From the NCBI GenBank assembly GCA_029263125.1, contig JAJCYD010000014.1, forward strand, positions 62,001 through 126,000: a stretch of 64,000 bases of DNA. The letters run 5' to 3'. Below the pieces are notes generated by a model. That model ran no database searches, was not told the DNA's origin, and was given only the letters and a program-made list of their open reading frames with translations. The translations under genes were made by a program, and so were the position numbers. This document shows, piece after piece, positions 1-64,000 of the stretch. Origin of the DNA: Solirubrobacteraceae bacterium (GTDB taxonomy: Bacteria; Actinomycetota; Thermoleophilia; Solirubrobacterales; Solirubrobacteraceae). Positions within the stretch are counted from its first letter, which is position 1; the number at the start of each line of letters is the position of its first letter.

Positions 1-103
1 GAAAGCGCAGCGCCATCGCGACGACGTCGGCGATGTTCGGCTCGTCGTCGACGACGAGCACGCGGTGCTGGGCGGTGTCTGCGGTCGTGCTCACACCCAC
101 CAT
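1..103 (-). CDS. Response regulator, N-terminus only (runs off left edge)
   Basis: Only the first 34 codons lie in the window. After a short leader the chain reads RVLVVDDEPNIADVVAMAL, which is the first beta strand, the acidic pocket (two Asp and one Glu) and the first helix of a CheY-type receiver domain. The phosphorylated Asp and the output domain are outside, so the DNA-binding class cannot be told. The start is taken as the ATG at 103; a GTG at 94 is a possible alternative. The gene is followed on the same strand, upstream, by an unrelated PEBP gene. Confidence 0.8.
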   Translation of the reverse strand, partial: MVGVSTTADTAQHRVLVVDDEPNIADVVAMALRF

Positions 104-143
104 TGTGCGTGTGAAGCTGGGAATCGCCTGAGAGCGCCCGCGC

Positions 144-674
144 TCAGTGCTGGAACGTCGCGCGCAACGCCCCGCGTGCCAGCGTGTGCGGGGAGACGTT
201 GAAGCCGACGTATGCCGGCGACGCGCTGGAATCGAGCTCCAGGTGATCGACGTCCAGCGCGAAGACGGTGAACACGTAGCGGTGCTCGCGGTCGCCGGGA
301 GGCGGCGACGCGCCGCCGTATCCGAGCTCGCCAAAGTCGTTGCGGGCCTCGCCGGCGCCGTCGGGCAGACCGTCGCCGCTGGCGTCGCGCGCAAGCTCGG
401 TCACCGAGGCCGGGATGTTGAACAGCGACCAGTGCCAGAAGCCACTGCCGGTCGGCGCATCGGGATCAAAACACGTCACGGCAAAGCTCTGGGTCTCCTC
501 GGGAAAGCCCCGCCAGGTCAGGTGCGGCGAGACGTTCTCGCCACCCGCGCTGCCATGGACGAATGCCATGTCGAGCGGTTCGGCGTCCGCGACGTCGTCG
601 CTCTCGACGACGAACGAGGGGACGGCGTGCATCAAATCATGGGGGTCCGGCGCTGCCGGTCGATCGAGCCACAT
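144..674 (-). CDS. PEBP-family (YbhB/YbcL-like) protein
   Basis: A 176-residue protein of the phosphatidylethanolamine-binding protein family, whose bacterial members are small soluble ligand-binding proteins of uncertain role. Both family signatures are visible: DPDAPTGSGFWHW in the middle and GYGGASPPPGDREHRYVF towards the C-terminus, followed by the usual ALDVDHLEL strand. The frame stays open upstream to 851, but that extension is Arg/Pro-rich and unlike the family. I chose the ATG at 674, which has GAGG just upstream and gives a normal family length. No signal peptide is seen, so a cytoplasmic location is inferred. The physiological ligand is unknown. Confidence 0.85.
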   Translation of the reverse strand: MWLDRPAAPDPHDLMHAVPSFVVESDDVADAEPLDMAFVHGSAGGENVSPHLTWRGFPEETQSFAVTCFDPDAPTGSGFWHWSLFNIPASVTELARDASGDGLPDGAGEARNDFGELGYGGASPPPGDREHRYVFTVFALDVDHLELDSSASPAYVGFNVSPHTLARGALRATFQH

Positions 675-870
675 GGCCTCAAGACTAGTGGGCCATCCGG
701 GAGCGTTGCACCCGACACTCCGGGCGCCGATCACCGCCATGCGGCGTCCTCGGATCTCGATGTGGCAGAGCCACACCTTCGATCCTGCGTCCCCTGCGGG
801 CACCGCCGGCGAAGCCGGTGGTCGGCGCCGGCATCCCGGCGTTCCAGGCACAACGCTCGCGGACGACCCG

Positions 871-1749
871 CTAGCCGTTCACGCCAGGGTCCAACCCCGC
901 GTCGTAGCGCGACCATTCCGAGGCGAACTCGGCTCCGAACACCACGACGTTGGCGGCCGCGTAGACGAAGATCAGCAGCGCCATCGCGGCGCCCAGCGAT
1001 CCGTAGATCGCGCCGAAGTCCGCGAGCTGCTCGAAGTACAGCTCCAGGCCGCCCTTGACGAGCGCGAGACCCAGCGCGGCGACGACGGCGCCCGGCCAGA
1101 TGTTGCGCAACGGCTCGCCTTGCATTGGCAGGACGCGGTAGAGGAACAGCAGCGCGAGGACCACGAAGGTGATCGGCAGCAGTTCGCTTGCGACCTCCAG
1201 CACTGCGGCGACCAGGAACCCGCCGCCCGCCTCGTCGTCGACGATTCCCGCCAGCCGATGGGTGACCGTCAGCGACACGCTGAGCGCGAGGATCGACGTC
1301 CCGCCCAGCACGAGCGCGAGATCCAGCGCCTTGCGCTTGAGCAGCGGCGGACGTTCTTCGATATCCCACGCCTCGTTGATCGAGTGGCGTAGCGCGCCCA
1401 TCACGCCGCTTGCCGAGACGATCAGCAGCACCGTGCTGACCAGCCCGAGGCTTCCTGCCCGCTTCAGCGCCTCCGACACGGACTGCTCGAGCATCGGCCG
1501 GTCGCTGCTGGAGGCGAGCGCGACGTTGTCGAAGACGGTCCTGATGATGCGCTGGCGCACCTCGGAGTCGTCGAACAGCAGTCCGAAGGCGCCGGCCAGC
1601 AGCAGCATGAGCGGGATGAACGACAGGATCGCGAAGAACGCGATCTGCGCGGCCGAGCGGTGGCCCCGATCCTCGACGAACTCCAGCGACGCCCGCTTGG
1701 TGGTGACGACCATGCGCCGCAGCAGCGGGCGATGCGCGGGCAGATGCAC
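871..1749 (-). CDS. YihY/UPF0761 family integral membrane protein
   Basis: A 292-residue polytopic membrane protein of the YihY/BrkB-like family. Members are about 280-320 residues with six predicted helices; their function is not settled, and the old name ribonuclease BN is wrong for the family. Hydrophobic stretches include AFFAILSFIPLMLLLAGAFG near residue 40, and further ones around 105, 150, 190, 225 and 255. The motif AAQIAFFAILSFIPL is typical of the first helix, and SLGAAMALLIFVY of the last. The GTG at 1749 is preceded by AGGGTG at suitable spacing; ATG 1713 is an alternative. The leader of this gene carries two copies of a structured repeat (1772-1894). Confidence 0.85.
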   Translation of the reverse strand: MHLPAHRPLLRRMVVTTKRASLEFVEDRGHRSAAQIAFFAILSFIPLMLLLAGAFGLLFDDSEVRQRIIRTVFDNVALASSSDRPMLEQSVSEALKRAGSLGLVSTVLLIVSASGVMGALRHSINEAWDIEERPPLLKRKALDLALVLGGTSILALSVSLTVTHRLAGIVDDEAGGGFLVAAVLEVASELLPITFVVLALLFLYRVLPMQGEPLRNIWPGAVVAALGLALVKGGLELYFEQLADFGAIYGSLGAAMALLIFVYAAANVVVFGAEFASEWSRYDAGLDPGVNG

Positions 1750-1771
1750 CGGCGCACCCTACGGCCGCGTA

Positions 1772-1894
1772 GGCGCCTTTGACATGGCGGTCATGCAGAA
1801 CCCGCCCAGCCGTCCGTCGGGCCGGTCGGGGCTGACCGAGCTGGGCGGCTTTCACATGCCAGTCATGCACAAGCCGCCCAGGCGGCCGTCGAAG
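1772..1894 (-). repeat. Two tandem copies of a ~50-bp hairpin-forming repeat
   Basis: Two related units lie at about 1772-1822 and 1844-1894, 72 bp apart, with roughly four of five bases identical. On the minus strand the shared core is TGCATGAC followed by YGSCATGT and AAAG. In the unit at 1844 the flanks GGCGGCTT and AAGCCGCC pair perfectly around this core; in the other unit the outer stem is partly eroded. They fill the gap between the end of the MocR gene and the start of the YihY-like gene. A structured leader or a dispersed repeat are both possible. Confidence 0.6.
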
Positions 1895-1920
1895 GGCCCG
1901 AACCCGGGAGGCGAGCGAGG

Positions 1921-3438
1921 CTAGGACAGCGCGCCCGTGGCGCGTCCACGTCCGCGATCACGGCGGCGCACCTCGCGCAGCGCGGCGGCCAGCCGGCGCG
2001 CCGCCTCGTCGTGGACGGCGGGATCCAGCAGCCCGAAGGACAGCCGCATGCTCGTGCGCGAGGTCTTCTCGGCCTGGATGGCGCCACCCGGCAGGAACGA
2101 GACACCCGCGCGCAGCGCCTCGGCGTACAGCGCCCGCTCGTCGATCGGCTCGTGAAGCGTCAGCCAGACGTGATGGCCGCCGCTGGGGACCGTCCACGTC
2201 GCAGCGTCGCTCAGATGGCGATCGAGCGCCGCCAGCAGTGCGTCTCGCCGCGAGCGGTAGATCGGGATCACGCGCTTCAGCAGCCGCTCGTGACGGTCGC
2301 CGCTCAAGTAGCGAGCGCCGAGGTGCTGGGGGAGCGCCGCGGTGTGGATGTCGGCGTCGAGCTTGAGCTGCACGAGCCGGTCGAGCACCGGGCCACCGGC
2401 CGCGATCCAGCCGACGCGCAGGCCGCCGCCAATCGTCTTTGACAGCGAGTCGACGTAGATCACGTGTGAGGGCGCCGCGGCTCGCAGACACGGCAGCGCG
2501 GGCCCCTCGTACCGGATCGTCGCGTAGACGCCGTCGTCGAGGATGAGAAACCCGCGTGTGCGCGCGAGCTCCAGCAGGCGGTCGCGGCGCCGCGGCGAGA
2601 GGTCGGCGCCGGTCGGGTTCTGACACGAGGCCTGAACCGCCACGAGCTTGACGTCGTGGCGCGCGAGGATCCGTTCGAGCGCCGCGATGTCCGGTCCCTC
2701 GGCGTCGACCGCAAGCGCCAGGACGCGCGCGCCGGTCGCCTGCAGCGAGGCCAGCGTGCCGGCGAACGTCGGTGACTCGACGACCGCCACGTCACCGGGG
2801 CTGAGCACCGCCCTCGCGACGAGATCCAGCGCTTGGCGGGCGCCCGTCGTGACGAGGATCTCGTCGGGACTCTGCGCGTAGCCCGCTGCCCGGCCCATCT
2901 CCGCGAGGCGCTCGCGCAGCTCCGGGAGCCCCTCGACGGCGAGGTAGTCGGTCACCGCGCGCGGGTTCTGGCGGGCGAGCTCGGCGGCGATCTGCGCGAG
3001 CTCCCGCGCTGGGCACAGGTCGGGCGACGGGAAGCCGGACGCGAGCGCGATGACGTCCTCGCGGTAGGGGGCATGCAGCGTGTCGGCCAGCATCTCATCG
3101 GCGTAGGACAGCGTGCGCGGAGCCAGCATCCCGAGCTGCCAGTCGTCGTCGTCCGCGTCGGCGGCGGCCGCCACCGGGACGCTGCGGCGCACGAAGGTCC
3201 CGCGACCAACGACGGCGGCGACGTATCCGAGCTCGGCCAGCCGCCGGTACACGCGAACTGCCGTCAGGTGGTTGATCGACGCCTCGGCGGCCAGGGCGCG
3301 CGTCGCTGGCAGCTTTGATCCCGGCTCCAGGGTGCCGTCGTCGACAAGCCGCGCGACATGATTCACGAGCTGCTGCGTGATGGAGACCTCGCCGTCGCGA
3401 ACAAGGTCCAACACGCCAAGAGTGTGTGATATTGACAT
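1921..3438 (-). CDS. MocR-type GntR/aminotransferase fusion regulator
   Basis: A 505-residue fusion of an N-terminal GntR winged helix (about residues 10-85, including LPATRALAAE and LTAVRVYRRLAELGYV) and a fold-type I aminotransferase domain (about 115-490). The PLP-binding residues are in place: Asn274 in SCQNPTG, Asp302 and Tyr305 in DDGVY, and Lys334 in DSLSKTIGGG. Family members are PLP-sensing transcription factors rather than working aminotransferases, and often control a divergent neighbour. Here the neighbour is the small GNAT-like gene at 3478. The ATG at 3438 lies inside the shared promoter region, and a TATGAT box sits 12 nt upstream of it on the minus strand, so a leaderless or very short-leader transcript is likely. 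Confidence 0.9.
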   Translation of the reverse strand: MSISHTLGVLDLVRDGEVSITQQLVNHVARLVDDGTLEPGSKLPATRALAAEASINHLTAVRVYRRLAELGYVAAVVGRGTFVRRSVPVAAAADADDDDWQLGMLAPRTLSYADEMLADTLHAPYREDVIALASGFPSPDLCPARELAQIAAELARQNPRAVTDYLAVEGLPELRERLAEMGRAAGYAQSPDEILVTTGARQALDLVARAVLSPGDVAVVESPTFAGTLASLQATGARVLALAVDAEGPDIAALERILARHDVKLVAVQASCQNPTGADLSPRRRDRLLELARTRGFLILDDGVYATIRYEGPALPCLRAAAPSHVIYVDSLSKTIGGGLRVGWIAAGGPVLDRLVQLKLDADIHTAALPQHLGARYLSGDRHERLLKRVIPIYRSRRDALLAALDRHLSDAATWTVPSGGHHVWLTLHEPIDERALYAEALRAGVSFLPGGAIQAEKTSRTSMRLSFGLLDPAVHDEAARRLAAALREVRRRDRGRGRATGALS

Positions 3439-3523
3439 GTGCCCGGTCGATCATACAGTGGCATTGTCCGAGGCCAGATGGAGAGCCGTATGTCATACAC
3501 ATGGGACACACTGATCGACCGGG
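3432..3523 (+). promoter_or_regulatory. Divergent promoter and candidate MocR operators
   Basis: A plus-strand promoter reads TTGACA (3432-3437), a 16-nt spacer, then TACAGT (3454-3459), and would drive the gene at 3478. The spacer contains CCCGGTCGATCA (3442-3453), whose perfect inverse TGATCGACCGGG lies at 3512-3523. Between them is GTATG-T-CATAC (3488-3498), and TCATACA is directly repeated at 3451 and 3493. MocR regulators commonly bind paired repeats in such divergent regions, so operator function is a reasonable inference. It has not been tested. Confidence 0.55.
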
Positions 3524-3873
3524 TGGCGCGGCGTTCGAAGCGTCGCTCGACCGCCGGCACGACGGCCGACCCAGCCGTGACGATCCGGCTTGCGCGCGAT
3601 GCGGACCGTCCTCGTCTGGAAGAGCTTGCGGTGCTGGACAGCGCCCGGCCACTGACAGGCCCGGCGCTCGTCGCGGTCGTCGATGACCGCCTGTGGGCGG
3701 CGCACGGACTCGCCGACGATCGCGTCATCGCGGATCCGTTTCAGCCCAGCGCGGAGGCCGCCGGCCTGCTGGCGCTGCGAGCCCGCCAGCTGCGCGCGGC
3801 GCAGCGGCGCAGCGAGTCGCGCACGTTGCGACAACGGCGACTTGCTCGCGACGGCGATCTGCGCAACTCTTGA
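3478..3873 (+). CDS. Small GNAT-like protein
   Basis: A 131-residue protein. The central part (VTIRLARDADRPRLEELAVLD, then GPALVAVVDDRLWAAHGL, then DDRVIADPF) follows the first strands of a GNAT acetyltransferase fold, but the acetyl-CoA-binding loop and the C-terminal half are absent. The C-terminus is an Arg-rich helix (LLALRARQLRAAQRRSESR). Such half-GNAT proteins recur in actinobacteria without known function. I chose ATG 3478, preceded by CGAGG; ATG 3490 is possible. It is divergent from the MocR gene and probably under its control. Confidence 0.7.
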   Translation: MESRMSYTWDTLIDRVARRSKRRSTAGTTADPAVTIRLARDADRPRLEELAVLDSARPLTGPALVAVVDDRLWAAHGLADDRVIADPFQPSAEAAGLLALRARQLRAAQRRSESRTLRQRRLARDGDLRNS

Positions 3874-3892
3874 CCCGCTAGGGTTTTCATAA

Positions 3893-4034
3893 CACGAGCC
3901 GAATCCGGCGTCGCCCTGCGACGCTGGAGCGGGGGACCCAGGGTGACCTAGAGCGGTCACGGGGGCGAATTGCCGCATGGAGCGGCATAGCGCGGTCTTT
4001 GCGCGCGAGCCCGTCAGCTAACCCCGTAGGCGAA
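3893..4034 (+). promoter_or_regulatory. c-di-AMP (ydaO/yuaA-type) riboswitch
   Basis: The leader of the M23 peptidase gene contains the conserved blocks of the ydaO/yuaA class in the right order: GAGCGGGGGACCCA (about 3927-3940), GGGGGCGAAT (3961-3970), and near the 3' end GAGCCCGTCAGCTAACCCC running into GTAGGCGA (about 4007-4033). These match the family consensus around the two ligand pockets. In other actinobacteria this RNA class controls cell-wall hydrolases and is an OFF switch when c-di-AMP binds. Its position 35-170 nt before a peptidoglycan hydrolase fits. No obvious U-rich terminator follows, so the expression platform is unclear. Confidence 0.9.
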
Positions 4035-4067
4035 CTCAAAGAGATCGCATCAGGGGGAGGGCAGTCC

Positions 4068-5111
4068 GTGTTCGAGTCGTATCTTGCGCCGGCGACAGGT
4101 GTCGCGCCGTATCGTGACCTAGGGTCCTTTGAGATCTGGGATGTATCGCTGAGTCGCTCGCGGCGTCGCCGCACGCTGGCCGAGCAACACCGCAAGTCCG
4201 CGCCGAAGACCAAGGGCGCAGCCGCCGCAGTCAGCGCCGCCCTGCTCGTCTCGCCGCTGCTGCCGTTCGCCTCCGGATCGGCTCACGCCAGTGGCACCGC
4301 CCGCTCGGCGCCGCCGCTGCCACGACCGCCTCACGGTGGTGGCGCGATCGCCAAGATGGGCGACCGCAGCGCCACCGTCGCCAAGATCCAGCGCGCGCTG
4401 GGCATCGGCGACGATTCGATCTTCGGTCCGATCACTCAGCGCTCGGTCAAGCGGTTTCAGTCCAAGGCCGGCCTGGAGAGCGACGGCGTGGTCGGACCCA
4501 AGACGTGGAAGGCGCTGGTGAAGGATCCGGTGCCCGCGGCGTCGATGACCACGCGGGCGGCCCCGAAGCACAAGACGGCCACCAAGCGGCGGACCGTGGC
4601 ACGCACCGAGGCGCCGACGGGCACCTGCGGCGGGCCGATCACGGCGCCCGTCAAGGGCGAGCAGTGGGGAGGGTTCGGCGATGGGCGCAACCACGCCGGC
4701 GTGGACATCGCGGCCGCGGTCGGAACGGCGGTGCGCGCGGCGGCATGCGGGACCGTGACCACCGCCGCGAGCGACGACAGCGGCTACGGCAACCTCATCT
4801 GCGTCGCGCACAGCTCGTCGTTCTCGACGTGCTACGCGCACCTGTCGAAGATCAACGTCTCCGCGGGCGAGCGCGTCGAGGCTGGCCAGGTCATCGGCCG
4901 CGCCGGGATGACGGGACGCACCAGCGGGCCGCACCTGCATTTCGAGACGCGCGTCGATGGCAGCCCGGTGAATCCGGCGCCCTACCTCTCGGGGTCGCGC
5001 GTCATTCCCGGGGAGAAGCATCCAGACGCCGGCGCACCGACGGCAGAGGTCCAGGCCGCCGCCGCGCCCGCCGGAGCAACCCAAGCCGGAGGAGCGTCAC
5101 CCGCCGGGTAA
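4068..5111 (+). CDS. Secreted M23 peptidase with peptidoglycan-binding domain
   Basis: A 347-residue cell-wall hydrolase. After a basic N-terminus there is a hydrophobic segment ending in SGSAHA (about residues 50-75, probable export signal), a PG_binding_1 domain (about 96-149; MGDRSATVAKIQ to VVGPKTWKAL), a Lys/Arg/Thr-rich linker, and an M23 endopeptidase domain (about 205-310). Zinc ligands are visible in NHAGVD and in GPHLHFE. The frame is open back to 3999, but that part overlaps the riboswitch. The GTG at 4068 follows GGGGGAGGG by about 7 nt and is the better start. Expression should respond to c-di-AMP. The tail is Ala/Pro-rich and probably disordered. Confidence 0.9.
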   Translation: MFESYLAPATGVAPYRDLGSFEIWDVSLSRSRRRRTLAEQHRKSAPKTKGAAAAVSAALLVSPLLPFASGSAHASGTARSAPPLPRPPHGGGAIAKMGDRSATVAKIQRALGIGDDSIFGPITQRSVKRFQSKAGLESDGVVGPKTWKALVKDPVPAASMTTRAAPKHKTATKRRTVARTEAPTGTCGGPITAPVKGEQWGGFGDGRNHAGVDIAAAVGTAVRAAACGTVTTAASDDSGYGNLICVAHSSSFSTCYAHLSKINVSAGERVEAGQVIGRAGMTGRTSGPHLHFETRVDGSPVNPAPYLSGSRVIPGEKHPDAGAPTAEVQAAAAPAGATQAGGASPAG

Positions 5112-5127
5112 CGCTGCCGTCTCAGTC

Positions 5128-6276
5128 GTGCGTCACGATGAGCGGGTGGATGCCAGCGGTACGCCATCTCCCGCCCCGTCGCACTCGATCACCGCGCTCG
5201 AGTTGCTTTCCGATGTCATCGCCGGCGTCGACGAGGATCACGGCTCGGACACGTTCTACTCGCGCCTGGCGGGCGTGGTCTGCCGGCTGGGGCAGATGGA
5301 GCGTGCGGTGATCTTCAGCTACGACGACGCCCGCCGGCGCGTGCATGCGGCCGGCGCGCACGGGATGGCGCTGGACGGCTTCACCGACGGGCACGTGACG
5401 GTCGAGTCCGCACCGGTCGCGCGCCTCGCGCTGTCGGAGGACCGCGTCATCGAGGTGCTCGCCGACGAGGGCCACGACATCTCCGAGGACTTCGCCGAGC
5501 TCGTCGGGGACCATGCTCTCGTCTACGTCCCGATCGTGGCGGCCGAGCGCTGGATCGGTGTCATCATGGCCGAGCCGGCGGCCGGCAGCTCGCCGATCGA
5601 CGAGCACCGGCGCGAGCTGCTGTGGATGCTCGGAAAGACGCTCGCGCTCGCGAGCGCCTCGCGCCGTGCGACCTACCAGCGCGAGCGAGCGCGCGAGCTC
5701 GAGGAGCGCATCGACTTCGCCCGCGACATCCACGACGGCGTCGTGCAGCGGCTGTTCGGCGTGTCGCTCGCGCTGTCCTCCGAGCAGCCGCTGACGGCGC
5801 AGGCACGTGGCCGCTGCGCGGCCGAGGTGCGATCGGCGCTGGGCGATCTGCGCTCAGCGCTGCAGCGCCCGCTGGGGCGCACCTCGCCGCCGACGGGAAC
5901 CACGCTTGCCGCCGAGCTCGACCGGTTGAGCCACGAGCACCCCGACCTGGGCATCTGCGTCGAGGGCGAGGTGGCGGCGGTGCCCGCCGCGCTGGAGCCG
6001 CTTGCCCAGTCGGTGCTCACCGAGGCCGTGCGAAACGCCCGCAAGCATGCCGACGCCCGCCGCCTGGTCGTTCGGACGCGGATGCACGACGCGACGCTCG
6101 TGCTGGAGATCGAGAATGACGGGGTGCGATCCAAGCGCGGCGCGAGCACCGGCGTGGGGCTGCGGCTCGCCGGACTGGAGGCACTTCAGGCCGGCGGTCT
6201 CGTCGAGTTCGGCGAGCGCACTCGCGGGACCTGGCAGGTGCGCCTGGTCGTCCCGATCCCGGAGGACGAGCATTGA
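5128..6276 (+). CDS. GAF-domain sensor histidine kinase (NarL/DesK type)
   Basis: A 382-residue soluble kinase with no membrane segments. Residues about 25-175 form a GAF-like sensor. A helix leads into the HisKA_3 dimerisation motif RDIHDGVVQRLFG, with His202 as phosphoacceptor. The HATPase domain follows (about 285-378), with an N box in TEAVRNARKHA and a G box in STGVGLRLAGLEAL. It overlaps the following response-regulator gene, which is therefore its likely partner. The signal is unknown; the GAF domain and lack of helices suggest an internal cue. The start is GTG 5128, with no strong Shine-Dalgarno. Confidence 0.9.
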   Translation: MRHDERVDASGTPSPAPSHSITALELLSDVIAGVDEDHGSDTFYSRLAGVVCRLGQMERAVIFSYDDARRRVHAAGAHGMALDGFTDGHVTVESAPVARLALSEDRVIEVLADEGHDISEDFAELVGDHALVYVPIVAAERWIGVIMAEPAAGSSPIDEHRRELLWMLGKTLALASASRRATYQRERARELEERIDFARDIHDGVVQRLFGVSLALSSEQPLTAQARGRCAAEVRSALGDLRSALQRPLGRTSPPTGTTLAAELDRLSHEHPDLGICVEGEVAAVPAALEPLAQSVLTEAVRNARKHADARRLVVRTRMHDATLVLEIENDGVRSKRGASTGVGLRLAGLEALQAGGLVEFGERTRGTWQVRLVVPIPEDEH

Positions 6277-6896
6277 GCACCGCGCCGGCGCCCACGGCCG
6301 AGCGCCTGCGGGTGCTCGTCGTCGACGACCACGATGTCGTGCATTGGGGCTTTCGCCTGATGCTCGGCGAGCTGCCGTGGGTCGAGCGCTGCCTGTCGGC
6401 GCGCACGGGAGACGAGGCCCGCGACCTCACGCGCCGCTACGCCCCGGACGTCGCGCTGATCGACCTCTTCCTCGGCGAGGAGTCGGGCCCCGACGTCTGC
6501 GAGCGCCTTCGCACCGAGCGCCCCGAGCTGCGCGTGCTGCTGATCTCCGGCAGCGGGCGGATCTCCGTGTCGACCGCGCGCGCATGCGGCGCCAGCGGCT
6601 TTGTGCCCAAGGACTGGCCGGCGGCCGACATCGCCCGCGCGGTGCGCATGATCGCGCTCGGTCAGGCGCTGTTTGACCCCGCGCCCGCCCGCGGCGGATC
6701 GCTCGTGCTGAGCACCCGCGAGCGCCAGGTGCTCGAACGTGTCGCGGCAGGCGCGACCAATCGCGAGATCGCCGCCGCGCTTCACCTCTCCCCGCACACG
6801 ATCAAGGAGCACACGAGCGCCCTGTATCGCAAGCTCGAGGTCCGAAACCGCGCTGAGGCCGTGCAGCGCGCGCAGCGCCTGGGGCTGCTCGCCTGA
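6273..6896 (+). CDS. NarL/FixJ-family response regulator
   Basis: A 207-residue response regulator. The receiver domain has the acidic pair in VLVVDDHD and the phosphorylation site Asp64 in VALIDLFLG; the Lys of FVPKDW closes the active site. The C-terminal LuxR-type helix-turn-helix spans about residues 143-207, with LSTRERQVLERVAAGATNRE and SPHTIKEHTSALYRKL. The TTG start at 6273 overlaps the kinase stop codon by 4 nt, so the pair is translationally coupled. Targets are not evident; the next genes downstream belong to fatty-acid or lipid metabolism. Confidence 0.9.
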   Translation: MSTAPAPTAERLRVLVVDDHDVVHWGFRLMLGELPWVERCLSARTGDEARDLTRRYAPDVALIDLFLGEESGPDVCERLRTERPELRVLLISGSGRISVSTARACGASGFVPKDWPAADIARAVRMIALGQALFDPAPARGGSLVLSTRERQVLERVAAGATNREIAAALHLSPHTIKEHTSALYRKLEVRNRAEAVQRAQRLGLLA

Positions 6897-6912
6897 CCCC
6901 CCGGTCGGGGGG
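6897..6912 (+). terminator. Short GC hairpin after response regulator
   Basis: Six C residues, the loop GGTC, and six G residues, starting right after the response-regulator stop codon. It has no T-run, so it is either a weak intrinsic terminator or simply a stable 3' end between the two-component pair and the carboxylase gene. Confidence 0.35.
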
Positions 6913-6945
6913 AATGGGTTGGCACTTCGCCACGCGACGGGCATC

Positions 6946-8421
6946 GTGAGTGCTGTGACACCAACCTCACTGGCAGTTGTCCCACAGCCACAGACCCCCG
7001 AGAAGCTGCGACCGTTGGAGCGCCTGGAGGCGCTCTGCGATCCGGATTCGCTGCAGCTCATGCGCGGTTCGGTGCTGTCGCGGCGCATGGGCGAGAAGAC
7101 CCGCGCGGGCGACGGCGTCGTCGGCGCCATGGGCCGCGTCGACGGGCGTCCGGTCGCGTGCTTCGCGCAGGATCCCTCCTATCTCGGCGGCTCGCTCGGC
7201 GAGGCGCATGCCGACACGATCTGCCGCGTGCTGGCGCAGGCCGAGCGCGCTCGCGTGCCGGTCGTCGGCTTCGTCGAGTCGGCCGGCGCGCGGCTGCAGG
7301 AGGGCGTGGCCGCGCTGGCTGGCTACGGGCGGATCTTCCGAGCGCACACGATGCTGTCCGGCGTCGTCCCGCAGATCTCGGTGATCTGCGGCTCGTCGGC
7401 AGGCGGTGGCAGCTACGCGCCCGCCCTGACCGACATCGTCGTCATGACCAAGGCCGCGTCGATGTTCCTCACCGGCCCCGGCGTCGTGCGGGAGGTCACG
7501 GGCGAGGACGTCGACGGCATCGCGCTCGGCGGGCCTCGCGTGCACGAGCGAAACGGGGTCTGCCAGGTCGTCGTCGACGATGACCTGGAGGCGGCGTGGA
7601 TGGCCCGCGACCTGCTGGACTACCTGCCCGAGCATGCCGGTGCGCGCCCCCATCGCTGGCCGACGGTGCAGCCGGCCGGTGACGACCCAGACGTCGTCGT
7701 GCCCACCGAGGCCCGCAAGGTCTACGACGTGCGCGATGTCGCCCGCGCGCTCGTGGACGGCGGGCGCCTGCTGGAGCTCAACGAGCGCTGGGCGCGCAAC
7801 GTCGTCACCGCCTATGCGCGCATCGACGGACGCGCCGTCGGCATCGTCGCCAACCAGCCGAAGTACCTCGGCGGAGCACTGAACGCCGACGCCGCGTCCA
7901 AGGCGGCGCGCTTCGTCAACAGCTGCGACGCGTTCGGCCTGCCGCTCGTCGTGCTCGTCGACACACCCGGCTTCCTTCCGGGCAAGGGCCAGGAGGCCGG
8001 CGGCATCATCCGCCACGGCGCCAAGCTCGTGCACGCGTTCGCCGCGGCGTCCGTGCCACGCGTGACGGTGGTGCTGCGCAAGGCCTTCGGCGGAGCCTTC
8101 ATCGCGATGAACAGCCGCGAGCTCGGCGCCGACCTCGTGCTAGCCTGGCCGCAGGCGCAGATGGGCGTCATGGGACCCAAGCAGGCTGTCGACCTCGTGC
8201 ACCGCCGCGAGATCGCCGCCGCCGAGGATCCATCGGCCGAGCGCGAACGCTTCGCCGGCGTCTACGCCGCCACGCACCTCACCGCGGCGTCCGCCGCCGA
8301 GGAGGGCGCGATCGACGAGATCGTCGCGCCTCCGGCGACGCGCGCACGCCTGATGGGCGCCCTACGAACCCTCTCGACCCCGCAACGGCCTGTGCGGCCA
8401 GCAAGGAACATCCCGCTATGA
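6946..8421 (+). CDS. Acyl-CoA/propionyl-CoA carboxylase beta-type subunit
   Basis: A carboxyltransferase of about 491 residues with both crotonase-like halves. It transfers the carboxyl group from biotin to an acyl-CoA. The first half has the oxyanion-hole region SAGARLQEGV and SSAGGGSYAPALTD. The second has VDTPGFLPGKGQEAGGIIR, KAFGGAFIAMNSRELGAD and QAQMGVMGPKQAVDL. It is near family length. No alpha (biotin carboxylase/BCCP) gene is nearby, so the partner must be encoded elsewhere. The start is uncertain: GTG 6946 or 6955, neither with a clear ribosome site. Its stop overlaps the next gene (ATGA), so the carboxylase and the reductase are coupled. Confidence 0.87.
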   Translation: MSAVTPTSLAVVPQPQTPEKLRPLERLEALCDPDSLQLMRGSVLSRRMGEKTRAGDGVVGAMGRVDGRPVACFAQDPSYLGGSLGEAHADTICRVLAQAERARVPVVGFVESAGARLQEGVAALAGYGRIFRAHTMLSGVVPQISVICGSSAGGGSYAPALTDIVVMTKAASMFLTGPGVVREVTGEDVDGIALGGPRVHERNGVCQVVVDDDLEAAWMARDLLDYLPEHAGARPHRWPTVQPAGDDPDVVVPTEARKVYDVRDVARALVDGGRLLELNERWARNVVTAYARIDGRAVGIVANQPKYLGGALNADAASKAARFVNSCDAFGLPLVVLVDTPGFLPGKGQEAGGIIRHGAKLVHAFAAASVPRVTVVLRKAFGGAFIAMNSRELGADLVLAWPQAQMGVMGPKQAVDLVHRREIAAAEDPSAERERFAGVYAATHLTAASAAEEGAIDEIVAPPATRARLMGALRTLSTPQRPVRPARNIPL

Positions 8422-9545
8422 CGCTCACCGCCACCCACATGCAGCACGACGAGGGACCCGTGCTGCTCACCGGCGCCACCGGCTTCGTCGGCATGGAGCT
8501 GCTCGTGCGCGTGCTCGAGCAGACCGACCGCGATGTCGTCACGCTCGTGCGCGCGGCCGATGACGAGGCGGCGCGCCTACGGATCGACGAGCTGCTGAAG
8601 CTGCTCATCGAGCCCGCGCGGCGCAACGCCTACCGCTCGCGCGTGCAGGCCGTGGCGGCCGATCTCGAGCAGCCCGGCCTGGGGATCAGCCCGACGACGC
8701 GGGCGACGCTGACGTCGAGCATCGGCGCGGTCGTGCATTGCGCAGCGTCGGTGAGCTTCACGCTGGAGCTCGAGGACGCGCGCCGCATCAACGTCGGGGG
8801 TACTCGCGAGATCCTCGCTCTCGCGTCCGAGGCACGCTCGCACGGGTGCCTGGACCGCTTCGTGCACGTGTCGACGGCGTATGTCGCCGGCGAGCGTTCC
8901 GGTCGTGCCCGCGAGCGCCAGGGCGATGTCGGCCAGAGCTTTCGCAACACCTACGAGCGCACGAAGCTCGAAGCCGAGCGGATCGTGCAGGACAGCGGTC
9001 TGCCGGCGGCGATCCTGCGCCCGAGCGTCATCGTCGGCGACAGCGTCACCGGCTGGACGCCCTCGTTCAACGTCATCTACTGGCCGCTGCAGGCGTTCGC
9101 CCGCGGTCTCTTCGCGCAGATCCCCGGCGAGGCCGACGCCCCGATCGACATCGTGCCGGTCGACACCGTCGCCGACTCGCTCCTGTCGCTCGCGTGTGGC
9201 CCGGTGCGCTGCGGCACCTTCCACGTCGTGGCCAGCGACGAGGCCGTCTCCAACGGGCATCTTGCCACGATGGCAGCGAGGTTCTTCAACGCCGCACCGC
9301 TGACGTTCGTCGGCCCGGGCGTCGACCCGACCGCCGAGAAGCGCGCCGGCGCGCTGACGTCGTACTTCAACGTGCACTGCATCTTCGACGCGCTGCGCGG
9401 CCGCCGCCTGCTCGACGCGACGCCGCCGCCGCTGGATCAGTACTTCGACGTGCTGATGAGCTACGCACGCGAGGCGCGTTGGGGCAAGTCGCCGGTGGCG
9501 CGCTGGGCCGTGGGCGCCGGCAAGGGGCTGGGACAGGCGGCGTAG
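8418..9545 (+). CDS. Extended SDR / thioester-reductase-like protein
   Basis: A 375-residue NAD(P)-binding protein of the NAD_binding_4 (male-sterility/thioester reductase) branch of extended short-chain dehydrogenases. The Rossmann motif is TGATGFVGMELL near residue 18, and the catalytic Tyr-Lys pair is in YERTKLEAE with the upstream Ser/Thr in VHVSTAYVAGE. Members reduce activated fatty acyl groups or act on lipid-linked substrates. The ATG overlaps the stop of the carboxylase gene, which supports a joint role in acyl-lipid metabolism, but the substrate cannot be read from sequence. Confidence 0.85.
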   Translation: MTLTATHMQHDEGPVLLTGATGFVGMELLVRVLEQTDRDVVTLVRAADDEAARLRIDELLKLLIEPARRNAYRSRVQAVAADLEQPGLGISPTTRATLTSSIGAVVHCAASVSFTLELEDARRINVGGTREILALASEARSHGCLDRFVHVSTAYVAGERSGRARERQGDVGQSFRNTYERTKLEAERIVQDSGLPAAILRPSVIVGDSVTGWTPSFNVIYWPLQAFARGLFAQIPGEADAPIDIVPVDTVADSLLSLACGPVRCGTFHVVASDEAVSNGHLATMAARFFNAAPLTFVGPGVDPTAEKRAGALTSYFNVHCIFDALRGRRLLDATPPPLDQYFDVLMSYAREARWGKSPVARWAVGAGKGLGQAA

Positions 9546-9568
9546 CCGGTCAGGCCGATCGGACGGAG

Positions 9569-9583
9569 CCGGCCCCCGGCCGG
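9569..9583 (+). terminator. Hairpin after the reductase gene
   Basis: CCGGCC, loop CCC, GGCCGG, lying 24 nt after the stop codon at 9545. It forms a six-pair GC stem without a T-run and is a plausible end for the carboxylase-reductase transcript. Confidence 0.35.
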
Positions 9584-9640
9584 ACGCGGGGACAGCTGTG
9601 GTGGCGCGCCGCTCAGGGGGTGCGCTGTAGAACTTCAGCC

Positions 9641-11287
9641 GTGCCGTGCCACAGACGACGAGGGGCCGCCGGAGTCGCGATGCTTGCGACGATCACCTTC
9701 GGCGGTGCGCTTGGTGACATCAGCTCCGCGCTCGCCGGCCCCTCGCAGCAGCGGACCGTGCGGGTGCGCTGGGCCAAGACCGGCAGCCCGGACGCCGCGA
9801 GCCGTCACCCGTCGCTGGCTGCCGACGCTCGGCGGGTGGCGTTCGCGTCGGACGCAACGAACCTCACGCCCCGCGAGGACCGCAACTCGGCGCGCGACGT
9901 CTTCGTCTACGACCAGGGTGCGGGCGAGCTGCTCCTCGCTTCGCTGGGCCCCGGCGGTGTGGGCGCCAACGGCCCTTCGGACGAGCCGGTGATCAGCGGT
10001 GACGGGAAGATCGTGGCGTTCGCATCGCGCGCGACGAACCTGGTTGCGGGCGACGAGAACCGTTCGGCGGACATCTTCGTGACAGTCCCCGGGACCACGG
10101 ATCCGGTCAGGGTCAGCACGCTGACCGGCGGCGGCGAAGCCGACGGCCCGTCTCGCGAGCCGGATCTGTCCCACGACGGGCGCATGCTCGTCTTCGCCTC
10201 TGATGCGAGCAACCTCGTCAAGGGTGATGACAACAAGCGCACCGACGTATTCGTTCGCGACCTGCGCAGCGGAGCGGTCTCCCTGGTCAGCAGCGCGCGT
10301 GGTGAGGCTGGACGCTCGGCCTCCGGCGACTCCACGGCGCCGGCGATCAGTCCGGACGGGCGCTACGTGAGCTTCACGTCGACCGCCGACGACCTGGCCA
10401 AGGGCGACGCCAACAGGCGCCCCGACGTCTTCGTGCGCGACCTGCTCGCCCGCCGTACCGCGCTGGTGAGCGTTTCGCGCACGTCGGGACGCACCGCCGG
10501 CAAGGACAGCGTGCTGACGTCCGACATCAGCCGCAAGGGGCGCTACGTCGCGTTCTCCTCAGATGCCAGGAACCTCGTCCGCCGCGATCGCAACAGGCGT
10601 AGCGACATCTTCGTCCGTGACCGCAGGGCGCGGACGACGCGGCGAGTGAGCCTGTCGACGACCGACGAGGAGGTCAACGGCGACTCCTACGCGCCGGCGA
10701 TCACGCCTGACGGGCGCTTCGTGGCGTTCGCGTCGCGGGCGCGCGATCTCGTGCCCGAAAGCGCGCGCGGCGAGGACGTGTACGTTCGCGATGTCCGCCG
10801 GCGCACGACGGTGCTGGCCGACGTCAGCTCCAAGGGCCGTCCGCGAGGGCGCGAGCGCGGGGCGCGCCGCCGCCAGCGTCCGGCGATCAGCGCCGACGCT
10901 GAGACGGTCGCGTTCACGTCGTCGGCGAGCAACCTCGTCGGGCACGACTCAAACCGCGTCGCCGACGTCTTCCTGCGGCGCATGAGTCCGGCCGCGACGG
11001 CGGTCGCACGTCGGCGGGTGGAGGCACAGGACGGCCGTCTTGTGATCACCTTCAAATCCACCAACAAGACCGCCGGGCCGCTGCGCTGCCGGCTGGATGA
11101 CGGTCCGCCTTCCCTGTGCCCGTTGAGGGGTACCCTGCTCCCCCGGCTCCGCGACGGGCGCCACACGCTGCGGGCTCTGGCGGGAGCGCCGGGCGCGTTC
11201 TACGCGCAGCGGGCGATCGTCATCCGGATGACGGTGCGCAAGGGCCGCGTGGCAGTTTCCGTGCAGAATCCGGCCGACGGATTTTGA
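9641..11287 (+). CDS. Secreted PD40/WD40-like beta-propeller protein
   Basis: A 548-residue exported protein. The N-terminus is basic (PCHRRRGAAG) then hydrophobic (VAMLATITFGGALG), ending near ISSALA, as in a signal peptide. The body is about seven repeats of a TolB-like PD40 blade, each with a core like SPDGRYVSFTS, a basic loop, then a RRSDIFVRD strand. Repeats begin near residues 45, 100, 155, 205, 255, 305 and 360. A C-terminal domain (about 450-548) has cysteines in LRCRLDDGPPSLCPL and looks like an Ig-type sheet. Function is unknown; binding or scaffolding at the cell surface is likely. GTG 9641 keeps the positive signal region; ATG 9680 is possible. Confidence 0.8.
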   Translation: MPCHRRRGAAGVAMLATITFGGALGDISSALAGPSQQRTVRVRWAKTGSPDAASRHPSLAADARRVAFASDATNLTPREDRNSARDVFVYDQGAGELLLASLGPGGVGANGPSDEPVISGDGKIVAFASRATNLVAGDENRSADIFVTVPGTTDPVRVSTLTGGGEADGPSREPDLSHDGRMLVFASDASNLVKGDDNKRTDVFVRDLRSGAVSLVSSARGEAGRSASGDSTAPAISPDGRYVSFTSTADDLAKGDANRRPDVFVRDLLARRTALVSVSRTSGRTAGKDSVLTSDISRKGRYVAFSSDARNLVRRDRNRRSDIFVRDRRARTTRRVSLSTTDEEVNGDSYAPAITPDGRFVAFASRARDLVPESARGEDVYVRDVRRRTTVLADVSSKGRPRGRERGARRRQRPAISADAETVAFTSSASNLVGHDSNRVADVFLRRMSPAATAVARRRVEAQDGRLVITFKSTNKTAGPLRCRLDDGPPSLCPLRGTLLPRLRDGRHTLRALAGAPGAFYAQRAIVIRMTVRKGRVAVSVQNPADGF

Positions 11288-11353
11288 TCGATCGTCACCA
11301 GCGTGTATCGTCGCGCCGGAGGGGTTCTGGGTTCACGGCAGGGGAGAGTCGGC

Positions 11354-12835
11354 ATGGTACGGCGCAATAGAGCTGCAGGGGCGACGGCATGCATGGTCGC
11401 CATCGGTGTGCTGATCGGACTACCCGCGCTGTCGGGCGGGGCCACGGACGAGGGCAAGCTGCGCTCATTCGAGACGGCGCAACCGCGGGCGACGTCGGCC
11501 ACGCCGCGCACCGAGCCCCCGCTGCACGGCACGAACCCGCATGGCCAGGGCACGGCCGCCGTCGTCGATCTCAATCCCGACTCCACGCGCCCCTACGCCG
11601 TCGACGCCGATGGCAACACCGGCAGCGAGGACATCGTCGTCGGCCGGGCGCGCGGCGAGCAGCGCCCCGACGGCACCTACCACGGTCACATCACGATCGC
11701 CGCGCTGTTCGGCAACGAGATCCTCGGCGTCGATACGAACGAGGGCGAGACCAAGAGCGGGCCGCTGGACGCGGTGCAGCAGGCGTTGCTCACTCCGTTG
11801 TGCAATGCCACGGCGAACGCGATCTGTCTCTCGGTCCTGACGGCCGACTCGACCACCACGGCCAACGGCTCGACGAACCATTTCCAAGCGGCTGACGTCA
11901 GCCTTGGCGGTCCCGCGGGCCTGAAGGCCGACGCGGTGGAGTCCAACGGCAACATCAGCGCCACCGCCGACTGTCAGACCTCCCACGGCGATAGCGTGCT
12001 TCTGGATGTCCTGGCCGGCGGCGCCGTCGCGGTCGGCGTGGCGAGGTCCTCCACGGACTCCCAGGCCTGCCGCGGTCAGGCCCCGACGCAAACCAACAGC
12101 TCGGAGGTCCTGAATCTCAGCGGCTCCGTGCTGCCCGATCTGCCGATTCCGATTCCGGTTCCGATTCCCGTGGCGGCCGGCTGTGCAGGCGGCGCGCCCG
12201 ACACCGAGACCGGGCTTCCGCTGCTGCTGCCGATCGTCTGCAACGCCGACGACACCAACGGCACGCAGGCCGCCGCGCCCTACGGCGTGCGCAATGCGCT
12301 CGACGTGTACGTTCTCGCCGTCGGGCCGAGCGCGCTCGCCAAGGTCACGGCCGCCGCCTCCGAGTCGCGGGCTGTGGCTCCGGCAGCGGTGACGCCGCCA
12401 CCGCCACCGCCACCGCCGCCGCCGCCGCCACCGACCACTCCGACCGCGACGACTCCGACGGCGACGACTCCGACGGCGACGACCCCGACCGCGGCGACTC
12501 CGACGGCCTCTGACGACAACGGCGCCGACACTGACGGCAGCGCCCCCTCCGACGCTGGCGGCGGAGCTCCGGAGTGCTCCGACAAGGTCGACAACGACGG
12601 CGACGGCGTCATCGACAGCCGCGATCCGGGCTGTCACACCGACGGCAACGCCAACAACCCAGCGTCGTTCGATCCCAACGACGATTCCGAGGCCAACGGC
12701 ACGCCGTTGGCGAGCGCCGACAAGCTGCCGTTCACCGGCACCGACGTGCTGGGCGTCGGCCTGGCCGGGTCGTTGCTGCTGGCCGCCGGCCTGGCGATGC
12801 GTGGCCGCACGCGGCGGCACCAGCTCAGTTCCTGA
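11354..12835 (+). CDS. LPXTG-anchored surface protein with acidic repeat (copy 1)
   Basis: A 493-residue protein. The signal peptide is MVRRNRAAGATACMVAIGVL and beyond. A large domain begins with LHGTNPHGQGTAAVVDLNP and contains SEDIVVGRARGE and GETKSGPLDAVQQALL, with scattered cysteines. Next come a Pro run and a TPTATTPTATT repeat (about residues 345-375), one acidic ECSDKVDNDGDGVIDSRDPG motif like a calcium-binding thrombospondin type 3 repeat, and a sorting signal: LPFTG at 458, a hydrophobic helix and RGRTRR. It is a clear paralogue of the protein at 45754. It lies convergent with a gene whose own paralogue follows that copy. The function of the main domain is unknown to me, and no sortase gene is in the window. 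Confidence 0.85.
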   Translation: MVRRNRAAGATACMVAIGVLIGLPALSGGATDEGKLRSFETAQPRATSATPRTEPPLHGTNPHGQGTAAVVDLNPDSTRPYAVDADGNTGSEDIVVGRARGEQRPDGTYHGHITIAALFGNEILGVDTNEGETKSGPLDAVQQALLTPLCNATANAICLSVLTADSTTTANGSTNHFQAADVSLGGPAGLKADAVESNGNISATADCQTSHGDSVLLDVLAGGAVAVGVARSSTDSQACRGQAPTQTNSSEVLNLSGSVLPDLPIPIPVPIPVAAGCAGGAPDTETGLPLLLPIVCNADDTNGTQAAAPYGVRNALDVYVLAVGPSALAKVTAAASESRAVAPAAVTPPPPPPPPPPPPPTTPTATTPTATTPTATTPTAATPTASDDNGADTDGSAPSDAGGGAPECSDKVDNDGDGVIDSRDPGCHTDGNANNPASFDPNDDSEANGTPLASADKLPFTGTDVLGVGLAGSLLLAAGLAMRGRTRRHQLSS

Positions 12836-12846
12836 CGCACACGAGC

Positions 12847-12878
12847 GTGACGCGCCGGGAATCGTCCCGGCGCGTCAC
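12847..12878. terminator. Bidirectional terminator between convergent genes
   Basis: A perfect 14-bp inverted repeat (GTGACGCGCCGGGA and its complement) around a four-base ATCG loop. It sits in the 49-bp gap between the LPXTG gene and the convergent gene ending at 12885. There is no long T-run on either side, but stem length and position make terminator function likely. Confidence 0.7.
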
Positions 12879-12884
12879 GCGGCG

Positions 12885-13538
12885 TCAGCTCGGCTTGCTG
12901 TAGCGCACCGACGAAAGCAGTGCGCGCAGCTCCAGAACCCTGCGAGAACTGGGCTGCGGCACGGTGAAGACCTGCACGCTGTAGGTCTGCCAGCGGCTTG
13001 AGAGGCCCATCGAGAGGATGCGGATCCGCCGTCCCTTGGACTGGGTACCCGTGAGCTCGGTGATGAGCGTCGGCGCGGTCCCGACGCTCGAGCGCCGGCG
13101 ACCGACCTCCTTGGCCTTGAACAGGCGCTTGAGCTCCTTGCGATCGGAGGCGCGGACCTGCTGCTCCTTGCCACTGGCGCCGGCGATCGAGATGGCCACG
13201 CTCATCGAGGAGTCCGGGCTGGAGGCGTTCAGCACACCGCGCCGGACGGCCGCGCTCCATCCTTTGGGTCGACCGAACGCGATGCCAAACTTCTTGAAGG
13301 TGCGCGGGTCGACGTCGATGCGCACCTGCTGGGTGCTCGTCCCCGCGACGGGTTGGCCATCGTCATCGAACAACAGCCAGCCCAGCCCCAGACCTACGCC
13401 GACCGCGACGGCCGGGATGCCGAGTCGTCTGACGATTCGTCTCCGGCGACCCGGACGCCGAGCCATGGTGGACTTGGGGTCGGAAGGGGAGCCGCGGTCG
13501 GGCTCGTCGGTGGCAGGCTCTTCGGTGTCAGCCGTCAT
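12885..13538 (-). CDS. Membrane-anchored PsbP/LpqN-like protein (copy 1)
   Basis: A 217-residue protein with a charged cytoplasmic head (about 1-38, Arg-rich), one transmembrane helix (IPAVAVGVGLGLGWLLF, about 40-57) and an extracytoplasmic domain of about 150 residues. That domain starts with GIAFGRPKGWSA, has SSPDSSMSVAISIAG, and ends RVLELRALLSSVRYSKP. This pattern (a GxxFxxPxxW start, and a closing VRF/VRY helix-strand) resembles PsbP/LpqN-type small domains and is shared with the protein at 47368. It is convergent with the LPXTG gene and divergent from the Kelch gene at 13598. The role is unknown; association with the LPXTG partner is inferred from the duplicated pairing. Confidence 0.75.
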   Translation of the reverse strand: MTADTEEPATDEPDRGSPSDPKSTMARRPGRRRRIVRRLGIPAVAVGVGLGLGWLLFDDDGQPVAGTSTQQVRIDVDPRTFKKFGIAFGRPKGWSAAVRRGVLNASSPDSSMSVAISIAGASGKEQQVRASDRKELKRLFKAKEVGRRRSSVGTAPTLITELTGTQSKGRRIRILSMGLSSRWQTYSVQVFTVPQPSSRRVLELRALLSSVRYSKPS

Positions 13539-13597
13539 TGCGGCGATGGTACGGGCCGACTGCCGCCAATGGGCTAGGGGTCACGTACGCTGAGGCG

Positions 13598-14725
13598 ATG
13601 CGCGGGGAGGGCGGATCGTGGAAGGCAAGGCTCTGGCTCATGCTGGCGTGCGTAGCCGGCGTCTTCGCGAGCGCGGTCGTGGCGTCCACCGCCGAGGCCG
13701 CTGCGGGGACGTGGTCCTCGGCGAGCCGCCTGCACGCCAGCCGCGAGTTTCATCCCGCGACGCTGCTGCCCGACGGCCGCGTGCTCGTCAGCGGAGGTTT
13801 CGGCTATGACGGGATCCTCGCGAGCAGCGAGCTCTTCGATCCCAAGCGCAAGCGCTGGACCACGACCTTCGGGCTCGAGAAGGCGCGCCTGGGACATACG
13901 ACCACGCTGCTGGGCACCGGGCGCGTGTTGGCGGTGGGCGGCGCGAACCTCAGCGACGGCTACGTCGCCCGCTCCGAGCTCTTCGATCCGGTCGCCGGAA
14001 CCTGGCAGGACGCGGCTCGATTGTCGCGGGCACGAGCCAACCACAGCGCCACGCTGATGCGCGACGGCCGGCTGCTCGTCGCCGGCGGGCTGTCCACCGG
14101 GCATGCGGTTCTACGTAGTAGCGAGCTGTATGACCCGCAGGCCGACAGGTGGTCGAGGACGCCGAGCATGCGCGCGGCACGCTTCCATCACACGGCGACC
14201 GGCCTGGGCGACGGCCGGGTGCTTGTCGCAGGGGGGGAGTCCAAGAGCGGCAGCTTCTTGCGATCGGTGGAGATCTACGATCCGGGCAGGCGGCGCTGGA
14301 CGCGCGCGGCCCCGATGCGTCGCGGCCGGGCCAACCAGACCGCGACGCTGCTGTTCGACGGCCGCGTGCTCGTCACCGGCGGTGGCGACCGAGCCCCGGG
14401 GTTCACCGCGACGGCTGAGATCTACAACCCGCGCACCAACCGCTGGAGGCTCGTCGGCAGGATGCGTCAGTCGCGCGGTCACCACATGGCGAGCCTGCTG
14501 CCCGACGGCCGGGTGCTCGTCGCCGGGGGCTTCGCCGACTCGGGCACGGTGCGCCGAACCGAGCTCTACGATCCCAAGACGCGCCGCTTCAGCACCGGTG
14601 GCGCGTTGCGCAACGCGCGTGCGCACGCATCGATCACGCTCCTGCCCAACGGCGTGCTGGTCTCCGGTGGCAGTCAGGTCTCGGGCCGGATCGTGCCCAG
14701 CGCCGAGCTGTACCGCGCTCGCTGA
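13598..14725 (+). CDS. Secreted Kelch-repeat protein
   Basis: A 375-residue protein with a signal peptide (LWLMLACVAGVFASAVVAST then AEA) followed by six to seven Kelch blades covering the rest of the chain. Each blade has LLPDGRVLVAGGF-like and SSELYDPxxxxW-like parts, about 49 residues apart, as in the galactose oxidase-type propeller. Catalytic residues of galactose oxidase are not evident, so a binding role is more likely. I chose ATG 13598 because the signal peptide starts there. The gene shares a 59-bp promoter gap with the divergent PsbP-like gene. Confidence 0.8.
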   Translation: MRGEGGSWKARLWLMLACVAGVFASAVVASTAEAAAGTWSSASRLHASREFHPATLLPDGRVLVSGGFGYDGILASSELFDPKRKRWTTTFGLEKARLGHTTTLLGTGRVLAVGGANLSDGYVARSELFDPVAGTWQDAARLSRARANHSATLMRDGRLLVAGGLSTGHAVLRSSELYDPQADRWSRTPSMRAARFHHTATGLGDGRVLVAGGESKSGSFLRSVEIYDPGRRRWTRAAPMRRGRANQTATLLFDGRVLVTGGGDRAPGFTATAEIYNPRTNRWRLVGRMRQSRGHHMASLLPDGRVLVAGGFADSGTVRRTELYDPKTRRFSTGGALRNARAHASITLLPNGVLVSGGSQVSGRIVPSAELYRAR

Positions 14726-14731
14726 CGACCG

Positions 14732-15283
14732 TCAGTTCACCGACGGATCGACCGGCATCCGCGCCACGACCGCGAAATGGCCGCCGTTGCGTGAGAGCAC
14801 GCGCTCCCACAGCACGCCGGCGTCGGGGTCGAAGATGTCGTCGATGCCGACGGGCGCGACGAACCAGTCCTCGCGCTCGAGCTCGGCATCCAGCTGGCCA
14901 GGCCCCCAGCCCGCGTAACCGGCGAACGCTCGCGCCCGGCGCGTCGTGCCGGCGATCTCGCCGATGTCGCTGCCATCGCCGATCAGGCCAACTGGGCCGA
15001 GCACGGCCAGCGCGGCATCCGACACGTCGTCGAACTCCGCGAGCACGAGCAGCGCGTCGGTCTGCACGGGACCGCCCGCGTCGATCGTCGCATCGGCGCC
15101 CGTCAGCTCGGCGATCTCGGGCGCAGCGTCGCCGACGCGCAGCTCCCCGGCGCGGTTGAGCACGAGCCCCAGCGCGCCCTCCTCGTCGTGCTCGCACACG
15201 AGCACGACGGTACGCGCGAAGTTCGGGTCCGGCAGCGTCGCGCCGGCGATCAGCAGCTGTCCACGTAGCGAGTCGATGCGCAT
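14732..15283 (-). CDS. YqgE/AlgH family protein
   Basis: A 183-residue protein of the YqgE/AlgH family (DUF179). Family motifs are clear: LRGQLLIAGATLPDPNFART at the N-terminus, HDEEGALGLVLNR, GGPVQTDALLVL, and FAGYAGWGPGQLDAELE. Members are small soluble proteins of unknown biochemical role, long thought regulatory. Its stop is only 7 nt from the stop of the convergent Kelch gene. Size and start (ATG 15283) match the family. Confidence 0.9.
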   Translation of the reverse strand: MRIDSLRGQLLIAGATLPDPNFARTVVLVCEHDEEGALGLVLNRAGELRVGDAAPEIAELTGADATIDAGGPVQTDALLVLAEFDDVSDAALAVLGPVGLIGDGSDIGEIAGTTRRARAFAGYAGWGPGQLDAELEREDWFVAPVGIDDIFDPDAGVLWERVLSRNGGHFAVVARMPVDPSVN

Positions 15284-15303
15284 CTTCTACCCGCTCGGCG
15301 CCG

Positions 15304-15515
15304 ATCGCGTGTCAGCCGAGCATCAGCGCGAGCGTCGCGCTGACCCCGTCGCAGCAGCGCGACCGAGTTGGTGACGTCGGCCGTCACGCCCGGATAGCCG
15401 GCGGCGAGCAGCGCGGGGGAAGGAGATCTGCGAGCCGGCCGCCCGCGACGGCGTTGACCGCACCCGCGCCGAAGCCCGCCGCGACCAGCAGGCCGAGCGT
15501 GTCGGCCTCCACGGC
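15304..15515 (-). pseudogene. TauE/SafE (TSUP) permease, decayed fragment
   Basis: Read on the minus strand, three frames join into a recognisable TSUP N-terminus: LGLLVAAGFGAGAVNAVAGG, then GSQISFP, then ALLAAGYPGVTADVTNSVAL. Intact members continue for about 250 residues; here only about 70 are left, with at least two frameshifts, and the chain ends in unrelated sequence near 15304. It is therefore a remnant of a sulfur-compound or anion permease. It lies between yqgE and the hexapeptide acyltransferase and has no role now. Confidence 0.65.
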
Positions 15516-16040
15516 CTACGTGCTGGTCCCCGGGCCGGGCATCGATGGTTCGCACGGCGTGGCGGGGACGCCGGCGACATGCGCTCCGGCGGGAATGTCG
15601 CGCGTCACGACCGCCCGCGGGTCGACGATCGCGCCGGCTCCGACACGGACACCGCGCAGGATGCTCGCTCCGAGGCCGATGCGGGCGTCCTCGCCGATCG
15701 ACACCGGCGTCGAAATGAGCCCCTGCAGGCGGATCGGCAGCTCGACGTCCTCGATGACGTGGTCGAAGTCGACGATCGCCGTGCCGTGGCCCAGCTGCGC
15801 GCGCGCGCCGATCGTCACGCCGCTGTGAGCGACGATCGTGCAGCGCTCGCCGAGCAGCGCCGCCGGACCGATCTCGACGCGGCCCGCTCCGGCCACGATT
15901 CGCGTGCGCTCGCCGATCCGGCAGCCGTCGCCGAGGACGATCTGCGCTCCGGCGGCGACCTCCAGTCTTACGCCGGGACCCACCACGACGCCGCTGCCTC
16001 GCCGCACCCCCGCCTGGTGGTCGTGTCGCCGCCGGCGCAT
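15516..16040 (-). CDS. Hexapeptide-repeat (left-handed beta-helix) acyltransferase
   Basis: A 174-residue protein made largely of hexapeptide turns, for example [57 protein letters not shown] and [15 protein letters not shown]. The ending GAHVAGVPA is typical of WcaF/maltose-acetyltransferase-like O-acyltransferases. A histidine in [10 protein letters not shown] is the likely catalytic base. The gene abuts the SGNH hydrolase stop with no gap, so the two form an operon that may add and remove acyl groups on a glycan. The acceptor is unknown. Confidence 0.85.
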
Positions 16041-16700
16041 CTACGCGATCCGCTCGCGCGCCATCCGCGTGAGGTGCCTGGCGACGCCGCGGGCGAACGC
16101 GGCCGCGTCGCCGGGGCGCGGGGCGTGGCGACCGGGAACGAGGTCGGAGGGCACGATCGGCGCGTCGAGGGCGCTGGCCGCCCGGTCGGCCATCCACAGC
16201 TGGCCGCGCGGCGTCGGGTGGACGACGTCGGGAAGCACGCGCGTCCATCCGCGCAGGTCGCTGATGTCGGCGAGCACGGCGCCATGGCGTGCGGCGACCC
16301 GCCGCACGACGACGTTGGCCTGCGCCGGCTTGGGCGCGCACGTCGGCCAGCCCAGGCGGTGGGGGAGCGTCAGCATCAGCAGCCGCTGCGCGCGCTCGCA
16401 CAGCGCCGCCGCGGCCGCATCGAGATCGCGCTCGTAGGCCCCGATGTCGAAGCCGGGCTCGCGGACGTCGTTGACGCCGGCGTACAGCGTGGCGATGTCA
16501 TGATCGGCGCGCACGCGCGGCAGCTGGTCGCGCAGCATGTCGGGGATGCGGGCGCCGTTGACCGCGTAGCAGGTGTACGGCAGGTCCAGGGCGCGTGCCA
16601 GCCACTGCGACCATCCCAGCGCGGGGACGCCCAGCGCCATCGCGCCCTCGCCGTAGGTGATGCTGTCGCCGATCGCGACGAGCCCCCGGCGCACGGTCAT
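16041..16700 (-). CDS. SGNH/GDSL-family hydrolase
   Basis: A 219-residue esterase-like protein. Block I is AIGDSITYGEGA (nucleophile Ser), block III is YAGVNDVRE (Gly and Asn of the oxyanion hole), and block V is DVVHPTPRGQ (Asp and His). It has no signal peptide and so is probably cytoplasmic. The ATG at 16700 lies just after the methyltransferase stop at 16706, and its own stop touches the acyltransferase start. A three-gene operon of methyltransferase, hydrolase and acyltransferase is likely. Confidence 0.88.
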   Translation of the reverse strand: MTVRRGLVAIGDSITYGEGAMALGVPALGWSQWLARALDLPYTCYAVNGARIPDMLRDQLPRVRADHDIATLYAGVNDVREPGFDIGAYERDLDAAAAALCERAQRLLMLTLPHRLGWPTCAPKPAQANVVVRRVAARHGAVLADISDLRGWTRVLPDVVHPTPRGQLWMADRAASALDAPIVPSDLVPGRHAPRPGDAAAFARGVARHLTRMARERIA

Positions 16701-16705
16701 CGCTC

Positions 16706-17641
16706 CTACTTTCGCCCCGTCATCATGAGGTTGTAGAAGACCGCCGGCGGCAGCCGTCCCTCCAACAGCGCGACGTCGACGCGTTGCAGCAGCAGGTAGC
16801 CGCGAAAGGCGTACTGGCGCCACAGCCAGGGGATGTCGTCGGGTCGCGCGGTCGCCTCGAGCGTGCGGTTCATCCAGCCGAACCAGTTGGCCAGCAGCTC
16901 CTCGCCGCTCACACGCACATCTCGCAACCCCGCATCGCGCGCCCAGGCGCCGAGTTCGTCGGGGACGAACGCGTGCACATCGACGAACGGCTCCAGCGAC
17001 TCGCCGTCGAGGTCCCCGTGCTCCCGCGGCCACTCACCGTGGCCGTCCGGCGCGTCGTAGCCGTCGGCCGGTCGTGCGCCCACGATCTGACGCCACACGG
17101 GCGCCAGGCGCAGGCCCGCGCCCTTTGGGTAGGCGGCGATGCGGTCGCCGGTGCGCGATGGCTCGCCGGCGAAGAGCACCTGCCCTCCGGGCTTGAGCAC
17201 GCGCTTGAACTCCGCGAACGCGCGGTCGAGGTGGGGGAGGTGGTGCAGGACGGCGTGGCCGAGCACGAGGTCGAAGGACTCGTCGGCGAACGGCAGGTCC
17301 TCGGCGTCGCAGGCGACGGTCCTGACGCTGACGCCGACGCGCTCGGCGTTGGCCCGGGTGACGTCCAGCATGCCCGGCGAGATGTCGGTCGCAGTCGCCT
17401 CGCGCACGACGCCGTCCTGGAGCATGTTCAGCGTGAAGTAGCCGGTGCCGCACCCGATCTCCAGGGCGTGCTCGAAGGTCGGCAGGGGCGTGCCGAGCAG
17501 CTTGTGCAGCTTGCCGCGCACCTGCGCGCGCCCGATCTCGCCGAAGTCCACGCCCCACTTCGTGTCGTAGCTCTCGGCCGCGGCGTCGTGGTAGCGCGTG
17601 TTGACGTCGCGAATCGCCTCCGCGCTGGCGGGTGCTGCCAT
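16706..17641 (-). CDS. Class I SAM-dependent methyltransferase
   Basis: A 311-residue methyltransferase. The SAM-binding motif I is ALEIGCGTGYFTLNML near residue 60, followed by TATDISPGMLD (motif post-I), ACDAEDLPFADESFDLVLGH and HLPHLDRAFAEFKRVLKPGG. The C-terminal third (about 190-311) is an extension with NWFGWMNRTLE and no family I can name. The substrate is unknown. It is transcribed divergently from a MarR regulator. A GAGTGTATG half-site in the 71-bp gap suggests that regulator controls it. Confidence 0.87.
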   Translation of the reverse strand: MAAPASAEAIRDVNTRYHDAAAESYDTKWGVDFGEIGRAQVRGKLHKLLGTPLPTFEHALEIGCGTGYFTLNMLQDGVVREATATDISPGMLDVTRANAERVGVSVRTVACDAEDLPFADESFDLVLGHAVLHHLPHLDRAFAEFKRVLKPGGQVLFAGEPSRTGDRIAAYPKGAGLRLAPVWRQIVGARPADGYDAPDGHGEWPREHGDLDGESLEPFVDVHAFVPDELGAWARDAGLRDVRVSGEELLANWFGWMNRTLEATARPDDIPWLWRQYAFRGYLLLQRVDVALLEGRLPPAVFYNLMMTGRK

Positions 17642-17647
17642 CGGCGG

Positions 17648-17712
17648 GAGTGTATGTCGCGTCGATCGCGAGCAGGAGTGTGCGACCGCGAAGAAGAGTG
17701 TATATACACTCT
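17648..17712. promoter_or_regulatory. MarR operator palindrome with half-site
   Basis: AGAGTGTATATACACTCT at 17695-17712 is a perfect 18-bp palindrome ending one base before the ATG of the MarR gene. It contains the -10-like TATATA. A partial copy, GAGTGTATG, lies at 17648-17656 beside the methyltransferase start, and GGAGTGTG at about 17676. Self-repression by the MarR protein, and control of the methyltransferase gene, follow naturally. Confidence 0.7.
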
Positions 17713-18174
17713 ATGACGCCGCTCAGCGCCCGCGAGATCGAGGTCTGCCGCGACGTGCGTCAGATGTGCGCATGCAACAAGCTGCGTCATAGCGCGCGCG
17801 CCATGACGCAGCTCTACGACGCGGCGTTGGCGCCCAGTGGGCTGAAGATCACGCAGCTGCCGATCCTCGTGGGCCTGCGCTCCCGCGGCGACGTGCCGGT
17901 CACGGCGCTCGCCGAGGCGCTCGGGCTGGATCGTACGACCCTGACGCGCAATCTCAGGGTGCTCGACGAGCGCGGGCTCGTGACCTCAGTCGAGTGCGAC
18001 GACGATGCTCGTGTGCGGCTCGTGTCGCTGACCGGCGAGGGGCGCGAGATCCTCGCCGCCGCGCTCGAGCGCTGGCAGGCGCTCCAAAACGTCGTGGAGG
18101 AGCGCTTCGGCAGCCGGCGGCTGCGGGCGCTCTACGGGGAGCTCGAGGCGCTGTCGGGCGTCGACGGCGCATAG
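17713..18174 (+). CDS. MarR-family transcriptional regulator
   Basis: A 153-residue winged-helix regulator. The helix-turn-helix is PVTALAEALGLDRTTLTRNL and the wing follows in VECDDDARVRLVSLTGEG. The N-terminal CACNKLRHSARAMTQLYDAA resembles MarR proteins with Cys near the start, so thiol sensing is possible. ATG 17713 directly abuts the palindrome and leaves no room for a ribosome site, implying a leaderless mRNA. ATG 17764 would give a shorter form starting at MCACNK. It is divergent from the methyltransferase operon, its probable target. Confidence 0.88.
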   Translation: MTPLSAREIEVCRDVRQMCACNKLRHSARAMTQLYDAALAPSGLKITQLPILVGLRSRGDVPVTALAEALGLDRTTLTRNLRVLDERGLVTSVECDDDARVRLVSLTGEGREILAAALERWQALQNVVEERFGSRRLRALYGELEALSGVDGA

Positions 18175-18248
18175 CACCAATGTCGCGTGCGATGCGGCGG
18201 CTGTCCATGACCCCCAGAACGTGCAGTCACACATACGGAGGCTTCCCG

Positions 18249-19193
18249 ATGATCTCGACAGCCAGCGCCATGCGCGCTTTCAGCAGGACGCCGCGACCGA
18301 TCATCCTGCTCGCCGCGATGGCGATCGCGTCGTGCGGCGGCGAGTCGGCCGACCCGGCTGGCTCCAGCGCATCGTCGGCGGACGCCGACGCGCTGGTGCA
18401 ACGGTCCTCGGGGCCCAACGCCGCGGCGAGCTCGGGCCGCATCGAGGGCGAGATCGAGATTGCGCTGAAGGGATCTGAAGCGTTCGCCGAGCCGTTCTCC
18501 ACGACGCTCAGCGGAGCGTTCAGCGTTCGCCAGGACAGCGCGTTTCCCGACTACGAGATCGAGATGGGCGTCGGCGATAACGGCGTCGCGCTGACCGCCG
18601 TCGGTGGACGGTCGTACGTCAGCCTCGGCTCGACGGGATACGAGCTACCGGCCGCGGTCCGGCGCCGCCTCCTGCGAACCTCCGCGCGCGGGGCCAACGG
18701 GCTGACGCGCACGCTGGAGCAGTTCGGAATCGCGCCGGCACGCTGGGAGACCGAGCGCCGCGTGGCCGGCACGGAGCGCATCGACGGCGTCGAGGTCACG
18801 CACATCACGACGAGCTTCGTCGCCGGGCGCATCCTCAAGGACGCCAACACGCTGCTGGGGCTCATGACCTCGCTGGGGATCACGCGCGCACTGGGCCTGC
18901 CTGCGTCGATCAGCGCGCGAGCGCGCCGGATCATCGTCGCAGGCGTGCAGACCAAGCGGGGCGAGTCCTGGATCGCCACGAGGGACAAGGTGCTGCGCAA
19001 GGCGGGATTCACGCTGACGTTCGCCATCGCGAAGGCCGATCGTCCGGCGCTCGGCGGCATCTCGTCGGGCACCGTCGTCGGGATGCTCGATGTGTCCGAG
19101 ATCGGCACGCCTCAGCGCATCGCCGAGCCGCGGTCGCTCAGGCCCTTCTCGGACTTCGAGCTGGCGCTGGACGTCATCGGTGATACGCGCTGA
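18249..19193 (+). CDS. Lipoprotein, LppX/LprG-like
   Basis: A 314-residue lipoprotein. ATG 18249 follows ACGGAGG. The signal sequence ends in the lipobox AIASC, and the mature chain starts CGGESADPAG with a Ser/Ala linker. The remainder has short beta-rich segments (GRIEGEIEIALKG, FPDYEIEMGVGDNGVAL, RSYVSLGSTGYELP) and ends with LRPFSDFELALDV. This layout resembles LppX/LprAFG-type proteins that carry lipids across the envelope, though the similarity is distant. It follows the MarR gene by 74 nt. Confidence 0.75.
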   Translation: MISTASAMRAFSRTPRPIILLAAMAIASCGGESADPAGSSASSADADALVQRSSGPNAAASSGRIEGEIEIALKGSEAFAEPFSTTLSGAFSVRQDSAFPDYEIEMGVGDNGVALTAVGGRSYVSLGSTGYELPAAVRRRLLRTSARGANGLTRTLEQFGIAPARWETERRVAGTERIDGVEVTHITTSFVAGRILKDANTLLGLMTSLGITRALGLPASISARARRIIVAGVQTKRGESWIATRDKVLRKAGFTLTFAIAKADRPALGGISSGTVVGMLDVSEIGTPQRIAEPRSLRPFSDFELALDVIGDTR

Positions 19194-19240
19194 CGACGCT
19201 CTGCGGCGAGGCACCCGTCTTGCCCACGCCGCAGGGACCA

Positions 19241-20473
19241 CTAGATCCGGCCCGCCTCCTGCGTCGCCGAGCGCAACCGCTTCGCGAGATCGCTGGTGAG
19301 CGCGCCCGGCGCCATCTGCCAGCGCCACGAGCCGGTCGCGCGGCCCGGGATGTTCATGCGCGCCTCGCTGCCGAGTCCCAGGACGTCCTGTGCCTGCACC
19401 ATCGCCAGGCGCGCCGGGGAGGAGAACGTCAGGCGGATCAGCGACCACCACGGCTCGCGCTCGTGCAATCCCGCCGCGGTGATCTGCGACGACGCGGCTG
19501 CCCGGACCTCGCGGGGCAGCGACTCCCACCAGCCGCGCAGCGTGTCGTGGTCGTGGGTGCCGGTGTAGACGACGCTGTCGGGCTCGTGGTGCTCCAAGCG
19601 GTGCGGGCCGCGCGGGTCGTCGGGATCGAAGCCGAACTGCATGACGACCATGCCTGGAAAGCCGAGCGACCGGCGCAGCCGGGTCACCGGCTCGGTGATG
19701 ACGCCGAGGTCCTCGGCAATCACCGGCAGCGAGCCGAGCTCGGCCAGCGCCGCGTCGAAGACCGCCCGGCCGGGGCCGCGCCGCCAGCGTCCGCCGCGGG
19801 CGTCCGTCGCGCCGTCGGGCACCGCCCAGTAGGCGACGAACCCGCGGAAGTGGTCGATGCGCGTGACGTCGAACAGCCCGAACGTGCGGCGCAGGCGCTC
19901 GGTCCACCAGCGGTAGCGCCGGCGCTGCAGCGCCGGCCAGTCATACAGCGGGTTGCCCCACAGCTGGCCGAGGTCGGAGTACGCATCGGGTGGCGCGCCG
20001 GAGACCTCGCCACCGCGAAACAGCTGCGGCCACGCGAGGTGGTCGGCGCCGCCGGGCGCGACGTAGATCGGCACGTCGCCGATCAGGCCGACGCCGCGCT
20101 CGGCGGCGTAGGCCCGCAGCTTGTCCCACTCGCGCGCGAAGCGCACCTGGTCGGCGATCGCGCGGCGGCCGCCGGCCACCCGCGCCCAGTCCTCGATCCA
20201 GAAGGACTCGCGCGCACGGAAGTCCGCCACCTCCTCGTCGCTAACCTCAGCTGACGGGTTGGCGAGCAGACCCCGCCATGCGGCAAACGCCGAGGCGGAC
20301 TTGTACGGCGATCGGGCACGGTCCGGGGGGCCGAGGGGCAGCATCTGCCACCACGACTGCCCGGCCTCCGCCAGCCACTCGACAAACCTGAAGGCGTCGT
20401 CGCCGAGCGTCCCGGAGGCCAGGCTGGTGGGATGTAGCTGCACGCCGGATGTCCGACGCTGAAGAGCTTTCAC
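19241..20473 (-). CDS. malQ: 4-alpha-glucanotransferase (amylomaltase)
   Basis: A 410-residue GH77 enzyme that transfers alpha-1,4-glucan segments between oligosaccharides. It begins with the family signature SGVQLHPTSLASGTLGDDA. Catalytic residues are visible: the nucleophile Asp in VTRIDHFRGF, the acid/base Glu in VIAEDLGVITEPV, and the Asp in TGTHDHDTLRGWW. It is on the short side for the family (usually about 500), mainly through compact loops. It is divergent from glgE and feeds the same alpha-glucan pathway. Confidence 0.93.
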   Translation of the reverse strand: MKALQRRTSGVQLHPTSLASGTLGDDAFRFVEWLAEAGQSWWQMLPLGPPDRARSPYKSASAFAAWRGLLANPSAEVSDEEVADFRARESFWIEDWARVAGGRRAIADQVRFAREWDKLRAYAAERGVGLIGDVPIYVAPGGADHLAWPQLFRGGEVSGAPPDAYSDLGQLWGNPLYDWPALQRRRYRWWTERLRRTFGLFDVTRIDHFRGFVAYWAVPDGATDARGGRWRRGPGRAVFDAALAELGSLPVIAEDLGVITEPVTRLRRSLGFPGMVVMQFGFDPDDPRGPHRLEHHEPDSVVYTGTHDHDTLRGWWESLPREVRAAASSQITAAGLHEREPWWSLIRLTFSSPARLAMVQAQDVLGLGSEARMNIPGRATGSWRWQMAPGALTSDLAKRLRSATQEAGRI

Positions 20474-20509
20474 GTTTTCAACCGCCCCGAACGGAGAGAG
20501 TGACTAGCA

Positions 20510-22437
20510 ATGCCCGCGTCCAAGACCGCGAAACCGCCTGCCCGCATCCAGATCCTCGCGCCCGCGCCGATGATCGATTGCGGTCGCTTCGCCAGCAAGC
20601 GCTGCGTCGGCGACACGGTTGCCGTCAGCGCCGACATCTTCAGCGACGGCCACGACGTGCTGCGCGCGGTCGTGCGCTTCCAGGCTCCCGGCTCCAAGCG
20701 CTGGCAGGAGGCCCCACTGCGGCGCATCGATGCCCACATCGACGGCGATCGCTGGGCAGGCGCATTCGAGGTCACCGAGCTTGGACGGTACACGTGGACG
20801 ATCGAAGCCTGGATCGAGCCCTTCGCCGGCTGGCGCGACGAGCTGCGGCGTAAGGTCGAGGCCGGCCAGGCAGACCTGTCCGGAGAGCTGTCCGAGGGCG
20901 TCGTGCTGCTCGAGCAGGCGGCCAAGCGCTGCAAGGGCGCCGATCGTGAGCGCATCGCCGCTGCGCTGAGCGTGCTGGCCGACGCCGGCGCGACCGCCGA
21001 CGACCGCCACGCGGCCGCGCTGGATACCGCGCTGCAGGACGCCGTCGAGCGCCATCCCGACCGCAGCAGCTCCACGGTCTGCGAGCAACGTCTGCAGACC
21101 GATGTCGACCCGGTGCGCGCGCGCTTCGGCGCGTGGTATGAGCTCTTCCCGCGCTCGTGGGGCGGGCTGCCCGGCGTCAGGGACCACGTGCCCGAGCTGG
21201 CCGAGCTCGGCTTCGACGTGCTGTACCTGCCCCCGATCCACCCGATCGGACTCACCAATCGCAAGGGGCCCAACAACGCGCTGGCGGCCGCTGCGGGCGA
21301 CGCGGGCTCGCCATGGGCGATCGGAGATCAGACCGGCGGGCACACCGCGCTTCACTCCGACCTCGGGACGATGGAGGACTTCGACGCGCTGGTTGCCGTC
21401 GCCGGCGAGCACGGCATCGACATCGCGCTGGACTTCGCGATCCAGTGCTCCGCCGACCACCCGTGGCTGACCGAGCACCCCGAGTGGTTCAATCACCGGC
21501 CCGACGGCACGCTGAAGTACGCCGAGAACCCGCCCAAGAAGTACCAGGACATCTACAACGTCAACTGGGACTGCGAGGACTGGCGAGGCCTGTGGGACGC
21601 GCTGCTTGAGGTCGTGCGCTTCTGGGCCGATCGCGGCGTCAAGGTCTTTCGCGTCGACAACCCGCACACCAAGCCGGTCGCGTTCTGGGAGTGGCTGATC
21701 GCCAAGCTGCGCGCCGAGCATGCCGACATCGTCTTCCTGGCTGAGGCGTTCACGCGCGCCGCGATGATGAAGATGCTCGCCAAGGCCGGCTTCAACCAGT
21801 CCTACACGTATTTCACCTGGAAGAGCTCGAAGTGGGAGCTGACCGACTACGTCACCGAGCTCGCGTCGAGCGGCATGCAGGAGTACTACCGGCCGAACTT
21901 CTTCGTCAACACCCCGGACATCCTCACCGAGGAGCTGCAGGTCGGCGGGCCGCCGAAGTTCGCCAGCCGGCTCGTGCTCGCCGCCACGCTGAGCCCCAGC
22001 TACGGCGTGTACTCGGGCTTTGAGCACTTCGAGCGCGTGCCGGTGCGACCGGGCAGCGAGGAGTACGACCACTCCGAGAAGTACGAGATCAAGCAGCGCG
22101 CGCTGGACGGGCCGTTGATGACGCTGATCTCGCGCCTGAACGCGATCCGCCGCGAGAACCCGGCCTTGCAGCGCCTGGACAACATCCAGTTCCTCGGCAC
22201 CGAGAACGAGGCGCTGATCGCCTACGCCAAGCGCACCGGGGAGAACACGGTGATCTCGGTCGTCACGCTGGATCCCGCCAACGCCCAGGAGGGCGTCGTC
22301 GTCGTGCCCTACAGCCTGGGCCTACCGCCGGTCTTCACGGTCACCGACCTGCTGTCCGCCGAGAGCTTCGAGTGGCGCATGGGCCGCAACTTCGTGCGCC
22401 TGGACCCCTACCGCGTCGCCCATCTGCTGCGGGTCGC

Positions 22438-22441
<4 letters not shown>
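20510..22441 (+). CDS. glgE: Alpha-1,4-glucan:maltose-1-phosphate maltosyltransferase
   Basis: A 643-residue GH13_3 enzyme that extends alpha-1,4-glucans from maltose-1-phosphate. An N-terminal all-beta domain (about 12-105) is followed by the helical insertion (about 105-195) typical of GlgE, then the catalytic barrel. Nucleophile Asp is in [19 protein letters not shown], acid/base Glu in [15 protein letters not shown], and the substrate-defining [15 protein letters not shown] is present. ATG 20510 is preceded by GGAGAG. Its stop overlaps the treS start (ATGA), so glgE, treS, mak and glgB form one coupled operon. Confidence 0.96.
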
Positions 22442-24122
<1,681 letters not shown>

Positions 24123-24126
<4 letters not shown>

Positions 24127-25384
24127 GCCTTCCGGACATCGTCACATCGCCGCTGGAGGAGTGGGTCGCATCCCAGCGCTGGTTCGCCTCAAAGGCGCGC
24201 GAGATCGCCGGCCTCAACACGCTGCGCCACGTCGAGCTGTCCAGCGAACCCGCGCTCTCGGTGCAGCTCGTCGAGGTCGTCTTCGCCGCCGGCACGCACG
24301 AGCTCTACCAGCTGCTGCCCGGCGATCCAGACGGCGCGGAGGTGCTGGCCTCGCTGCTGGGCAGCCAAGCCGCGATCGACGGGGTCACCTTCCATGGCAG
24401 CGTCACGCCGACGGGCGAGATGCGCCAGATGGGGGCCGAGCAGTCCAACACGTCGGTCGTCTTCGGCGACGAGTTCGTGCTCAAGGCCTTTCGGCGGCTG
24501 GAGCCGGGGGTCAACCCGGAGCTTGAGATGCTGCGCTTTCTGTCTGAGCGCGGGTACCCGAACATCGCCGCGCTGGCGGGCTGGTATGAGTACCAGGGCG
24601 AGCTGATGCACGCGACGCTCGGCGTCCTGCAGGAGTTCGTCGGCGAAGCCCGCGACGGCTGGCAGCTGGCGCTGGATGATCCCGAGGGCCTGCTGCACCG
24701 GCTGCCCGAGCTCGGGACCGCCACCGGTGAGATGCACAGCGCCCTGGCCTCTGACGGCGACGATCCGGCGTTCGCTCCCGAGGAGCCCAGCGCCGAGGCG
24801 CTGTCGCTGCTGACGGCCACCATCGACGAGCAGATCGAGCGCGTCTTTCGCGAGCTGTCTGCAGACGATCCCGTGCTGGCGCCGATCGCCGGTCGCGGCG
24901 AGGAGGTGCGCGAGCACCTGCAGCTCATGTCCCACGTCGGCGTCGGCGGGCGCCTGATCCGCCACCATGGCGACTACCACCTCGGCCAGACGCTGATGTC
25001 CGACGCCCGCTGGATCATCCTGGACTTCGAGGGCGAGCCGGCGCGTTCGCTGCTGGAACGCCGCCGCAAGCGCTCCCCGCTGCGTGACGTGGCAGGCATG
25101 CTGCGATCCTTCGCCTACGCGGCGTCGGCGTCGCAGCTGCTGCATGGTGTCCCCTCCCCGGAGGGTTGGGAGGCGCGAGCGCGCAAGGCCTTCCTCGACG
25201 CCTACTTCGGCGCCGTCGAGCCCACACTGCTGCCCGCAGGCCGCCCGGCGACCGAGAAGCTGCTGGCCATCTTCGAACTCGAGAAGGCCGTCTACGAGCT
25301 GCGTTACGAACTCAACAACCGCCCCGATTGGGTGCCGATCCCCGTTGCGGGAATCGCCCGCCTGCTGGAGACAGAGGTCACAAC

Positions 25385-25388
<4 letters not shown>
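24123..25388 (+). CDS. mak: Maltokinase
   Basis: A 421-residue protein of the aminoglycoside-phosphotransferase fold that makes maltose-1-phosphate from maltose and ATP. The N-terminal cap carries [12 protein letters not shown], typical of Mak. The catalytic loop is [12 protein letters not shown] and the metal-binding motif is [12 protein letters not shown], followed by [18 protein letters not shown]. It sits between treS (maltose supplier) and glgB, with 4-nt overlaps on both sides, which fits the GlgE pathway. Confidence 0.95.
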
Positions 25389-27560
<2,172 letters not shown>

Positions 27561-27580
<20 letters not shown>

Positions 27581-27953
27581 CCTGAAGTGCTTCGAGCACC
27601 GTGGCGATGCGCTCGAAGTGGCGGTCGCGCGTCCAGACCGTCGCTCGATTGACGGCCGCGGTCGCGATCAGGACGTCGGGCAACGAGACCTGGATGCCCT
27701 GCTGGCGAAGCTCCGCGCGCAGGTCGCCCGCCACGAACCACTCCGTGCGGGCGATGTCGGCCCATTCCATCGCCGCGAAGATCTCCCACAGCCTCATGCG
27801 TTCGCTCGCTGTCACGCCCGTGAGCAGCTCCGACGCGACCGGTCCACACATCAGGACGTCGTGACCGGCGAGCCGGTCGTCCAGCTCGTCGGTTGCGGTT
27901 GATGACGTCCCGCGCAGGAAGTCGATCCAGACGGACGTGTCAGCGAGGATCAT
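27561..27953 (-). CDS. vapC: VapC-type PIN-domain toxin
   Basis: A 130-residue PIN-domain ribonuclease, the toxin of a type II pair. The acidic metal-binding residues are in place: Asp in MILADTSVWIDFLRG, Glu in VASELLTG, Asp in SLPDVLIA and Asp in WTRDRHFERI. Its start overlaps the antitoxin stop by 4 nt. Its 3' end overlaps the end of glgB on the other strand, so the pair sits tail-to-tail against the glycogen operon. It is full-length and appears functional. Confidence 0.92.
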
Positions 27954-28192
27954 CGGCCAGCGCCGCGTCGTTCGTCCAACCGTTCCTGGCGCTCGCGATC
28001 CAGGCGGTCCAGCTCATCGGTGCGATCGACGATCGCGGGGAAGACGCCGCGTAGCCGGCGCACCTGTTCGTAGGCGTCGGACTTGACGAAGTGATCGATC
28101 GCGTTCTCGATCGCCTTCGTCTTCGACAATCCGGGGCTGCGCGTCATCAGCGCGTCGAGCAGGCGGTCGTCGATGTCGAGCGTCGTGCGCAT
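27950..28192 (-). CDS. vapB: VapB-type ribbon-helix-helix antitoxin
   Basis: An 80-residue antitoxin. The N-terminal ribbon-helix-helix reads MRTTLDIDDRLLDALM and SKTKAIENAIDHFVKS; the C-terminal half is charged (RTDELDRLDRERQERLDERR) and should wrap the toxin. It is the first gene of the pair, as usual, with a 4-nt overlap into vapC. VapB-VapC complexes normally repress their own promoter, which would lie upstream of 28192. Confidence 0.9.
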   Translation of the reverse strand: MRTTLDIDDRLLDALMTRSPGLSKTKAIENAIDHFVKSDAYEQVRRLRGVFPAIVDRTDELDRLDRERQERLDERRGAGR

Positions 28193-28274
28193 GGCAGATC
28201 GTCTGCCAGATCATAGCCCCGAGGGTCGGCGGCTTGCTGGGCACGCGAAGGCTCAAGCCAGACGGAGGTCTCAG

Positions 28275-28640
28275 TCACGACTGCGACGGGCGCCGCGTCG
28301 TTCGCCTGACCGCAAGTCGCGGGGCGAGCTCCGCGATCGTCTGACGGCCGCGCTCGAAGACATCGCCGTAGGTGAACGCCAGGTGGTTGGAGCGACGGCG
28401 GCGTGCGACGTCGTCCTCGAACGCGCGTCGTGAGGCATGAAACGTGTAGCTGAGCAGCTCGACGGTGAGGTCGTGCCCGGGCCAGTGGCAGTCGACCTTG
28501 TCGCCGCGATGATCTCTGTTCGTGCGCGGCGCCGGCAGGCGGTGGGCACCCAGCAGCGTGAGAAAGCCGTCCTCGAACGCGCTCAGCGTGACGTCTGATC
28601 CGAGCGCGAGGCGTAGCTTCGCCGCACCGGGCCAAGCCGC
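28275..28640 (-). pseudogene. DUF559-like protein, C-terminal remnant
   Basis: The open frame on the minus strand runs from 28745, but only the part from about 28640 looks like protein: TLSAFEDGFLTLLGAHRLP, then KVDCHWPGHDLTVELLSY, then RRAFEDDVARRRRSNHLAFT and YGDVFERGRQTIAELAPRLA. This is the C-terminal domain of a family with a DUF559/endonuclease-like core common in high-GC actinobacteria. The N-terminal part (usually 150-200 residues) is missing, and the upstream codons run through a palindromic element (28651-28710). I call it a 5'-truncated remnant. Residual expression is possible but unproven. Confidence 0.6.
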
Positions 28641-28650
28641 GCGAGTGTGG

Positions 28651-28710
28651 CGCCTTGACCCCGCATTTCGGGGTGAACCCGCCACACGCGGGGTGTGAGA
28701 GGTCAACACC
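28651..28710. repeat. REP-like palindromic element
   Basis: A compact nested structure. Outer arms are TTGACC (28655-28660) and GGTCAA (28701-28706); inside are two hairpins, CCCCG-CATTT-CGGGG (28659-28673) and CCCGC-CACAC-GCGGG (28678-28692). The first resembles the TGACCCC/GGGGTCA palindromes seen as dispersed repeats in many bacteria. It lies exactly where the DUF559-like gene is broken. Whether it is a mobile REP-type element depends on other copies in the genome. Confidence 0.45.
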
Positions 28711-28792
28711 TTGGGGGCCTCCAGGTGTGGCCGGACGTGTCGCATGATGCGCCCGGTACGAACACCGCACCACAGCGAAGGAGCTACACCCC

Positions 28793-29218
28793 ATGCGAAC
28801 CCACCTCAAGTCCATTGTCGCCCTGGCCACCGTCGTGATCCTCGCGGTCACCGGCGCCTCGATCGCCGCTGGCGGCACGACGCAGATCGCCGTACAGCCC
28901 ACCGCGACGCTGATGCCGGGCGACATGTCGCCGTTCGACGTCGCCGGCGTGAAGGCGATCCGCCGCGGCAAGGCGATTCCGTCCGGCTACCGGCTCATCG
29001 GGCGCCAGGTCACCATCACCCGCGACCGTGCGAGCGCGGGGGCGGCGCTGTTCTTTCGCTGCCCCGGCCACAAGCGCCTGAAGTCCTTCGCGACCCAGGG
29101 CCCAGTCGGATTCTCCGCCGACCGCCGCTACGTCGACCATCGCCAGACCTGGGTGCGGTCTGGTCCTGGCAAGCGCGGCGAGGAGGTCTCGGGCGCGATC
29201 TACGCGGTCTGCCGGTAG
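28793..29218 (+). CDS. Small secreted protein of unknown function
   Basis: A 141-residue protein with a signal peptide (SIVALATVVILAVTGASIAA, cleavage near residue 26). The mature part has VAGVKAIRRGKAIPSGYRLI, RQVTITRDRASAGAALFFRC, LKSFATQGPVGFS and a final YAVCR; the two cysteines could pair. I do not recognise the family. ATG 28793 is preceded by GGAGC. It lies between the broken DUF559-like gene and treZ, with its own terminator, so it is probably a single-gene unit. Confidence 0.7.
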   Translation: MRTHLKSIVALATVVILAVTGASIAAGGTTQIAVQPTATLMPGDMSPFDVAGVKAIRRGKAIPSGYRLIGRQVTITRDRASAGAALFFRCPGHKRLKSFATQGPVGFSADRRYVDHRQTWVRSGPGKRGEEVSGAIYAVCR

Positions 29219-29238
29219 CTCGCCGAACCGGTCTGTGG

Positions 29239-29262
29239 CGGCCTTCCCGGTTGGGAGGGCCG
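29239..29262 (+). terminator. Hairpin after small secreted protein
   Basis: CGGCCTTCCC, loop GGTT, GGGAGGGCCG. This is a ten-pair stem with one G-T wobble, starting 20 nt after the stop at 29218. It separates the small secreted gene from the treZ operon. Confidence 0.55.
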
Positions 29263-29332
29263 TCCCCGTCGGTCAGGGCACCGTGTGGGCCGATGCCCGC
29301 ATGTCCGTCCCCCGGCCGGGTACCGTGAAGCG

Positions 29333-31062
29333 GTGCCGACGACTGCCCAGCCCCTGCCGTGGGAACGCCCGCTCGGTGCCAATCCCGTAGGCGACGGGCT
29401 CGTGGAGTTCCGCGTCTGGGCGCCGCACGCCGACGAGGTGCGCGTCCGCGTCGGCGACTCCGAACACGCGCTCACCGACGCCGGCGGCGGGATCCACGAG
29501 GGGCGCGTCGCGGCGCAGGCCGGCGATGACTACGAGTACCGCTTCGGCGAACACGAGCTGCCCGACCCCTGCTCGCGCCACCAGCCGGGCGGTCTGCGCG
29601 GCCCGTCGCGCATCGTCGACACCGGCGCGTTTCAGTGGAGCGACGCGGCCTTCGCGCCGCGGCCACTCGCCGAGCAGGTCATCTACGAGCTGCACATCGG
29701 CACGTTCACCGCCGAAGGCACCTTCGACGCCGCCATCGAGCACCTGCCGCAGCTCGCCCGGCTCGGGATCACCGCGATCGAGGTCATGCCGGTCGCCGAG
29801 TTTCCCGGCGATCACGGCTGGGGCTATGACGGCGTCTACCTCTCGGCGGCGCAGTCCACCTATGGCGGCCCGCTGGCCTTCCAGCGCCTCGTCGACGCCG
29901 CCCACGCCCACGGCCTCGGCGTGATCCTCGACGTCGTCTACAACCACGTCGGCGCGTCGGGCAACACGGCGCTGGCCGCCTACGGGCCGTACTTCACCGA
30001 CCGCTACTCGACGTTCTGGGGCAGCGCGATCAACTACGACGACGAGCACTGCGACCCCGTGCGCGAGTGGGTCCTGCAGTCGGCCGAGGGCTGGGTGCGC
30101 GACTTTCATGTCGACGGCCTGCGGCTCGACGCGATCCACGCGATCTTCGACACGGGCGCGAACCCGATCATGGCCCAGCTCGCCGACCGCGTGCACGGCG
30201 CCCGCGATGGCGCGCTCGTCATCGCCGAGTCCGGCCTCAACGACCCCAAGGTCATCCGCCCCCGCGCGCAGGGCGGCTTCGGCCACGACGCGCAGTGGGC
30301 TGATGACTTCCACCACGCGCTGCGAGTCCTGCTCACCGGCGACACCGACGGCTACTACGCGGAGTTCGGCACGATCGCCGATCTCGCGAAGGCCTACCAA
30401 ACCCCCTTCGTCCACGACGGCCAGTACTCCACGTTTCGCAAGCGGCGCTTCGGCGCCCCGGCCGGCGACCGCCCGCCCGAGCAGTTCGTCGTCTTTGACC
30501 AGAACCACGACCAGGTCGGCAACCGCGCCCTCGGCGACCGCATGCCCGACGAGACACGCGCGCTGGCGGCGTTCAGCACGCTGCTGTCGCCGTTTGTGCC
30601 GATGCTGTTCATGGGCGAGGAGTACGGCGAGCCGGCGCCGTTTCAGTTCTTCAGCGACCACATCGACGAAAAGATCGCGACCGCCACGCGCGAGGGCCGC
30701 CGCCGCGAGTTCGCCGCCTTCGCCACGTTCGCCGGCGAGGAGGTTCCCGACCCGCAGGACCGCGCGACGTTCGAGCGCTCAAAGCTCACCCGCGAGCGCG
30801 ACCCCGCGATTGCCGAGCTCTACGCCGCGCTGCTGCGTGCCCGCACGCAGCTGCCACGCGACGAGGACATCATCATCCACCCCAACGAGGACCAGGGCTG
30901 GCTGGCCGTCGATCGCGGCCCCTTTCGCCTCGCGATGAACTTCTCCGCCGCCCCGCGCGAGATCCCGCTCGACGGGCACGCGGAGGTCGTGGTCGCGACC
31001 GCGACACCGCAGCTGCGCCCGGAGCATGTGCTGCTCGCCCCCAAGACAGGAGCCCTGCTGCG

Positions 31063-31066
<4 letters not shown>
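29333..31066 (+). CDS. treZ: Maltooligosyltrehalose trehalohydrolase
   Basis: A 577-residue GH13_10 enzyme that releases trehalose from maltooligosyltrehalose. The N-terminal CBM48-like domain has VEFRVWAPHADEVRVRV. The barrel has DGVYLSAAQSTYGGP and VILDVVYNHVGASGN, nucleophile Asp in GLRLDAIHAIFD, Glu in VIAESGLNDPKV, and Asp in VVFDQNHDQVGNR. The start is GTG 29333, with a weak ribosome site. It overlaps glgX by 4 nt and heads a treZ-glgX-treY operon. Confidence 0.95.
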
Positions 31067-33200
<2,134 letters not shown>

Positions 33201-33201
<1 letters not shown>

Positions 33202-35189
33202 TGCCCGAGCTGCGCGCCACCTACCGCCTGCAGCTCGGTCCCGGCCTGCGCTTCGACGACGTGCGCGCGCTCGTCCCATACCTGCGCGACCTGGGGATCT
33301 CGCACCTGTACCTGTCGCCCTCGCTGCGTGCGCGTTCAGGCTCCACGCACGGCTACGACGTCGTGGACCCGACGCAGGTCTCAGCATCGCTGGGCGGAGA
33401 GGACGGGCTGCTGGCGCTCGCCGCGGAGGGCCTCCCGATCGTGCTGGACATCGTCCCCAACCACATGGGGATCGGCGAGGAGAACCGCTGGTGGTCAGAC
33501 CCCGCGGAGCGCGTGCGCGTCTTCGACGTGGACCCCGAGACCGGCCACTACCGGCGCTTCTTTGACATCGACGACCTCGCGGGCGTGCGCGTGGAGGACC
33601 CCGAGGTCTTCGAGCTCACGCATCGCAAGGTGCTGTCGCTGGTGGCCGACGGGGTGATCGACGGGCTGCGCATCGACCATCCCGACGGGTTGGCCGATCC
33701 CGCCGGCTACCTGCGACGGCTGCGAGCACAAGGCGTCGAGCACGTCTGGGTGGAGAAGATCCTGCACCCCGGCGAACGGCTGCGCGACTGGCCCGTCGAG
33801 GGGACCGTCGGCTATGAGTTCCTCAACGAGGCGCAGGGCCTGTTCATCGACCCGGCGGGAGAGGCGCCGATGACGGCGCTGTACGCCGCGCTCGTGGAGG
33901 ATGACCGCACCTTCGAGGAGCTGGCGCTGGAGGCCCAGCTCGAGCAGGCGCACGGCACGTTCTCGCGCGAGGTGCAGCGACTGGCGAGCCTGCACGATCC
34001 CGGCGGCCTCGAGGAGGCGCTGGCGCGCTTGCCGGTCTACCGCACCTACGTGCGTGACGGCGAGATGCACGTCGACGACCACGCCGCACTGGCTGCCGCC
34101 GGCCGAGCCGACCTCTTCGACACGGCGCCCGAGGAGTTCGTCTCGCGCTTTCAGCAGACCTCGCCGCCGGTGACAGCCAAGGGCATCGAGGACACGGCCT
34201 TCTATCGCTACCTGCGCCTGCTCGCGCTCAACGACGTCGGCGGCGATCCGGGCCGCTGGGGCATCACCGTCGAGGAGTTCCATGCGGCAAACGCCGTGCG
34301 CGCCGAGCGCTTCCCGCGCGCGATGCTGACGACGCAGACGCACGACACCAAGCGCTCGGGCGACGCGCGGGCTCGCCTGGGGGCGCTGAGCGCGATGGCG
34401 GCGGAGTGGGAGGCGCACGTTCGGCGCTGGTATGAGCTGACCGAGCGCCTCGTCGTCGACGGCGCTCCGGACCGCCACGAGCGCTATCTCATCTTCCAGA
34501 CGCTGGCCGCGGCGTGGCCGATCGAGATGGACCGCCTGACCGGCTACCTGGAGAAGGCGCTGCGCGAGGCCAAGCGCAACACCACGTGGGTCGACCAGGA
34601 GCGCGACTGGGAGGGACGGGTCGTCCGATTCGCCGAGGAGCTGCTCGCCTACGAGCCGTTCCTCGAAGACTTCCTGGCGTTCATCGAGCTCGTGGTGGCG
34701 GCCGGCGAGAGGTCGGCGCTCGGACAGCTGCTGCTGAAGCTCACGGTCCCGGGGATCCCCGACATCTACCAGGGCGACGAGCTCATCGACCTCTCGCTCG
34801 TGGACCCCGACAACCGCCGCCCGGTCGACTGGGATGCGCGGCGCCAGGCGCTCGCCGACCTGCGGGCGGGCGCCGAGCCGGCGCGCGAGACGATGAAGCT
34901 GCACGTGATCGCGCGCGCTTTGGAGCTGCGCACGCGGCGCCCCGAGGCGTTCGCCGGCGCGTACGCGCCGGTGGCGGCGGGACCGGACCTCTGCGCGTTC
35001 ACGCGCGGCGACGACGGCGAGGTTCTCGTCGTCGTCGCGCTGCGCGGCCACGGTCGCGCGACGGAGGTCGCCGTCGCCGCGGGGCGCTACCGCTGCGCGC
35101 TGACCGGCGACGAGCACGAGATCACCGGGGCGTTCGTCGCGGAGAGCCTGCTGACCTTCGAGGGGCTGGGCCTGCTGGAGCGGATGTAG
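33201..35189 (+). CDS. treY: Malto-oligosyltrehalose synthase
   Basis: A 662-residue GH13_26 enzyme that turns the reducing end of maltodextrin into a trehalose unit, the step before TreZ. It starts RATYRLQLGPGLRFDDV, the family hallmark, followed by SHLYLSPSLRARSGSTHGYD. Catalytic residues: Asp in GLRIDHPDGLADP, Glu in VWVEKILHPGE, and Asp in THDTKRSGDARAR. It is shorter than many TreY proteins (700-850). GTG 33201 overlaps the glgX stop by one base. A likely terminator follows. Confidence 0.95.
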
Positions 35190-35213
35190 CGGGGCTCGGC
35201 GCAGTCGCGCAGT

Positions 35214-35242
35214 CCCATGCCCGACCGCCGGCCGGGCATGGG
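35214..35242 (+). terminator. Terminator-like hairpin after treY
   Basis: CCCATGCCCG and its perfect complement CGGGCATGGG flank a nine-base loop, starting 24 nt after the treY stop. It has no T-run, but the ten-pair stem at an operon end supports termination. Confidence 0.55.
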
Positions 35243-35313
35243 CGATCCTCGGAGCCTGCGTCGACCACGCGGGCGCAGCGGCGTCGAGGACATGTCGCCC
35301 CGAGACGCGAAGG

Positions 35314-36141
35314 ATGCGCTGCGGCGCGATACTCGCCCGCGTGCGCTTCAGGATCGATCTCGCCGCGGTGATCGCGACGCTCGTGCTGCCGGCGAGTGCC
35401 GCGGCTGCGCCGCCGCCGCCGAGCTTCTCGGTCCTCGAGGCCCAGACCAGCCCCAAGCAGGCCTACGTCGCGGGCAGGCCGGTGCGGATCGCGTTTCGCG
35501 TCGCGGCGTCGGCGCCGCTGGCACTGGCGCTTGACATCGTGTGCGAGAAGACCGGCAAGCCCGTCCGCCGCATCCTGCTCGATGACGTCGTGCCCGGCGC
35601 CCAGCGGCTCGTCCGCTGGAACGGCGTGACCGGCGGCGACAAGGTCGCGCCCGGTGGGCGCTATCGCATCCGCCTGCGTGCGCCAGACGGCACGGCTCGC
35701 CGGGCGGGCGCGTTCACGCTGCGCAGCCACGCCTATCCGATCCGCGGACGGCACGCCGACCGCGGGCCGATCGGCACGTTCGGCGTCGGTCGCAACGGCG
35801 GGCGTACGCACGAGGGCTATGACGTCAACGCCGCCTGCCGCACGCCGCTGGTGGCCGCGCGCGGTGGCCGCGTGGTGCGCTCGACCTACGACCGGGTCCT
35901 GTACGGGAACCTCGTCGTCGTCCGCGGCGAGCGCACGCATCGCGATTACTGGTACGCGCACCTGCGGCGCCGTTCGCGTCTGCGGCCGGGCGATCGCGTG
36001 CTCACGGGCCAGCGGATCGGCAGCGTCGGCGCCACCGGCAACGCCCGCACGATCGGCTGCCACCTGCACTTCGAGATCCGCTCCCGCGGGCGGCCGATCG
36101 ACCCCCGGCGCGAGCTGCACGCCTGGGACGCCTGGAGCTGA
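35314..36141 (+). CDS. Secreted M23 family peptidase
   Basis: A 275-residue exported protein. The signal sequence is FRIDLAAVIATLVLPASAAA with cleavage near AAAA. A beta-sandwich domain follows (about 35-140; YVAGRPVRIAFRV to GGRYRIRLRAPDG, FlgD/Ig-like). The M23 domain follows (about 150-270), with zinc ligands in THEGYDVNAACRTPL and GCHLHFEIRSRG. It lacks the riboswitch and PG-binding domain of the other M23 gene at 4068. The start may be ATG 35314 or GTG 35341; neither has a good ribosome site. Confidence 0.85.
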   Translation: MRCGAILARVRFRIDLAAVIATLVLPASAAAAPPPPSFSVLEAQTSPKQAYVAGRPVRIAFRVAASAPLALALDIVCEKTGKPVRRILLDDVVPGAQRLVRWNGVTGGDKVAPGGRYRIRLRAPDGTARRAGAFTLRSHAYPIRGRHADRGPIGTFGVGRNGGRTHEGYDVNAACRTPLVAARGGRVVRSTYDRVLYGNLVVVRGERTHRDYWYAHLRRRSRLRPGDRVLTGQRIGSVGATGNARTIGCHLHFEIRSRGRPIDPRRELHAWDAWS

Positions 36142-36253
36142 GCTGGCCGACCGCCGCCGCGCAGGACTACCATCAGCACAGCCTGCCCGTGCCGAGCAAG
36201 CGCTCGTCACGGCGCATGGTCCGAGAACTCAGACCTTTGCGGAGGAACGCCCC

Positions 36254-36532
36254 ATGGCATTCGAAGTCGGACAGCGCGTGATCGCTGAGAAGTCGGGCCG
36301 TCGTAGAAGGTCGGCACGGGCGCCGATGCGCCCACCGCGCCACGGCGTCGTCGAGAAGGTGTTGCGCGGCGATCCCAACCCGCGCTATGAGATCCGCTGG
36401 GACGAGGGCATCGTGACGATCTTCTCGCCCCAGAACGGTGGCCTGACGCTCGACGAGGACTACGACGGCCCGGGCAACTCCGAGAACGCGGCGTCCGCGC
36501 GCAGGAGCACCAAGGCCCAGGCGGCCGAGTAG
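36254..36532 (+). CDS. DUF1918-domain protein
   Basis: A 92-residue basic-to-acidic protein. FEVGQRVIAEK, then PPRHGVVEKVLRGDPNPRYE and IRWDEGIVTIFSPQNGG follow the DUF1918 SH3-like fold found in small actinobacterial proteins of unknown role. A short Arg-rich insertion (GRRRRSARAPM) sits in the first loop. ATG 36254 is preceded by GGAGGA. It lies alone between the M23 gene and the convergent GH2 gene. Confidence 0.8.
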   Translation: MAFEVGQRVIAEKSGRRRRSARAPMRPPRHGVVEKVLRGDPNPRYEIRWDEGIVTIFSPQNGGLTLDEDYDGPGNSENAASARRSTKAQAAE

Positions 36533-36542
36533 CGCGCGGCCG

Positions 36543-38450
36543 TCAGCCGTCCGCAAGGGCGGCCTGCACGGCCTTCAGCGCCGGCTTCGGGCGGCCCGCG
36601 AAGTCATACAGCCCCTTCTCGTTGAGCCCGGGTGTGAGCTTGAGGTCGGGCATCCTGCGGGCGATCGAGCCGCCGACGAAGTCCGGTCGCAGCGCGTAGT
36701 CGCGCAGCGACCAGATCAATATGCCGCTGAGCCCCGGCTCGTCGCGCAGCGCGCGCAGGCGGCGGGCCAGCAAACGGCCCTGGAAGCGCAGGCCGCCGAA
36801 CGCGTTGGTCGGCGACCGCGGGCTGCCGGCGGCTCCGAGCTCGGTGACGACGAGCGGCTTGCCGGGAAACAGCCGCCGCAGCCTCGCGATGCGTTCGGAG
36901 GCGACCTGCGCCTGGCGCTGCGGCGTCGAGTCGGTCTCGGTGTACCAGCCGATGTAGTCGGTCACGCCGAGCATGTCGAGCTCGGCGAAGAGCGGCCCGT
37001 CGGCGCGCGGGAGCTTTGAGCCCCACAGGTCGGCGGCGACGGGGCGTCCGGGATCCATGCTGTGCAGGCGCTTGGCTGTCGCGGTCACGTACTCCTTCTG
37101 CCCGGGACGGCCCTGGCCCGGCGCCTCGTTGGTCAGCGTCCAGGCGAGGATCGAGGGATGCGGCTGGTCCTGCTCGGCGGTGCGCAGCGCGCGGTCGCGC
37201 ACCGCCGCGATCGCCGCGGGGGTCGTCGCGCGCCAGCGGCCCGCGGGCTCCCACGGGCCGATCTCCTGCCACACGAAGATCCCCGCCGCGTCGAGGCGGT
37301 CGAGCATGCTCTGCGAGAGCGGCAGCTGCGAGCGCGTCGCGTTGGCGCCAATCGATCGCAGCCCCGCGATGAGCCGCTGCTCGTCGCCGGCGGTCATCGC
37401 ATCGCCGTGCCCGCGGGCGTCGGCCGGCAGCGCCGCGCCGCGCAGCACGAGCCGATCGCCGTTGAGCTTCATGCCGTTGCCGTCCCAGGTGATCTCGCGC
37501 ACCCCGACCTTGCGCGTCAGCAGCGACTCGTCTGGCACGCCCACCTGCAGGTCGTAGAGACTCGGGTCCTGCGGCGACCACAGCGCAGGGTCGTCGACGA
37601 GAATCGACGCGGTCGTCGTCTTGGACTGGTTGTGCCCGACGCTCACCGCGCTGAAGCTCAGCGGCTGGAGGGCGCCGTCGCGCGCCAGCGTGCCCGAGGG
37701 CGCCAGCACGCGCTCGGCGCCGGCGTTGCGCACGCGCACCGAGACGTCCACGCGTGCCCGGCCGCCGGGCGTCAGTCGCGTGCGCACCCGCAGCGCGCCG
37801 ATCCTGCTCGGTCCCAGGCGCGTCAGCGTCACCGGCCGGTGCAGCCCGCCGTAGTTGAACCACGCGCGCTGCCAGTCCTCGTCGGCCTGACGCTCGGGGT
37901 CGCGCCAGTCAACGCGCACCGCCACCGTGTGGCGGCCGGCCTTCAACGCGGCGCGCGCGCTGAAGGCCTCATACGCGCCGACGTGTGCGCGGCGCAGCGT
38001 GCCGTCCACGTAGACCTGCGTGCGGTAGTGGGCGGATTCGAAGGACAGCGCGTAGTCGCCGTCGACCGGGGCATCGATCGTTCGGGCATACCAGCCGACG
38101 CTGCCCTCGTGCGCACGCTGACCCGCGGCGCCGCTGTGGGCGCCCGCGTTCGGCGAGTGCGGGATGCGGAGGATCTGACCGCCGAAACGCCCGTCGGCCC
38201 AGCCCGCGCGCAGCCCGCGATTGGCGCGATCGGAGCGGTAGCGCCAGCGGTGCAGGACCACCGGCCGGCTGCCATTGGGTCCGCCGGCTCGCTGCAGCAG
38301 CGCCAAGCTGGCGGCGCTCTGCTTCGCCGCGGGCGGGCCAGCCGAACCGCCGCTGCCGCTGCCGCCGTCGTCGCCGAGCACGAAGACCGCGGCCAGCGCG
38401 CATCCGACCAGGACGACGCACGCGAGGGAGATGGCGAGGGTTCGGGACAT
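36543..38450 (-). CDS. Membrane-anchored glycoside hydrolase family 2 protein
   Basis: A 635-residue protein. An N-terminal helix (ISLACVVLVGCALAAVFVLG) serves as anchor or signal, with a Gly/Ser linker. It is followed by a GH2 sugar-binding domain (about 45-215), an Ig-like domain (about 220-310) and a catalytic barrel. The acid/base Glu is in AWTLTNEAPGQGRP and the nucleophile Glu in LVVTELGAAGSP. The C-terminal domain of large beta-galactosidases is absent, so it is closer to beta-glucuronidase or exo-mannosidase-like GH2 enzymes; the substrate is not readable. The frame is open to 38546, but ATG 38450 starts the membrane helix region. Confidence 0.85.
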   Translation of the reverse strand: MSRTLAISLACVVLVGCALAAVFVLGDDGGSGSGGSAGPPAAKQSAASLALLQRAGGPNGSRPVVLHRWRYRSDRANRGLRAGWADGRFGGQILRIPHSPNAGAHSGAAGQRAHEGSVGWYARTIDAPVDGDYALSFESAHYRTQVYVDGTLRRAHVGAYEAFSARAALKAGRHTVAVRVDWRDPERQADEDWQRAWFNYGGLHRPVTLTRLGPSRIGALRVRTRLTPGGRARVDVSVRVRNAGAERVLAPSGTLARDGALQPLSFSAVSVGHNQSKTTTASILVDDPALWSPQDPSLYDLQVGVPDESLLTRKVGVREITWDGNGMKLNGDRLVLRGAALPADARGHGDAMTAGDEQRLIAGLRSIGANATRSQLPLSQSMLDRLDAAGIFVWQEIGPWEPAGRWRATTPAAIAAVRDRALRTAEQDQPHPSILAWTLTNEAPGQGRPGQKEYVTATAKRLHSMDPGRPVAADLWGSKLPRADGPLFAELDMLGVTDYIGWYTETDSTPQRQAQVASERIARLRRLFPGKPLVVTELGAAGSPRSPTNAFGGLRFQGRLLARRLRALRDEPGLSGILIWSLRDYALRPDFVGGSIARRMPDLKLTPGLNEKGLYDFAGRPKPALKAVQAALADG

Positions 38451-38536
38451 GGTGATCGCTAGGTCCTCTGACGCCACATGGATCGGACAACGCGCGTCGC
38501 CGGCAACAAGTCGCGCGCCGGTAGGATCGCGCGGCC

Positions 38537-39754
38537 CTGGGACCACGCATCCTCATCCTGTCGTGGGAGTACCCGCCGATCGTCGCAGGCGGACTCGCGC
38601 GGCACGTCAGCAAGTTGTCGCAGGCGCTCGTGCGAGCCGGCGTCGAGGTGCACGTGCTCACGCGTGGTGGGGCGGACATGCCCGCCGAGCAGACCTGCGG
38701 CGGCGTCGTCGTGCACCGCGTCCGCGAGGACGAGATGCCGCGCGACCTCGATGCCTTCGTCGCGTGGGTCGAGGGCATGAACTCGCACATGCACGCGGCC
38801 GGGCGCCAGCTCGCCAAGCGGCTGGACTTCGAGGTCATCCACGGCCACGACTGGCTCGTCGCCGGAGCGGCGGCGGCGCTCGCCTCGCGCCTGCGCCGGC
38901 CGTACCTCACGACGATCCACGCGACCGAGCACGGCCGTCACCAGGGCTGGGTCGACAAGCACCCGCAGTCCTACATCCACCGCATCGAGACGTGGATGGC
39001 CGGCCGCGCCGATGGCGTCATCACCTGCTCGCACTACATGCGCGGCCACGTCGCCGACGTGTTCGCCATCGACGAGCGGCGCGTCACGGTGATTCCCAAC
39101 GGCATCGACCGCGACGACCTGCGTCCGGTCGGCGACCTCGCCGCGCTGCGGGGGCGCTTCGCCCAGCCCGACGAGCGGCTCGTGCTGCTCGTGGGCAGGC
39201 TGGTCTACGAGAAGGGCTTTCAGCTTGCGCTGGACGCGCTGCCGCAGGTGATCCGCCGCTCGGGCCGGGTGCGCTTCCTCGTCGCGGGGTCCGGCACGCA
39301 CGAGCAGGAGCTGCGCAAGCAGGCGCGGCGCCTGGGGCTGAGCGGTCACGGCACGTTCATGGGCTGGATCGGCGACGACGTCCTGCACTCCCTCTACCGG
39401 ATCGCCGACCTGTGCGTGGTGCCGAGCATCTACGAGCCGTTCGGGCTCGTGGCGCTGGAGGCGATGGCCAGCAACTGCCCCTGCATCGTGGCCGACACCG
39501 GAGGCCTGCGCGAGGTCGTCCCCAACGCCGACGTCGGCCTGCGCTTCAGCTCGCGTGATCCGCGTGCCCTGGCGAGCATGATGTGCCGGGTGCTCGACGA
39601 CGACGCGCTGCGCGAGCGGCTGGTCGCCGAGGCCTCGGTCCACGTCGAGGGATTCGACTGGGACGACGTGGCGCGGCGCACGGCGCGGGTCTACGCCCAG
39701 CTCGGTGGCGGCTCGGAGGAGGCGAAGGTGACGGCGGGCCCGCGGCCCGCGTGA
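38537..39754 (+). CDS. GT4 glycosyltransferase, glycogen synthase (GlgM/GlgA)-like
   Basis: A GT-B glycosyltransferase of about 405 residues. The N-terminal motif RILILSWEYPPIVAGGLARH is the nucleotide-sugar-synthase signature of actinobacterial glycogen synthase and maltose-1-phosphate synthase (GlgM). HGHDWLVAGAA, VIPNGIDRDDL, GRLVYEKGFQLALDAL and the retaining-GT motif EPFGLVALEAMAS all follow. This frame has no ATG, GTG or TTG before 38615, which would delete the essential N-terminus. The upstream stop is at 38522-38524, so the only plausible start is CTG 38537, ten bases after AGGA. A frameshift is the alternative. GlgM activity would supply maltose-1-phosphate to GlgE. Confidence 0.85.
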   Translation: MGPRILILSWEYPPIVAGGLARHVSKLSQALVRAGVEVHVLTRGGADMPAEQTCGGVVVHRVREDEMPRDLDAFVAWVEGMNSHMHAAGRQLAKRLDFEVIHGHDWLVAGAAAALASRLRRPYLTTIHATEHGRHQGWVDKHPQSYIHRIETWMAGRADGVITCSHYMRGHVADVFAIDERRVTVIPNGIDRDDLRPVGDLAALRGRFAQPDERLVLLVGRLVYEKGFQLALDALPQVIRRSGRVRFLVAGSGTHEQELRKQARRLGLSGHGTFMGWIGDDVLHSLYRIADLCVVPSIYEPFGLVALEAMASNCPCIVADTGGLREVVPNADVGLRFSSRDPRALASMMCRVLDDDALRERLVAEASVHVEGFDWDDVARRTARVYAQLGGGSEEAKVTAGPRPA

Positions 39755-39757
39755 CGC

Positions 39758-39946
39758 GCTACTCGCTGTCGGGGGGAGGCTTGCGCCCCCAGCGACCGGC
39801 GAGCTTGTCGTCGGCGGCCTTGTCGCCGCGGCCGGAAATCATCGCGACGAGCACGCAGACGGTCGCGATCGCCGGCACCATCACGACCCAGGTGAAGATG
39901 AGACCGATGCTGTCGGTCCATCCCTGGCTGAGGGCGATCAGTTCCA
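39758..39946 (-). CDS. Small single-pass membrane protein
   Basis: A 62-residue protein with one helix (GLIFTWVVMVPAIATVCVLV, about residues 14-34) and a charged tail (GRGDKAADDKLAGRWGRKP). It is too small for a family call. Codon use looks normal for the region, and the frame fills the gap between the glycosyltransferase and the lipoprotein gene. Convergent with the glycosyltransferase, 3 nt apart. ATG is at 39946 or a base beside it. Function unknown. Confidence 0.6.
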
Positions 39947-40019
39947 TGCGGCGCAGAATACTGGGATGGGCGGCCAGAGGCGGCCCGGAGCGACGCTCGC
40001 GCCGTGTCGACGGACCCGG

Positions 40020-40496
40020 CTACTCGCCACGCATGAACGCCTCGTCCTCGCCCTCCGGCACGTCGACCAGCAGCCAGCGGCGACCGTCCTCACGCTGGGC
40101 CAGAAGGACCAGCACTCTACGGTCTTGACCGGGGTGAAAGATGGGAACGCGAGCGCGATCGCCGCGGATCTCCACCCCAGAGGCGCGCGCGCGTGCGCCG
40201 TCGAACGCAACCGCGGCGGCCCTGCCGTCGTCGGTGAGGAAGATGGCTTGGAATGTCTTCGCGCACGAGCCTCCGAGGCGAGCGAGCTCGCGGCGATCCT
40301 CCGGCGTACGCGTCTGACATGCGGCGCGGCCGTCGTTGGAAACGAGCGCCTTCATGTACTTATCGGCGACTCGCGCGAGGGCGGCCGCATCGGTCTTGGT
40401 CGGGGTCGAGGAGGACGCGTTGCCGTCGTCGTCATCACCGCAACCCCCGAGCGAGATCACGAGCACGACGAGCCCACTGAGCGCGAACCGCCGCAT
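40020..40496 (-). CDS. Small lipoprotein of unknown function
   Basis: A 158-residue lipoprotein. The signal ends with the lipobox LGGC and the mature chain begins CGDDDDGNASSS. The globular part (LARVADKYMKALVSNDGRAA to WLLVDVPEG) has the size and pattern of an NTF2-like or DUF4878-type domain: two helices, a Cys pair (CQTRTPEDRRELARLGGSC), then strands. ATG 40496 is chosen from the signal peptide. The ligand is unknown. Confidence 0.75.
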   Translation of the reverse strand: MRRFALSGLVVLVISLGGCGDDDDGNASSSTPTKTDAAALARVADKYMKALVSNDGRAACQTRTPEDRRELARLGGSCAKTFQAIFLTDDGRAAAVAFDGARARASGVEIRGDRARVPIFHPGQDRRVLVLLAQREDGRRWLLVDVPEGEDEAFMRGE

Positions 40497-40827
40497 CGGC
40501 GCCAGTCTCACATATTCCACGGTGCGCGTGTGAATCTTGCTCGTACGATCGTGCGTGCGCTCGGGCATGAGTGCGCGAGCCTTGCGGTCGCCGCGGCACG
40601 GCACTCGGAGGTGCGCTGATGGAGCGGCGCGCTGCCGTAGCGTCCGAACTGGGGGCCTGCACGCATGCGCCATGCCACCGTCGTTGCCATTGATCTCGTA
40701 TCGCCGTTGCTCTCACGAGTTCACCAAGATGCGTAGTGACCTTCGGTATGACGTTGGAAATCTGTCACCGGTTGGAGTTCCGTCCCGACCGCCGTCGAAG
40801 ATGCGACGCTCCGCGATACTTGCGCAG
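40497..40827. other. Intergenic region without recognised gene
   Basis: A 331-bp gap between the divergent lipoprotein and AraC genes. The frame of the AraC gene remains open through most of it, but the translated text (Arg/Ser/Cys-rich) has no family features. I see no RNA gene, strong promoter or repeat. It must contain both promoters. Confidence 0.5.
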
Positions 40828-41262
40828 ATGGCCTTCGTCCCGCCCGCCCGCCACCTGCTGCGCGCCCGCGACCTCGCCGACGCGCGCTATTTCGAGCCGC
40901 TGGGCGTCGAGGACCTGGCACGCGCGGCACGCCTATCGAAGGCGCACTTCAGCCGCGAGTTCCGTGCGGCGTTCGGCGAGCCTCCGCACGCCTACCTGCT
41001 GACGCGCCGCTTGGAACGCGCGGCGGCGCTCCTGCGCACGACCGACCGCTCGGTTGCCGACGTCTGCCTGTCGGTCGGTCTGCGCAGCGTCGGCTCGTTC
41101 ACGACGAGCTTCACGCGCACATTCGGCGCGTCGCCGACGGCCTACCGAGCGGCGTTTCCGCCGGCCTCGCAGATGGCGCTCGTGCCGAGCTGCATCGTGC
41201 GCGCCTACGCCCGACCGCAACGCAGCACGTTTGGAGAAGACAGCGGTCGCACCTCGGGCTAG
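40828..41262 (+). CDS. AraC-family transcriptional regulator (short form)
   Basis: A 144-residue regulator made only of the AraC DNA-binding domain plus a short tail. Two helix-turn-helix units are visible: VEDLARAARLSKAHFSREFR and SVADVCLSVGLRSVGSFTTS, followed by FTRTFGASPTAYR. No ligand-binding domain is present. ATG 40828 (MAFVPPARHLLRARD) fits the family start; ATG 40801 is in frame. It lies 39 nt before a VOC gene; AraC-VOC pairs of this kind are common in actinobacteria, so they are likely co-transcribed. Confidence 0.85.
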   Translation: MAFVPPARHLLRARDLADARYFEPLGVEDLARAARLSKAHFSREFRAAFGEPPHAYLLTRRLERAAALLRTTDRSVADVCLSVGLRSVGSFTTSFTRTFGASPTAYRAAFPPASQMALVPSCIVRAYARPQRSTFGEDSGRTSG

Positions 41263-41301
41263 CGTGCCCAACATCGCTTCCGACCACCTCAGGAGGACCA
41301 G

Positions 41302-41730
41302 ATGATCAAGCTCGCCAACGCTCAGCTGTGGGTTCATGACCAGGACGAGGCGCTCGCGTTCTACACCGAGAAGCTCGGCTGGGAGGTGCGCTCCGACGTC
41401 ACCGTGGCCGAGATGGGGAACTTCCGCTGGCTCACCGTCGGGCCGGTCTCTCAGCCCGAGATCGCGGTCGTCCTGATGGCGATCCCCGGCCCGCCGATGT
41501 TCGAGCCCGAGACCACCGAGCAGATCAAGGTCCTGATGGCGAAGGGTTGCGCCGGCACGATCTTCCTCACCACCGACGACTGCCAGGTGTCCTACGAGGA
41601 GCTCGCCGCCCGCGGCGTCGAGTTCAGCGAGCCGCCCGAGGAGCGTCCGTACGGCATCGACTCCGGCTTTCACGACCCGTCGGGCAACAGCTTCCGCCTC
41701 ACACAGGTGAAGGACCTCGCGGGGGTCTGA
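41302..41730 (+). CDS. VOC (glyoxalase/bleomycin-resistance fold) protein
   Basis: A 142-residue protein with two beta-alpha-beta-beta-beta units: LANAQLWVHDQDEALAFYTE and GCAGTIFLTTDDCQVSYEEL. It ends FHDPSGNSFRLTQV, typical of small VOC proteins. The metal ligand pattern is partly kept (His in VHDQ, Glu near the second half). The function could be dioxygenase-like, resistance or sensing; it cannot be told. ATG 41302 follows AGGAGG. Confidence 0.88.
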   Translation: MIKLANAQLWVHDQDEALAFYTEKLGWEVRSDVTVAEMGNFRWLTVGPVSQPEIAVVLMAIPGPPMFEPETTEQIKVLMAKGCAGTIFLTTDDCQVSYEELAARGVEFSEPPEERPYGIDSGFHDPSGNSFRLTQVKDLAGV

Positions 41731-42000
41731 CGTGTAGCCGCCGATCAGTGCAGCCGACGATCAGGCCGTGCATCACCGGGTACCCGTCTGAACGGTGGGA
41801 ATCCTGGTGGCGGCGTCCTGGTGCGTCGGCGCGCTGATCGGCGCCGCCCACCGTTGTGTACTGCTGAGAGCGGTGGTCAGCGCCGTCGTTGGGTATGGGC
41901 TCTCCAACTCGTGCCCGCTGGAGATGCCCAGATCGCAGGTTGCGCGGCAAGCGAAGCCATCGCCACGCCGCGGCGGTGCCGAACTCGTAGCCTTGCGGGC

Positions 42001-42789
42001 ATGCGCCTTGCCACCTTCCTTCCGCCCGGCTCCACCACACCCCGCGCCGGCGAGGTCCATGACGACGAGGTGGTCTCGTTCGTCGTCAAGCGCGAGACGG
42101 TGCTCGAGCGCCTGCGTACCGCCGACTACGACCCCGCGATCGGCGACCCGTTCGCGTTGGATGACGTCACGCTGCTGGCGCCCGTGCCACGGCCTCGCGC
42201 GATCTTCGGGATCGGCCTGAACTACGCCGCCCACGCCGCCGAGCAGGGCAAGGATCCGCCGGAGTTCCCGATCGTCTTCATGAAGCTCCCGAGCTCGAGC
42301 GCGTCGCCCAATGGTGCGGTGAGGTGTCCGCCCGTCGTCAAGCGCCTGGACTATGAGGGCGAGCTTGTCGTCGTCATGGGCTCCGAGGCGAAGATCGCCG
42401 GCTATGCGGTCGCCAACGACGTCAGCGCGCGCGACCTGCAGCGCCGCGAGCCGCAGTGGACGCGCGCGAAGGGGGCCGATGGCTTCTGCCCGTGGGGCCC
42501 GTGGATCACGACCGCCGACAAGGTCCCCGATCCCGAGAACCTGCGCGTCACGACGCACGTCAACGGCGAGCTGCGCCAGGACTCCTCGACGGCCGACCTG
42601 ATCTTCGGTCCGCAGCAGCTCGTCGACTTCATCTCCGAGACCTGCACGCTGCAGCCCGGCGACCTGATCCTCACCGGCACGCCCAGCGGCGTCGGGATGT
42701 CGATGGACCCGCGCCGGTTTTTGGCCTCGGGCGACGTCGTTCGGATCGAGATCGAGTCCCTGGGGGCCATCGAGCATGCCATCGCCTGA
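42001..42789 (+). CDS. Fumarylacetoacetate hydrolase family protein
   Basis: A 262-residue FAH-family enzyme (hydrolase, decarboxylase or isomerase of 2-oxo acids). Key motifs: FGIGLNYAAHAAEQG, the metal site in VVKRLDYEGELVVVMG (Glu) and GYAVANDVSARDLQ, and GDLILTGTPSGVGMSMDP. The substrate is not predictable. ATG 42001 begins the family sequence (MRLATF); the frame is open upstream, but that part is not protein-like. Its last 14 nt overlap the M32 peptidase gene, which suggests coupled expression without an obvious functional link. I see no gene in the 270 bp before it. Confidence 0.9.
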   Translation: MRLATFLPPGSTTPRAGEVHDDEVVSFVVKRETVLERLRTADYDPAIGDPFALDDVTLLAPVPRPRAIFGIGLNYAAHAAEQGKDPPEFPIVFMKLPSSSASPNGAVRCPPVVKRLDYEGELVVVMGSEAKIAGYAVANDVSARDLQRREPQWTRAKGADGFCPWGPWITTADKVPDPENLRVTTHVNGELRQDSSTADLIFGPQQLVDFISETCTLQPGDLILTGTPSGVGMSMDPRRFLASGDVVRIEIESLGAIEHAIA

Positions 42790-44236
42790 GCTGCTGGCCC
42801 GCCTGGGTGAGCTGTCAGACCTCCAACACGCCGGTCAGGTGCTGGCCTGGGATCAGCAGGTCGTGATGCCGCCCGAGGGCGGCGCCGCCCGCGGCCAGGC
42901 GCTCGGAGCGATCCAGAGCCTCGTGCACGACCGCCTCGTCGATCCGCAGCTCAGCGTGCTGCTGGACGCCGAGCGCGCTGACACACAGCTCGTGCGCGCG
43001 GTACGTCGCGATCACGACGTGGCCCGCCGCGTCCCCGGCGAACTGGCCGCGGAGATGGCGCGCGCGGGCTCGGAGGGATATGAGATCTGGCTGCGCGCGC
43101 GACAGGCCAACGACTTCGCCGTCTTCGAGCCCGCGCTGCGGCGCAACATCGAGCTCGCCCGCCGGTACGCGGAGTGCTTCCCCAAGGCCGCACATCCCTA
43201 CGATCCGCTGCTGGATCGCTACGAGCCGGGGACGACGACGGCCGAGGTCAGCGCGTTGCTCGCACGCGTGCGCGACGGCCTCGTGCCGCTGCTCGCCGAG
43301 ATCGCCGCCGAGCCCGAGCCGCCGGCGCTGAGCGGCGAGGTGCCGATCGCCGGACAGCGCGAGGTCGGCCTGCTGATCGTCCGCGCGATGGGCTTCGAGG
43401 ACGGCGCATGGCGCCTGGACGACGCGGTCCACCCGTTCGCCGCCGCGCCATCGCAGCGTGACGTGCGCATCACCTCGCGTTTTGAGGACTCCAGCCTGAT
43501 GGGCCTGTTCGCGCTGATGCACGAGGTCGGCCACGGCCTCTACGAGTACGGCGTCGACCCCGACCTTGCTCGCACGACGCTCGACAGCGGCGTGTCGCTC
43601 GGCGTCCACGAGTCCCAGAGCCGGCTGTGGGAGAACCTCGTGGGCCGCAGCGAGGCGTTCTGGAGCTACTGGCTACCGACGCTGCAGGAGCATCTGCCCG
43701 GCGCGTTCGCCGACGTCGACGTGCCGACGTTCCTGCGCATGATCAACGTCGTGCGCCCGACGCTGATCCGCGTCGAGGCCGACGAGCTGACCTACTCGCT
43801 GCACGTCATCCTGCGCTTCGAGCTCGAGCTGGCGCTGATCGACGGCACGCTGGACCCCGGCGACCTGCCGCAGGCGTGGGCAGCCAAGTACGCCGACATG
43901 CTGGGCATCGAGGTGCCCGACGACCTCAACGGGGTGCTGCAGGACATCCACTGGTCGGAGGGGATCATCGGCTACTTCCCGACCTACGCGATCGGCAACG
44001 TGCTCGCCGCCCAGCTCTGGAGCGCGCTGCGCACCGATCTGCCGGCGCTCGACGACGACCTGCGCGCCGGCGACTACGGCGACCTGCGCGCCTGGCTGGT
44101 CGACAAGGTCCATCGCCACGGGCGGCGCCTGACGCCCGCAGAGCTCATCCAGCAGGCCGTCGGCGGCCCGCTGGATCCCGCGCCGATGCTCGAGCACCTC
44201 GGCGCGAAGTACCGCGCGCTGTATGGCCTGACCTGA
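42776..44236 (+). CDS. M32 family carboxypeptidase (Taq type)
   Basis: A 486-residue cytoplasmic metallocarboxypeptidase. The zinc motif is HEVGHGLYEYG (HExxH), followed by the third ligand region SLGVHESQSRLWENLVGRS, both hallmarks of M32. The start LLARLGELSDLQHAGQVLAW and DQQVVMPPEGG match the family. Length is normal (about 490-510). ATG 42776 overlaps the FAH gene. It is convergent with clpP. Confidence 0.94.
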   Translation: MPSPELLARLGELSDLQHAGQVLAWDQQVVMPPEGGAARGQALGAIQSLVHDRLVDPQLSVLLDAERADTQLVRAVRRDHDVARRVPGELAAEMARAGSEGYEIWLRARQANDFAVFEPALRRNIELARRYAECFPKAAHPYDPLLDRYEPGTTTAEVSALLARVRDGLVPLLAEIAAEPEPPALSGEVPIAGQREVGLLIVRAMGFEDGAWRLDDAVHPFAAAPSQRDVRITSRFEDSSLMGLFALMHEVGHGLYEYGVDPDLARTTLDSGVSLGVHESQSRLWENLVGRSEAFWSYWLPTLQEHLPGAFADVDVPTFLRMINVVRPTLIRVEADELTYSLHVILRFELELALIDGTLDPGDLPQAWAAKYADMLGIEVPDDLNGVLQDIHWSEGIIGYFPTYAIGNVLAAQLWSALRTDLPALDDDLRAGDYGDLRAWLVDKVHRHGRRLTPAELIQQAVGGPLDPAPMLEHLGAKYRALYGLT

Positions 44237-44252
44237 CCGCGCGCTCGCCGGG

Positions 44253-44834
44253 TCAGTGCGCTTCGAGCACCCGATCGATGAGGCCGTACTCGACGGCCTC
44301 CTCGGGCTTGAAGAAGCGATCGCGCTCCATGTCGAGGTGGACCTGCTCCTCGCTCTTGCCGGTGTGGTGCGCGTAGATCTCGTCCATGCGCTTGCGGGTC
44401 TTGAGGATCTCCCTGGCCTGGATCTCGATGTCCGTCGACTGGCCCTCGAAGCCCGCCGAGGGCTGGTGGATGAGGATCCGGCTGTTGGGCAGCGAGAAGC
44501 GCTTGCCCTTGACGCCCGCCATCAGCAGCAGCGAGCCCATCGACATCGCGATGCCCATGCACATCGTCGAGACGTCGGGCTTGATGAAGTTCATCGTGTC
44601 GTAGATCGCCAGGCCGGCGGTGATCGAGCCACCGGGCGAGTTGATGTACAGCGAGATGTCCTTGTCGGGATCGGAGGACTCCAGGTGCAGCAGCTGCGCG
44701 ACGATGAGGTTCGCGATCTGGTCGTCGACGGTGGTACCGAGGAAGATGATGCGCTCGTTGAGCAGGCGCGAGTAGATGTCGTATTCGCGCTCGCCGCGTC
44801 CGGTGCGCTGGACCACTGTGGGGACAAGGGGCAT
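44253..44834 (-). CDS. clpP: ATP-dependent Clp protease proteolytic subunit
   Basis: A 193-residue serine peptidase. Catalytic Ser is in [14 protein letters not shown], His in [12 protein letters not shown] and Asp in [13 protein letters not shown]. The [18 protein letters not shown] strand is typical. It assembles into the Clp tetradecamer and needs a Clp ATPase encoded elsewhere. I chose ATG 44834 (MPLVPTVVQ) over 44855 because the family starts there. It is a stand-alone copy, not next to tig, clpX or a second clpP, so it may be a paralogue. Confidence 0.93.
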
Positions 44835-44884
44835 TCCGGCATCCTTCCAGATCACCCACCGCGGCCCGGCTAGCCTCCTCTGAG

Positions 44885-45619
44885 ATGCCTCCAGCGCTGC
44901 GGATCCGCGGTCTGACCAAGCGCTACGAGGACGGCTTTCTCGCGCTGGCGGACCTTGACCTGGACGTCGGCGCCGGCCGCTTCGTCGGACTGCTCGGTCC
45001 CAACGGGGCCGGCAAGACGTCGCTCATCAGCGCGGTCTGCAACATCATCCGCGTGACGTCGGGCGAGATCGCGATCTTCGGCGAGCCCCATCACAGCCTG
45101 GCGGCGCGGCGCATGGTCGGCCTCGCCGAGCAGGACGTCAACCTCGACCGCTTCCTCGACGTCGAGGAGACGCTGCTCTACCACGGCGGTTACTTCGGCA
45201 TGAGGCGCGCCCACGCGCGCACGCGGGCGGGCGAGATGATGGACGTCTTTGACCTGCGCGCGAAGGCGGGCGTCCGCGCGCCGAAGCTCTCCGGCGGGAT
45301 GCGCCGCAGGCTGCTGCTGGCTCGTGCGCTCATGCATGAGCCGCGGCTGGTGATCCTCGACGAGCCGACTGCGGGCGTTGACTTCGAGCTACGCGTCGAG
45401 CTGTGGGCCTACATCAGGCGCTTGCACGACAGCGGCACGACGGTCCTGCTGACCACGCATTACCTTGAGGAGGCCGACGAGCTGTGCGAGGACATCGTCC
45501 TCGTCCGCGGTGGCCGCGTGATCGGGCGCGATACCGCCGAGGGACTGCGCGCGGCCTATGGTGCAACGTCACTTGCAGACGCATATGTCAGGGCGATGGC
45601 TGGCGTCCCGCCGCGATGA
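44885..45619 (+). CDS. ABC transporter ATP-binding protein (YadG/DrrA-like)
   Basis: A 244-residue ABC ATPase: Walker A GPNGAGKT, signature LSGGMRRR, Walker [13 protein letters not shown], and the switch His in [27 protein letters not shown] at the start is like YadG. Its natural partner is the ABC-2 permease at 47952, but an LPXTG gene and a PsbP-like gene lie in between on the same strand. The gap to the LPXTG gene is 134 nt. The substrate of the exporter is unknown. Confidence 0.92.
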
Positions 45620-45753
45620 TCGCTAGATTCCAACCTTCACTCAACTGGGGGCGGCTACGTTTGTTCCCGAGCGACCGGGGTAAGCGCAGCCGAAGAGGCG
45701 CTCCGGGTTGGGCTCGGGGGAGATGCGCCGGGCAAACTAGGGAGGCACACAGC

Positions 45754-47367
45754 ATGGGCTCGAGACGTTATGGACTTCTGGCGATCATCATCGCCGCGGC
45801 GGTGATCTGGGTATTGCCATCGGCCTCCTCGGGCGCTGATCTACGCACAGCGGGCGAGAAGCTGAAGAAGGGCACCGCCGATCTCGGCAACGCGGTCGAG
45901 ACGACCGTTGACAAGACCGCCAAGGCGCTGCGCAACACGAGGTCCAAGACCGGCGCCGCGGTCGAGAAGGCCACGAAGAGCTCCAAGGCTTCCAAGCGGG
46001 CAACCGCGACCGACCCCAAGACCCAGCCGCCGCAGCACGGCAGCAATCCGCACGGACAGGGCGGGGTCGCGATCGTCGACGTCAATCCAAGCGCTGAGCG
46101 TCCGCTGAGCTCCGATCCGAGCGGTCGCGAGAGTGGCGAGGACGCGATCATCGGCCGCGCCCGCGGCGAGAAGGTCAACGGCGCCTACCGCGGACACATC
46201 GCGATCGCGTCGCTCCTGGGCAACGAGATCATCAGCGGCCCGACGACGGCGCCGGGCGAGACCAAGAGCGGCCCGCTTGAGCCGATCCAGGCCGGCATCC
46301 TCGATCCGCTGTGTAAGGGCCTCAACGACCAGGTGTGTCTCGAGGTGCTGAAGGCCGACTCCAAGACGACGGCGACGGGCTCGGCGAACGACTTCGCGGT
46401 GGCGCGCGCCGGCGTGCTCGGTTTGGGCGTCGGGGCTGCCGAGAGCCAGGGCGTGATCAGCGAGGACGCCAACTGCCAGACCGCGGTTGGCAGGTCCAGG
46501 ACGGCGAACGTCACGACAAGCACCGGCGCGATCGCGACGGCCGCCAACTCGAGCAGCACGTCGAAGTCCTGTGCCGGACAGGCCCCGCAGACCACGAACA
46601 CGTCTGAGGTCATCGGGCTCGGAGGCACAGCGGTCGCGATTCCGCTCGTGACCCCGGACGCCGGCTGCCAGAACGGCATTCCGGACACCGTGACCGGCCT
46701 CGGGCCGCTGCTGCCGGTCGTCTGCAACGCCGACGACGTCAGTGGCGCCGCAGCGGTGCGCGAGGCGCTCGACGTCTTCGTGCTGGAGATCGGCGGCGTG
46801 CCGATCGTGCAGGGCCAGACTCCGACGTCGCTGGCGAAGGAGACCACGGCTGCCTCGGAGTCCTTCACGATTGCTCCGGCTGCGGCCGAGACTCCCGGGC
46901 CGCAGTGCTCGGACACCCTGGACAATGACGGTGACGGCAAGATCGACGCGGCCGATCCGGGTTGTCATAGCGACAACGACGCGACCAACTCGGCGAGCTT
47001 CAACGCCAACGACAACGACGAGACCGACGCGGCCGGTCCGTCCACCGGATCCGCTGGCGACGACGCCAGCGACTCTAAGACGCAGTGCTCGGACAAGAAG
47101 GACAACGACGGCGACGGCAAGATCGACGCCGCTGACCCGGGCTGTCATGAGGACAACGACATCAACAAGCCGTTCAACCCAGACGACGACAGCGAGGGTA
47201 GCGACGGTAGTGGCGGCGGCGGAGGTGGTGGCGGCGGCAACCAGGGCACCAATGCGAGCTCCCTGCCGTTCACCGGCACCGATGTCGTTGGGCTGACGCT
47301 GGCGGGACTGCTCATGCTCGCCGGCGGACTGCTGCTGCGCCGTCGGGAGGGCACGCTCACCACGTAG
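45754..47367 (+). CDS. LPXTG-anchored surface protein with acidic repeats (copy 2)
   Basis: A 537-residue paralogue of the protein at 11354. The signal peptide is GLLAIIIAAAVIWVLPSASS. An extra Lys/Ala-rich helical stretch follows (about 28-90; KLKKGTADLGNAVETTVDK), then the shared domain QHGSNPHGQGGVAIVDVNP, GEDAIIGRARGE, GETKSGPLEPIQAGI. Two acidic DNDGDGKIDAADPGCH motifs (thrombospondin type 3-like) lie near residues 390 and 450, then a Gly run. The sorting signal is LPFTG at 504, a hydrophobic helix and LRRREG. ATG 45754 follows AGGGAGG. It lies inside an ABC exporter operon. Its stop touches the next start codon. Confidence 0.85.
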   Translation: MGSRRYGLLAIIIAAAVIWVLPSASSGADLRTAGEKLKKGTADLGNAVETTVDKTAKALRNTRSKTGAAVEKATKSSKASKRATATDPKTQPPQHGSNPHGQGGVAIVDVNPSAERPLSSDPSGRESGEDAIIGRARGEKVNGAYRGHIAIASLLGNEIISGPTTAPGETKSGPLEPIQAGILDPLCKGLNDQVCLEVLKADSKTTATGSANDFAVARAGVLGLGVGAAESQGVISEDANCQTAVGRSRTANVTTSTGAIATAANSSSTSKSCAGQAPQTTNTSEVIGLGGTAVAIPLVTPDAGCQNGIPDTVTGLGPLLPVVCNADDVSGAAAVREALDVFVLEIGGVPIVQGQTPTSLAKETTAASESFTIAPAAAETPGPQCSDTLDNDGDGKIDAADPGCHSDNDATNSASFNANDNDETDAAGPSTGSAGDDASDSKTQCSDKKDNDGDGKIDAADPGCHEDNDINKPFNPDDDSEGSDGSGGGGGGGGGNQGTNASSLPFTGTDVVGLTLAGLLMLAGGLLLRRREGTLTT

Positions 47368-47955
47368 ATGCCCGACAGGTTCCTCGACGCGCTAACAGGG
47401 CGCCGCCTCGGCGGCGCCCTGTTCGTGCTCTGTGGGCTGATCGTCGCGGGAGTCGTGCTGTGGCCCAGCGATGACGGCGACGATCGCGCTCCCAAGGCGA
47501 AGATCCAGCCCGTGCGCCTGGTGTCGGTGCCGCAGCTTGGCCTAGCGTTCGCGCATCCGAGTACGTGGTCGCGCACCACGTCGGGTTCGGTCCTGCGCCT
47601 GCGCAGCCCTGATGGCAGCGCCCTGCTGACGTTCGCCTCGCCGCTGGAAGGCCGCCAACCGGCGCGCGTGAAGGACGCGCTGAAGGAGGCTCTGCGCAAG
47701 CGCTACCGCCCCGCCAAGATCGTGGATGACGGCAAGGGCAAGCTGGGCAAACACAACGTCACAACCTTCGAGCTGGAGGGCTCAGGCGATGACGACAAGG
47801 GCGTGCGCGCGCTGGTGTTCGTCGGCAATTCGGCGTACCGCACGTACGCGGTGACGCTGCTCACGCCCGCAAATCCCTCTGCCAAGCGGCTGGTGGAGGT
47901 GCAGCAGATCCTGGCGACCGTGCGCTTCACCAAGCCCCAACTCGCCAGCAAGTGA
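47368..47955 (+). CDS. Membrane-anchored PsbP/LpqN-like protein (copy 2)
   Basis: A 195-residue protein. A short cytoplasmic head and one helix (LGGALFVLCGLIVAGVVLW) are followed by an outside domain starting LGLAFAHPSTWSRTTSG, with RLRSPDGSALLTFASPL, and ending RLVEVQQILATVRFTKPQ. These landmarks match the protein at 12885. It starts directly after the LPXTG stop and ends with a GTGA overlap into the permease gene. It is therefore translationally coupled to both. A strong hairpin lies in its first codons (47395-47422). Confidence 0.78.
   Translation: MPDRFLDALTGRRLGGALFVLCGLIVAGVVLWPSDDGDDRAPKAKIQPVRLVSVPQLGLAFAHPSTWSRTTSGSVLRLRSPDGSALLTFASPLEGRQPARVKDALKEALRKRYRPAKIVDDGKGKLGKHNVTTFELEGSGDDDKGVRALVFVGNSAYRTYAVTLLTPANPSAKRLVEVQQILATVRFTKPQLASK
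47395..47422 (+). terminator. Intragenic 13-bp hairpin near the start of copy-2 PsbP-like gene
   Basis: ACAGGGCGCCGCC and its perfect complement GGCGGCGCCCTGT are separated by only TC. The structure starts 27 nt into the coding region. It has no T-run. It could end part of the transcripts after the LPXTG gene, or slow translation, setting unequal amounts of the surface protein and the downstream membrane proteins. Confidence 0.4.
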
Positions 47956-48728
47956 CAGACCTGCTGGAGCGCCATCGCGGCCTGATCGCCCTCTCGGGTC
48001 GGGAGAGCGTGCGCGTGCTCAAGCTGTGGACGCAGACAATCGCTGCACCGATGCTCTCGTCGATGCTGTTCATCCTCGTCTTCGGCGTGTCGCTGGGCGG
48101 CCGGATCCGCGAGGTCGGCGGCGTCGACTACGAGGTCTTCATCGTGCCCGGCCTGATCACGATGGCGATGGCGCAGGCCGCGTACTCCAACAACTCCTCG
48201 TCGGTGTTCCAGGCCCGCAGCGACCGCTACCTGCACGACGTCCTGGCGGCCCCGATGCGTGGCTGGGAGGTCAATCTGGGGTTGTCGATGGGCGGCGTGG
48301 TTCGCGCGCTGGCCATCGGCGCCGGCCTGCTGGCGATCGCCGCCCCCGTGACCGGCGTCCCGGTGCGCCACCCGTTCGTGCTGCTGCTCGCGACGGTGCT
48401 CGTGCTGGTGCTCTTCGCGTCGCTGGGGGTGATCGTCGGCATCTACGCGCAGACGTGGGACCAGGCGGGCTTCGTCAACAACATCGTGATCCTGCCGCTG
48501 AGCTTTCTCGGCGGCGTCTTCTACTCGGTCGACCTGCTGGCGTCGCCGTGGCAGGAGGTCTCACATGTCAACCCGATCTTCTATCTCATCAACGCGGTGC
48601 GCTACGGGTTTCTCGGAACCAGCGACGTGCCGGTGCTCGTCGCGCTCGGCGTGACCGCCGCCCTGACGGCCGGGATCGTCGCGTGGAGCGCGTCGATCTT
48701 CCGGTCAGGCCGACAGTTGAAGGACTGA
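47952..48728 (+). CDS. ABC-2 type permease (YadH-like)
   Basis: A 258-residue membrane protein with six helices. The motifs VFQARSDRYLHDVLAAPM and FLGGVFYSVDLLASPWQEVS, then HVNPIFYLINAVRYGFLG, are characteristic of YadH/NodJ-type permeases. It is the partner of the ATPase at 44885. The GTG start overlaps the stop of the PsbP-like gene by 4 nt. It exports an unknown compound or envelope component. Confidence 0.92.
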   Translation: MTDLLERHRGLIALSGRESVRVLKLWTQTIAAPMLSSMLFILVFGVSLGGRIREVGGVDYEVFIVPGLITMAMAQAAYSNNSSSVFQARSDRYLHDVLAAPMRGWEVNLGLSMGGVVRALAIGAGLLAIAAPVTGVPVRHPFVLLLATVLVLVLFASLGVIVGIYAQTWDQAGFVNNIVILPLSFLGGVFYSVDLLASPWQEVSHVNPIFYLINAVRYGFLGTSDVPVLVALGVTAALTAGIVAWSASIFRSGRQLKD

Positions 48729-48752
48729 TCGCGCCCGCATAGGGTGGCATGC

Positions 48753-49331
48753 GTGTTCGAGCTGAACCTGCCGAACGTCCTGACGGTGCTGCGGATCCTG
48801 CTCGTGCCCGTGCTCGTGGCCGCTCTGCTCAACGAGACGGCCAACGGCGACCTGCTCGCGGCGTTCGTGTTCGCGGTCGCGTCGGCCACCGACGCGATGG
48901 ACGGCTATCTCGCGCGCACGCGCAACGCGGTCACGACGTTCGGCAAGCTCATGGACCCGATCGCCGACAAGCTGCTGATCATCGCCGCGCTCGTCGCCCT
49001 CGTGTCGCTGAATCGCGTGGCTGCGTGGGTCGCGATGGTCATCATCGCCCGCGAGCTGACCGTCACCGTCACGCGCATGCAGGCCAACCAGCAGGGCGTC
49101 GTGATCGCCGCCAACTGGTGGGGCAAGGCCAAGACGATCGTGCAGGTCGCGGCGATCTTCTGCCTGATCGCCGTCGGGTTCCCCTCGCCGGTGTGGGTCG
49201 ATGCGCTGGTCTACGGCGCGGTGGCGATCACGATCGTCAGCGGCGTGGACTACTTCTTCGGCCTGCGCCGCGTGCTGCGCGAGGCCGAGCAGCGCCGCGA
49301 GGCCGCCGCGCTATCGCGCCAGCAGCCCTGA
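48753..49331 (+). CDS. pgsA: CDP-alcohol phosphatidyltransferase (PGP synthase type)
   Basis: A 192-residue membrane enzyme. The CDP-alcohol signature is complete: DAMDGYLAR, then eight residues, then GKLMDPIAD. NLPNVLTVLRILLVPVLV at the start and the helix pattern match phosphatidylglycerophosphate synthase, which makes phosphatidylglycerol phosphate. GTG 48753 follows AGGGTGG; GTG 48744 is less likely. It follows the permease by 24 nt and is convergent with folE2 with 1 nt between the stops. Confidence 0.88.
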   Translation: MFELNLPNVLTVLRILLVPVLVAALLNETANGDLLAAFVFAVASATDAMDGYLARTRNAVTTFGKLMDPIADKLLIIAALVALVSLNRVAAWVAMVIIARELTVTVTRMQANQQGVVIAANWWGKAKTIVQVAAIFCLIAVGFPSPVWVDALVYGAVAITIVSGVDYFFGLRRVLREAEQRREAAALSRQQP

Positions 49332-49332
49332 C

Positions 49333-50331
49333 TCAGCGCCCGGCCGCGTCCAGCCACTCGCGCATCGACGTCTGGCGGCCGGCATGCTCGCCGGTGGCGA
49401 TCTCGTGACGCAGCTCGCCGAGCATCCCGAAGCGCTCGCAGACGACGTTGTGCTGGTGGATCGTCTCGAGGTTCTCCTGACGCGCTGAGACGAAGTGCTC
49501 GTCGGACAGGTCGGTGAGCTGCGCGACGACCCCCCCGATCATCTCGCGCACGCAGTCTTCGACGAATCGCGGGCGGCGGTGGGCCTTCTCGACCACGGCC
49601 GCCTCGTCGGAGCGCTTCATCAGCTCGTAGATCTCCGAGGACATCGAGCCCTCGACGATGTCCAGCAGCGTGCGCGCCTCGATCTCGGCTGGAGCGCCCT
49701 CGGGAAAGCCGATGTGCAGCGTTCCAAGACCCCGCTGGTTGTGGGTCGCGACCGGGACGTGGTCGAAGATCCGCGCGATCTCGTCGTCGGTGAACCCGTC
49801 GTCGTGCAGGCGCTCGCGCGAGCTGCCCATGACGAGCTGCTGCGCGCAGGGGCACGCCGTGATCCCCTGGGCGGCGACGCCGACCATGCGCCGCGTGCCG
49901 TCCTGTGACGCGACCGCCGACCCGTACAGCGTGTAGATCTCCTGCGTGACGATCCCCGAGACCGGCGCGGGCTTGTGCTCGGGATAGCGCGCGGTCACGG
50001 TCACCTCTGCGCGGGCGGCGCCCTGGCGCTCGCGCACGAGCTCGGCGACGCGCAGCGCGAGCTCCTCGGCCTTAAACGTTGCGGTGCCCAGGACCACCTC
50101 GCCGATGACCGCGTTGACGACCTCCTCAAAACGCGACATGTGCGCGCCCTTCTGGTCGCGGCCGAGGTCCACGAAGCACTGCAGGCGTGCGGAGAACAGC
50201 TGCTCGGCATCGCCCTGACGGAAGCGGACGACCTTCTCGACCTCGGTGACGCCGACGCGCGAGAGGCTGACGCGCAGGGCAGGAGCCTGAGCCTGGACGT
50301 CGGGATCGCGAACGCTGACGCCCTGCCGCAT
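49333..50331 (-). CDS. folE2: GTP cyclohydrolase I, type IB
   Basis: A 332-residue FolE2/MptA-type enzyme that starts folate or pterin synthesis from GTP. The metal-binding Cys is in [42 protein letters not shown] and [14 protein letters not shown] are family motifs. The type IB enzyme can work with metals other than zinc. ATG 50331 is preceded by CCTGAACC only. It is divergent from the sigma-factor gene across a region with a perfect 14-bp palindrome. Confidence 0.92.
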
Positions 50332-50351
50332 GGGTTCAGGGTACCGACCGC

Positions 50352-50397
50352 ATTGTTCGAACAATCCGCTGACGACTCCGCCTTCATGTGCTATTAC
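50352..50397 (+). promoter_or_regulatory. Palindrome and candidate promoter before the sigma gene
   Basis: ATTGTTCGAACAAT (50352-50365) is a perfect palindrome in the folE2/sigma divergent region. Just after it, CTGACG (50369-50374), 17 nt and TATTAC (50392-50397) form a candidate promoter for the sigma gene. If it is used, transcription starts near 50404, after the ATG at 50386. The cognate factor is unknown; the core GTTCGAAC is shared with several repressor sites, so I do not name one. Confidence 0.45.
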
Positions 50398-50454
50398 TCA
50401 CGAAGTCGATCTCCTGCGGCGAGCGTGGGGAGCGATGGTCGTGCATCGAGGCAC

Positions 50455-51627
50455 GTGGCATCCGAGGGGGGCCGAACCATCGAGAGTCAAGTACTGCTGG
50501 CAGATGAAGCCCCCATCCACGAGCTGGATGAGCTGCGGACCCTCATCTCCGACGGTCAAGATCGCGGGTACCTCACGTTCGACGAGATCGAGGGAGCCCT
50601 CGAAGAGGCCGACGTGACCAAGGAGCAGCTCCGTGAGCTGCATGCCTACCTGTCCGAGCAGGGCATCGACGTCGTCGGATCGGACGGTCGCAAGGCCCAA
50701 TCGGAAGCCGCCAAGATCGAGGCGGCGGCCGCCGCGCGCAAGGCGACGGTCAACGGCACGCCAGAGGTATCGCGTAAGCCCGAGCTGGATCTGACGGTCG
50801 AGCCGAGCCTGGACTCGCTGCGCCTGTACCTGCGCTCGATCGGGCGGGTCCCGCTGCTGACCGCCGAGCTCGAGGTCGCGCTCGCCAAGCGCATCGAACG
50901 CGGCGACATGGACGCCAAGCATCACATGGTCGAAGCCAACCTGCGCCTCGTCGTGTCGATCGCCAAGGGCTATCTCGGGCGCGGGCTGACGTTCCTCGAC
51001 CTCATCCAGGAGGGATCGCTGGGCCTCATCCGCGCGGTCGAGAAGTTCGACCATCGACGCGGGTACAAGTTCTCGACGTACGCGACGTGGTGGATCCGCC
51101 AGGCCGTCACGCGGGCGATCGCCGACAAGGGGCGCACGATCCGCATTCCGGTGCATATGGTCGAGCGCCTCAACAAGGTCGTGCAGGTCGAGCGCCAGCT
51201 CGTGCAGTCGCTCGGTCGCGAGCCGACGCCCGAGGAGATCGCCGTGCAGCTCGACTGCACCGCGCGCGAGGTGCGCGACATCCTGCGCATGTCCCAGCAG
51301 CCGATCTCGCTGGAGCGCCCGGTGGGGGAGGAGGACGAGTCCGAGTTGGGGGACTTCGTCGAGGACGAGAATGCGATCTCGCCGTTCGATCTGGCGGCGG
51401 AGAATCTGCGCCGCGAGAACGTGCGTACCGCCCTGGCGGCACTGCCGCAGCGCGAGCGCGAGGTCATCGAGATGCGCTTCGGTCTGACCGGCGGGCGCCC
51501 GCGCACGCTCGAGGAGGTCGGCAAGGCCTTCAGCGTCACGCGCGAACGCATCCGTCAGATCGAGAACCACACGCTGAAGAAGCTCGAGTCGCTGCCCGAG
51601 GCGCAGCGGCTGCGTGACGTGTCCTGA
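50455..51627 (+). CDS. sigA: Primary (RpoD/SigA-type) RNA polymerase sigma factor
   Basis: A group 1/2 sigma factor of about 390 residues. Region 1.1 is present ([20 protein letters not shown]), then 1.2 ([20 protein letters not shown]), 2.1-2.4 ([20 protein letters not shown] to [18 protein letters not shown]), region 3, and 4.2 ([20 protein letters not shown]). Region 1.1 argues for the housekeeping factor. The start is uncertain: ATG 50386, GTG 50425 and GTG 50455 are in frame; the promoter candidate favours a start after 50404, and 50455 has GAGG nearby. Confidence 0.92.
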
Positions 51628-51723
51628 CGTTCGGGGGCCGAAGTACGCGGCGCATGAGGTCGAGCCTGACGATCCGCTCGCGATCATGGCAGCCCCGCGC
51701 ATCGCTAGACTGGCCGCCCCCCC

Positions 51724-51805
51724 GGCGGGGTTCCCGAGCGGTCAAAGGGGATGCGCTGTAAACGCATTGGCTCTGCCTTCGCAGGTTCGAATCCTGCCCC
51801 CGCCA
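51724..51805 (+). tRNA. tRNA-Tyr (anticodon GTA)
   Basis: Acceptor arms GGCGGGG and CCCCGCC pair perfectly. The anticodon arm is ATGCG-CTGTAAA-CGCAT with GTA as anticodon. A long variable arm (class II) fits bacterial tRNA-Tyr. The T arm is GCAGG-TTCGAAT-CCTGC. CCA is not encoded. Confidence 0.95.
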
Positions 51806-51947
51806 TGCTCCGCCGACGATCGCCGCGCGGAGCGCCGTCCGGACCGCGTGATCGTTCGACGGATGCGATCGCGGCGTCGAGGACGATGGCGATGGGCTGT
51901 GCGATCTGCCACGATCACGCCAGCCCTGCCACCGAGCCGAAGAGGTC

Positions 51948-52415
51948 ATGCCCATGGAATCATCCGCGCCCGCGCGCGTCCTCGTCGTCGCCAATCGCAC
52001 CGCTGCCACGCCCGCCCTCCAGGAGGCCGTCCGCGAGCGTGCCGCGGCGGGCAACGTCGTCTTTACGCTGCTCGTGCCCAACTCCGCACACGGCTTGCAC
52101 CGCGTCGTCGATCCCGAGGACGCCAGCCGCGCCGAGGCGGGCGCGATGCTCGAGCTGGCGCTGCCGCTGCTCGAAGAGGCGGCGGGCTCGGAGATCGAGG
52201 GCATCATCGGCGACCACAACCCGTTCGACGCGATTCAGGACGCCGTCAACGTGCGCGGGGCGGACGAGATCATCCTGTCGACGCTGCCGACACGCGTATC
52301 GCGCTGGCTGAAGAGCGATCTGCCCAGCAAGCTCAGTGGCCTGGGGTTGCCCGTCACCACGGTCACCGCCCAGGGAACCGCGCGGGCGATTCCCAGGCGC
52401 GAACCGGCAACGTAG
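51948..52415 (+). CDS. Universal-stress-like / Rossmann-fold protein
   Basis: A 155-residue protein. RVLVVANRTAATPALQEAVR, VVFTLLVPNSAHG, EGIIGDHNPFDAIQDA and GADEIILSTLPTRVSRWLKS follow an alpha/beta nucleotide-binding fold like UspA, without the full ATP-binding GxxGxxxxG loop. Related small actinobacterial proteins are uncharacterised. ATG 51948 follows AGAGG; ATG 51954 is possible. It stands alone after tRNA-Tyr. The 142 bp after it hold nothing I recognise. Confidence 0.75.
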   Translation: MPMESSAPARVLVVANRTAATPALQEAVRERAAAGNVVFTLLVPNSAHGLHRVVDPEDASRAEAGAMLELALPLLEEAAGSEIEGIIGDHNPFDAIQDAVNVRGADEIILSTLPTRVSRWLKSDLPSKLSGLGLPVTTVTAQGTARAIPRREPAT

Positions 52416-52557
52416 TGGTCCTCGATCCTCGTCGGTGCCGTCCTGCTCTCGGATCTGAGCTTGGCACGGACCCGAGTGGTGGTGAGCGCCGGATCCTGTG
52501 GGCCGGCGGTGTCGCCGAAGCGCTCATGATCATCGGAGGTGCGGGCGAGCTGATCTT

Positions 52558-53079
52558 CTAGCGGGCGGCGCCCAGGCCGTCGGCGGCGAGCATGTCGCGC
52601 AGCGCCTTCGTCGTGGACCAGAACGACAGCTCGTCCCAGGGCAGGTCGGCGGGCGCGAAGGCACGCACCTCGGTGGCCTCCTGGGTCTCGCGTGGAATGC
52701 CCAGCGCCCGGGCGTTGTAGACGATCAGCACGACCCGATCCTCGCTCCGCGAGTACACGCCGACGAGTGCCCCGAGTGCGACGTCGATCTGCATCTCCTC
52801 GCGCGTCTCGCGCCGTGCCGCGTCCTCGACCGATTCGCCCAGCTCGACGAACCCGCCAGGAAACGACCAGCGACCGGCGCCCTCGTGAAAGGCGCGCCGC
52901 AGCAGCCAGATCTGCCCGTCCGCGTCCCGCGGGATCGTCGCTGCGACCGGCTCGGGGCTCCACAGCGCCTCATATCCGCAAGCACCGCACGTCAGCGAGC
53001 GGGGAAAGACGATCCGCGCCGCGGCCGCGCAGCGCGGGCAGAAGCCAGCACCGTCCAGCGCGGGATTGAGGCTGGGCAT
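52558..53079 (-). CDS. NUDIX hydrolase with N-terminal zinc ribbon
   Basis: A 173-residue hydrolase. The N-terminal zinc ribbon has two Cys pairs (FCPRCAAAAR and LTCGACGYE), as in NudC-like and ADP-ribose-type NUDIX proteins. The Nudix box is GGFVELGESVEDAARRET followed by REEM. It cleaves a nucleoside diphosphate linked to another group; the exact substrate is not predictable. It lies 48 nt from tRNA-Thr, on the opposite strand. Confidence 0.9.
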   Translation of the reverse strand: MPSLNPALDGAGFCPRCAAAARIVFPRSLTCGACGYEALWSPEPVAATIPRDADGQIWLLRRAFHEGAGRWSFPGGFVELGESVEDAARRETREEMQIDVALGALVGVYSRSEDRVVLIVYNARALGIPRETQEATEVRAFAPADLPWDELSFWSTTKALRDMLAADGLGAAR

Positions 53080-53127
53080 CGCTTTGGGACGGTAGCTGGC
53101 TCGCCGAAGGGCTACGCTTCCCGTCCC

Positions 53128-53200
<73 letters not shown>

Positions 53201-53381
53201 TCATCCGATCTCCCCGCTCAGGCGCGGCTTTCGTTTCCCGGGTCGCTTGAGCGGCGACCATCTCGTCGACTGGTGGGGCGTTTGTGGGGCGCCAGCAGTT
53301 CTGATCGTGCCCCGCCTGCGGCCGGCCGAACAGGCAGGGGGTCGGATTGACGCAACGTGCGACATCAGCGGTGAGGAGCCG

Positions 53382-53600
53382 ATGGCGCACCATCCCGACA
53401 CCCCGTTCGATGACCTCGAGCCCACTGCGGTCCTCACCGCGGCGGAGGTCGCCGAGCGCATCCGGGTCGATGCGCGGTCGGTGCGGCGCGGTGGCCCGCG
53501 GTGATCTGACCGCCAGCCGCGCCTGCGGGCTGCGGATCCTGGCCTGCGACGCGGCAGAGTGGTGGCGCTCGCGGACCGTGCCGGCGACGCTAGCTAGCAC
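53382..53600 (+). pseudogene. Excisionase-like HTH protein, frameshifted
   Basis: ATG 53382 follows GAGGAG and opens with MAHHPDTPFDD, reaching the helix-turn-helix VLTAAEVAERIRVDARSVRR, then a stop in the same frame. The expected continuation, AVARGDLTASRACGLRILAC then DAAEWWRSRTVP, is in another frame from about 53490. A loss of two bases in a CG-rich run explains it. Intact proteins of this kind are integrase-associated excisionases or directionality factors. Confidence 0.7.
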
Positions 53601-53718
53601 GGGCGGCCGCGTCGGCGCCCGTCACCGGCCCGCAGGAGCGCTCGCGCCGCTCGCCTGCGCGGCGACGTCCAGAGGCTGCCGCGCGGCTGCCGCTTCCCCC
53701 GCGTCGTGGAGATGGGCC

Positions 53719-54352
53719 ATGACCGAACCCTCGGTCTCCGAGGGCGTCGAGGTCCGGCGCTTCACCCGCAGGGACGCGACGGTCACCGAGGTCTTCAGCG
53801 TCCGCGTCAGCGATGTCGACGGCACGCGCCGGCGGCGCAGCTTCGACAGCCTCGAGGACGCGCTGGACTACCGGGCGCGGCTGCGATCCGCGCGGCGCTG
53901 GCGCCCGGAAAAACTGCGTCAGGAGCAGGCCGGCACCCAGACGCTCGGCGCCTTCTTCGAGCAGTGGTGGGTCGAACGCCGATGCCCGGGCTCGCCCGAG
54001 CGACCCTTGCGGTCTATCGCTGCCTGTGTGAAGCGCACGCCGCTCCGTGTCTCGCCCATCTGCCGATGCGCGAGATCGACGCGCGCCGAGTTGTTGCCTT
54101 CCGCGGCGAGTTGCTGACGGCCGGCGTCGGGCCCACGTCGGTCGTCACGACGATGGCGATGCTCCAGCGCGTCTTTCGCGACGCCGTCGAGGACGGCGAC
54201 GTCGCGTTCAATCCATTCAAGGCGGTGCGCAAGCCTTCGCCGGGACCGTCGCGCGTCGCCCGTCCGCTGACGCCGCTGCAGGTCGAGCGGCTCGTGGCAG
54301 CCCTGCAACGAGCCGGCAACCGGTTCAGCGCGGTGCTCGGTGCGGCTGATGC
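53719..54352 (+). pseudogene. Tyrosine recombinase 1, N-terminal part (broken)
   Basis: ATG 53719 starts an arm-binding and core-binding integrase N-terminus: VFSVRVSDVDGTRRRRSFDS, then LGAFFEQWWVERRC. A frameshift near 53985 moves to the frame with GLARATLAVYRCLCEAH, LPMREIDARRVVAFRGELL and NPFKAVRKPSPGP, ending in PLTPLQVERLVAALQRAGNR. All catalytic boxes are missing, because the MFS gene starts at the break (54353). It overlaps in family position with the start of the fragment at 56271, so the two pieces do not join into one protein. Confidence 0.75.
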
Positions 54353-55735
54353 CTATAGGGCTGTCATTGGGTTGGAGGTGGCGTCTGCGGCGAGCGCGAG
54401 GGCTACGGCGGCGGCTGGGAGGGCGGCGACTGTGGCGATCGCGGTGGACAGTCCGAGGGGACTGATCAGCGCAGCGATCAGGGCGGAGCCGATTGCGCCG
54501 CCGAGGAGGAGCATAAGGACAAAAAGGCCGGTCGCGACTGCGCGTACCTGGGGTTCGACGATCTGGGGTACGCGGGCAAGGAGTGTGACTTGTCCGGCGG
54601 CGAAGGCGCTGACGGTCATGCCGAGGGCCAGCACGGTCCAGAAGGGGGTGTCGCCTGCCAAGCCGGCGAGCAGGAGGCCCGCAGCGCTGGTCGCGGCCAG
54701 CACGGAGGTCACGCGGAATGGGTTGTGAGTGGCAATGAGAGATCCGACGACGCGGGCGCTGGCGGCACCCATTAGTCCGGCTGGGAGGAGGATGAGCCCG
54801 ATGTGCGTTGCGCTCCAGCCGCGGCCGGCCAGCAGGAGCGGAGCGGCAAAAAGCATCGCCAGGTAGCCGGCACCGAGCATCAGTCCGGTGATCGTGACGA
54901 GTACGTATGGTCGCGAGCTGGCGATCTCGAGGGGGATGAACCCATTGGGCACGGTTCGCACGCGTTGCCAGAGCGTGGTGGCAGCGAGGGCGGCGATGAT
55001 TGCCACAGCGGCGATGATCCAGCTGGAAAGGTCGATGCTCGGGGATTCCAGCAGGAGCACGATCGCCGAGGCCAGCACCGCTACCAGGCTGGCGCCAGAC
55101 GCGTCGAAGCGACTGCCCGTGGGATGCGCCGTGGGGACCAGACGTACGGTCGCGGCCATCACGAGCACAGACAGCGCTGGAAGCGCCATGACAGCCCGCC
55201 ATGACAGTGCGTCCGTTACGAGCCCTCCGATCAGCGTGCCCGACCCGGATACCACGCCGACGAACGCCGTGACGATGCCAAGCACCTTGGCGCGGTCAGC
55301 TGCGGTGTAGCGCGCACCGACGGTAGCGAAGGTGACCAGTTGCAACGATCCGGCCCCGGCTCCCTGTAGTAGCCGTCCGCAAACCAACACGGAGAAAGAC
55401 TCGCTGAGGCAAGACAGCAGCGAACCAGCTGCGATGAGCATCCCGCCCACCAGCAGTACGCCACGGATGCTCCAGACATCGCCCAGCCTTCCGAAGATGG
55501 CCACGAACATGGCTTGAGCCAAGATGTACGCGGCCAGGATCCACGATGTTTCCGCTGGGCTGAGAGCGAGATCGCGAGCCAGCGAAGGCAGCGCGATCAC
55601 CGCGGCCGAAATGCCAAGCAGGGCGGGCGCTACCAGCGCCCCGAACAAGATCCCGGCGAGCGTTACCCCTGGCAGTGCGTCCTGTGTTGAATGACTCAAT
55701 TGCAGGCCCGCCTGCGCAAGCCGTATTCTCCGCAT
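54353..55735 (-). CDS. MFS efflux transporter
   Basis: A 460-residue polytopic protein with about 14 hydrophobic segments, in the style of DHA2-type drug:proton antiporters. Motif A-like sequence is FGRLGDVWSIRGVLLVGGML, motif B/C-like regions are GRLLQGAGAGSLQLVTFATV and VVSGSGTLIGGLVTDALSW. The chain is full length and free of stops. The ATG at 55735 lies inside an operator, with no ribosome site, so the mRNA is probably leaderless. It is divergent from a TetR gene. Its base composition is a little less GC-rich than the neighbours, and it interrupts integrase remnants, so it arrived by transfer. Confidence 0.87.
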   Translation of the reverse strand: MRRIRLAQAGLQLSHSTQDALPGVTLAGILFGALVAPALLGISAAVIALPSLARDLALSPAETSWILAAYILAQAMFVAIFGRLGDVWSIRGVLLVGGMLIAAGSLLSCLSESFSVLVCGRLLQGAGAGSLQLVTFATVGARYTAADRAKVLGIVTAFVGVVSGSGTLIGGLVTDALSWRAVMALPALSVLVMAATVRLVPTAHPTGSRFDASGASLVAVLASAIVLLLESPSIDLSSWIIAAVAIIAALAATTLWQRVRTVPNGFIPLEIASSRPYVLVTITGLMLGAGYLAMLFAAPLLLAGRGWSATHIGLILLPAGLMGAASARVVGSLIATHNPFRVTSVLAATSAAGLLLAGLAGDTPFWTVLALGMTVSAFAAGQVTLLARVPQIVEPQVRAVATGLFVLMLLLGGAIGSALIAALISPLGLSTAIATVAALPAAAVALALAADATSNPMTAL

Positions 55736-55772
55736 GGAGAACACAGTAGCAGCTACACTCTCCACGTGGAGA
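55726..55772. promoter_or_regulatory. Twin TetR operators overlapping both start codons
   Basis: TTCTCC-GCAT-GGAGAA at 55726-55741 and the perfect TCTCCACGTGGAGA at 55759-55772 share the form TCTCC-N4-GGAGA with centres 32 bp apart. The MFS ATG is inside the first and the TetR GTG inside the second. A bound TetR would block both genes at once. Confidence 0.75.
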
Positions 55773-56284
55773 ACAGATCGCGAACACGACTGCTCGACGC
55801 TGCGTTGGAGATCCTCGGTCGGTCGGGTGCTACTAGCCTGACGGTGCGAGCCACCGAGGACGCCGCCGGGCTGCCCCATGGCTCCGTGCGCTACCACTTC
55901 GGCGATCGGCCGAGCATGGTGGCCGCGTTGTTTGATCATCTCGCCGAACGCGAGCGCGCCCCGGTCGAAGGCGTCACTGCAAAAGCGTTGGAGCACTGGC
56001 TGGGACCAGGTCGCACCACGACGCTGGCGCGCTATGAACTGTTCCTGATGGCGGCTCGCGATCCCGCGCTCTGTGAGCCGCTGATCCGCGCCCGAGATCA
56101 ATTCGTCGCCGCGACGGCCGAGCGAGTTGGCGCCAGTGCACCGGTCGTCGTAGCAGCACTGGACGGGCTGGTTCTCGACGCGCTCGTCCGCGGCAAGCAC
56201 GACCCTAACCAACTACGCGCCGCCGTTGCTCAGATCACCGCCATAGCAGAGCCACACGCCGCTAGCAACGATGGCCCAGCTTGA
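55766..56284 (+). CDS. TetR-family transcriptional regulator
   Basis: A 172-residue regulator. The N-terminal helix-turn-helix reads RLLDAALEILGRSGATSLTV, then GLPHGSVRYHFGDRPSMVAA. The ligand-binding half is all-helical with no family I can name. The GTG at 55766 is in the operator and fits the family start; the frame upstream is not protein-like. It is divergent from the MFS gene, which it should repress together with itself. Its last 14 nt overlap the second integrase remnant. Confidence 0.88.
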   Translation: MENRSRTRLLDAALEILGRSGATSLTVRATEDAAGLPHGSVRYHFGDRPSMVAALFDHLAERERAPVEGVTAKALEHWLGPGRTTTLARYELFLMAARDPALCEPLIRARDQFVAATAERVGASAPVVVAALDGLVLDALVRGKHDPNQLRAAVAQITAIAEPHAASNDGPA

Positions 56285-56869
56285 GGTCATTATGGGCCAC
56301 GTACCCGAGGAGCACCGGCTGTTGCTCCGGCTCCTGGTGGACACGGGTCTGCGGATCAGCGAGGCGATCGGGCTCAACGTGGGGACGTCGAGTTCGGCGC
56401 GACCAACGTGCTGCACGTCCGGCGGCAGTTCTACCGGGGCACGATGTCGAAGCTCAAGACTCGCAATGGTCGCCGCGATCTCCCGCTCCTGTCCGACCTC
56501 GCGCGCGGCCTGTGGGTCCGGTGCCAGGGGTCCGTTCCGGACACGCCGCTGTTCGTCACACGGACGGGCTCCCGCCTGTCTGACGGCAATCTGCGGCGTC
56601 GGGTGCTGGCCCCGGCTGCGACGGCGGCAGGCGTGCCGTGGATTGGCTTCCACACGTTCCGCCATACGTGCGCGTCCCGCCTCCTCGCGGGCGGCAAGAA
56701 CATCGCGCAGGTGTCGAAGTGGCTCGGGCACGCCGACCCCGCGTTCACGCTACGGACGTACGTGCATCTGATGGACGAGGGGCTAGGCGACGCCGAGTTC
56801 CTGACTACCAGGGATGCCCCCGAGGATCGTCGGGCTCGAACGGCATCGCGTCTTGGTATCGAGCCTTGA
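56271..56869 (+). pseudogene. Tyrosine recombinase 2, C-terminal catalytic part (broken)
   Basis: The first frame (from 56271) reads LEVIMGHVPEEHRLLLRLLV then DTGLRISEAIGLNVG, with the first catalytic Arg. A missing base in a GGGG run near 56380 shifts to the frame with ATNVLHVRRQFYRGTMSKLK, HTFRHTCASRLLAGG (His and Arg), WLGHADPAFTLRTYVHLMDE (His and Tyr). All catalytic boxes exist, but split over two frames and without an N-terminal domain. It comes from a different integrase than the fragment at 53719. Confidence 0.78.
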
Positions 56870-57191
56870 CGTGTCGCTCGGCCCATTCAACCGCGGCTTC
56901 CTTGCCGCCCTTGTCCTGCTCCCAGACACCGGCGACCGTGAAGGCGTTCTCGTCGTCGCCGATCACTTTGTCCAAGCGTACGAGCTTGCCTTTGCGGTTG
57001 AGGCCCCCAACGACATAGGCCCCGCCGTCCTCCGCGTCGAAGGCCACAACTGTCTCGACGTACCACTGCTGAATGGCGCGATCGTCGCTGAACGGGCGGG
57101 TGATGAGCGCGAAGACATTTGGAGGCGACGCGATGAGTCTGGGCTGCTCGTACGGCAGTTGGGAGGAGGGGTCAGATGGGGTGTCGGCCAT
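56805..57191 (-). CDS. Hypothetical protein in the element
   Basis: A 128-residue protein. The N-terminus is polar (MADTPSDPSSQLPYEQPR). The body has VVAFDAEDGGAYVVGGLNRK, KVIGDDENAFTVAGVWEQDK and AAVEWAERHVKARYQDAMPF, a plausible soluble alpha/beta domain. I do not recognise it. It overlaps the end of the broken integrase on the other strand by 65 nt. Composition and codon use look coding, but it may be a leftover of the element. Confidence 0.6.
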   Translation of the reverse strand: MADTPSDPSSQLPYEQPRLIASPPNVFALITRPFSDDRAIQQWYVETVVAFDAEDGGAYVVGGLNRKGKLVRLDKVIGDDENAFTVAGVWEQDKGGKEAAVEWAERHVKARYQDAMPFEPDDPRGHPW

Positions 57192-57392
57192 GACGCGGTT
57201 TTAGCCCATGCGAGACCGGGGCATGATGGTCAGTCCCGGAAACACCGGCGAGAACCTGTCGCATGACAACGGCCTGACAACGGACCCCTTCGATACCGGG
57301 TCGGAACGCACCGCTGCGTTCTCGTCCCGATCTGCGCCCTTTGCAGGCGACTCGCCTACCGGGTCGCACAGGGCAGGAACGCACCGACCGCG

Positions 57393-57434
57393 ATGGTAAG
57401 GAAGGGGTCTCCGGTTCGAGCCCGGAAGAGGGCT
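57393..57434 (+). repeat. attR-side repeat (tRNA-Thr 3' scar)
   Basis: Repeats 53159-53200 with one difference (C for T in the T loop). The D arm and 5' acceptor half are missing, so it is a scar and not a tRNA gene. The 200 bp between the hypothetical gene and this scar contain TGACAACGG twice and TACCGGGTCG twice, but no gene. Confidence 0.85.
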
Positions 57435-57599
57435 CTCCGTTGATTGAAGCCCCGCCCGTGGGGCTCCTTGGTGTTTGGGGCATTGGGCGCGAAGACGCGC
57501 GGCGCGATCGGTCGGCGGGAGGTGGCGGGTCTCATCACCCGTCGTCGAGGTGCCGGTCACGGTCAGGCTTGGGGTGGCGCACGTCGACGGCGATCTACG

Positions 57600-60500
57600 A
57601 TGCAGAGGTCATCCACCGCCGGCCACCGGCAGGACGGTTTCGCGATCGTGCAGCCAGCGTCAGATGAGGTCCGGATCGAGATGCTGGGGGGCTTCCGTGT
57701 GCGGGTCGGCGACCGCGAGGTCGTCGAGACCGATTGGCGGGCGCGCCGCGCGCAAGAGCTTGTGGCGCTGCTGGCCTTCGCCGACGGCCGCCGGCTCGCA
57801 CGCGATGAGGTGATCGAGCACCTCTGGCCGCACCTCGAGCCCGAGGCGGGTGCGGCGAACCTGCGCAAGGCCGCCCACCACGCCCGCCGGACGCTCGGAG
57901 AGGCGGACGCCGTCGTGCTGCGTGCAGGACGTGTCGCGCTGTTCCCCGATCGCACGGTGCTCTGCGATGTCGAGCGCTTCCTGCATGAGGGTGACCTCGC
58001 GCTGCGGGAGGACGACGACGACCAGTGCGCCCGGGTCGCGGCATCCTACGCGGGCGATCTGCTGCCCGCGAGCCCGTACGAGCCCTGGACCCAGGAACCG
58101 CGCCGGCGGTCCGTCGCCGTTCTCACGGAGCTTCTGCGTCGCAGTGGTCAGTGGGAGCGGCTGCTGAACGTCGAGCCGACCGACGAAGTCGCCTGCCAGC
58201 AGCTCATGATGGCCGCCATCGACGCGGGGCAGCGACACGTCGCGCTGCGCTGGTATGAGCGGCTGCGGATCGCGCTGGTTCGTGACCTCGGCGCGCAGCC
58301 CGGCGCTCAGACGCGCGCGCTGTATGACCGCTGCACGGCGGGCGTCCGGCTCGGTGAGGGCGCCTTCGTCGGCCGTCAGGCCGAGCTTTCGACGGTCGCC
58401 ACCGTGTTGCGTCGCGTCGCCGATGGCGGGAGCGCGGCTGTGCTCGTGCGCGGAACGGCGGGCATCGGGAAATCGGCGTTCTGTCGCGAGGTCGTCCATC
58501 GCGCCCGTGACGACGGCTGGCGGGTCCTGACCGTCACCGGCACCGTCTCCGGCGCGCCGTATGACCCGATCGGGTCAGCCGTCGCCCAGGTCCTGGTCGA
58601 CGGGCGCGGGGCGCTGGACGCGCTGCCGGCACGCACGCACTCGGTGCTCGCCGAGCTGAGCCCGCTCGCCGGGCCGGCGCCGCCGCTGGACAGCGCCCTG
58701 ACCCGTCACCAGGTGGTCGCGGCGTTCGGGCGAGCCCTCGACCTCGCGAACGCCGAATCTCCGACGCTGCTGTGCGTGGAGGACGCCCACCTCTGCGACG
58801 AAGCGACCGCCGGCGTGCTGCACCAACTCGTGGCCGGTGGCGGCGGTGGACCCCTGGTCGTGCTCCTTGCCTGCCGCGCGGAGTGGATCCGGACGAGCCT
58901 GCCTGGAGGCATCGTCGACATCGCTCAGAACGACCGCACGCTGACGCTGGAGCTCGGCGCCCTGGAGGACGAGGCGATCGCGCGACTCGTCGCGCTCGCC
59001 TCGGCGGATCGTCCCTCCCCCGACGGCGTGGACGACGTCGTCGAGCTCGCCCGGGGACATCCCTTCTTCGCGCTGGAGCTCGCTCGCACGCTCGGGACGG
59101 GGACCTCGACCCCACTGCCCGAGACGGTCCGCGCCGCCATCCGGGACCGTTTCGCCGACCTGCACTCCGACGCGCTGGAGGCTCTGGTCGCGCTGGCGAT
59201 CGTCGAGGATGACCTCGACATCGCGAGCGTGCTCGCGCTCACCGGCCGCGACGAGTCCGACGCGTTCGCCCTGCTCGACGGGGCGCTGGACGCGGGCGTC
59301 CTCGTCGTCGCGGGAACGCGATACCGCTTTCGTCACGAGCTGGTTCGCCAGGCGCTCACCGACGACCTGGCGCCCCACCGGCGCGTCGGCCTGCACCGCG
59401 ATGCAGCGCGACGCCTGGAGGTCGCCGGCGCGGCCGCCGAGCTCGTCGCCCGTCACTGGCTGAAGGGCGAGCGGCCCGATGCGGCGGTTCCCTGGCTGCT
59501 GCGTGCCGCGCGACACGCCACCAGGGTCGGCGCCTTCGCCGATGCGCTGGGTCACGTCGCGCGGCTGCTCGTCGCGCAGCCCGCGCACGGCGAGGCGCTC
59601 TGCCTGCGCGCCGAGATCCTCGACGCGCTCGGCGACAACCGGGCGCCCGACGCGTACGCCGCCGCCGCCACGGCGGTCGGCGAGCCCGAAGCGCAGGAGC
59701 TCAGGGCTCGCCAGGCACTCGCACAGCTCAAGGCGAGCGATCCCACGGGGGCGCTGCGCACGCTGGAGGGTGTGACTCCGCGCACCACGGTCGGCCGGTT
59801 GGCGGAGGCGTTGACCCTCAGTGCGGCCGCGGCCATCGGCGTCTACGCCGACGCCGAGACCGCCGCCGCGAAGGCCGACGAGGCCCATCGCCTGGCGATC
59901 GAGCTGGGGGACCCCGGGGCGATCCTCGACGCGACCTGGGCGCACGCCCTGGCCGCCCACGCGAACGGTGAGCTGCCGACGCGCCTGCGGGAGTACCTCC
60001 GCGCGACGCGTCATCTGCCCGAGATCGCGACCCGCGTCTTCGACGGCCAGCTGTGCGTCACCGAGCGCATGCTCTACGGCGGGCTGCCCAACGCGGAGAT
60101 CATCGCGTTCGCCGACAGCCTCGCCGACGAGGCGCAGCGCCTCGGCGCCGCACGCGGCCACGCCTTCGCGCTCACCCTCCGCGGCGAGGCCAAGATCCTT
60201 GCCGGGCGACTCGACGAGGCCGACCGCGACTTCGCCGACGGCGCGCGCCTGCATGGCACGATCGGCGCGTGCGCCGGGGAAGCGCTCTCGCTGCTCGGAC
60301 GCGCGCAGGTCGCGACCTACCGCGGCCGGCCGCAGCACGCGCGTCCGTTTCTCGTCGACGCGTTGCTGATGGCGCGCGAGTCCGAGGTCGGCCATCACAC
60401 GCTGGACCGCATCTACGGGGCGATGGTGCAGGCGGCCGGCGATCCGGCCGGCGGCCTCAGCGTCGTACGCGAAGCCGAGAGCGCGATCCGCGGCCCCGCC

Positions 60501-60797
60501 GAGACGTGCCCGACATGCCGCATCGCGTTCATCGTCCCGGCCGCGATCGCCGCTGCCCGAGCGGGCGACCTCGAGCGCGCCGACCGCTACGCGCAGGACT
60601 GCGAGACGGCGCTTGAGATCGTCGCGCTCCCGCCGGCCTGGCATGCCGCGGTCGCGGAGGTGCGCGGCTGGGTCGCGCATGCCCACGGACGCCCCGGCGA
60701 GGCGCGCGAGCACCTTCAAGGCGCCGCCGACGGCTACCTCGCATGGGGACAGCCGCTGGATGCTCGGCGCTGCACGGCGCTCGCTGCTCGACGGTAG
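57600..60797 (+). CDS. SARP/BTAD-type regulator with AAA ATPase and TPR-like region
   Basis: A large 1065-residue regulator. An OmpR-type winged helix (about 25-100; RIEMLGGFRVRVGDREVVET, ARDEVIEHLWPHLEPEAGAA) and a BTAD domain (about 110-230; CDVERFLHEGDLALRE) are followed by an AAA_16/NB-ARC-like ATPase (about 255-560) with Walker A RGTAGIGKSAF and Walker B LLCVEDAH. The rest is helical TPR-like repeats. This is the AfsR/SARP plan of ATP-dependent activators. ATG 57600 is chosen; GTG 57649 would remove a poorly conserved leader. A cupin gene starts 90 nt downstream and may be its target. Confidence 0.88.
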   Translation: MQRSSTAGHRQDGFAIVQPASDEVRIEMLGGFRVRVGDREVVETDWRARRAQELVALLAFADGRRLARDEVIEHLWPHLEPEAGAANLRKAAHHARRTLGEADAVVLRAGRVALFPDRTVLCDVERFLHEGDLALREDDDDQCARVAASYAGDLLPASPYEPWTQEPRRRSVAVLTELLRRSGQWERLLNVEPTDEVACQQLMMAAIDAGQRHVALRWYERLRIALVRDLGAQPGAQTRALYDRCTAGVRLGEGAFVGRQAELSTVATVLRRVADGGSAAVLVRGTAGIGKSAFCREVVHRARDDGWRVLTVTGTVSGAPYDPIGSAVAQVLVDGRGALDALPARTHSVLAELSPLAGPAPPLDSALTRHQVVAAFGRALDLANAESPTLLCVEDAHLCDEATAGVLHQLVAGGGGGPLVVLLACRAEWIRTSLPGGIVDIAQNDRTLTLELGALEDEAIARLVALASADRPSPDGVDDVVELARGHPFFALELARTLGTGTSTPLPETVRAAIRDRFADLHSDALEALVALAIVEDDLDIASVLALTGRDESDAFALLDGALDAGVLVVAGTRYRFRHELVRQALTDDLAPHRRVGLHRDAARRLEVAGAAAELVARHWLKGERPDAAVPWLLRAARHATRVGAFADALGHVARLLVAQPAHGEALCLRAEILDALGDNRAPDAYAAAATAVGEPEAQELRARQALAQLKASDPTGALRTLEGVTPRTTVGRLAEALTLSAAAAIGVYADAETAAAKADEAHRLAIELGDPGAILDATWAHALAAHANGELPTRLREYLRATRHLPEIATRVFDGQLCVTERMLYGGLPNAEIIAFADSLADEAQRLGAARGHAFALTLRGEAKILAGRLDEADRDFADGARLHGTIGACAGEALSLLGRAQVATYRGRPQHARPFLVDALLMARESEVGHHTLDRIYGAMVQAAGDPAGGLSVVREAESAIRGPAETCPTCRIAFIVPAAIAAARAGDLERADRYAQDCETALEIVALPPAWHAAVAEVRGWVAHAHGRPGEAREHLQGAADGYLAWGQPLDARRCTALAARR

Positions 60798-60887
60798 GGA
60801 ACGTTTCGGGAACGGCCGTCGGAGATCGTGTCCTGCATCGACACGCACACGGTCGACGCAATCACCACGACGACCCAGGAGGTCACC

Positions 60888-61262
60888 ATGCGCTGCATCC
60901 CCCGCGAGGACGTGCCCGTCGCAATCGCCGACGGCGGCGTCGAAGTCCGCGTCCTCGACCAGGACGGAATGATGGTCGGCTTCGTCAGCCTGCCGGCCGG
61001 TGCCGACCTGCGGCCCGCCACCGTCGGCCTGCCCGACGACCTGTGCCCCTGCCCGCACTGGGGCTACATGCTGAAGGGCTGCGTGCGGATGCACACCGCC
61101 GACGGCCACCAGGACTTCGCCGCCGGACAGGCCTTCTACTGGGGCCCGGGCCACGCGCCGGAGGCCCTGCAGGACAGCGAGTACGTCGACTTCTCGCCGA
61201 CCCACCAATTCCAGCACGTCCTCGATCACCTGACCGGAGCGGCAGCGGCGGCCGAGGCCTGA
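60888..61262 (+). CDS. Cupin-domain protein
   Basis: A 124-residue single-domain cupin. GADLRPATVGLPDDLCPCPH then WGYMLKGCVRMHT form the first motif, with His in CPHWGYM; AGQAFYWGPGHAPEALQ forms the second. A CPCPH cluster is unusual and might bind metal. ATG 60888 follows AGGAGG, a strong ribosome site; the frame is open to 60828 but not needed. It follows the SARP-like regulator on the same strand. Confidence 0.82.
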   Translation: MRCIPREDVPVAIADGGVEVRVLDQDGMMVGFVSLPAGADLRPATVGLPDDLCPCPHWGYMLKGCVRMHTADGHQDFAAGQAFYWGPGHAPEALQDSEYVDFSPTHQFQHVLDHLTGAAAAAEA

Positions 61263-61408
61263 GCGACGACCACGACGCATCGCGCGGCCGCGCGGGTTGT
61301 CTCGCTGCCCGCAGGCTCGCGGCCTCACGGCCCACAGCGCCCGCCGTCGAGCTGGGATCCGTGCAGAACTGACGGCTCGACACCGACCGATCATCGACTC
61401 GGCAGTTG

Positions 61409-61425
61409 TGCATCACCTTGATGCA
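61409..61425. promoter_or_regulatory. 17-bp inverted repeat upstream of the SRPBCC gene
   Basis: TGCATCA, CCT, TGATGCA forms a perfect interrupted palindrome in the 262-bp gap between the cupin and SRPBCC genes. A related half, TTATGCATC, lies at about 61468. It could be an operator; no regulator is adjacent except the SARP-like gene. Confidence 0.4.
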
Positions 61426-61524
61426 TTACCGCCGGATCGGTGTGTGGGCGCTGATCGAGACGTCAGTTATGCATCGGGTCCGGCGTCGGCGATCTGCGTT
61501 GAGCACGGTGGCTAGCATCCGACT

Positions 61525-61983
61525 ATGGCCAAGATCACCGTCGAGCAGGAGGGAGCGGTCGGCGCTCCCGCGGAGCTGACCTACCAGCTGATCGCCGACG
61601 ACGAGCACCACAAGTGCTTCCTGCCCGACGCCTTCTCGAACTTCGAGGTGCTGGAGGGCGGCGTCGGAGCGGGAACGCTGCATCGCTTCACGCTGACGGC
61701 CGGAAAGCGCGTCCGCGAGTACGTCATGCGCGTCGACGAGCCCGAGCCCGGTCGGATCATCACCGAGACCGATCAGAACTCGTCGCTGGTCACGAGCTTC
61801 ACGGTCACGCCCGACGGCGACAGCTGCCGCGTTCTGATCCGCACGCAGTGGGACGGCGCCGGCGGCATCGGAGGGTTCTTCGAGCGGACGTTCGCCCCGA
61901 AGGTCATGCGCGGGATGTACGCCGACGAGCTCGCACGGCTGGACCGCTACGCACGAGAGCGGCAGGGCGCCGGCGAGACCTGA
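61525..61983 (+). CDS. SRPBCC (START/Bet v 1-like) family protein
   Basis: A 152-residue protein. ITVEQEGAVGAPAELTYQLI, LPDAFSNFEVLEGGVGAGTL, YVMRVDEPEPGRIITETDQN and a long final helix (MRGMYADELARLDRYARERQ) fit the polyketide cyclase/dehydrase type of SRPBCC fold. It should bind a small hydrophobic ligand; catalytic residues cannot be told. ATG 61525 starts the fold directly. Confidence 0.85.
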   Translation: MAKITVEQEGAVGAPAELTYQLIADDEHHKCFLPDAFSNFEVLEGGVGAGTLHRFTLTAGKRVREYVMRVDEPEPGRIITETDQNSSLVTSFTVTPDGDSCRVLIRTQWDGAGGIGGFFERTFAPKVMRGMYADELARLDRYARERQGAGET

Positions 61984-62006
61984 TCGCGGCGGCCGCGCCC
62001 CGAGCC

Positions 62007-62912
62007 TCAGCCCGAGGTGAAGTCCAGGATCAGCTCGGCGGTCTCCAGCGGGACGTCGAGCTGGGGCGCGTGGCCAACGTCGTCGAGCTCCACCCAGTCC
62101 GCCGTCGGCAGCCATTCGCCGCGGTAGCGCACGGCGCTCGCCGGTAGTGGCAGCAGCTCGTCGTTCATGCCCCAGACGATCCGCACCGGGCACCTCACCC
62201 GCTCGGCATCCAGCTCATAGCCCTCGCGCAGCGCACAGTCGATCATCGCGGGCACATCGCAGGCCGCGACACCGCGCACCTGGTGAGCGAGCAGCTCCGC
62301 CGGGATGTGCTCGAACGCGACGGTCTGCGGCCGGGTGACCCTGCGCCGCCCCTGGACCGTGGACACGAACGCGTCCGCCGAGAGCGCGGCACCTTGAAGC
62401 CCCCGGTGCATCTCGGCTTGACGCTGCGCGATCGCCGGATAGAAGTCGCTCCCCGGATCCCAGCCGCCGGCGGGTGAAAGGGCGACGACCGTTCGGGCGC
62501 GGTCGCGCGCGGCGAGCTGCAGGGCGACGAACCCACCGAGAGAGTTGCCGACGAGATGCGCGGTCTGAAAGCCCGCCTCGTCCATCGCGCGCTCCACGGC
62601 GTCCACGAGGCCGGCCTGGCCTGTCGCCGCGTCGAACGCCGGGCCGCCGGCATGGCCTGCAAGCGTCAGCGCGAGCACGTCGTGGCGGCACTGTAGCGCC
62701 GGAAGGACCAGCTCCCACGTCCTCCAGGTCTCCATGAACCCGTGCAGGCACACCATCGGCGGGCCGCTGCCGCCACGATGAGCGGCGGTGAACCCGGGTC
62801 GGGCAAGCGGCGGTCGGGCTATCGGCGTGAGAGCACGACGACCGGGATCTCGCGCTCGGTCTGTGCCTGGTAGTCGTCGTAGCCGGGCCACATCTCGTTC
62901 ATGGCCGCCCAC
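62007..62912 (-). CDS. Alpha/beta hydrolase
   Basis: A hydrolase of up to 301 residues. The oxyanion region is [14 protein letters not shown], the nucleophile elbow [15 protein letters not shown] (Ser), and the Asp and His lie in [12 protein letters not shown] and [13 protein letters not shown]. The chain from about residue 35 is family-like. The 5' end is a problem: no ATG, GTG or TTG exists between the end of the upstream gene (62819) and ATG 62756, which would drop the first strand. A start at GTG 62891 or ATG 62912 would overlap the upstream gene by 70-94 nt. I give the longest frame. Confidence 0.82.
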
Positions 62913-63238
62913 AGGCGCGCGCGCTCCTCACCCTCGGCGACGGTCGCCACGACGGGGATCTCGTCGGCCTGCACCTGGATCGTGATCTCGGGGTTGGCCC
63001 GCAGGTTCAGAAACCACGCGGGGTGATCCGCAGCCCCGCCCTTGGACGCGACGATCACCCAGCGTTCACCGTCGACACCGTGGATGAGGGGCGTCGTGCG
63101 CGGCTCACCGGACTTGCGCCCCGTCGTCGTCAGCAGCAGCACCGTGGCGCCGCGCCAGCGATAGCCCCGTGCGCCCGCCGTCTCGCGGTAGACGCGGACA
63201 TGCTCGGCTCCGAAGAGGTCGTCATCCGCTGCGGCCAC
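62819..63238 (-). CDS. Deazaflavin (F420)-dependent nitroreductase family protein
   Basis: A 139-residue protein of the DDN/F420H2-dependent reductase family. Motifs: [20 protein letters not shown] (phosphate and deazaflavin binding), [38 protein letters not shown], and a C-terminal [20 protein letters not shown]. Such enzymes use reduced F420 to reduce quinones or nitro compounds, implying F420 biosynthesis in this organism. The ATG at 63238 begins [10 protein letters not shown]. Confidence 0.9.
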
Positions 63239-63307
63239 GGTCGCGAGTCTAACCGCCGCGACGCGACGGTCTCAAGCAGGCCGACGGCGCTCGTTAGCCT
63301 GGAGTGC

Positions 63308-64000
63308 ATGAGCATTGCCGCCAAGCCGCTGTTCGCCTTCGACAACTCCTTCGTCCGCGACCTGGAGGGCCTCTACGAGCCCTGGCAGGCGGCAGACGTG
63401 CCCGAACCCCGGCTGCTGGCGCTCAACGAGGATCTGACCGCCGAGCTGGGCGTCGATCCCGAGGCGCTTCGGACCCCCGAGGGTGTCGCAATGCTGGCGG
63501 GCAACGCCGCCCCCGACGGCGCCGCGACCGTGGCGCAGGCGTACTCCGGCCACCAGTTCGGTCATCTGTCACCGCGCCTGGGAGACGGGCGTGCGCTGCT
63601 GCTCGGCGAGGTGCACGACATCCACGGGCGCCGCCGCGACCTGCATCTGAAGGGCTCCGGCCGCACGCCCTTCGCGCGCGGCGGGGACGGCAAGGCGGCC
63701 GTCGGGCCGATGCTGCGCGAGTACGTGATCGGCGAGGCGATGCACGCGCTCGGGATCCCCACCACGCGGGCGCTGGCCGTCGTGGGCACCGGGGAGGACG
63801 TCATGCGCGAGACCCCGCTGCCCGGCGCCGTCCTCACCCGCGTGGCGGCGAGCCACATTCGCGTCGGCACCTTCCAGTACGCGGCGGCCACCGCCGACAT
63901 CGAGCTCGTTCGGCGCCTGGCCGATCACGCGATCGCGCGCCATCATCCCGAAGCGGCCGGCGCCGACGACCCCTATCTCGCCTTCCTGCAGGCCGTCGTC
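63308..64000 (+). CDS. selO: SelO family pseudokinase / protein adenylyltransferase (3' end outside)
   Basis: The first 231 codons of a SelO (YdiU, UPF0061) protein; the gene runs off the right edge. [20 protein letters not shown], then [37 protein letters not shown] and [20 protein letters not shown] are highly characteristic. SelO transfers AMP to protein hydroxyl groups with a flipped ATP. The catalytic Asp and the C-terminal selenocysteine or cysteine site lie outside. ATG 63308 follows GGAG. It is divergent from the F420-type gene. Confidence 0.94.

What the first reader, a model, noticed from the sequence alone, without database searches (positions are those of the whole stretch)
11354..13538. 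Duplicated two-gene module: LPXTG surface protein plus single-pass PsbP-like protein (copy 1 of 2)
The genes at 11354 and 12885 have paralogues at 45754 and 47368. The LPXTG proteins share the NPHGQG opening, the IGRARGE/VGRARGE and GETKSGPL blocks, an acidic DNDGDGxID motif and the LPFTG anchor. The small proteins share one membrane helix, a GxxFxxPxxW start and a closing VRF/VRY helix. The pairing survives although copy 1 is convergent and copy 2 is tandem. Retention of both partners in two arrangements suggests that they work together at the cell wall. I know no described system with this pair.
Basis: partly seen in the sequence, partly recalled or inferred. Interest (0 to 1): 0.75.

Follow-up and report, generated by a model that had tools for sequence, protein, structure and literature searches.

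The report
Sortase-anchored protein with PsbP-fold partner
Two neighbouring genes, one for a protein stapled to the bacterial cell wall and one for a small membrane protein with a PsbP-like fold, have stayed together, been duplicated together and moved together, which suggests that the small protein is a hitherto undescribed helper for putting proteins on the surface of Actinomycetota.

Summary
Copy A is an LPFTG surface protein (LPX, 11354-12835 +) facing a single-pass small protein (PSB, 12885-13538 -). Copy B is 45754-47367 + followed by 47368-47955 +. LPX A/B are 45% identical, PSB A/B 29%. PSB has the PsbP/Mog1/LpqN/Eag fold (VIA Z 10-13). The pairing is real. In 399 Thermoleophilia genomes, 18 of 20 strong LPX places have PSB within 3 kb. 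Copies A and B are separate clades in both trees, so the pair was duplicated as a unit. Copy B sits between an ABC ATPase gene and an ABC permease gene that adjoin in genomes without it, so the pair also moved as a unit. Beyond the class, one distant relative is an operon sortase-LAFTG protein-PSB. Of 10 further PSB genes there, 8 adjoin an ORF with a C-terminal sorting signal, mostly with unrelated heads. In tandem pairs a strong stem-loop lies in the first codons of PSB. Best explanation: PSB is a membrane-tethered, sub-stoichiometric accessory that holds exported sortase substrates at the membrane and hands them to sortase. Binding and hand-over are inferred, untested. No described system with this pair was found.

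The parts
9680..11287 (+). PD40 (WD40-like) propeller protein, a recurrent neighbour of the pair (context, not core)
   Evidence: Pfam PD40 4e-20; homologues beside LPX in L012, L019, L023, L025, L031, L034, L036
11354..12835 (+). LPX copy A: signal peptide, choice-of-anchor-P-like beta head, Pro/Thr linker, one acidic CxDxxDNDGDG repeat, LPFTG-TM-basic tail
12845..12880 (.). 16-bp GC-rich stem with 4-nt loop between the convergent genes, terminator-like, no T-run
12885..13538 (-). PSB copy A: single-pass protein with PsbP-like domain, probably N-in
13598..14725 (+). Kelch propeller protein, divergent from PSB-A, a recurrent neighbour (context, not core)
   Evidence: Kelch_4 4e-44 (scanned from 13538); in-frame ATG at 13598; neighbour in L012, L019, L023, L025, L034, L036, L041, L044
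44885..45619 (+). ABC ATPase, upstream half of the ABC operon into which copy B was inserted (context)
   Evidence: orthologue is Pfam ABC_tran 3e-28; directly adjacent to the permease in genomes without the insert
45754..47367 (+). LPX copy B: signal peptide, helical-looking segment, beta head, two acidic repeats, Gly linker, LPFTG anchor
   Evidence: Gram_pos_anchor 22.3 bits over cut-off 20; acid_disulf_rpt 49.7 over cut-off 41
47368..47955 (+). PSB copy B, directly after the LPX stop (TAG-ATG); single helix about residues 15-31, PsbP-like domain 45-190
47394..47423 (+). 13-bp stem-loop inside the first codons of PSB-B; attenuator- or stabiliser-like
   Evidence: -35.1 kcal/mol best 44-nt window; synonymous-codon null z -5.9
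47952..48728 (+). ABC-2 permease, downstream half of the interrupted ABC operon; start overlaps the PSB-B stop (context)
   Evidence: orthologue is ABC2_membrane 1.5e-29

Best explanation
LPX is exported by Sec, kept in the membrane by its C-terminal helix and cut at LPFTG by the genome's single class E/D-like sortase, which links it to the wall. PSB is a membrane-tethered protein whose PsbP/LpqN-like domain faces outward. It most likely binds the newly exported sortase substrate at the membrane, keeps it folded and sortase-competent, and helps hand it over. It would be needed in smaller amounts than the wall protein; the stem-loop at the start of PSB fits lower expression of PSB. Shown: pairing, co-duplication, joint movement, PSB fold, sorting signals, sortase in one operon, stem-loop. 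Inferred: topology of PSB from its sequence, binding, hand-over, stoichiometry.
For: 18 of 20 strong LPX places in 399 class genomes have PSB within 3 kb; 18 of 19 strong PSB places have LPX, the odd one lying at a contig end. A and B clades are mirrored in both trees, Mantel r 0.61, p 5e-4. The pair was inserted as a unit into an ABC operon. Distant operon sortase-LAFTG protein-PSB (L047). Outside the class, 8 of 10 further PSB genes adjoin an ORF with a sorting signal; of 485 ORFs screened in these loci, 9 have such a signal and all 9 adjoin PSB. Several of those heads are unrelated to LPX, so PSB goes with the sorting signal rather than with one head. The PsbP/Mog1 fold is that of accessory proteins such as SciW/EagT6, LpqN and PsbP. 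The stem-loop sits in PSB only when PSB directly follows LPX.
Against: No binding data. A few LPX genes lack PSB (L035, L040) and a few PSB genes lack a sorted neighbour (L079, L080), so neither strictly needs the other. The sortase lies elsewhere in the window's genome. A shared fold does not show a chaperone role.
Confidence: 0.45

Rival explanations
1. PSB is a permanent membrane-side receptor or tether: its outward domain binds the wall-anchored LPX after sorting and bridges membrane and wall, or senses the wall.
For: Same pairing data. The acidic DNDGDG repeats near the anchor of LPX would suit a wall-proximal contact.
Against: The PSB domain follows its TM helix after only about 15 residues, so its reach across the wall is short. 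The stem-loop suggests unequal amounts. Heads differ outside the class.
Confidence: 0.22
2. PSB is a folding helper for the cysteine-rich LPX head only (about six conserved Cys), with no role in sorting.
For: Conserved cysteines in the head; strict pairing within the order.
Against: PSB relatives pair with other proteins that carry sorting signals and have unrelated, partly helical-looking heads.
Confidence: 0.13
3. The genes stay linked only through shared expression or ancient operon inertia, without physical interaction.
For: Both families are patchy in the class (18 and 54 of 399 genomes at E 1e-4), and many tandem pairs overlap or abut as in translational coupling.
Against: Linkage persists through inversion to convergent order, gene-order reversal (L021, L042), several contexts and a new insertion site.
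Confidence: 0.1
4. Copy B works as part of an ABC-2 exporter, with LPX and PSB as extra subunits.
For: Order ATPase-LPX-PSB-permease conserved in seven loci; PSB stop overlaps permease start in several of them.
Against: The ABC pair exists without the insert in many genomes, and the LPX-PSB pair without ABC genes in most others.
Confidence: 0.05
5. LPX is a contact-dependent toxin and PSB its immunity protein, since the T6SS immunity proteins Tsi3 and TplEi share the PSB fold.
For: Fold matches to Tsi3 and TplEi.
Against: The LPX head is conserved, not polymorphic, across the order; no toxin domain was found.
Confidence: 0.03

Closest known systems
Sortase-anchored (LPXTG/LAXTG) surface proteins with class E sortases, as in Streptomyces (PMC5148588) and Actinoplanes (PMC13251363)
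   Same: C-terminal sorting signal, class E/D-like sortase in the genome
   Different: I know of no PsbP-fold partner described there; no paper in the library held both 'sortase' and 'PsbP'
NCBIfam choice-of-anchor P family (NF040603)
   Same: Two relatives of LPX pass its cut-off and 12 of 27 cores hit it
   Different: The window's own copies do not reach it; other choice-of-anchor P genes found in relatives do not coincide with any PSB hit
LpqN of Mycobacterium tuberculosis (accessory protein of MmpL3, PMC7458404)
   Same: Same fold (6e5d, Z 11.1, rmsd 3.2, 134 aligned), envelope accessory protein
   Different: LpqN is a lipoprotein; PSB has an N-terminal TM helix and no lipobox, and its neighbours carry sorting signals
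Eag chaperones SciW/EagT6 of type VI secretion (PMC12881460)
   Same: Same fold (SciW 6xrr, Z 12.5, rmsd 2.7, 117 aligned); genes associated with the effector they escort
   Different: Eag proteins serve T6SS effectors and are cytosolic (own knowledge); PSB is a single-pass membrane protein in genomes with sortase
PsbP and CyanoP of photosystem II
   Same: Same fold (2xb3, Z 12.8, rmsd 3.1, 141 aligned)
   Different: No Pfam PsbP hit; a weak NCBIfam PsbP hit only in L047; no photosystem context

Membership tests
Sortase substrates (LPXTG type) | N-terminal signal peptide | tested here: inconclusive
   Hydrophobic stretch after a basic start in both, read from the sequence; no signal predictor was run
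Sortase substrates (LPXTG type) | C-terminal LPXTG, hydrophobic stretch, basic tail | tested here: met
   LPFTG-TM-R/K tail in both; copy B over the Pfam cut-off (22.3 vs 20), copy A not detected by Pfam
Sortase substrates (LPXTG type) | A sortase in the genome | tested here: met
   One sortase, 5e-32, at C8; best model class E, below its cut-off
Sortase substrates (LPXTG type) | Covalent attachment to peptidoglycan | not testable with these tools
   Needs cell-wall fractionation
Choice-of-anchor P (NF040603) | Score above the curated 27-bit cut-off | tested here: not met
   Window copies give no hit; relatives in G005 and G062 pass
PsbP/Mog1-like fold group | Fold | tested here: met
   Model pLDDT 86; Z 10-13 against PsbP, LpqN, SciW, Apa, DcrB
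PsbP proper (photosystem II) | Sequence profile | tested here: not met
   No PsbP hit for any of 24 members among the Pfam and NCBIfam families listed
LpqN lipoproteins | Lipobox cysteine | tested here: not met
   Both window PSB proteins have a hydrophobic helix without a lipobox Cys at its end
Acidic double-disulfide repeat (NF033662) | Score above 41 bits | tested here: met
   Copy B 49.7 bits, two repeats; copy A 33 bits, below cut-off
Eag chaperones | Cytosolic partner of a T6SS effector | tested here: not met
   PSB has an N-terminal membrane helix and its neighbours carry sorting signals

The most novel reading that the evidence does not exclude
PSB founds a general class of membrane-tethered PsbP-fold accessory proteins for sortase substrates across Actinomycetota, acting on the sorting step itself, independent of the substrate's head domain.
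Probability: 0.35. Interest if true: 0.8.

Novelty: new variant of a known kind. Interest (0 to 1): 0.6.

Why it matters
How exported sortase substrates are held at the membrane before transpeptidation, and whether they have dedicated helpers, is to my knowledge poorly understood. A small, easily deleted, genetically coupled protein found across several families of Actinomycetota makes that question testable and gives a handle on two protein families that lack a function.

Tried and rejected
Stop-codon read-through fusing LPX and PSB: the in-frame TAG-ATG of copy B looked suggestive, but frames vary among loci (GTGA and ATGA overlaps, spacers), so translational coupling is the simpler reading. 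Hairpin as a by-product of the coded Arg/Ala stretch: disfavoured by the synonymous-codon null and by stand-alone PSB genes, which lack it. LPX head fold: Foldseek and VIA gave only porin-like matches below Z 6, so no fold is claimed. Pfam gave no usable hit for the LPX head or for PSB. A complex prediction was not possible with single-chain jobs. Paper searches for the pair, for choice-of-anchor proteins with LPXTG, or for Thermoleophilia with sortase found nothing.

Full report
What is there. Copy A: LPX 11354-12835 +, PSB 12885-13538 -. Copy B: LPX 45754-47367 +, PSB 47368-47955 +. LPX A/B: 45% identity, E 4e-99. PSB A/B: 29%, E 5e-17. The genome (3.75 Mb, 53 contigs) has only these two copies of each family as strong hits, and one sortase elsewhere, whose best NCBIfam model is class E, below its cut-off. 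Relatives in genome contigs are Solirubrobacteraceae, Solirubrobacterales, Thermoleophilaceae and unplaced Actinobacteria MAGs; that the class is Thermoleophilia is taken from those names.

LPX. From N to C: signal peptide (by eye), spacer, a head of about 290 residues with about six conserved cysteines, a linker, one or two acidic CxDxxDNDGDGxID repeats (NCBIfam NF033662), and LPFTG-TM-basic tail. The head is a divergent relative of choice-of-anchor P: 12 of 27 relatives hit the model, best 6.7e-8, and two pass its cut-off, but the window's two copies do not. Its model (pLDDT 79.5) is a beta meander without a confident structural match.

PSB. One N-terminal helix (residues 15-31 in copy B), then a domain with pLDDT mostly above 90. 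Foldseek and VIA match PsbP, LpqN, Apa, SciW/EagT6, DcrB and Mog1, VIA Z about 10 to 13, over residues 45-190. The basic N-terminus suggests N-in, domain outside (inference).

Pairing within the class. In 399 genomes, strong LPX hits (E below 1e-90) lie at 20 places and strong PSB hits (E below 1e-40) at 19; 18 coincide within 3 kb. Exceptions: LPX in G062 and the second copy in G078 (L035, L040); PSB in G082, at a contig end. The gap to the next PSB hit is wide (3e-44 to 8e-13), so the threshold is not critical. Order varies: LPX then PSB tandem, convergent, or PSB first. Genomes are mostly MAGs and not independent by descent, so counts are not probabilities.

Duplication and movement as a unit. 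In both trees, WA, L012, L023 and L025 form one clade. WB, L022, L024, L026-L029 and L033 fall together in another, with L032 also inside that clade in the LPX tree. G002 also has both types. So the pair was duplicated together. Copy B lies between ABC ATPase and permease genes; in 13 genomes of the same family without the insert there, these two genes adjoin (9-87 nt between aligned ends), also in G025, which carries its pair elsewhere. The pair was therefore inserted as a cassette. Copy-A-type loci have PD40 and Kelch propeller genes as recurrent neighbours; five loci have CcmE/CcmF nearby.

Stem-loop. In most tandem pairs a strong stem-loop lies 10-60 nt after the LPX stop, inside the first codons of PSB. 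At -30 kcal/mol or less: 11 of 16 tandem pairs against 3 of 50 other close tandem pairs (Fisher p 1e-6). Against synonymous-codon nulls, 14 of 16 tandem PSB genes are more stable than expected (9 of them at p 0.033 or less, W-B z -5.9), while 7 stand-alone PSB genes are not. L026 and L029 show it anchored to the PSB start even with a spacer. In L076 and L077, outside the class, it is again the strongest structure nearby; in L078 and L081-L084 it is not, and in L047 it is weaker. It has no T-run, so whether it attenuates transcription or stabilises the LPX mRNA is open; either would make PSB less abundant than LPX.

Outside the class. A phylum scan with the LPX core gave one weak hit outside the order, G563 (3e-9). 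Its surroundings, fetched before PSB was searched there, are an operon of sortase (L047 4642-5286 -; best model class E, below cut-off), a LAFTG surface protein (3031-4509 -) and PSB (2466-3017 -). A PSB model that includes this one gave ten further hits outside the class in the phylum sample, E 6e-11 or better. Eight of the ten adjoin an ORF ending in a sorting signal: LPFTG, LPTTG, MPQTG, LSRTG, LPFTG, LATTG, LATTG, LAFTG (L076, L077, L078, L081-L085). L079 and L080 do not. MPQTG and LSRTG are not canonical; L083 and L084 are one genus. A strict pattern gave seven of the eleven loci; the relaxed one, written after a first look, gave nine, and none among the other ORFs of 485 screened. L076 and L077 heads are homologous to L047's; those of L081-L085 are not, and several look helical. 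So PSB goes with the sorting signal more than with one head.

Mechanism. These facts fit a membrane-tethered accessory that acts on sortase substrates between export and transpeptidation. The rivals (tether, head-specific chaperone, expression linkage, ABC subunit, immunity protein) are ranked in their sections.

Novelty. No paper in the library held both 'sortase' and 'PsbP'; choice-of-anchor with LPXTG, and Thermoleophilia with sortase, also gave none. The library lacks most subscription papers. I call it a new variant of a known kind.

Noticed in passing
window 22372-33198: Run of alpha-amylase-family genes (maltogenic amylase-like, GlgB, and two more with CBM48 and alpha-amylase domains), an ordinary glycogen/trehalose-type cluster.
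   Followed up: no
L034, L036, L039, L042, L013: CcmE and CcmF (cytochrome c maturation) genes recur near the pair in one set of genomes; meaning unknown.
   Followed up: no
L047 2463-5286: Three-gene operon sortase, LAFTG protein, PSB in another class of the phylum; the clearest link of PSB to sorting.
   Followed up: yes
L081, L082, L083, L084, L085: Sorted partners outside the class begin with repetitive, helical-looking segments (DxVxxxVxxT type); LPX copy B has a similar stretch after its signal peptide (window about 45838-45994).
   Followed up: no
L037:7030-7650:-: Some PSB proteins weakly match TIGR03931, the type VII secretion-associated Rv3446c family (best 1.2e-5 among members, 0.011 for L037).
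   Followed up: no
L019 9357-10483: Two PSB genes in tandem behind one LPX gene.
   Followed up: no
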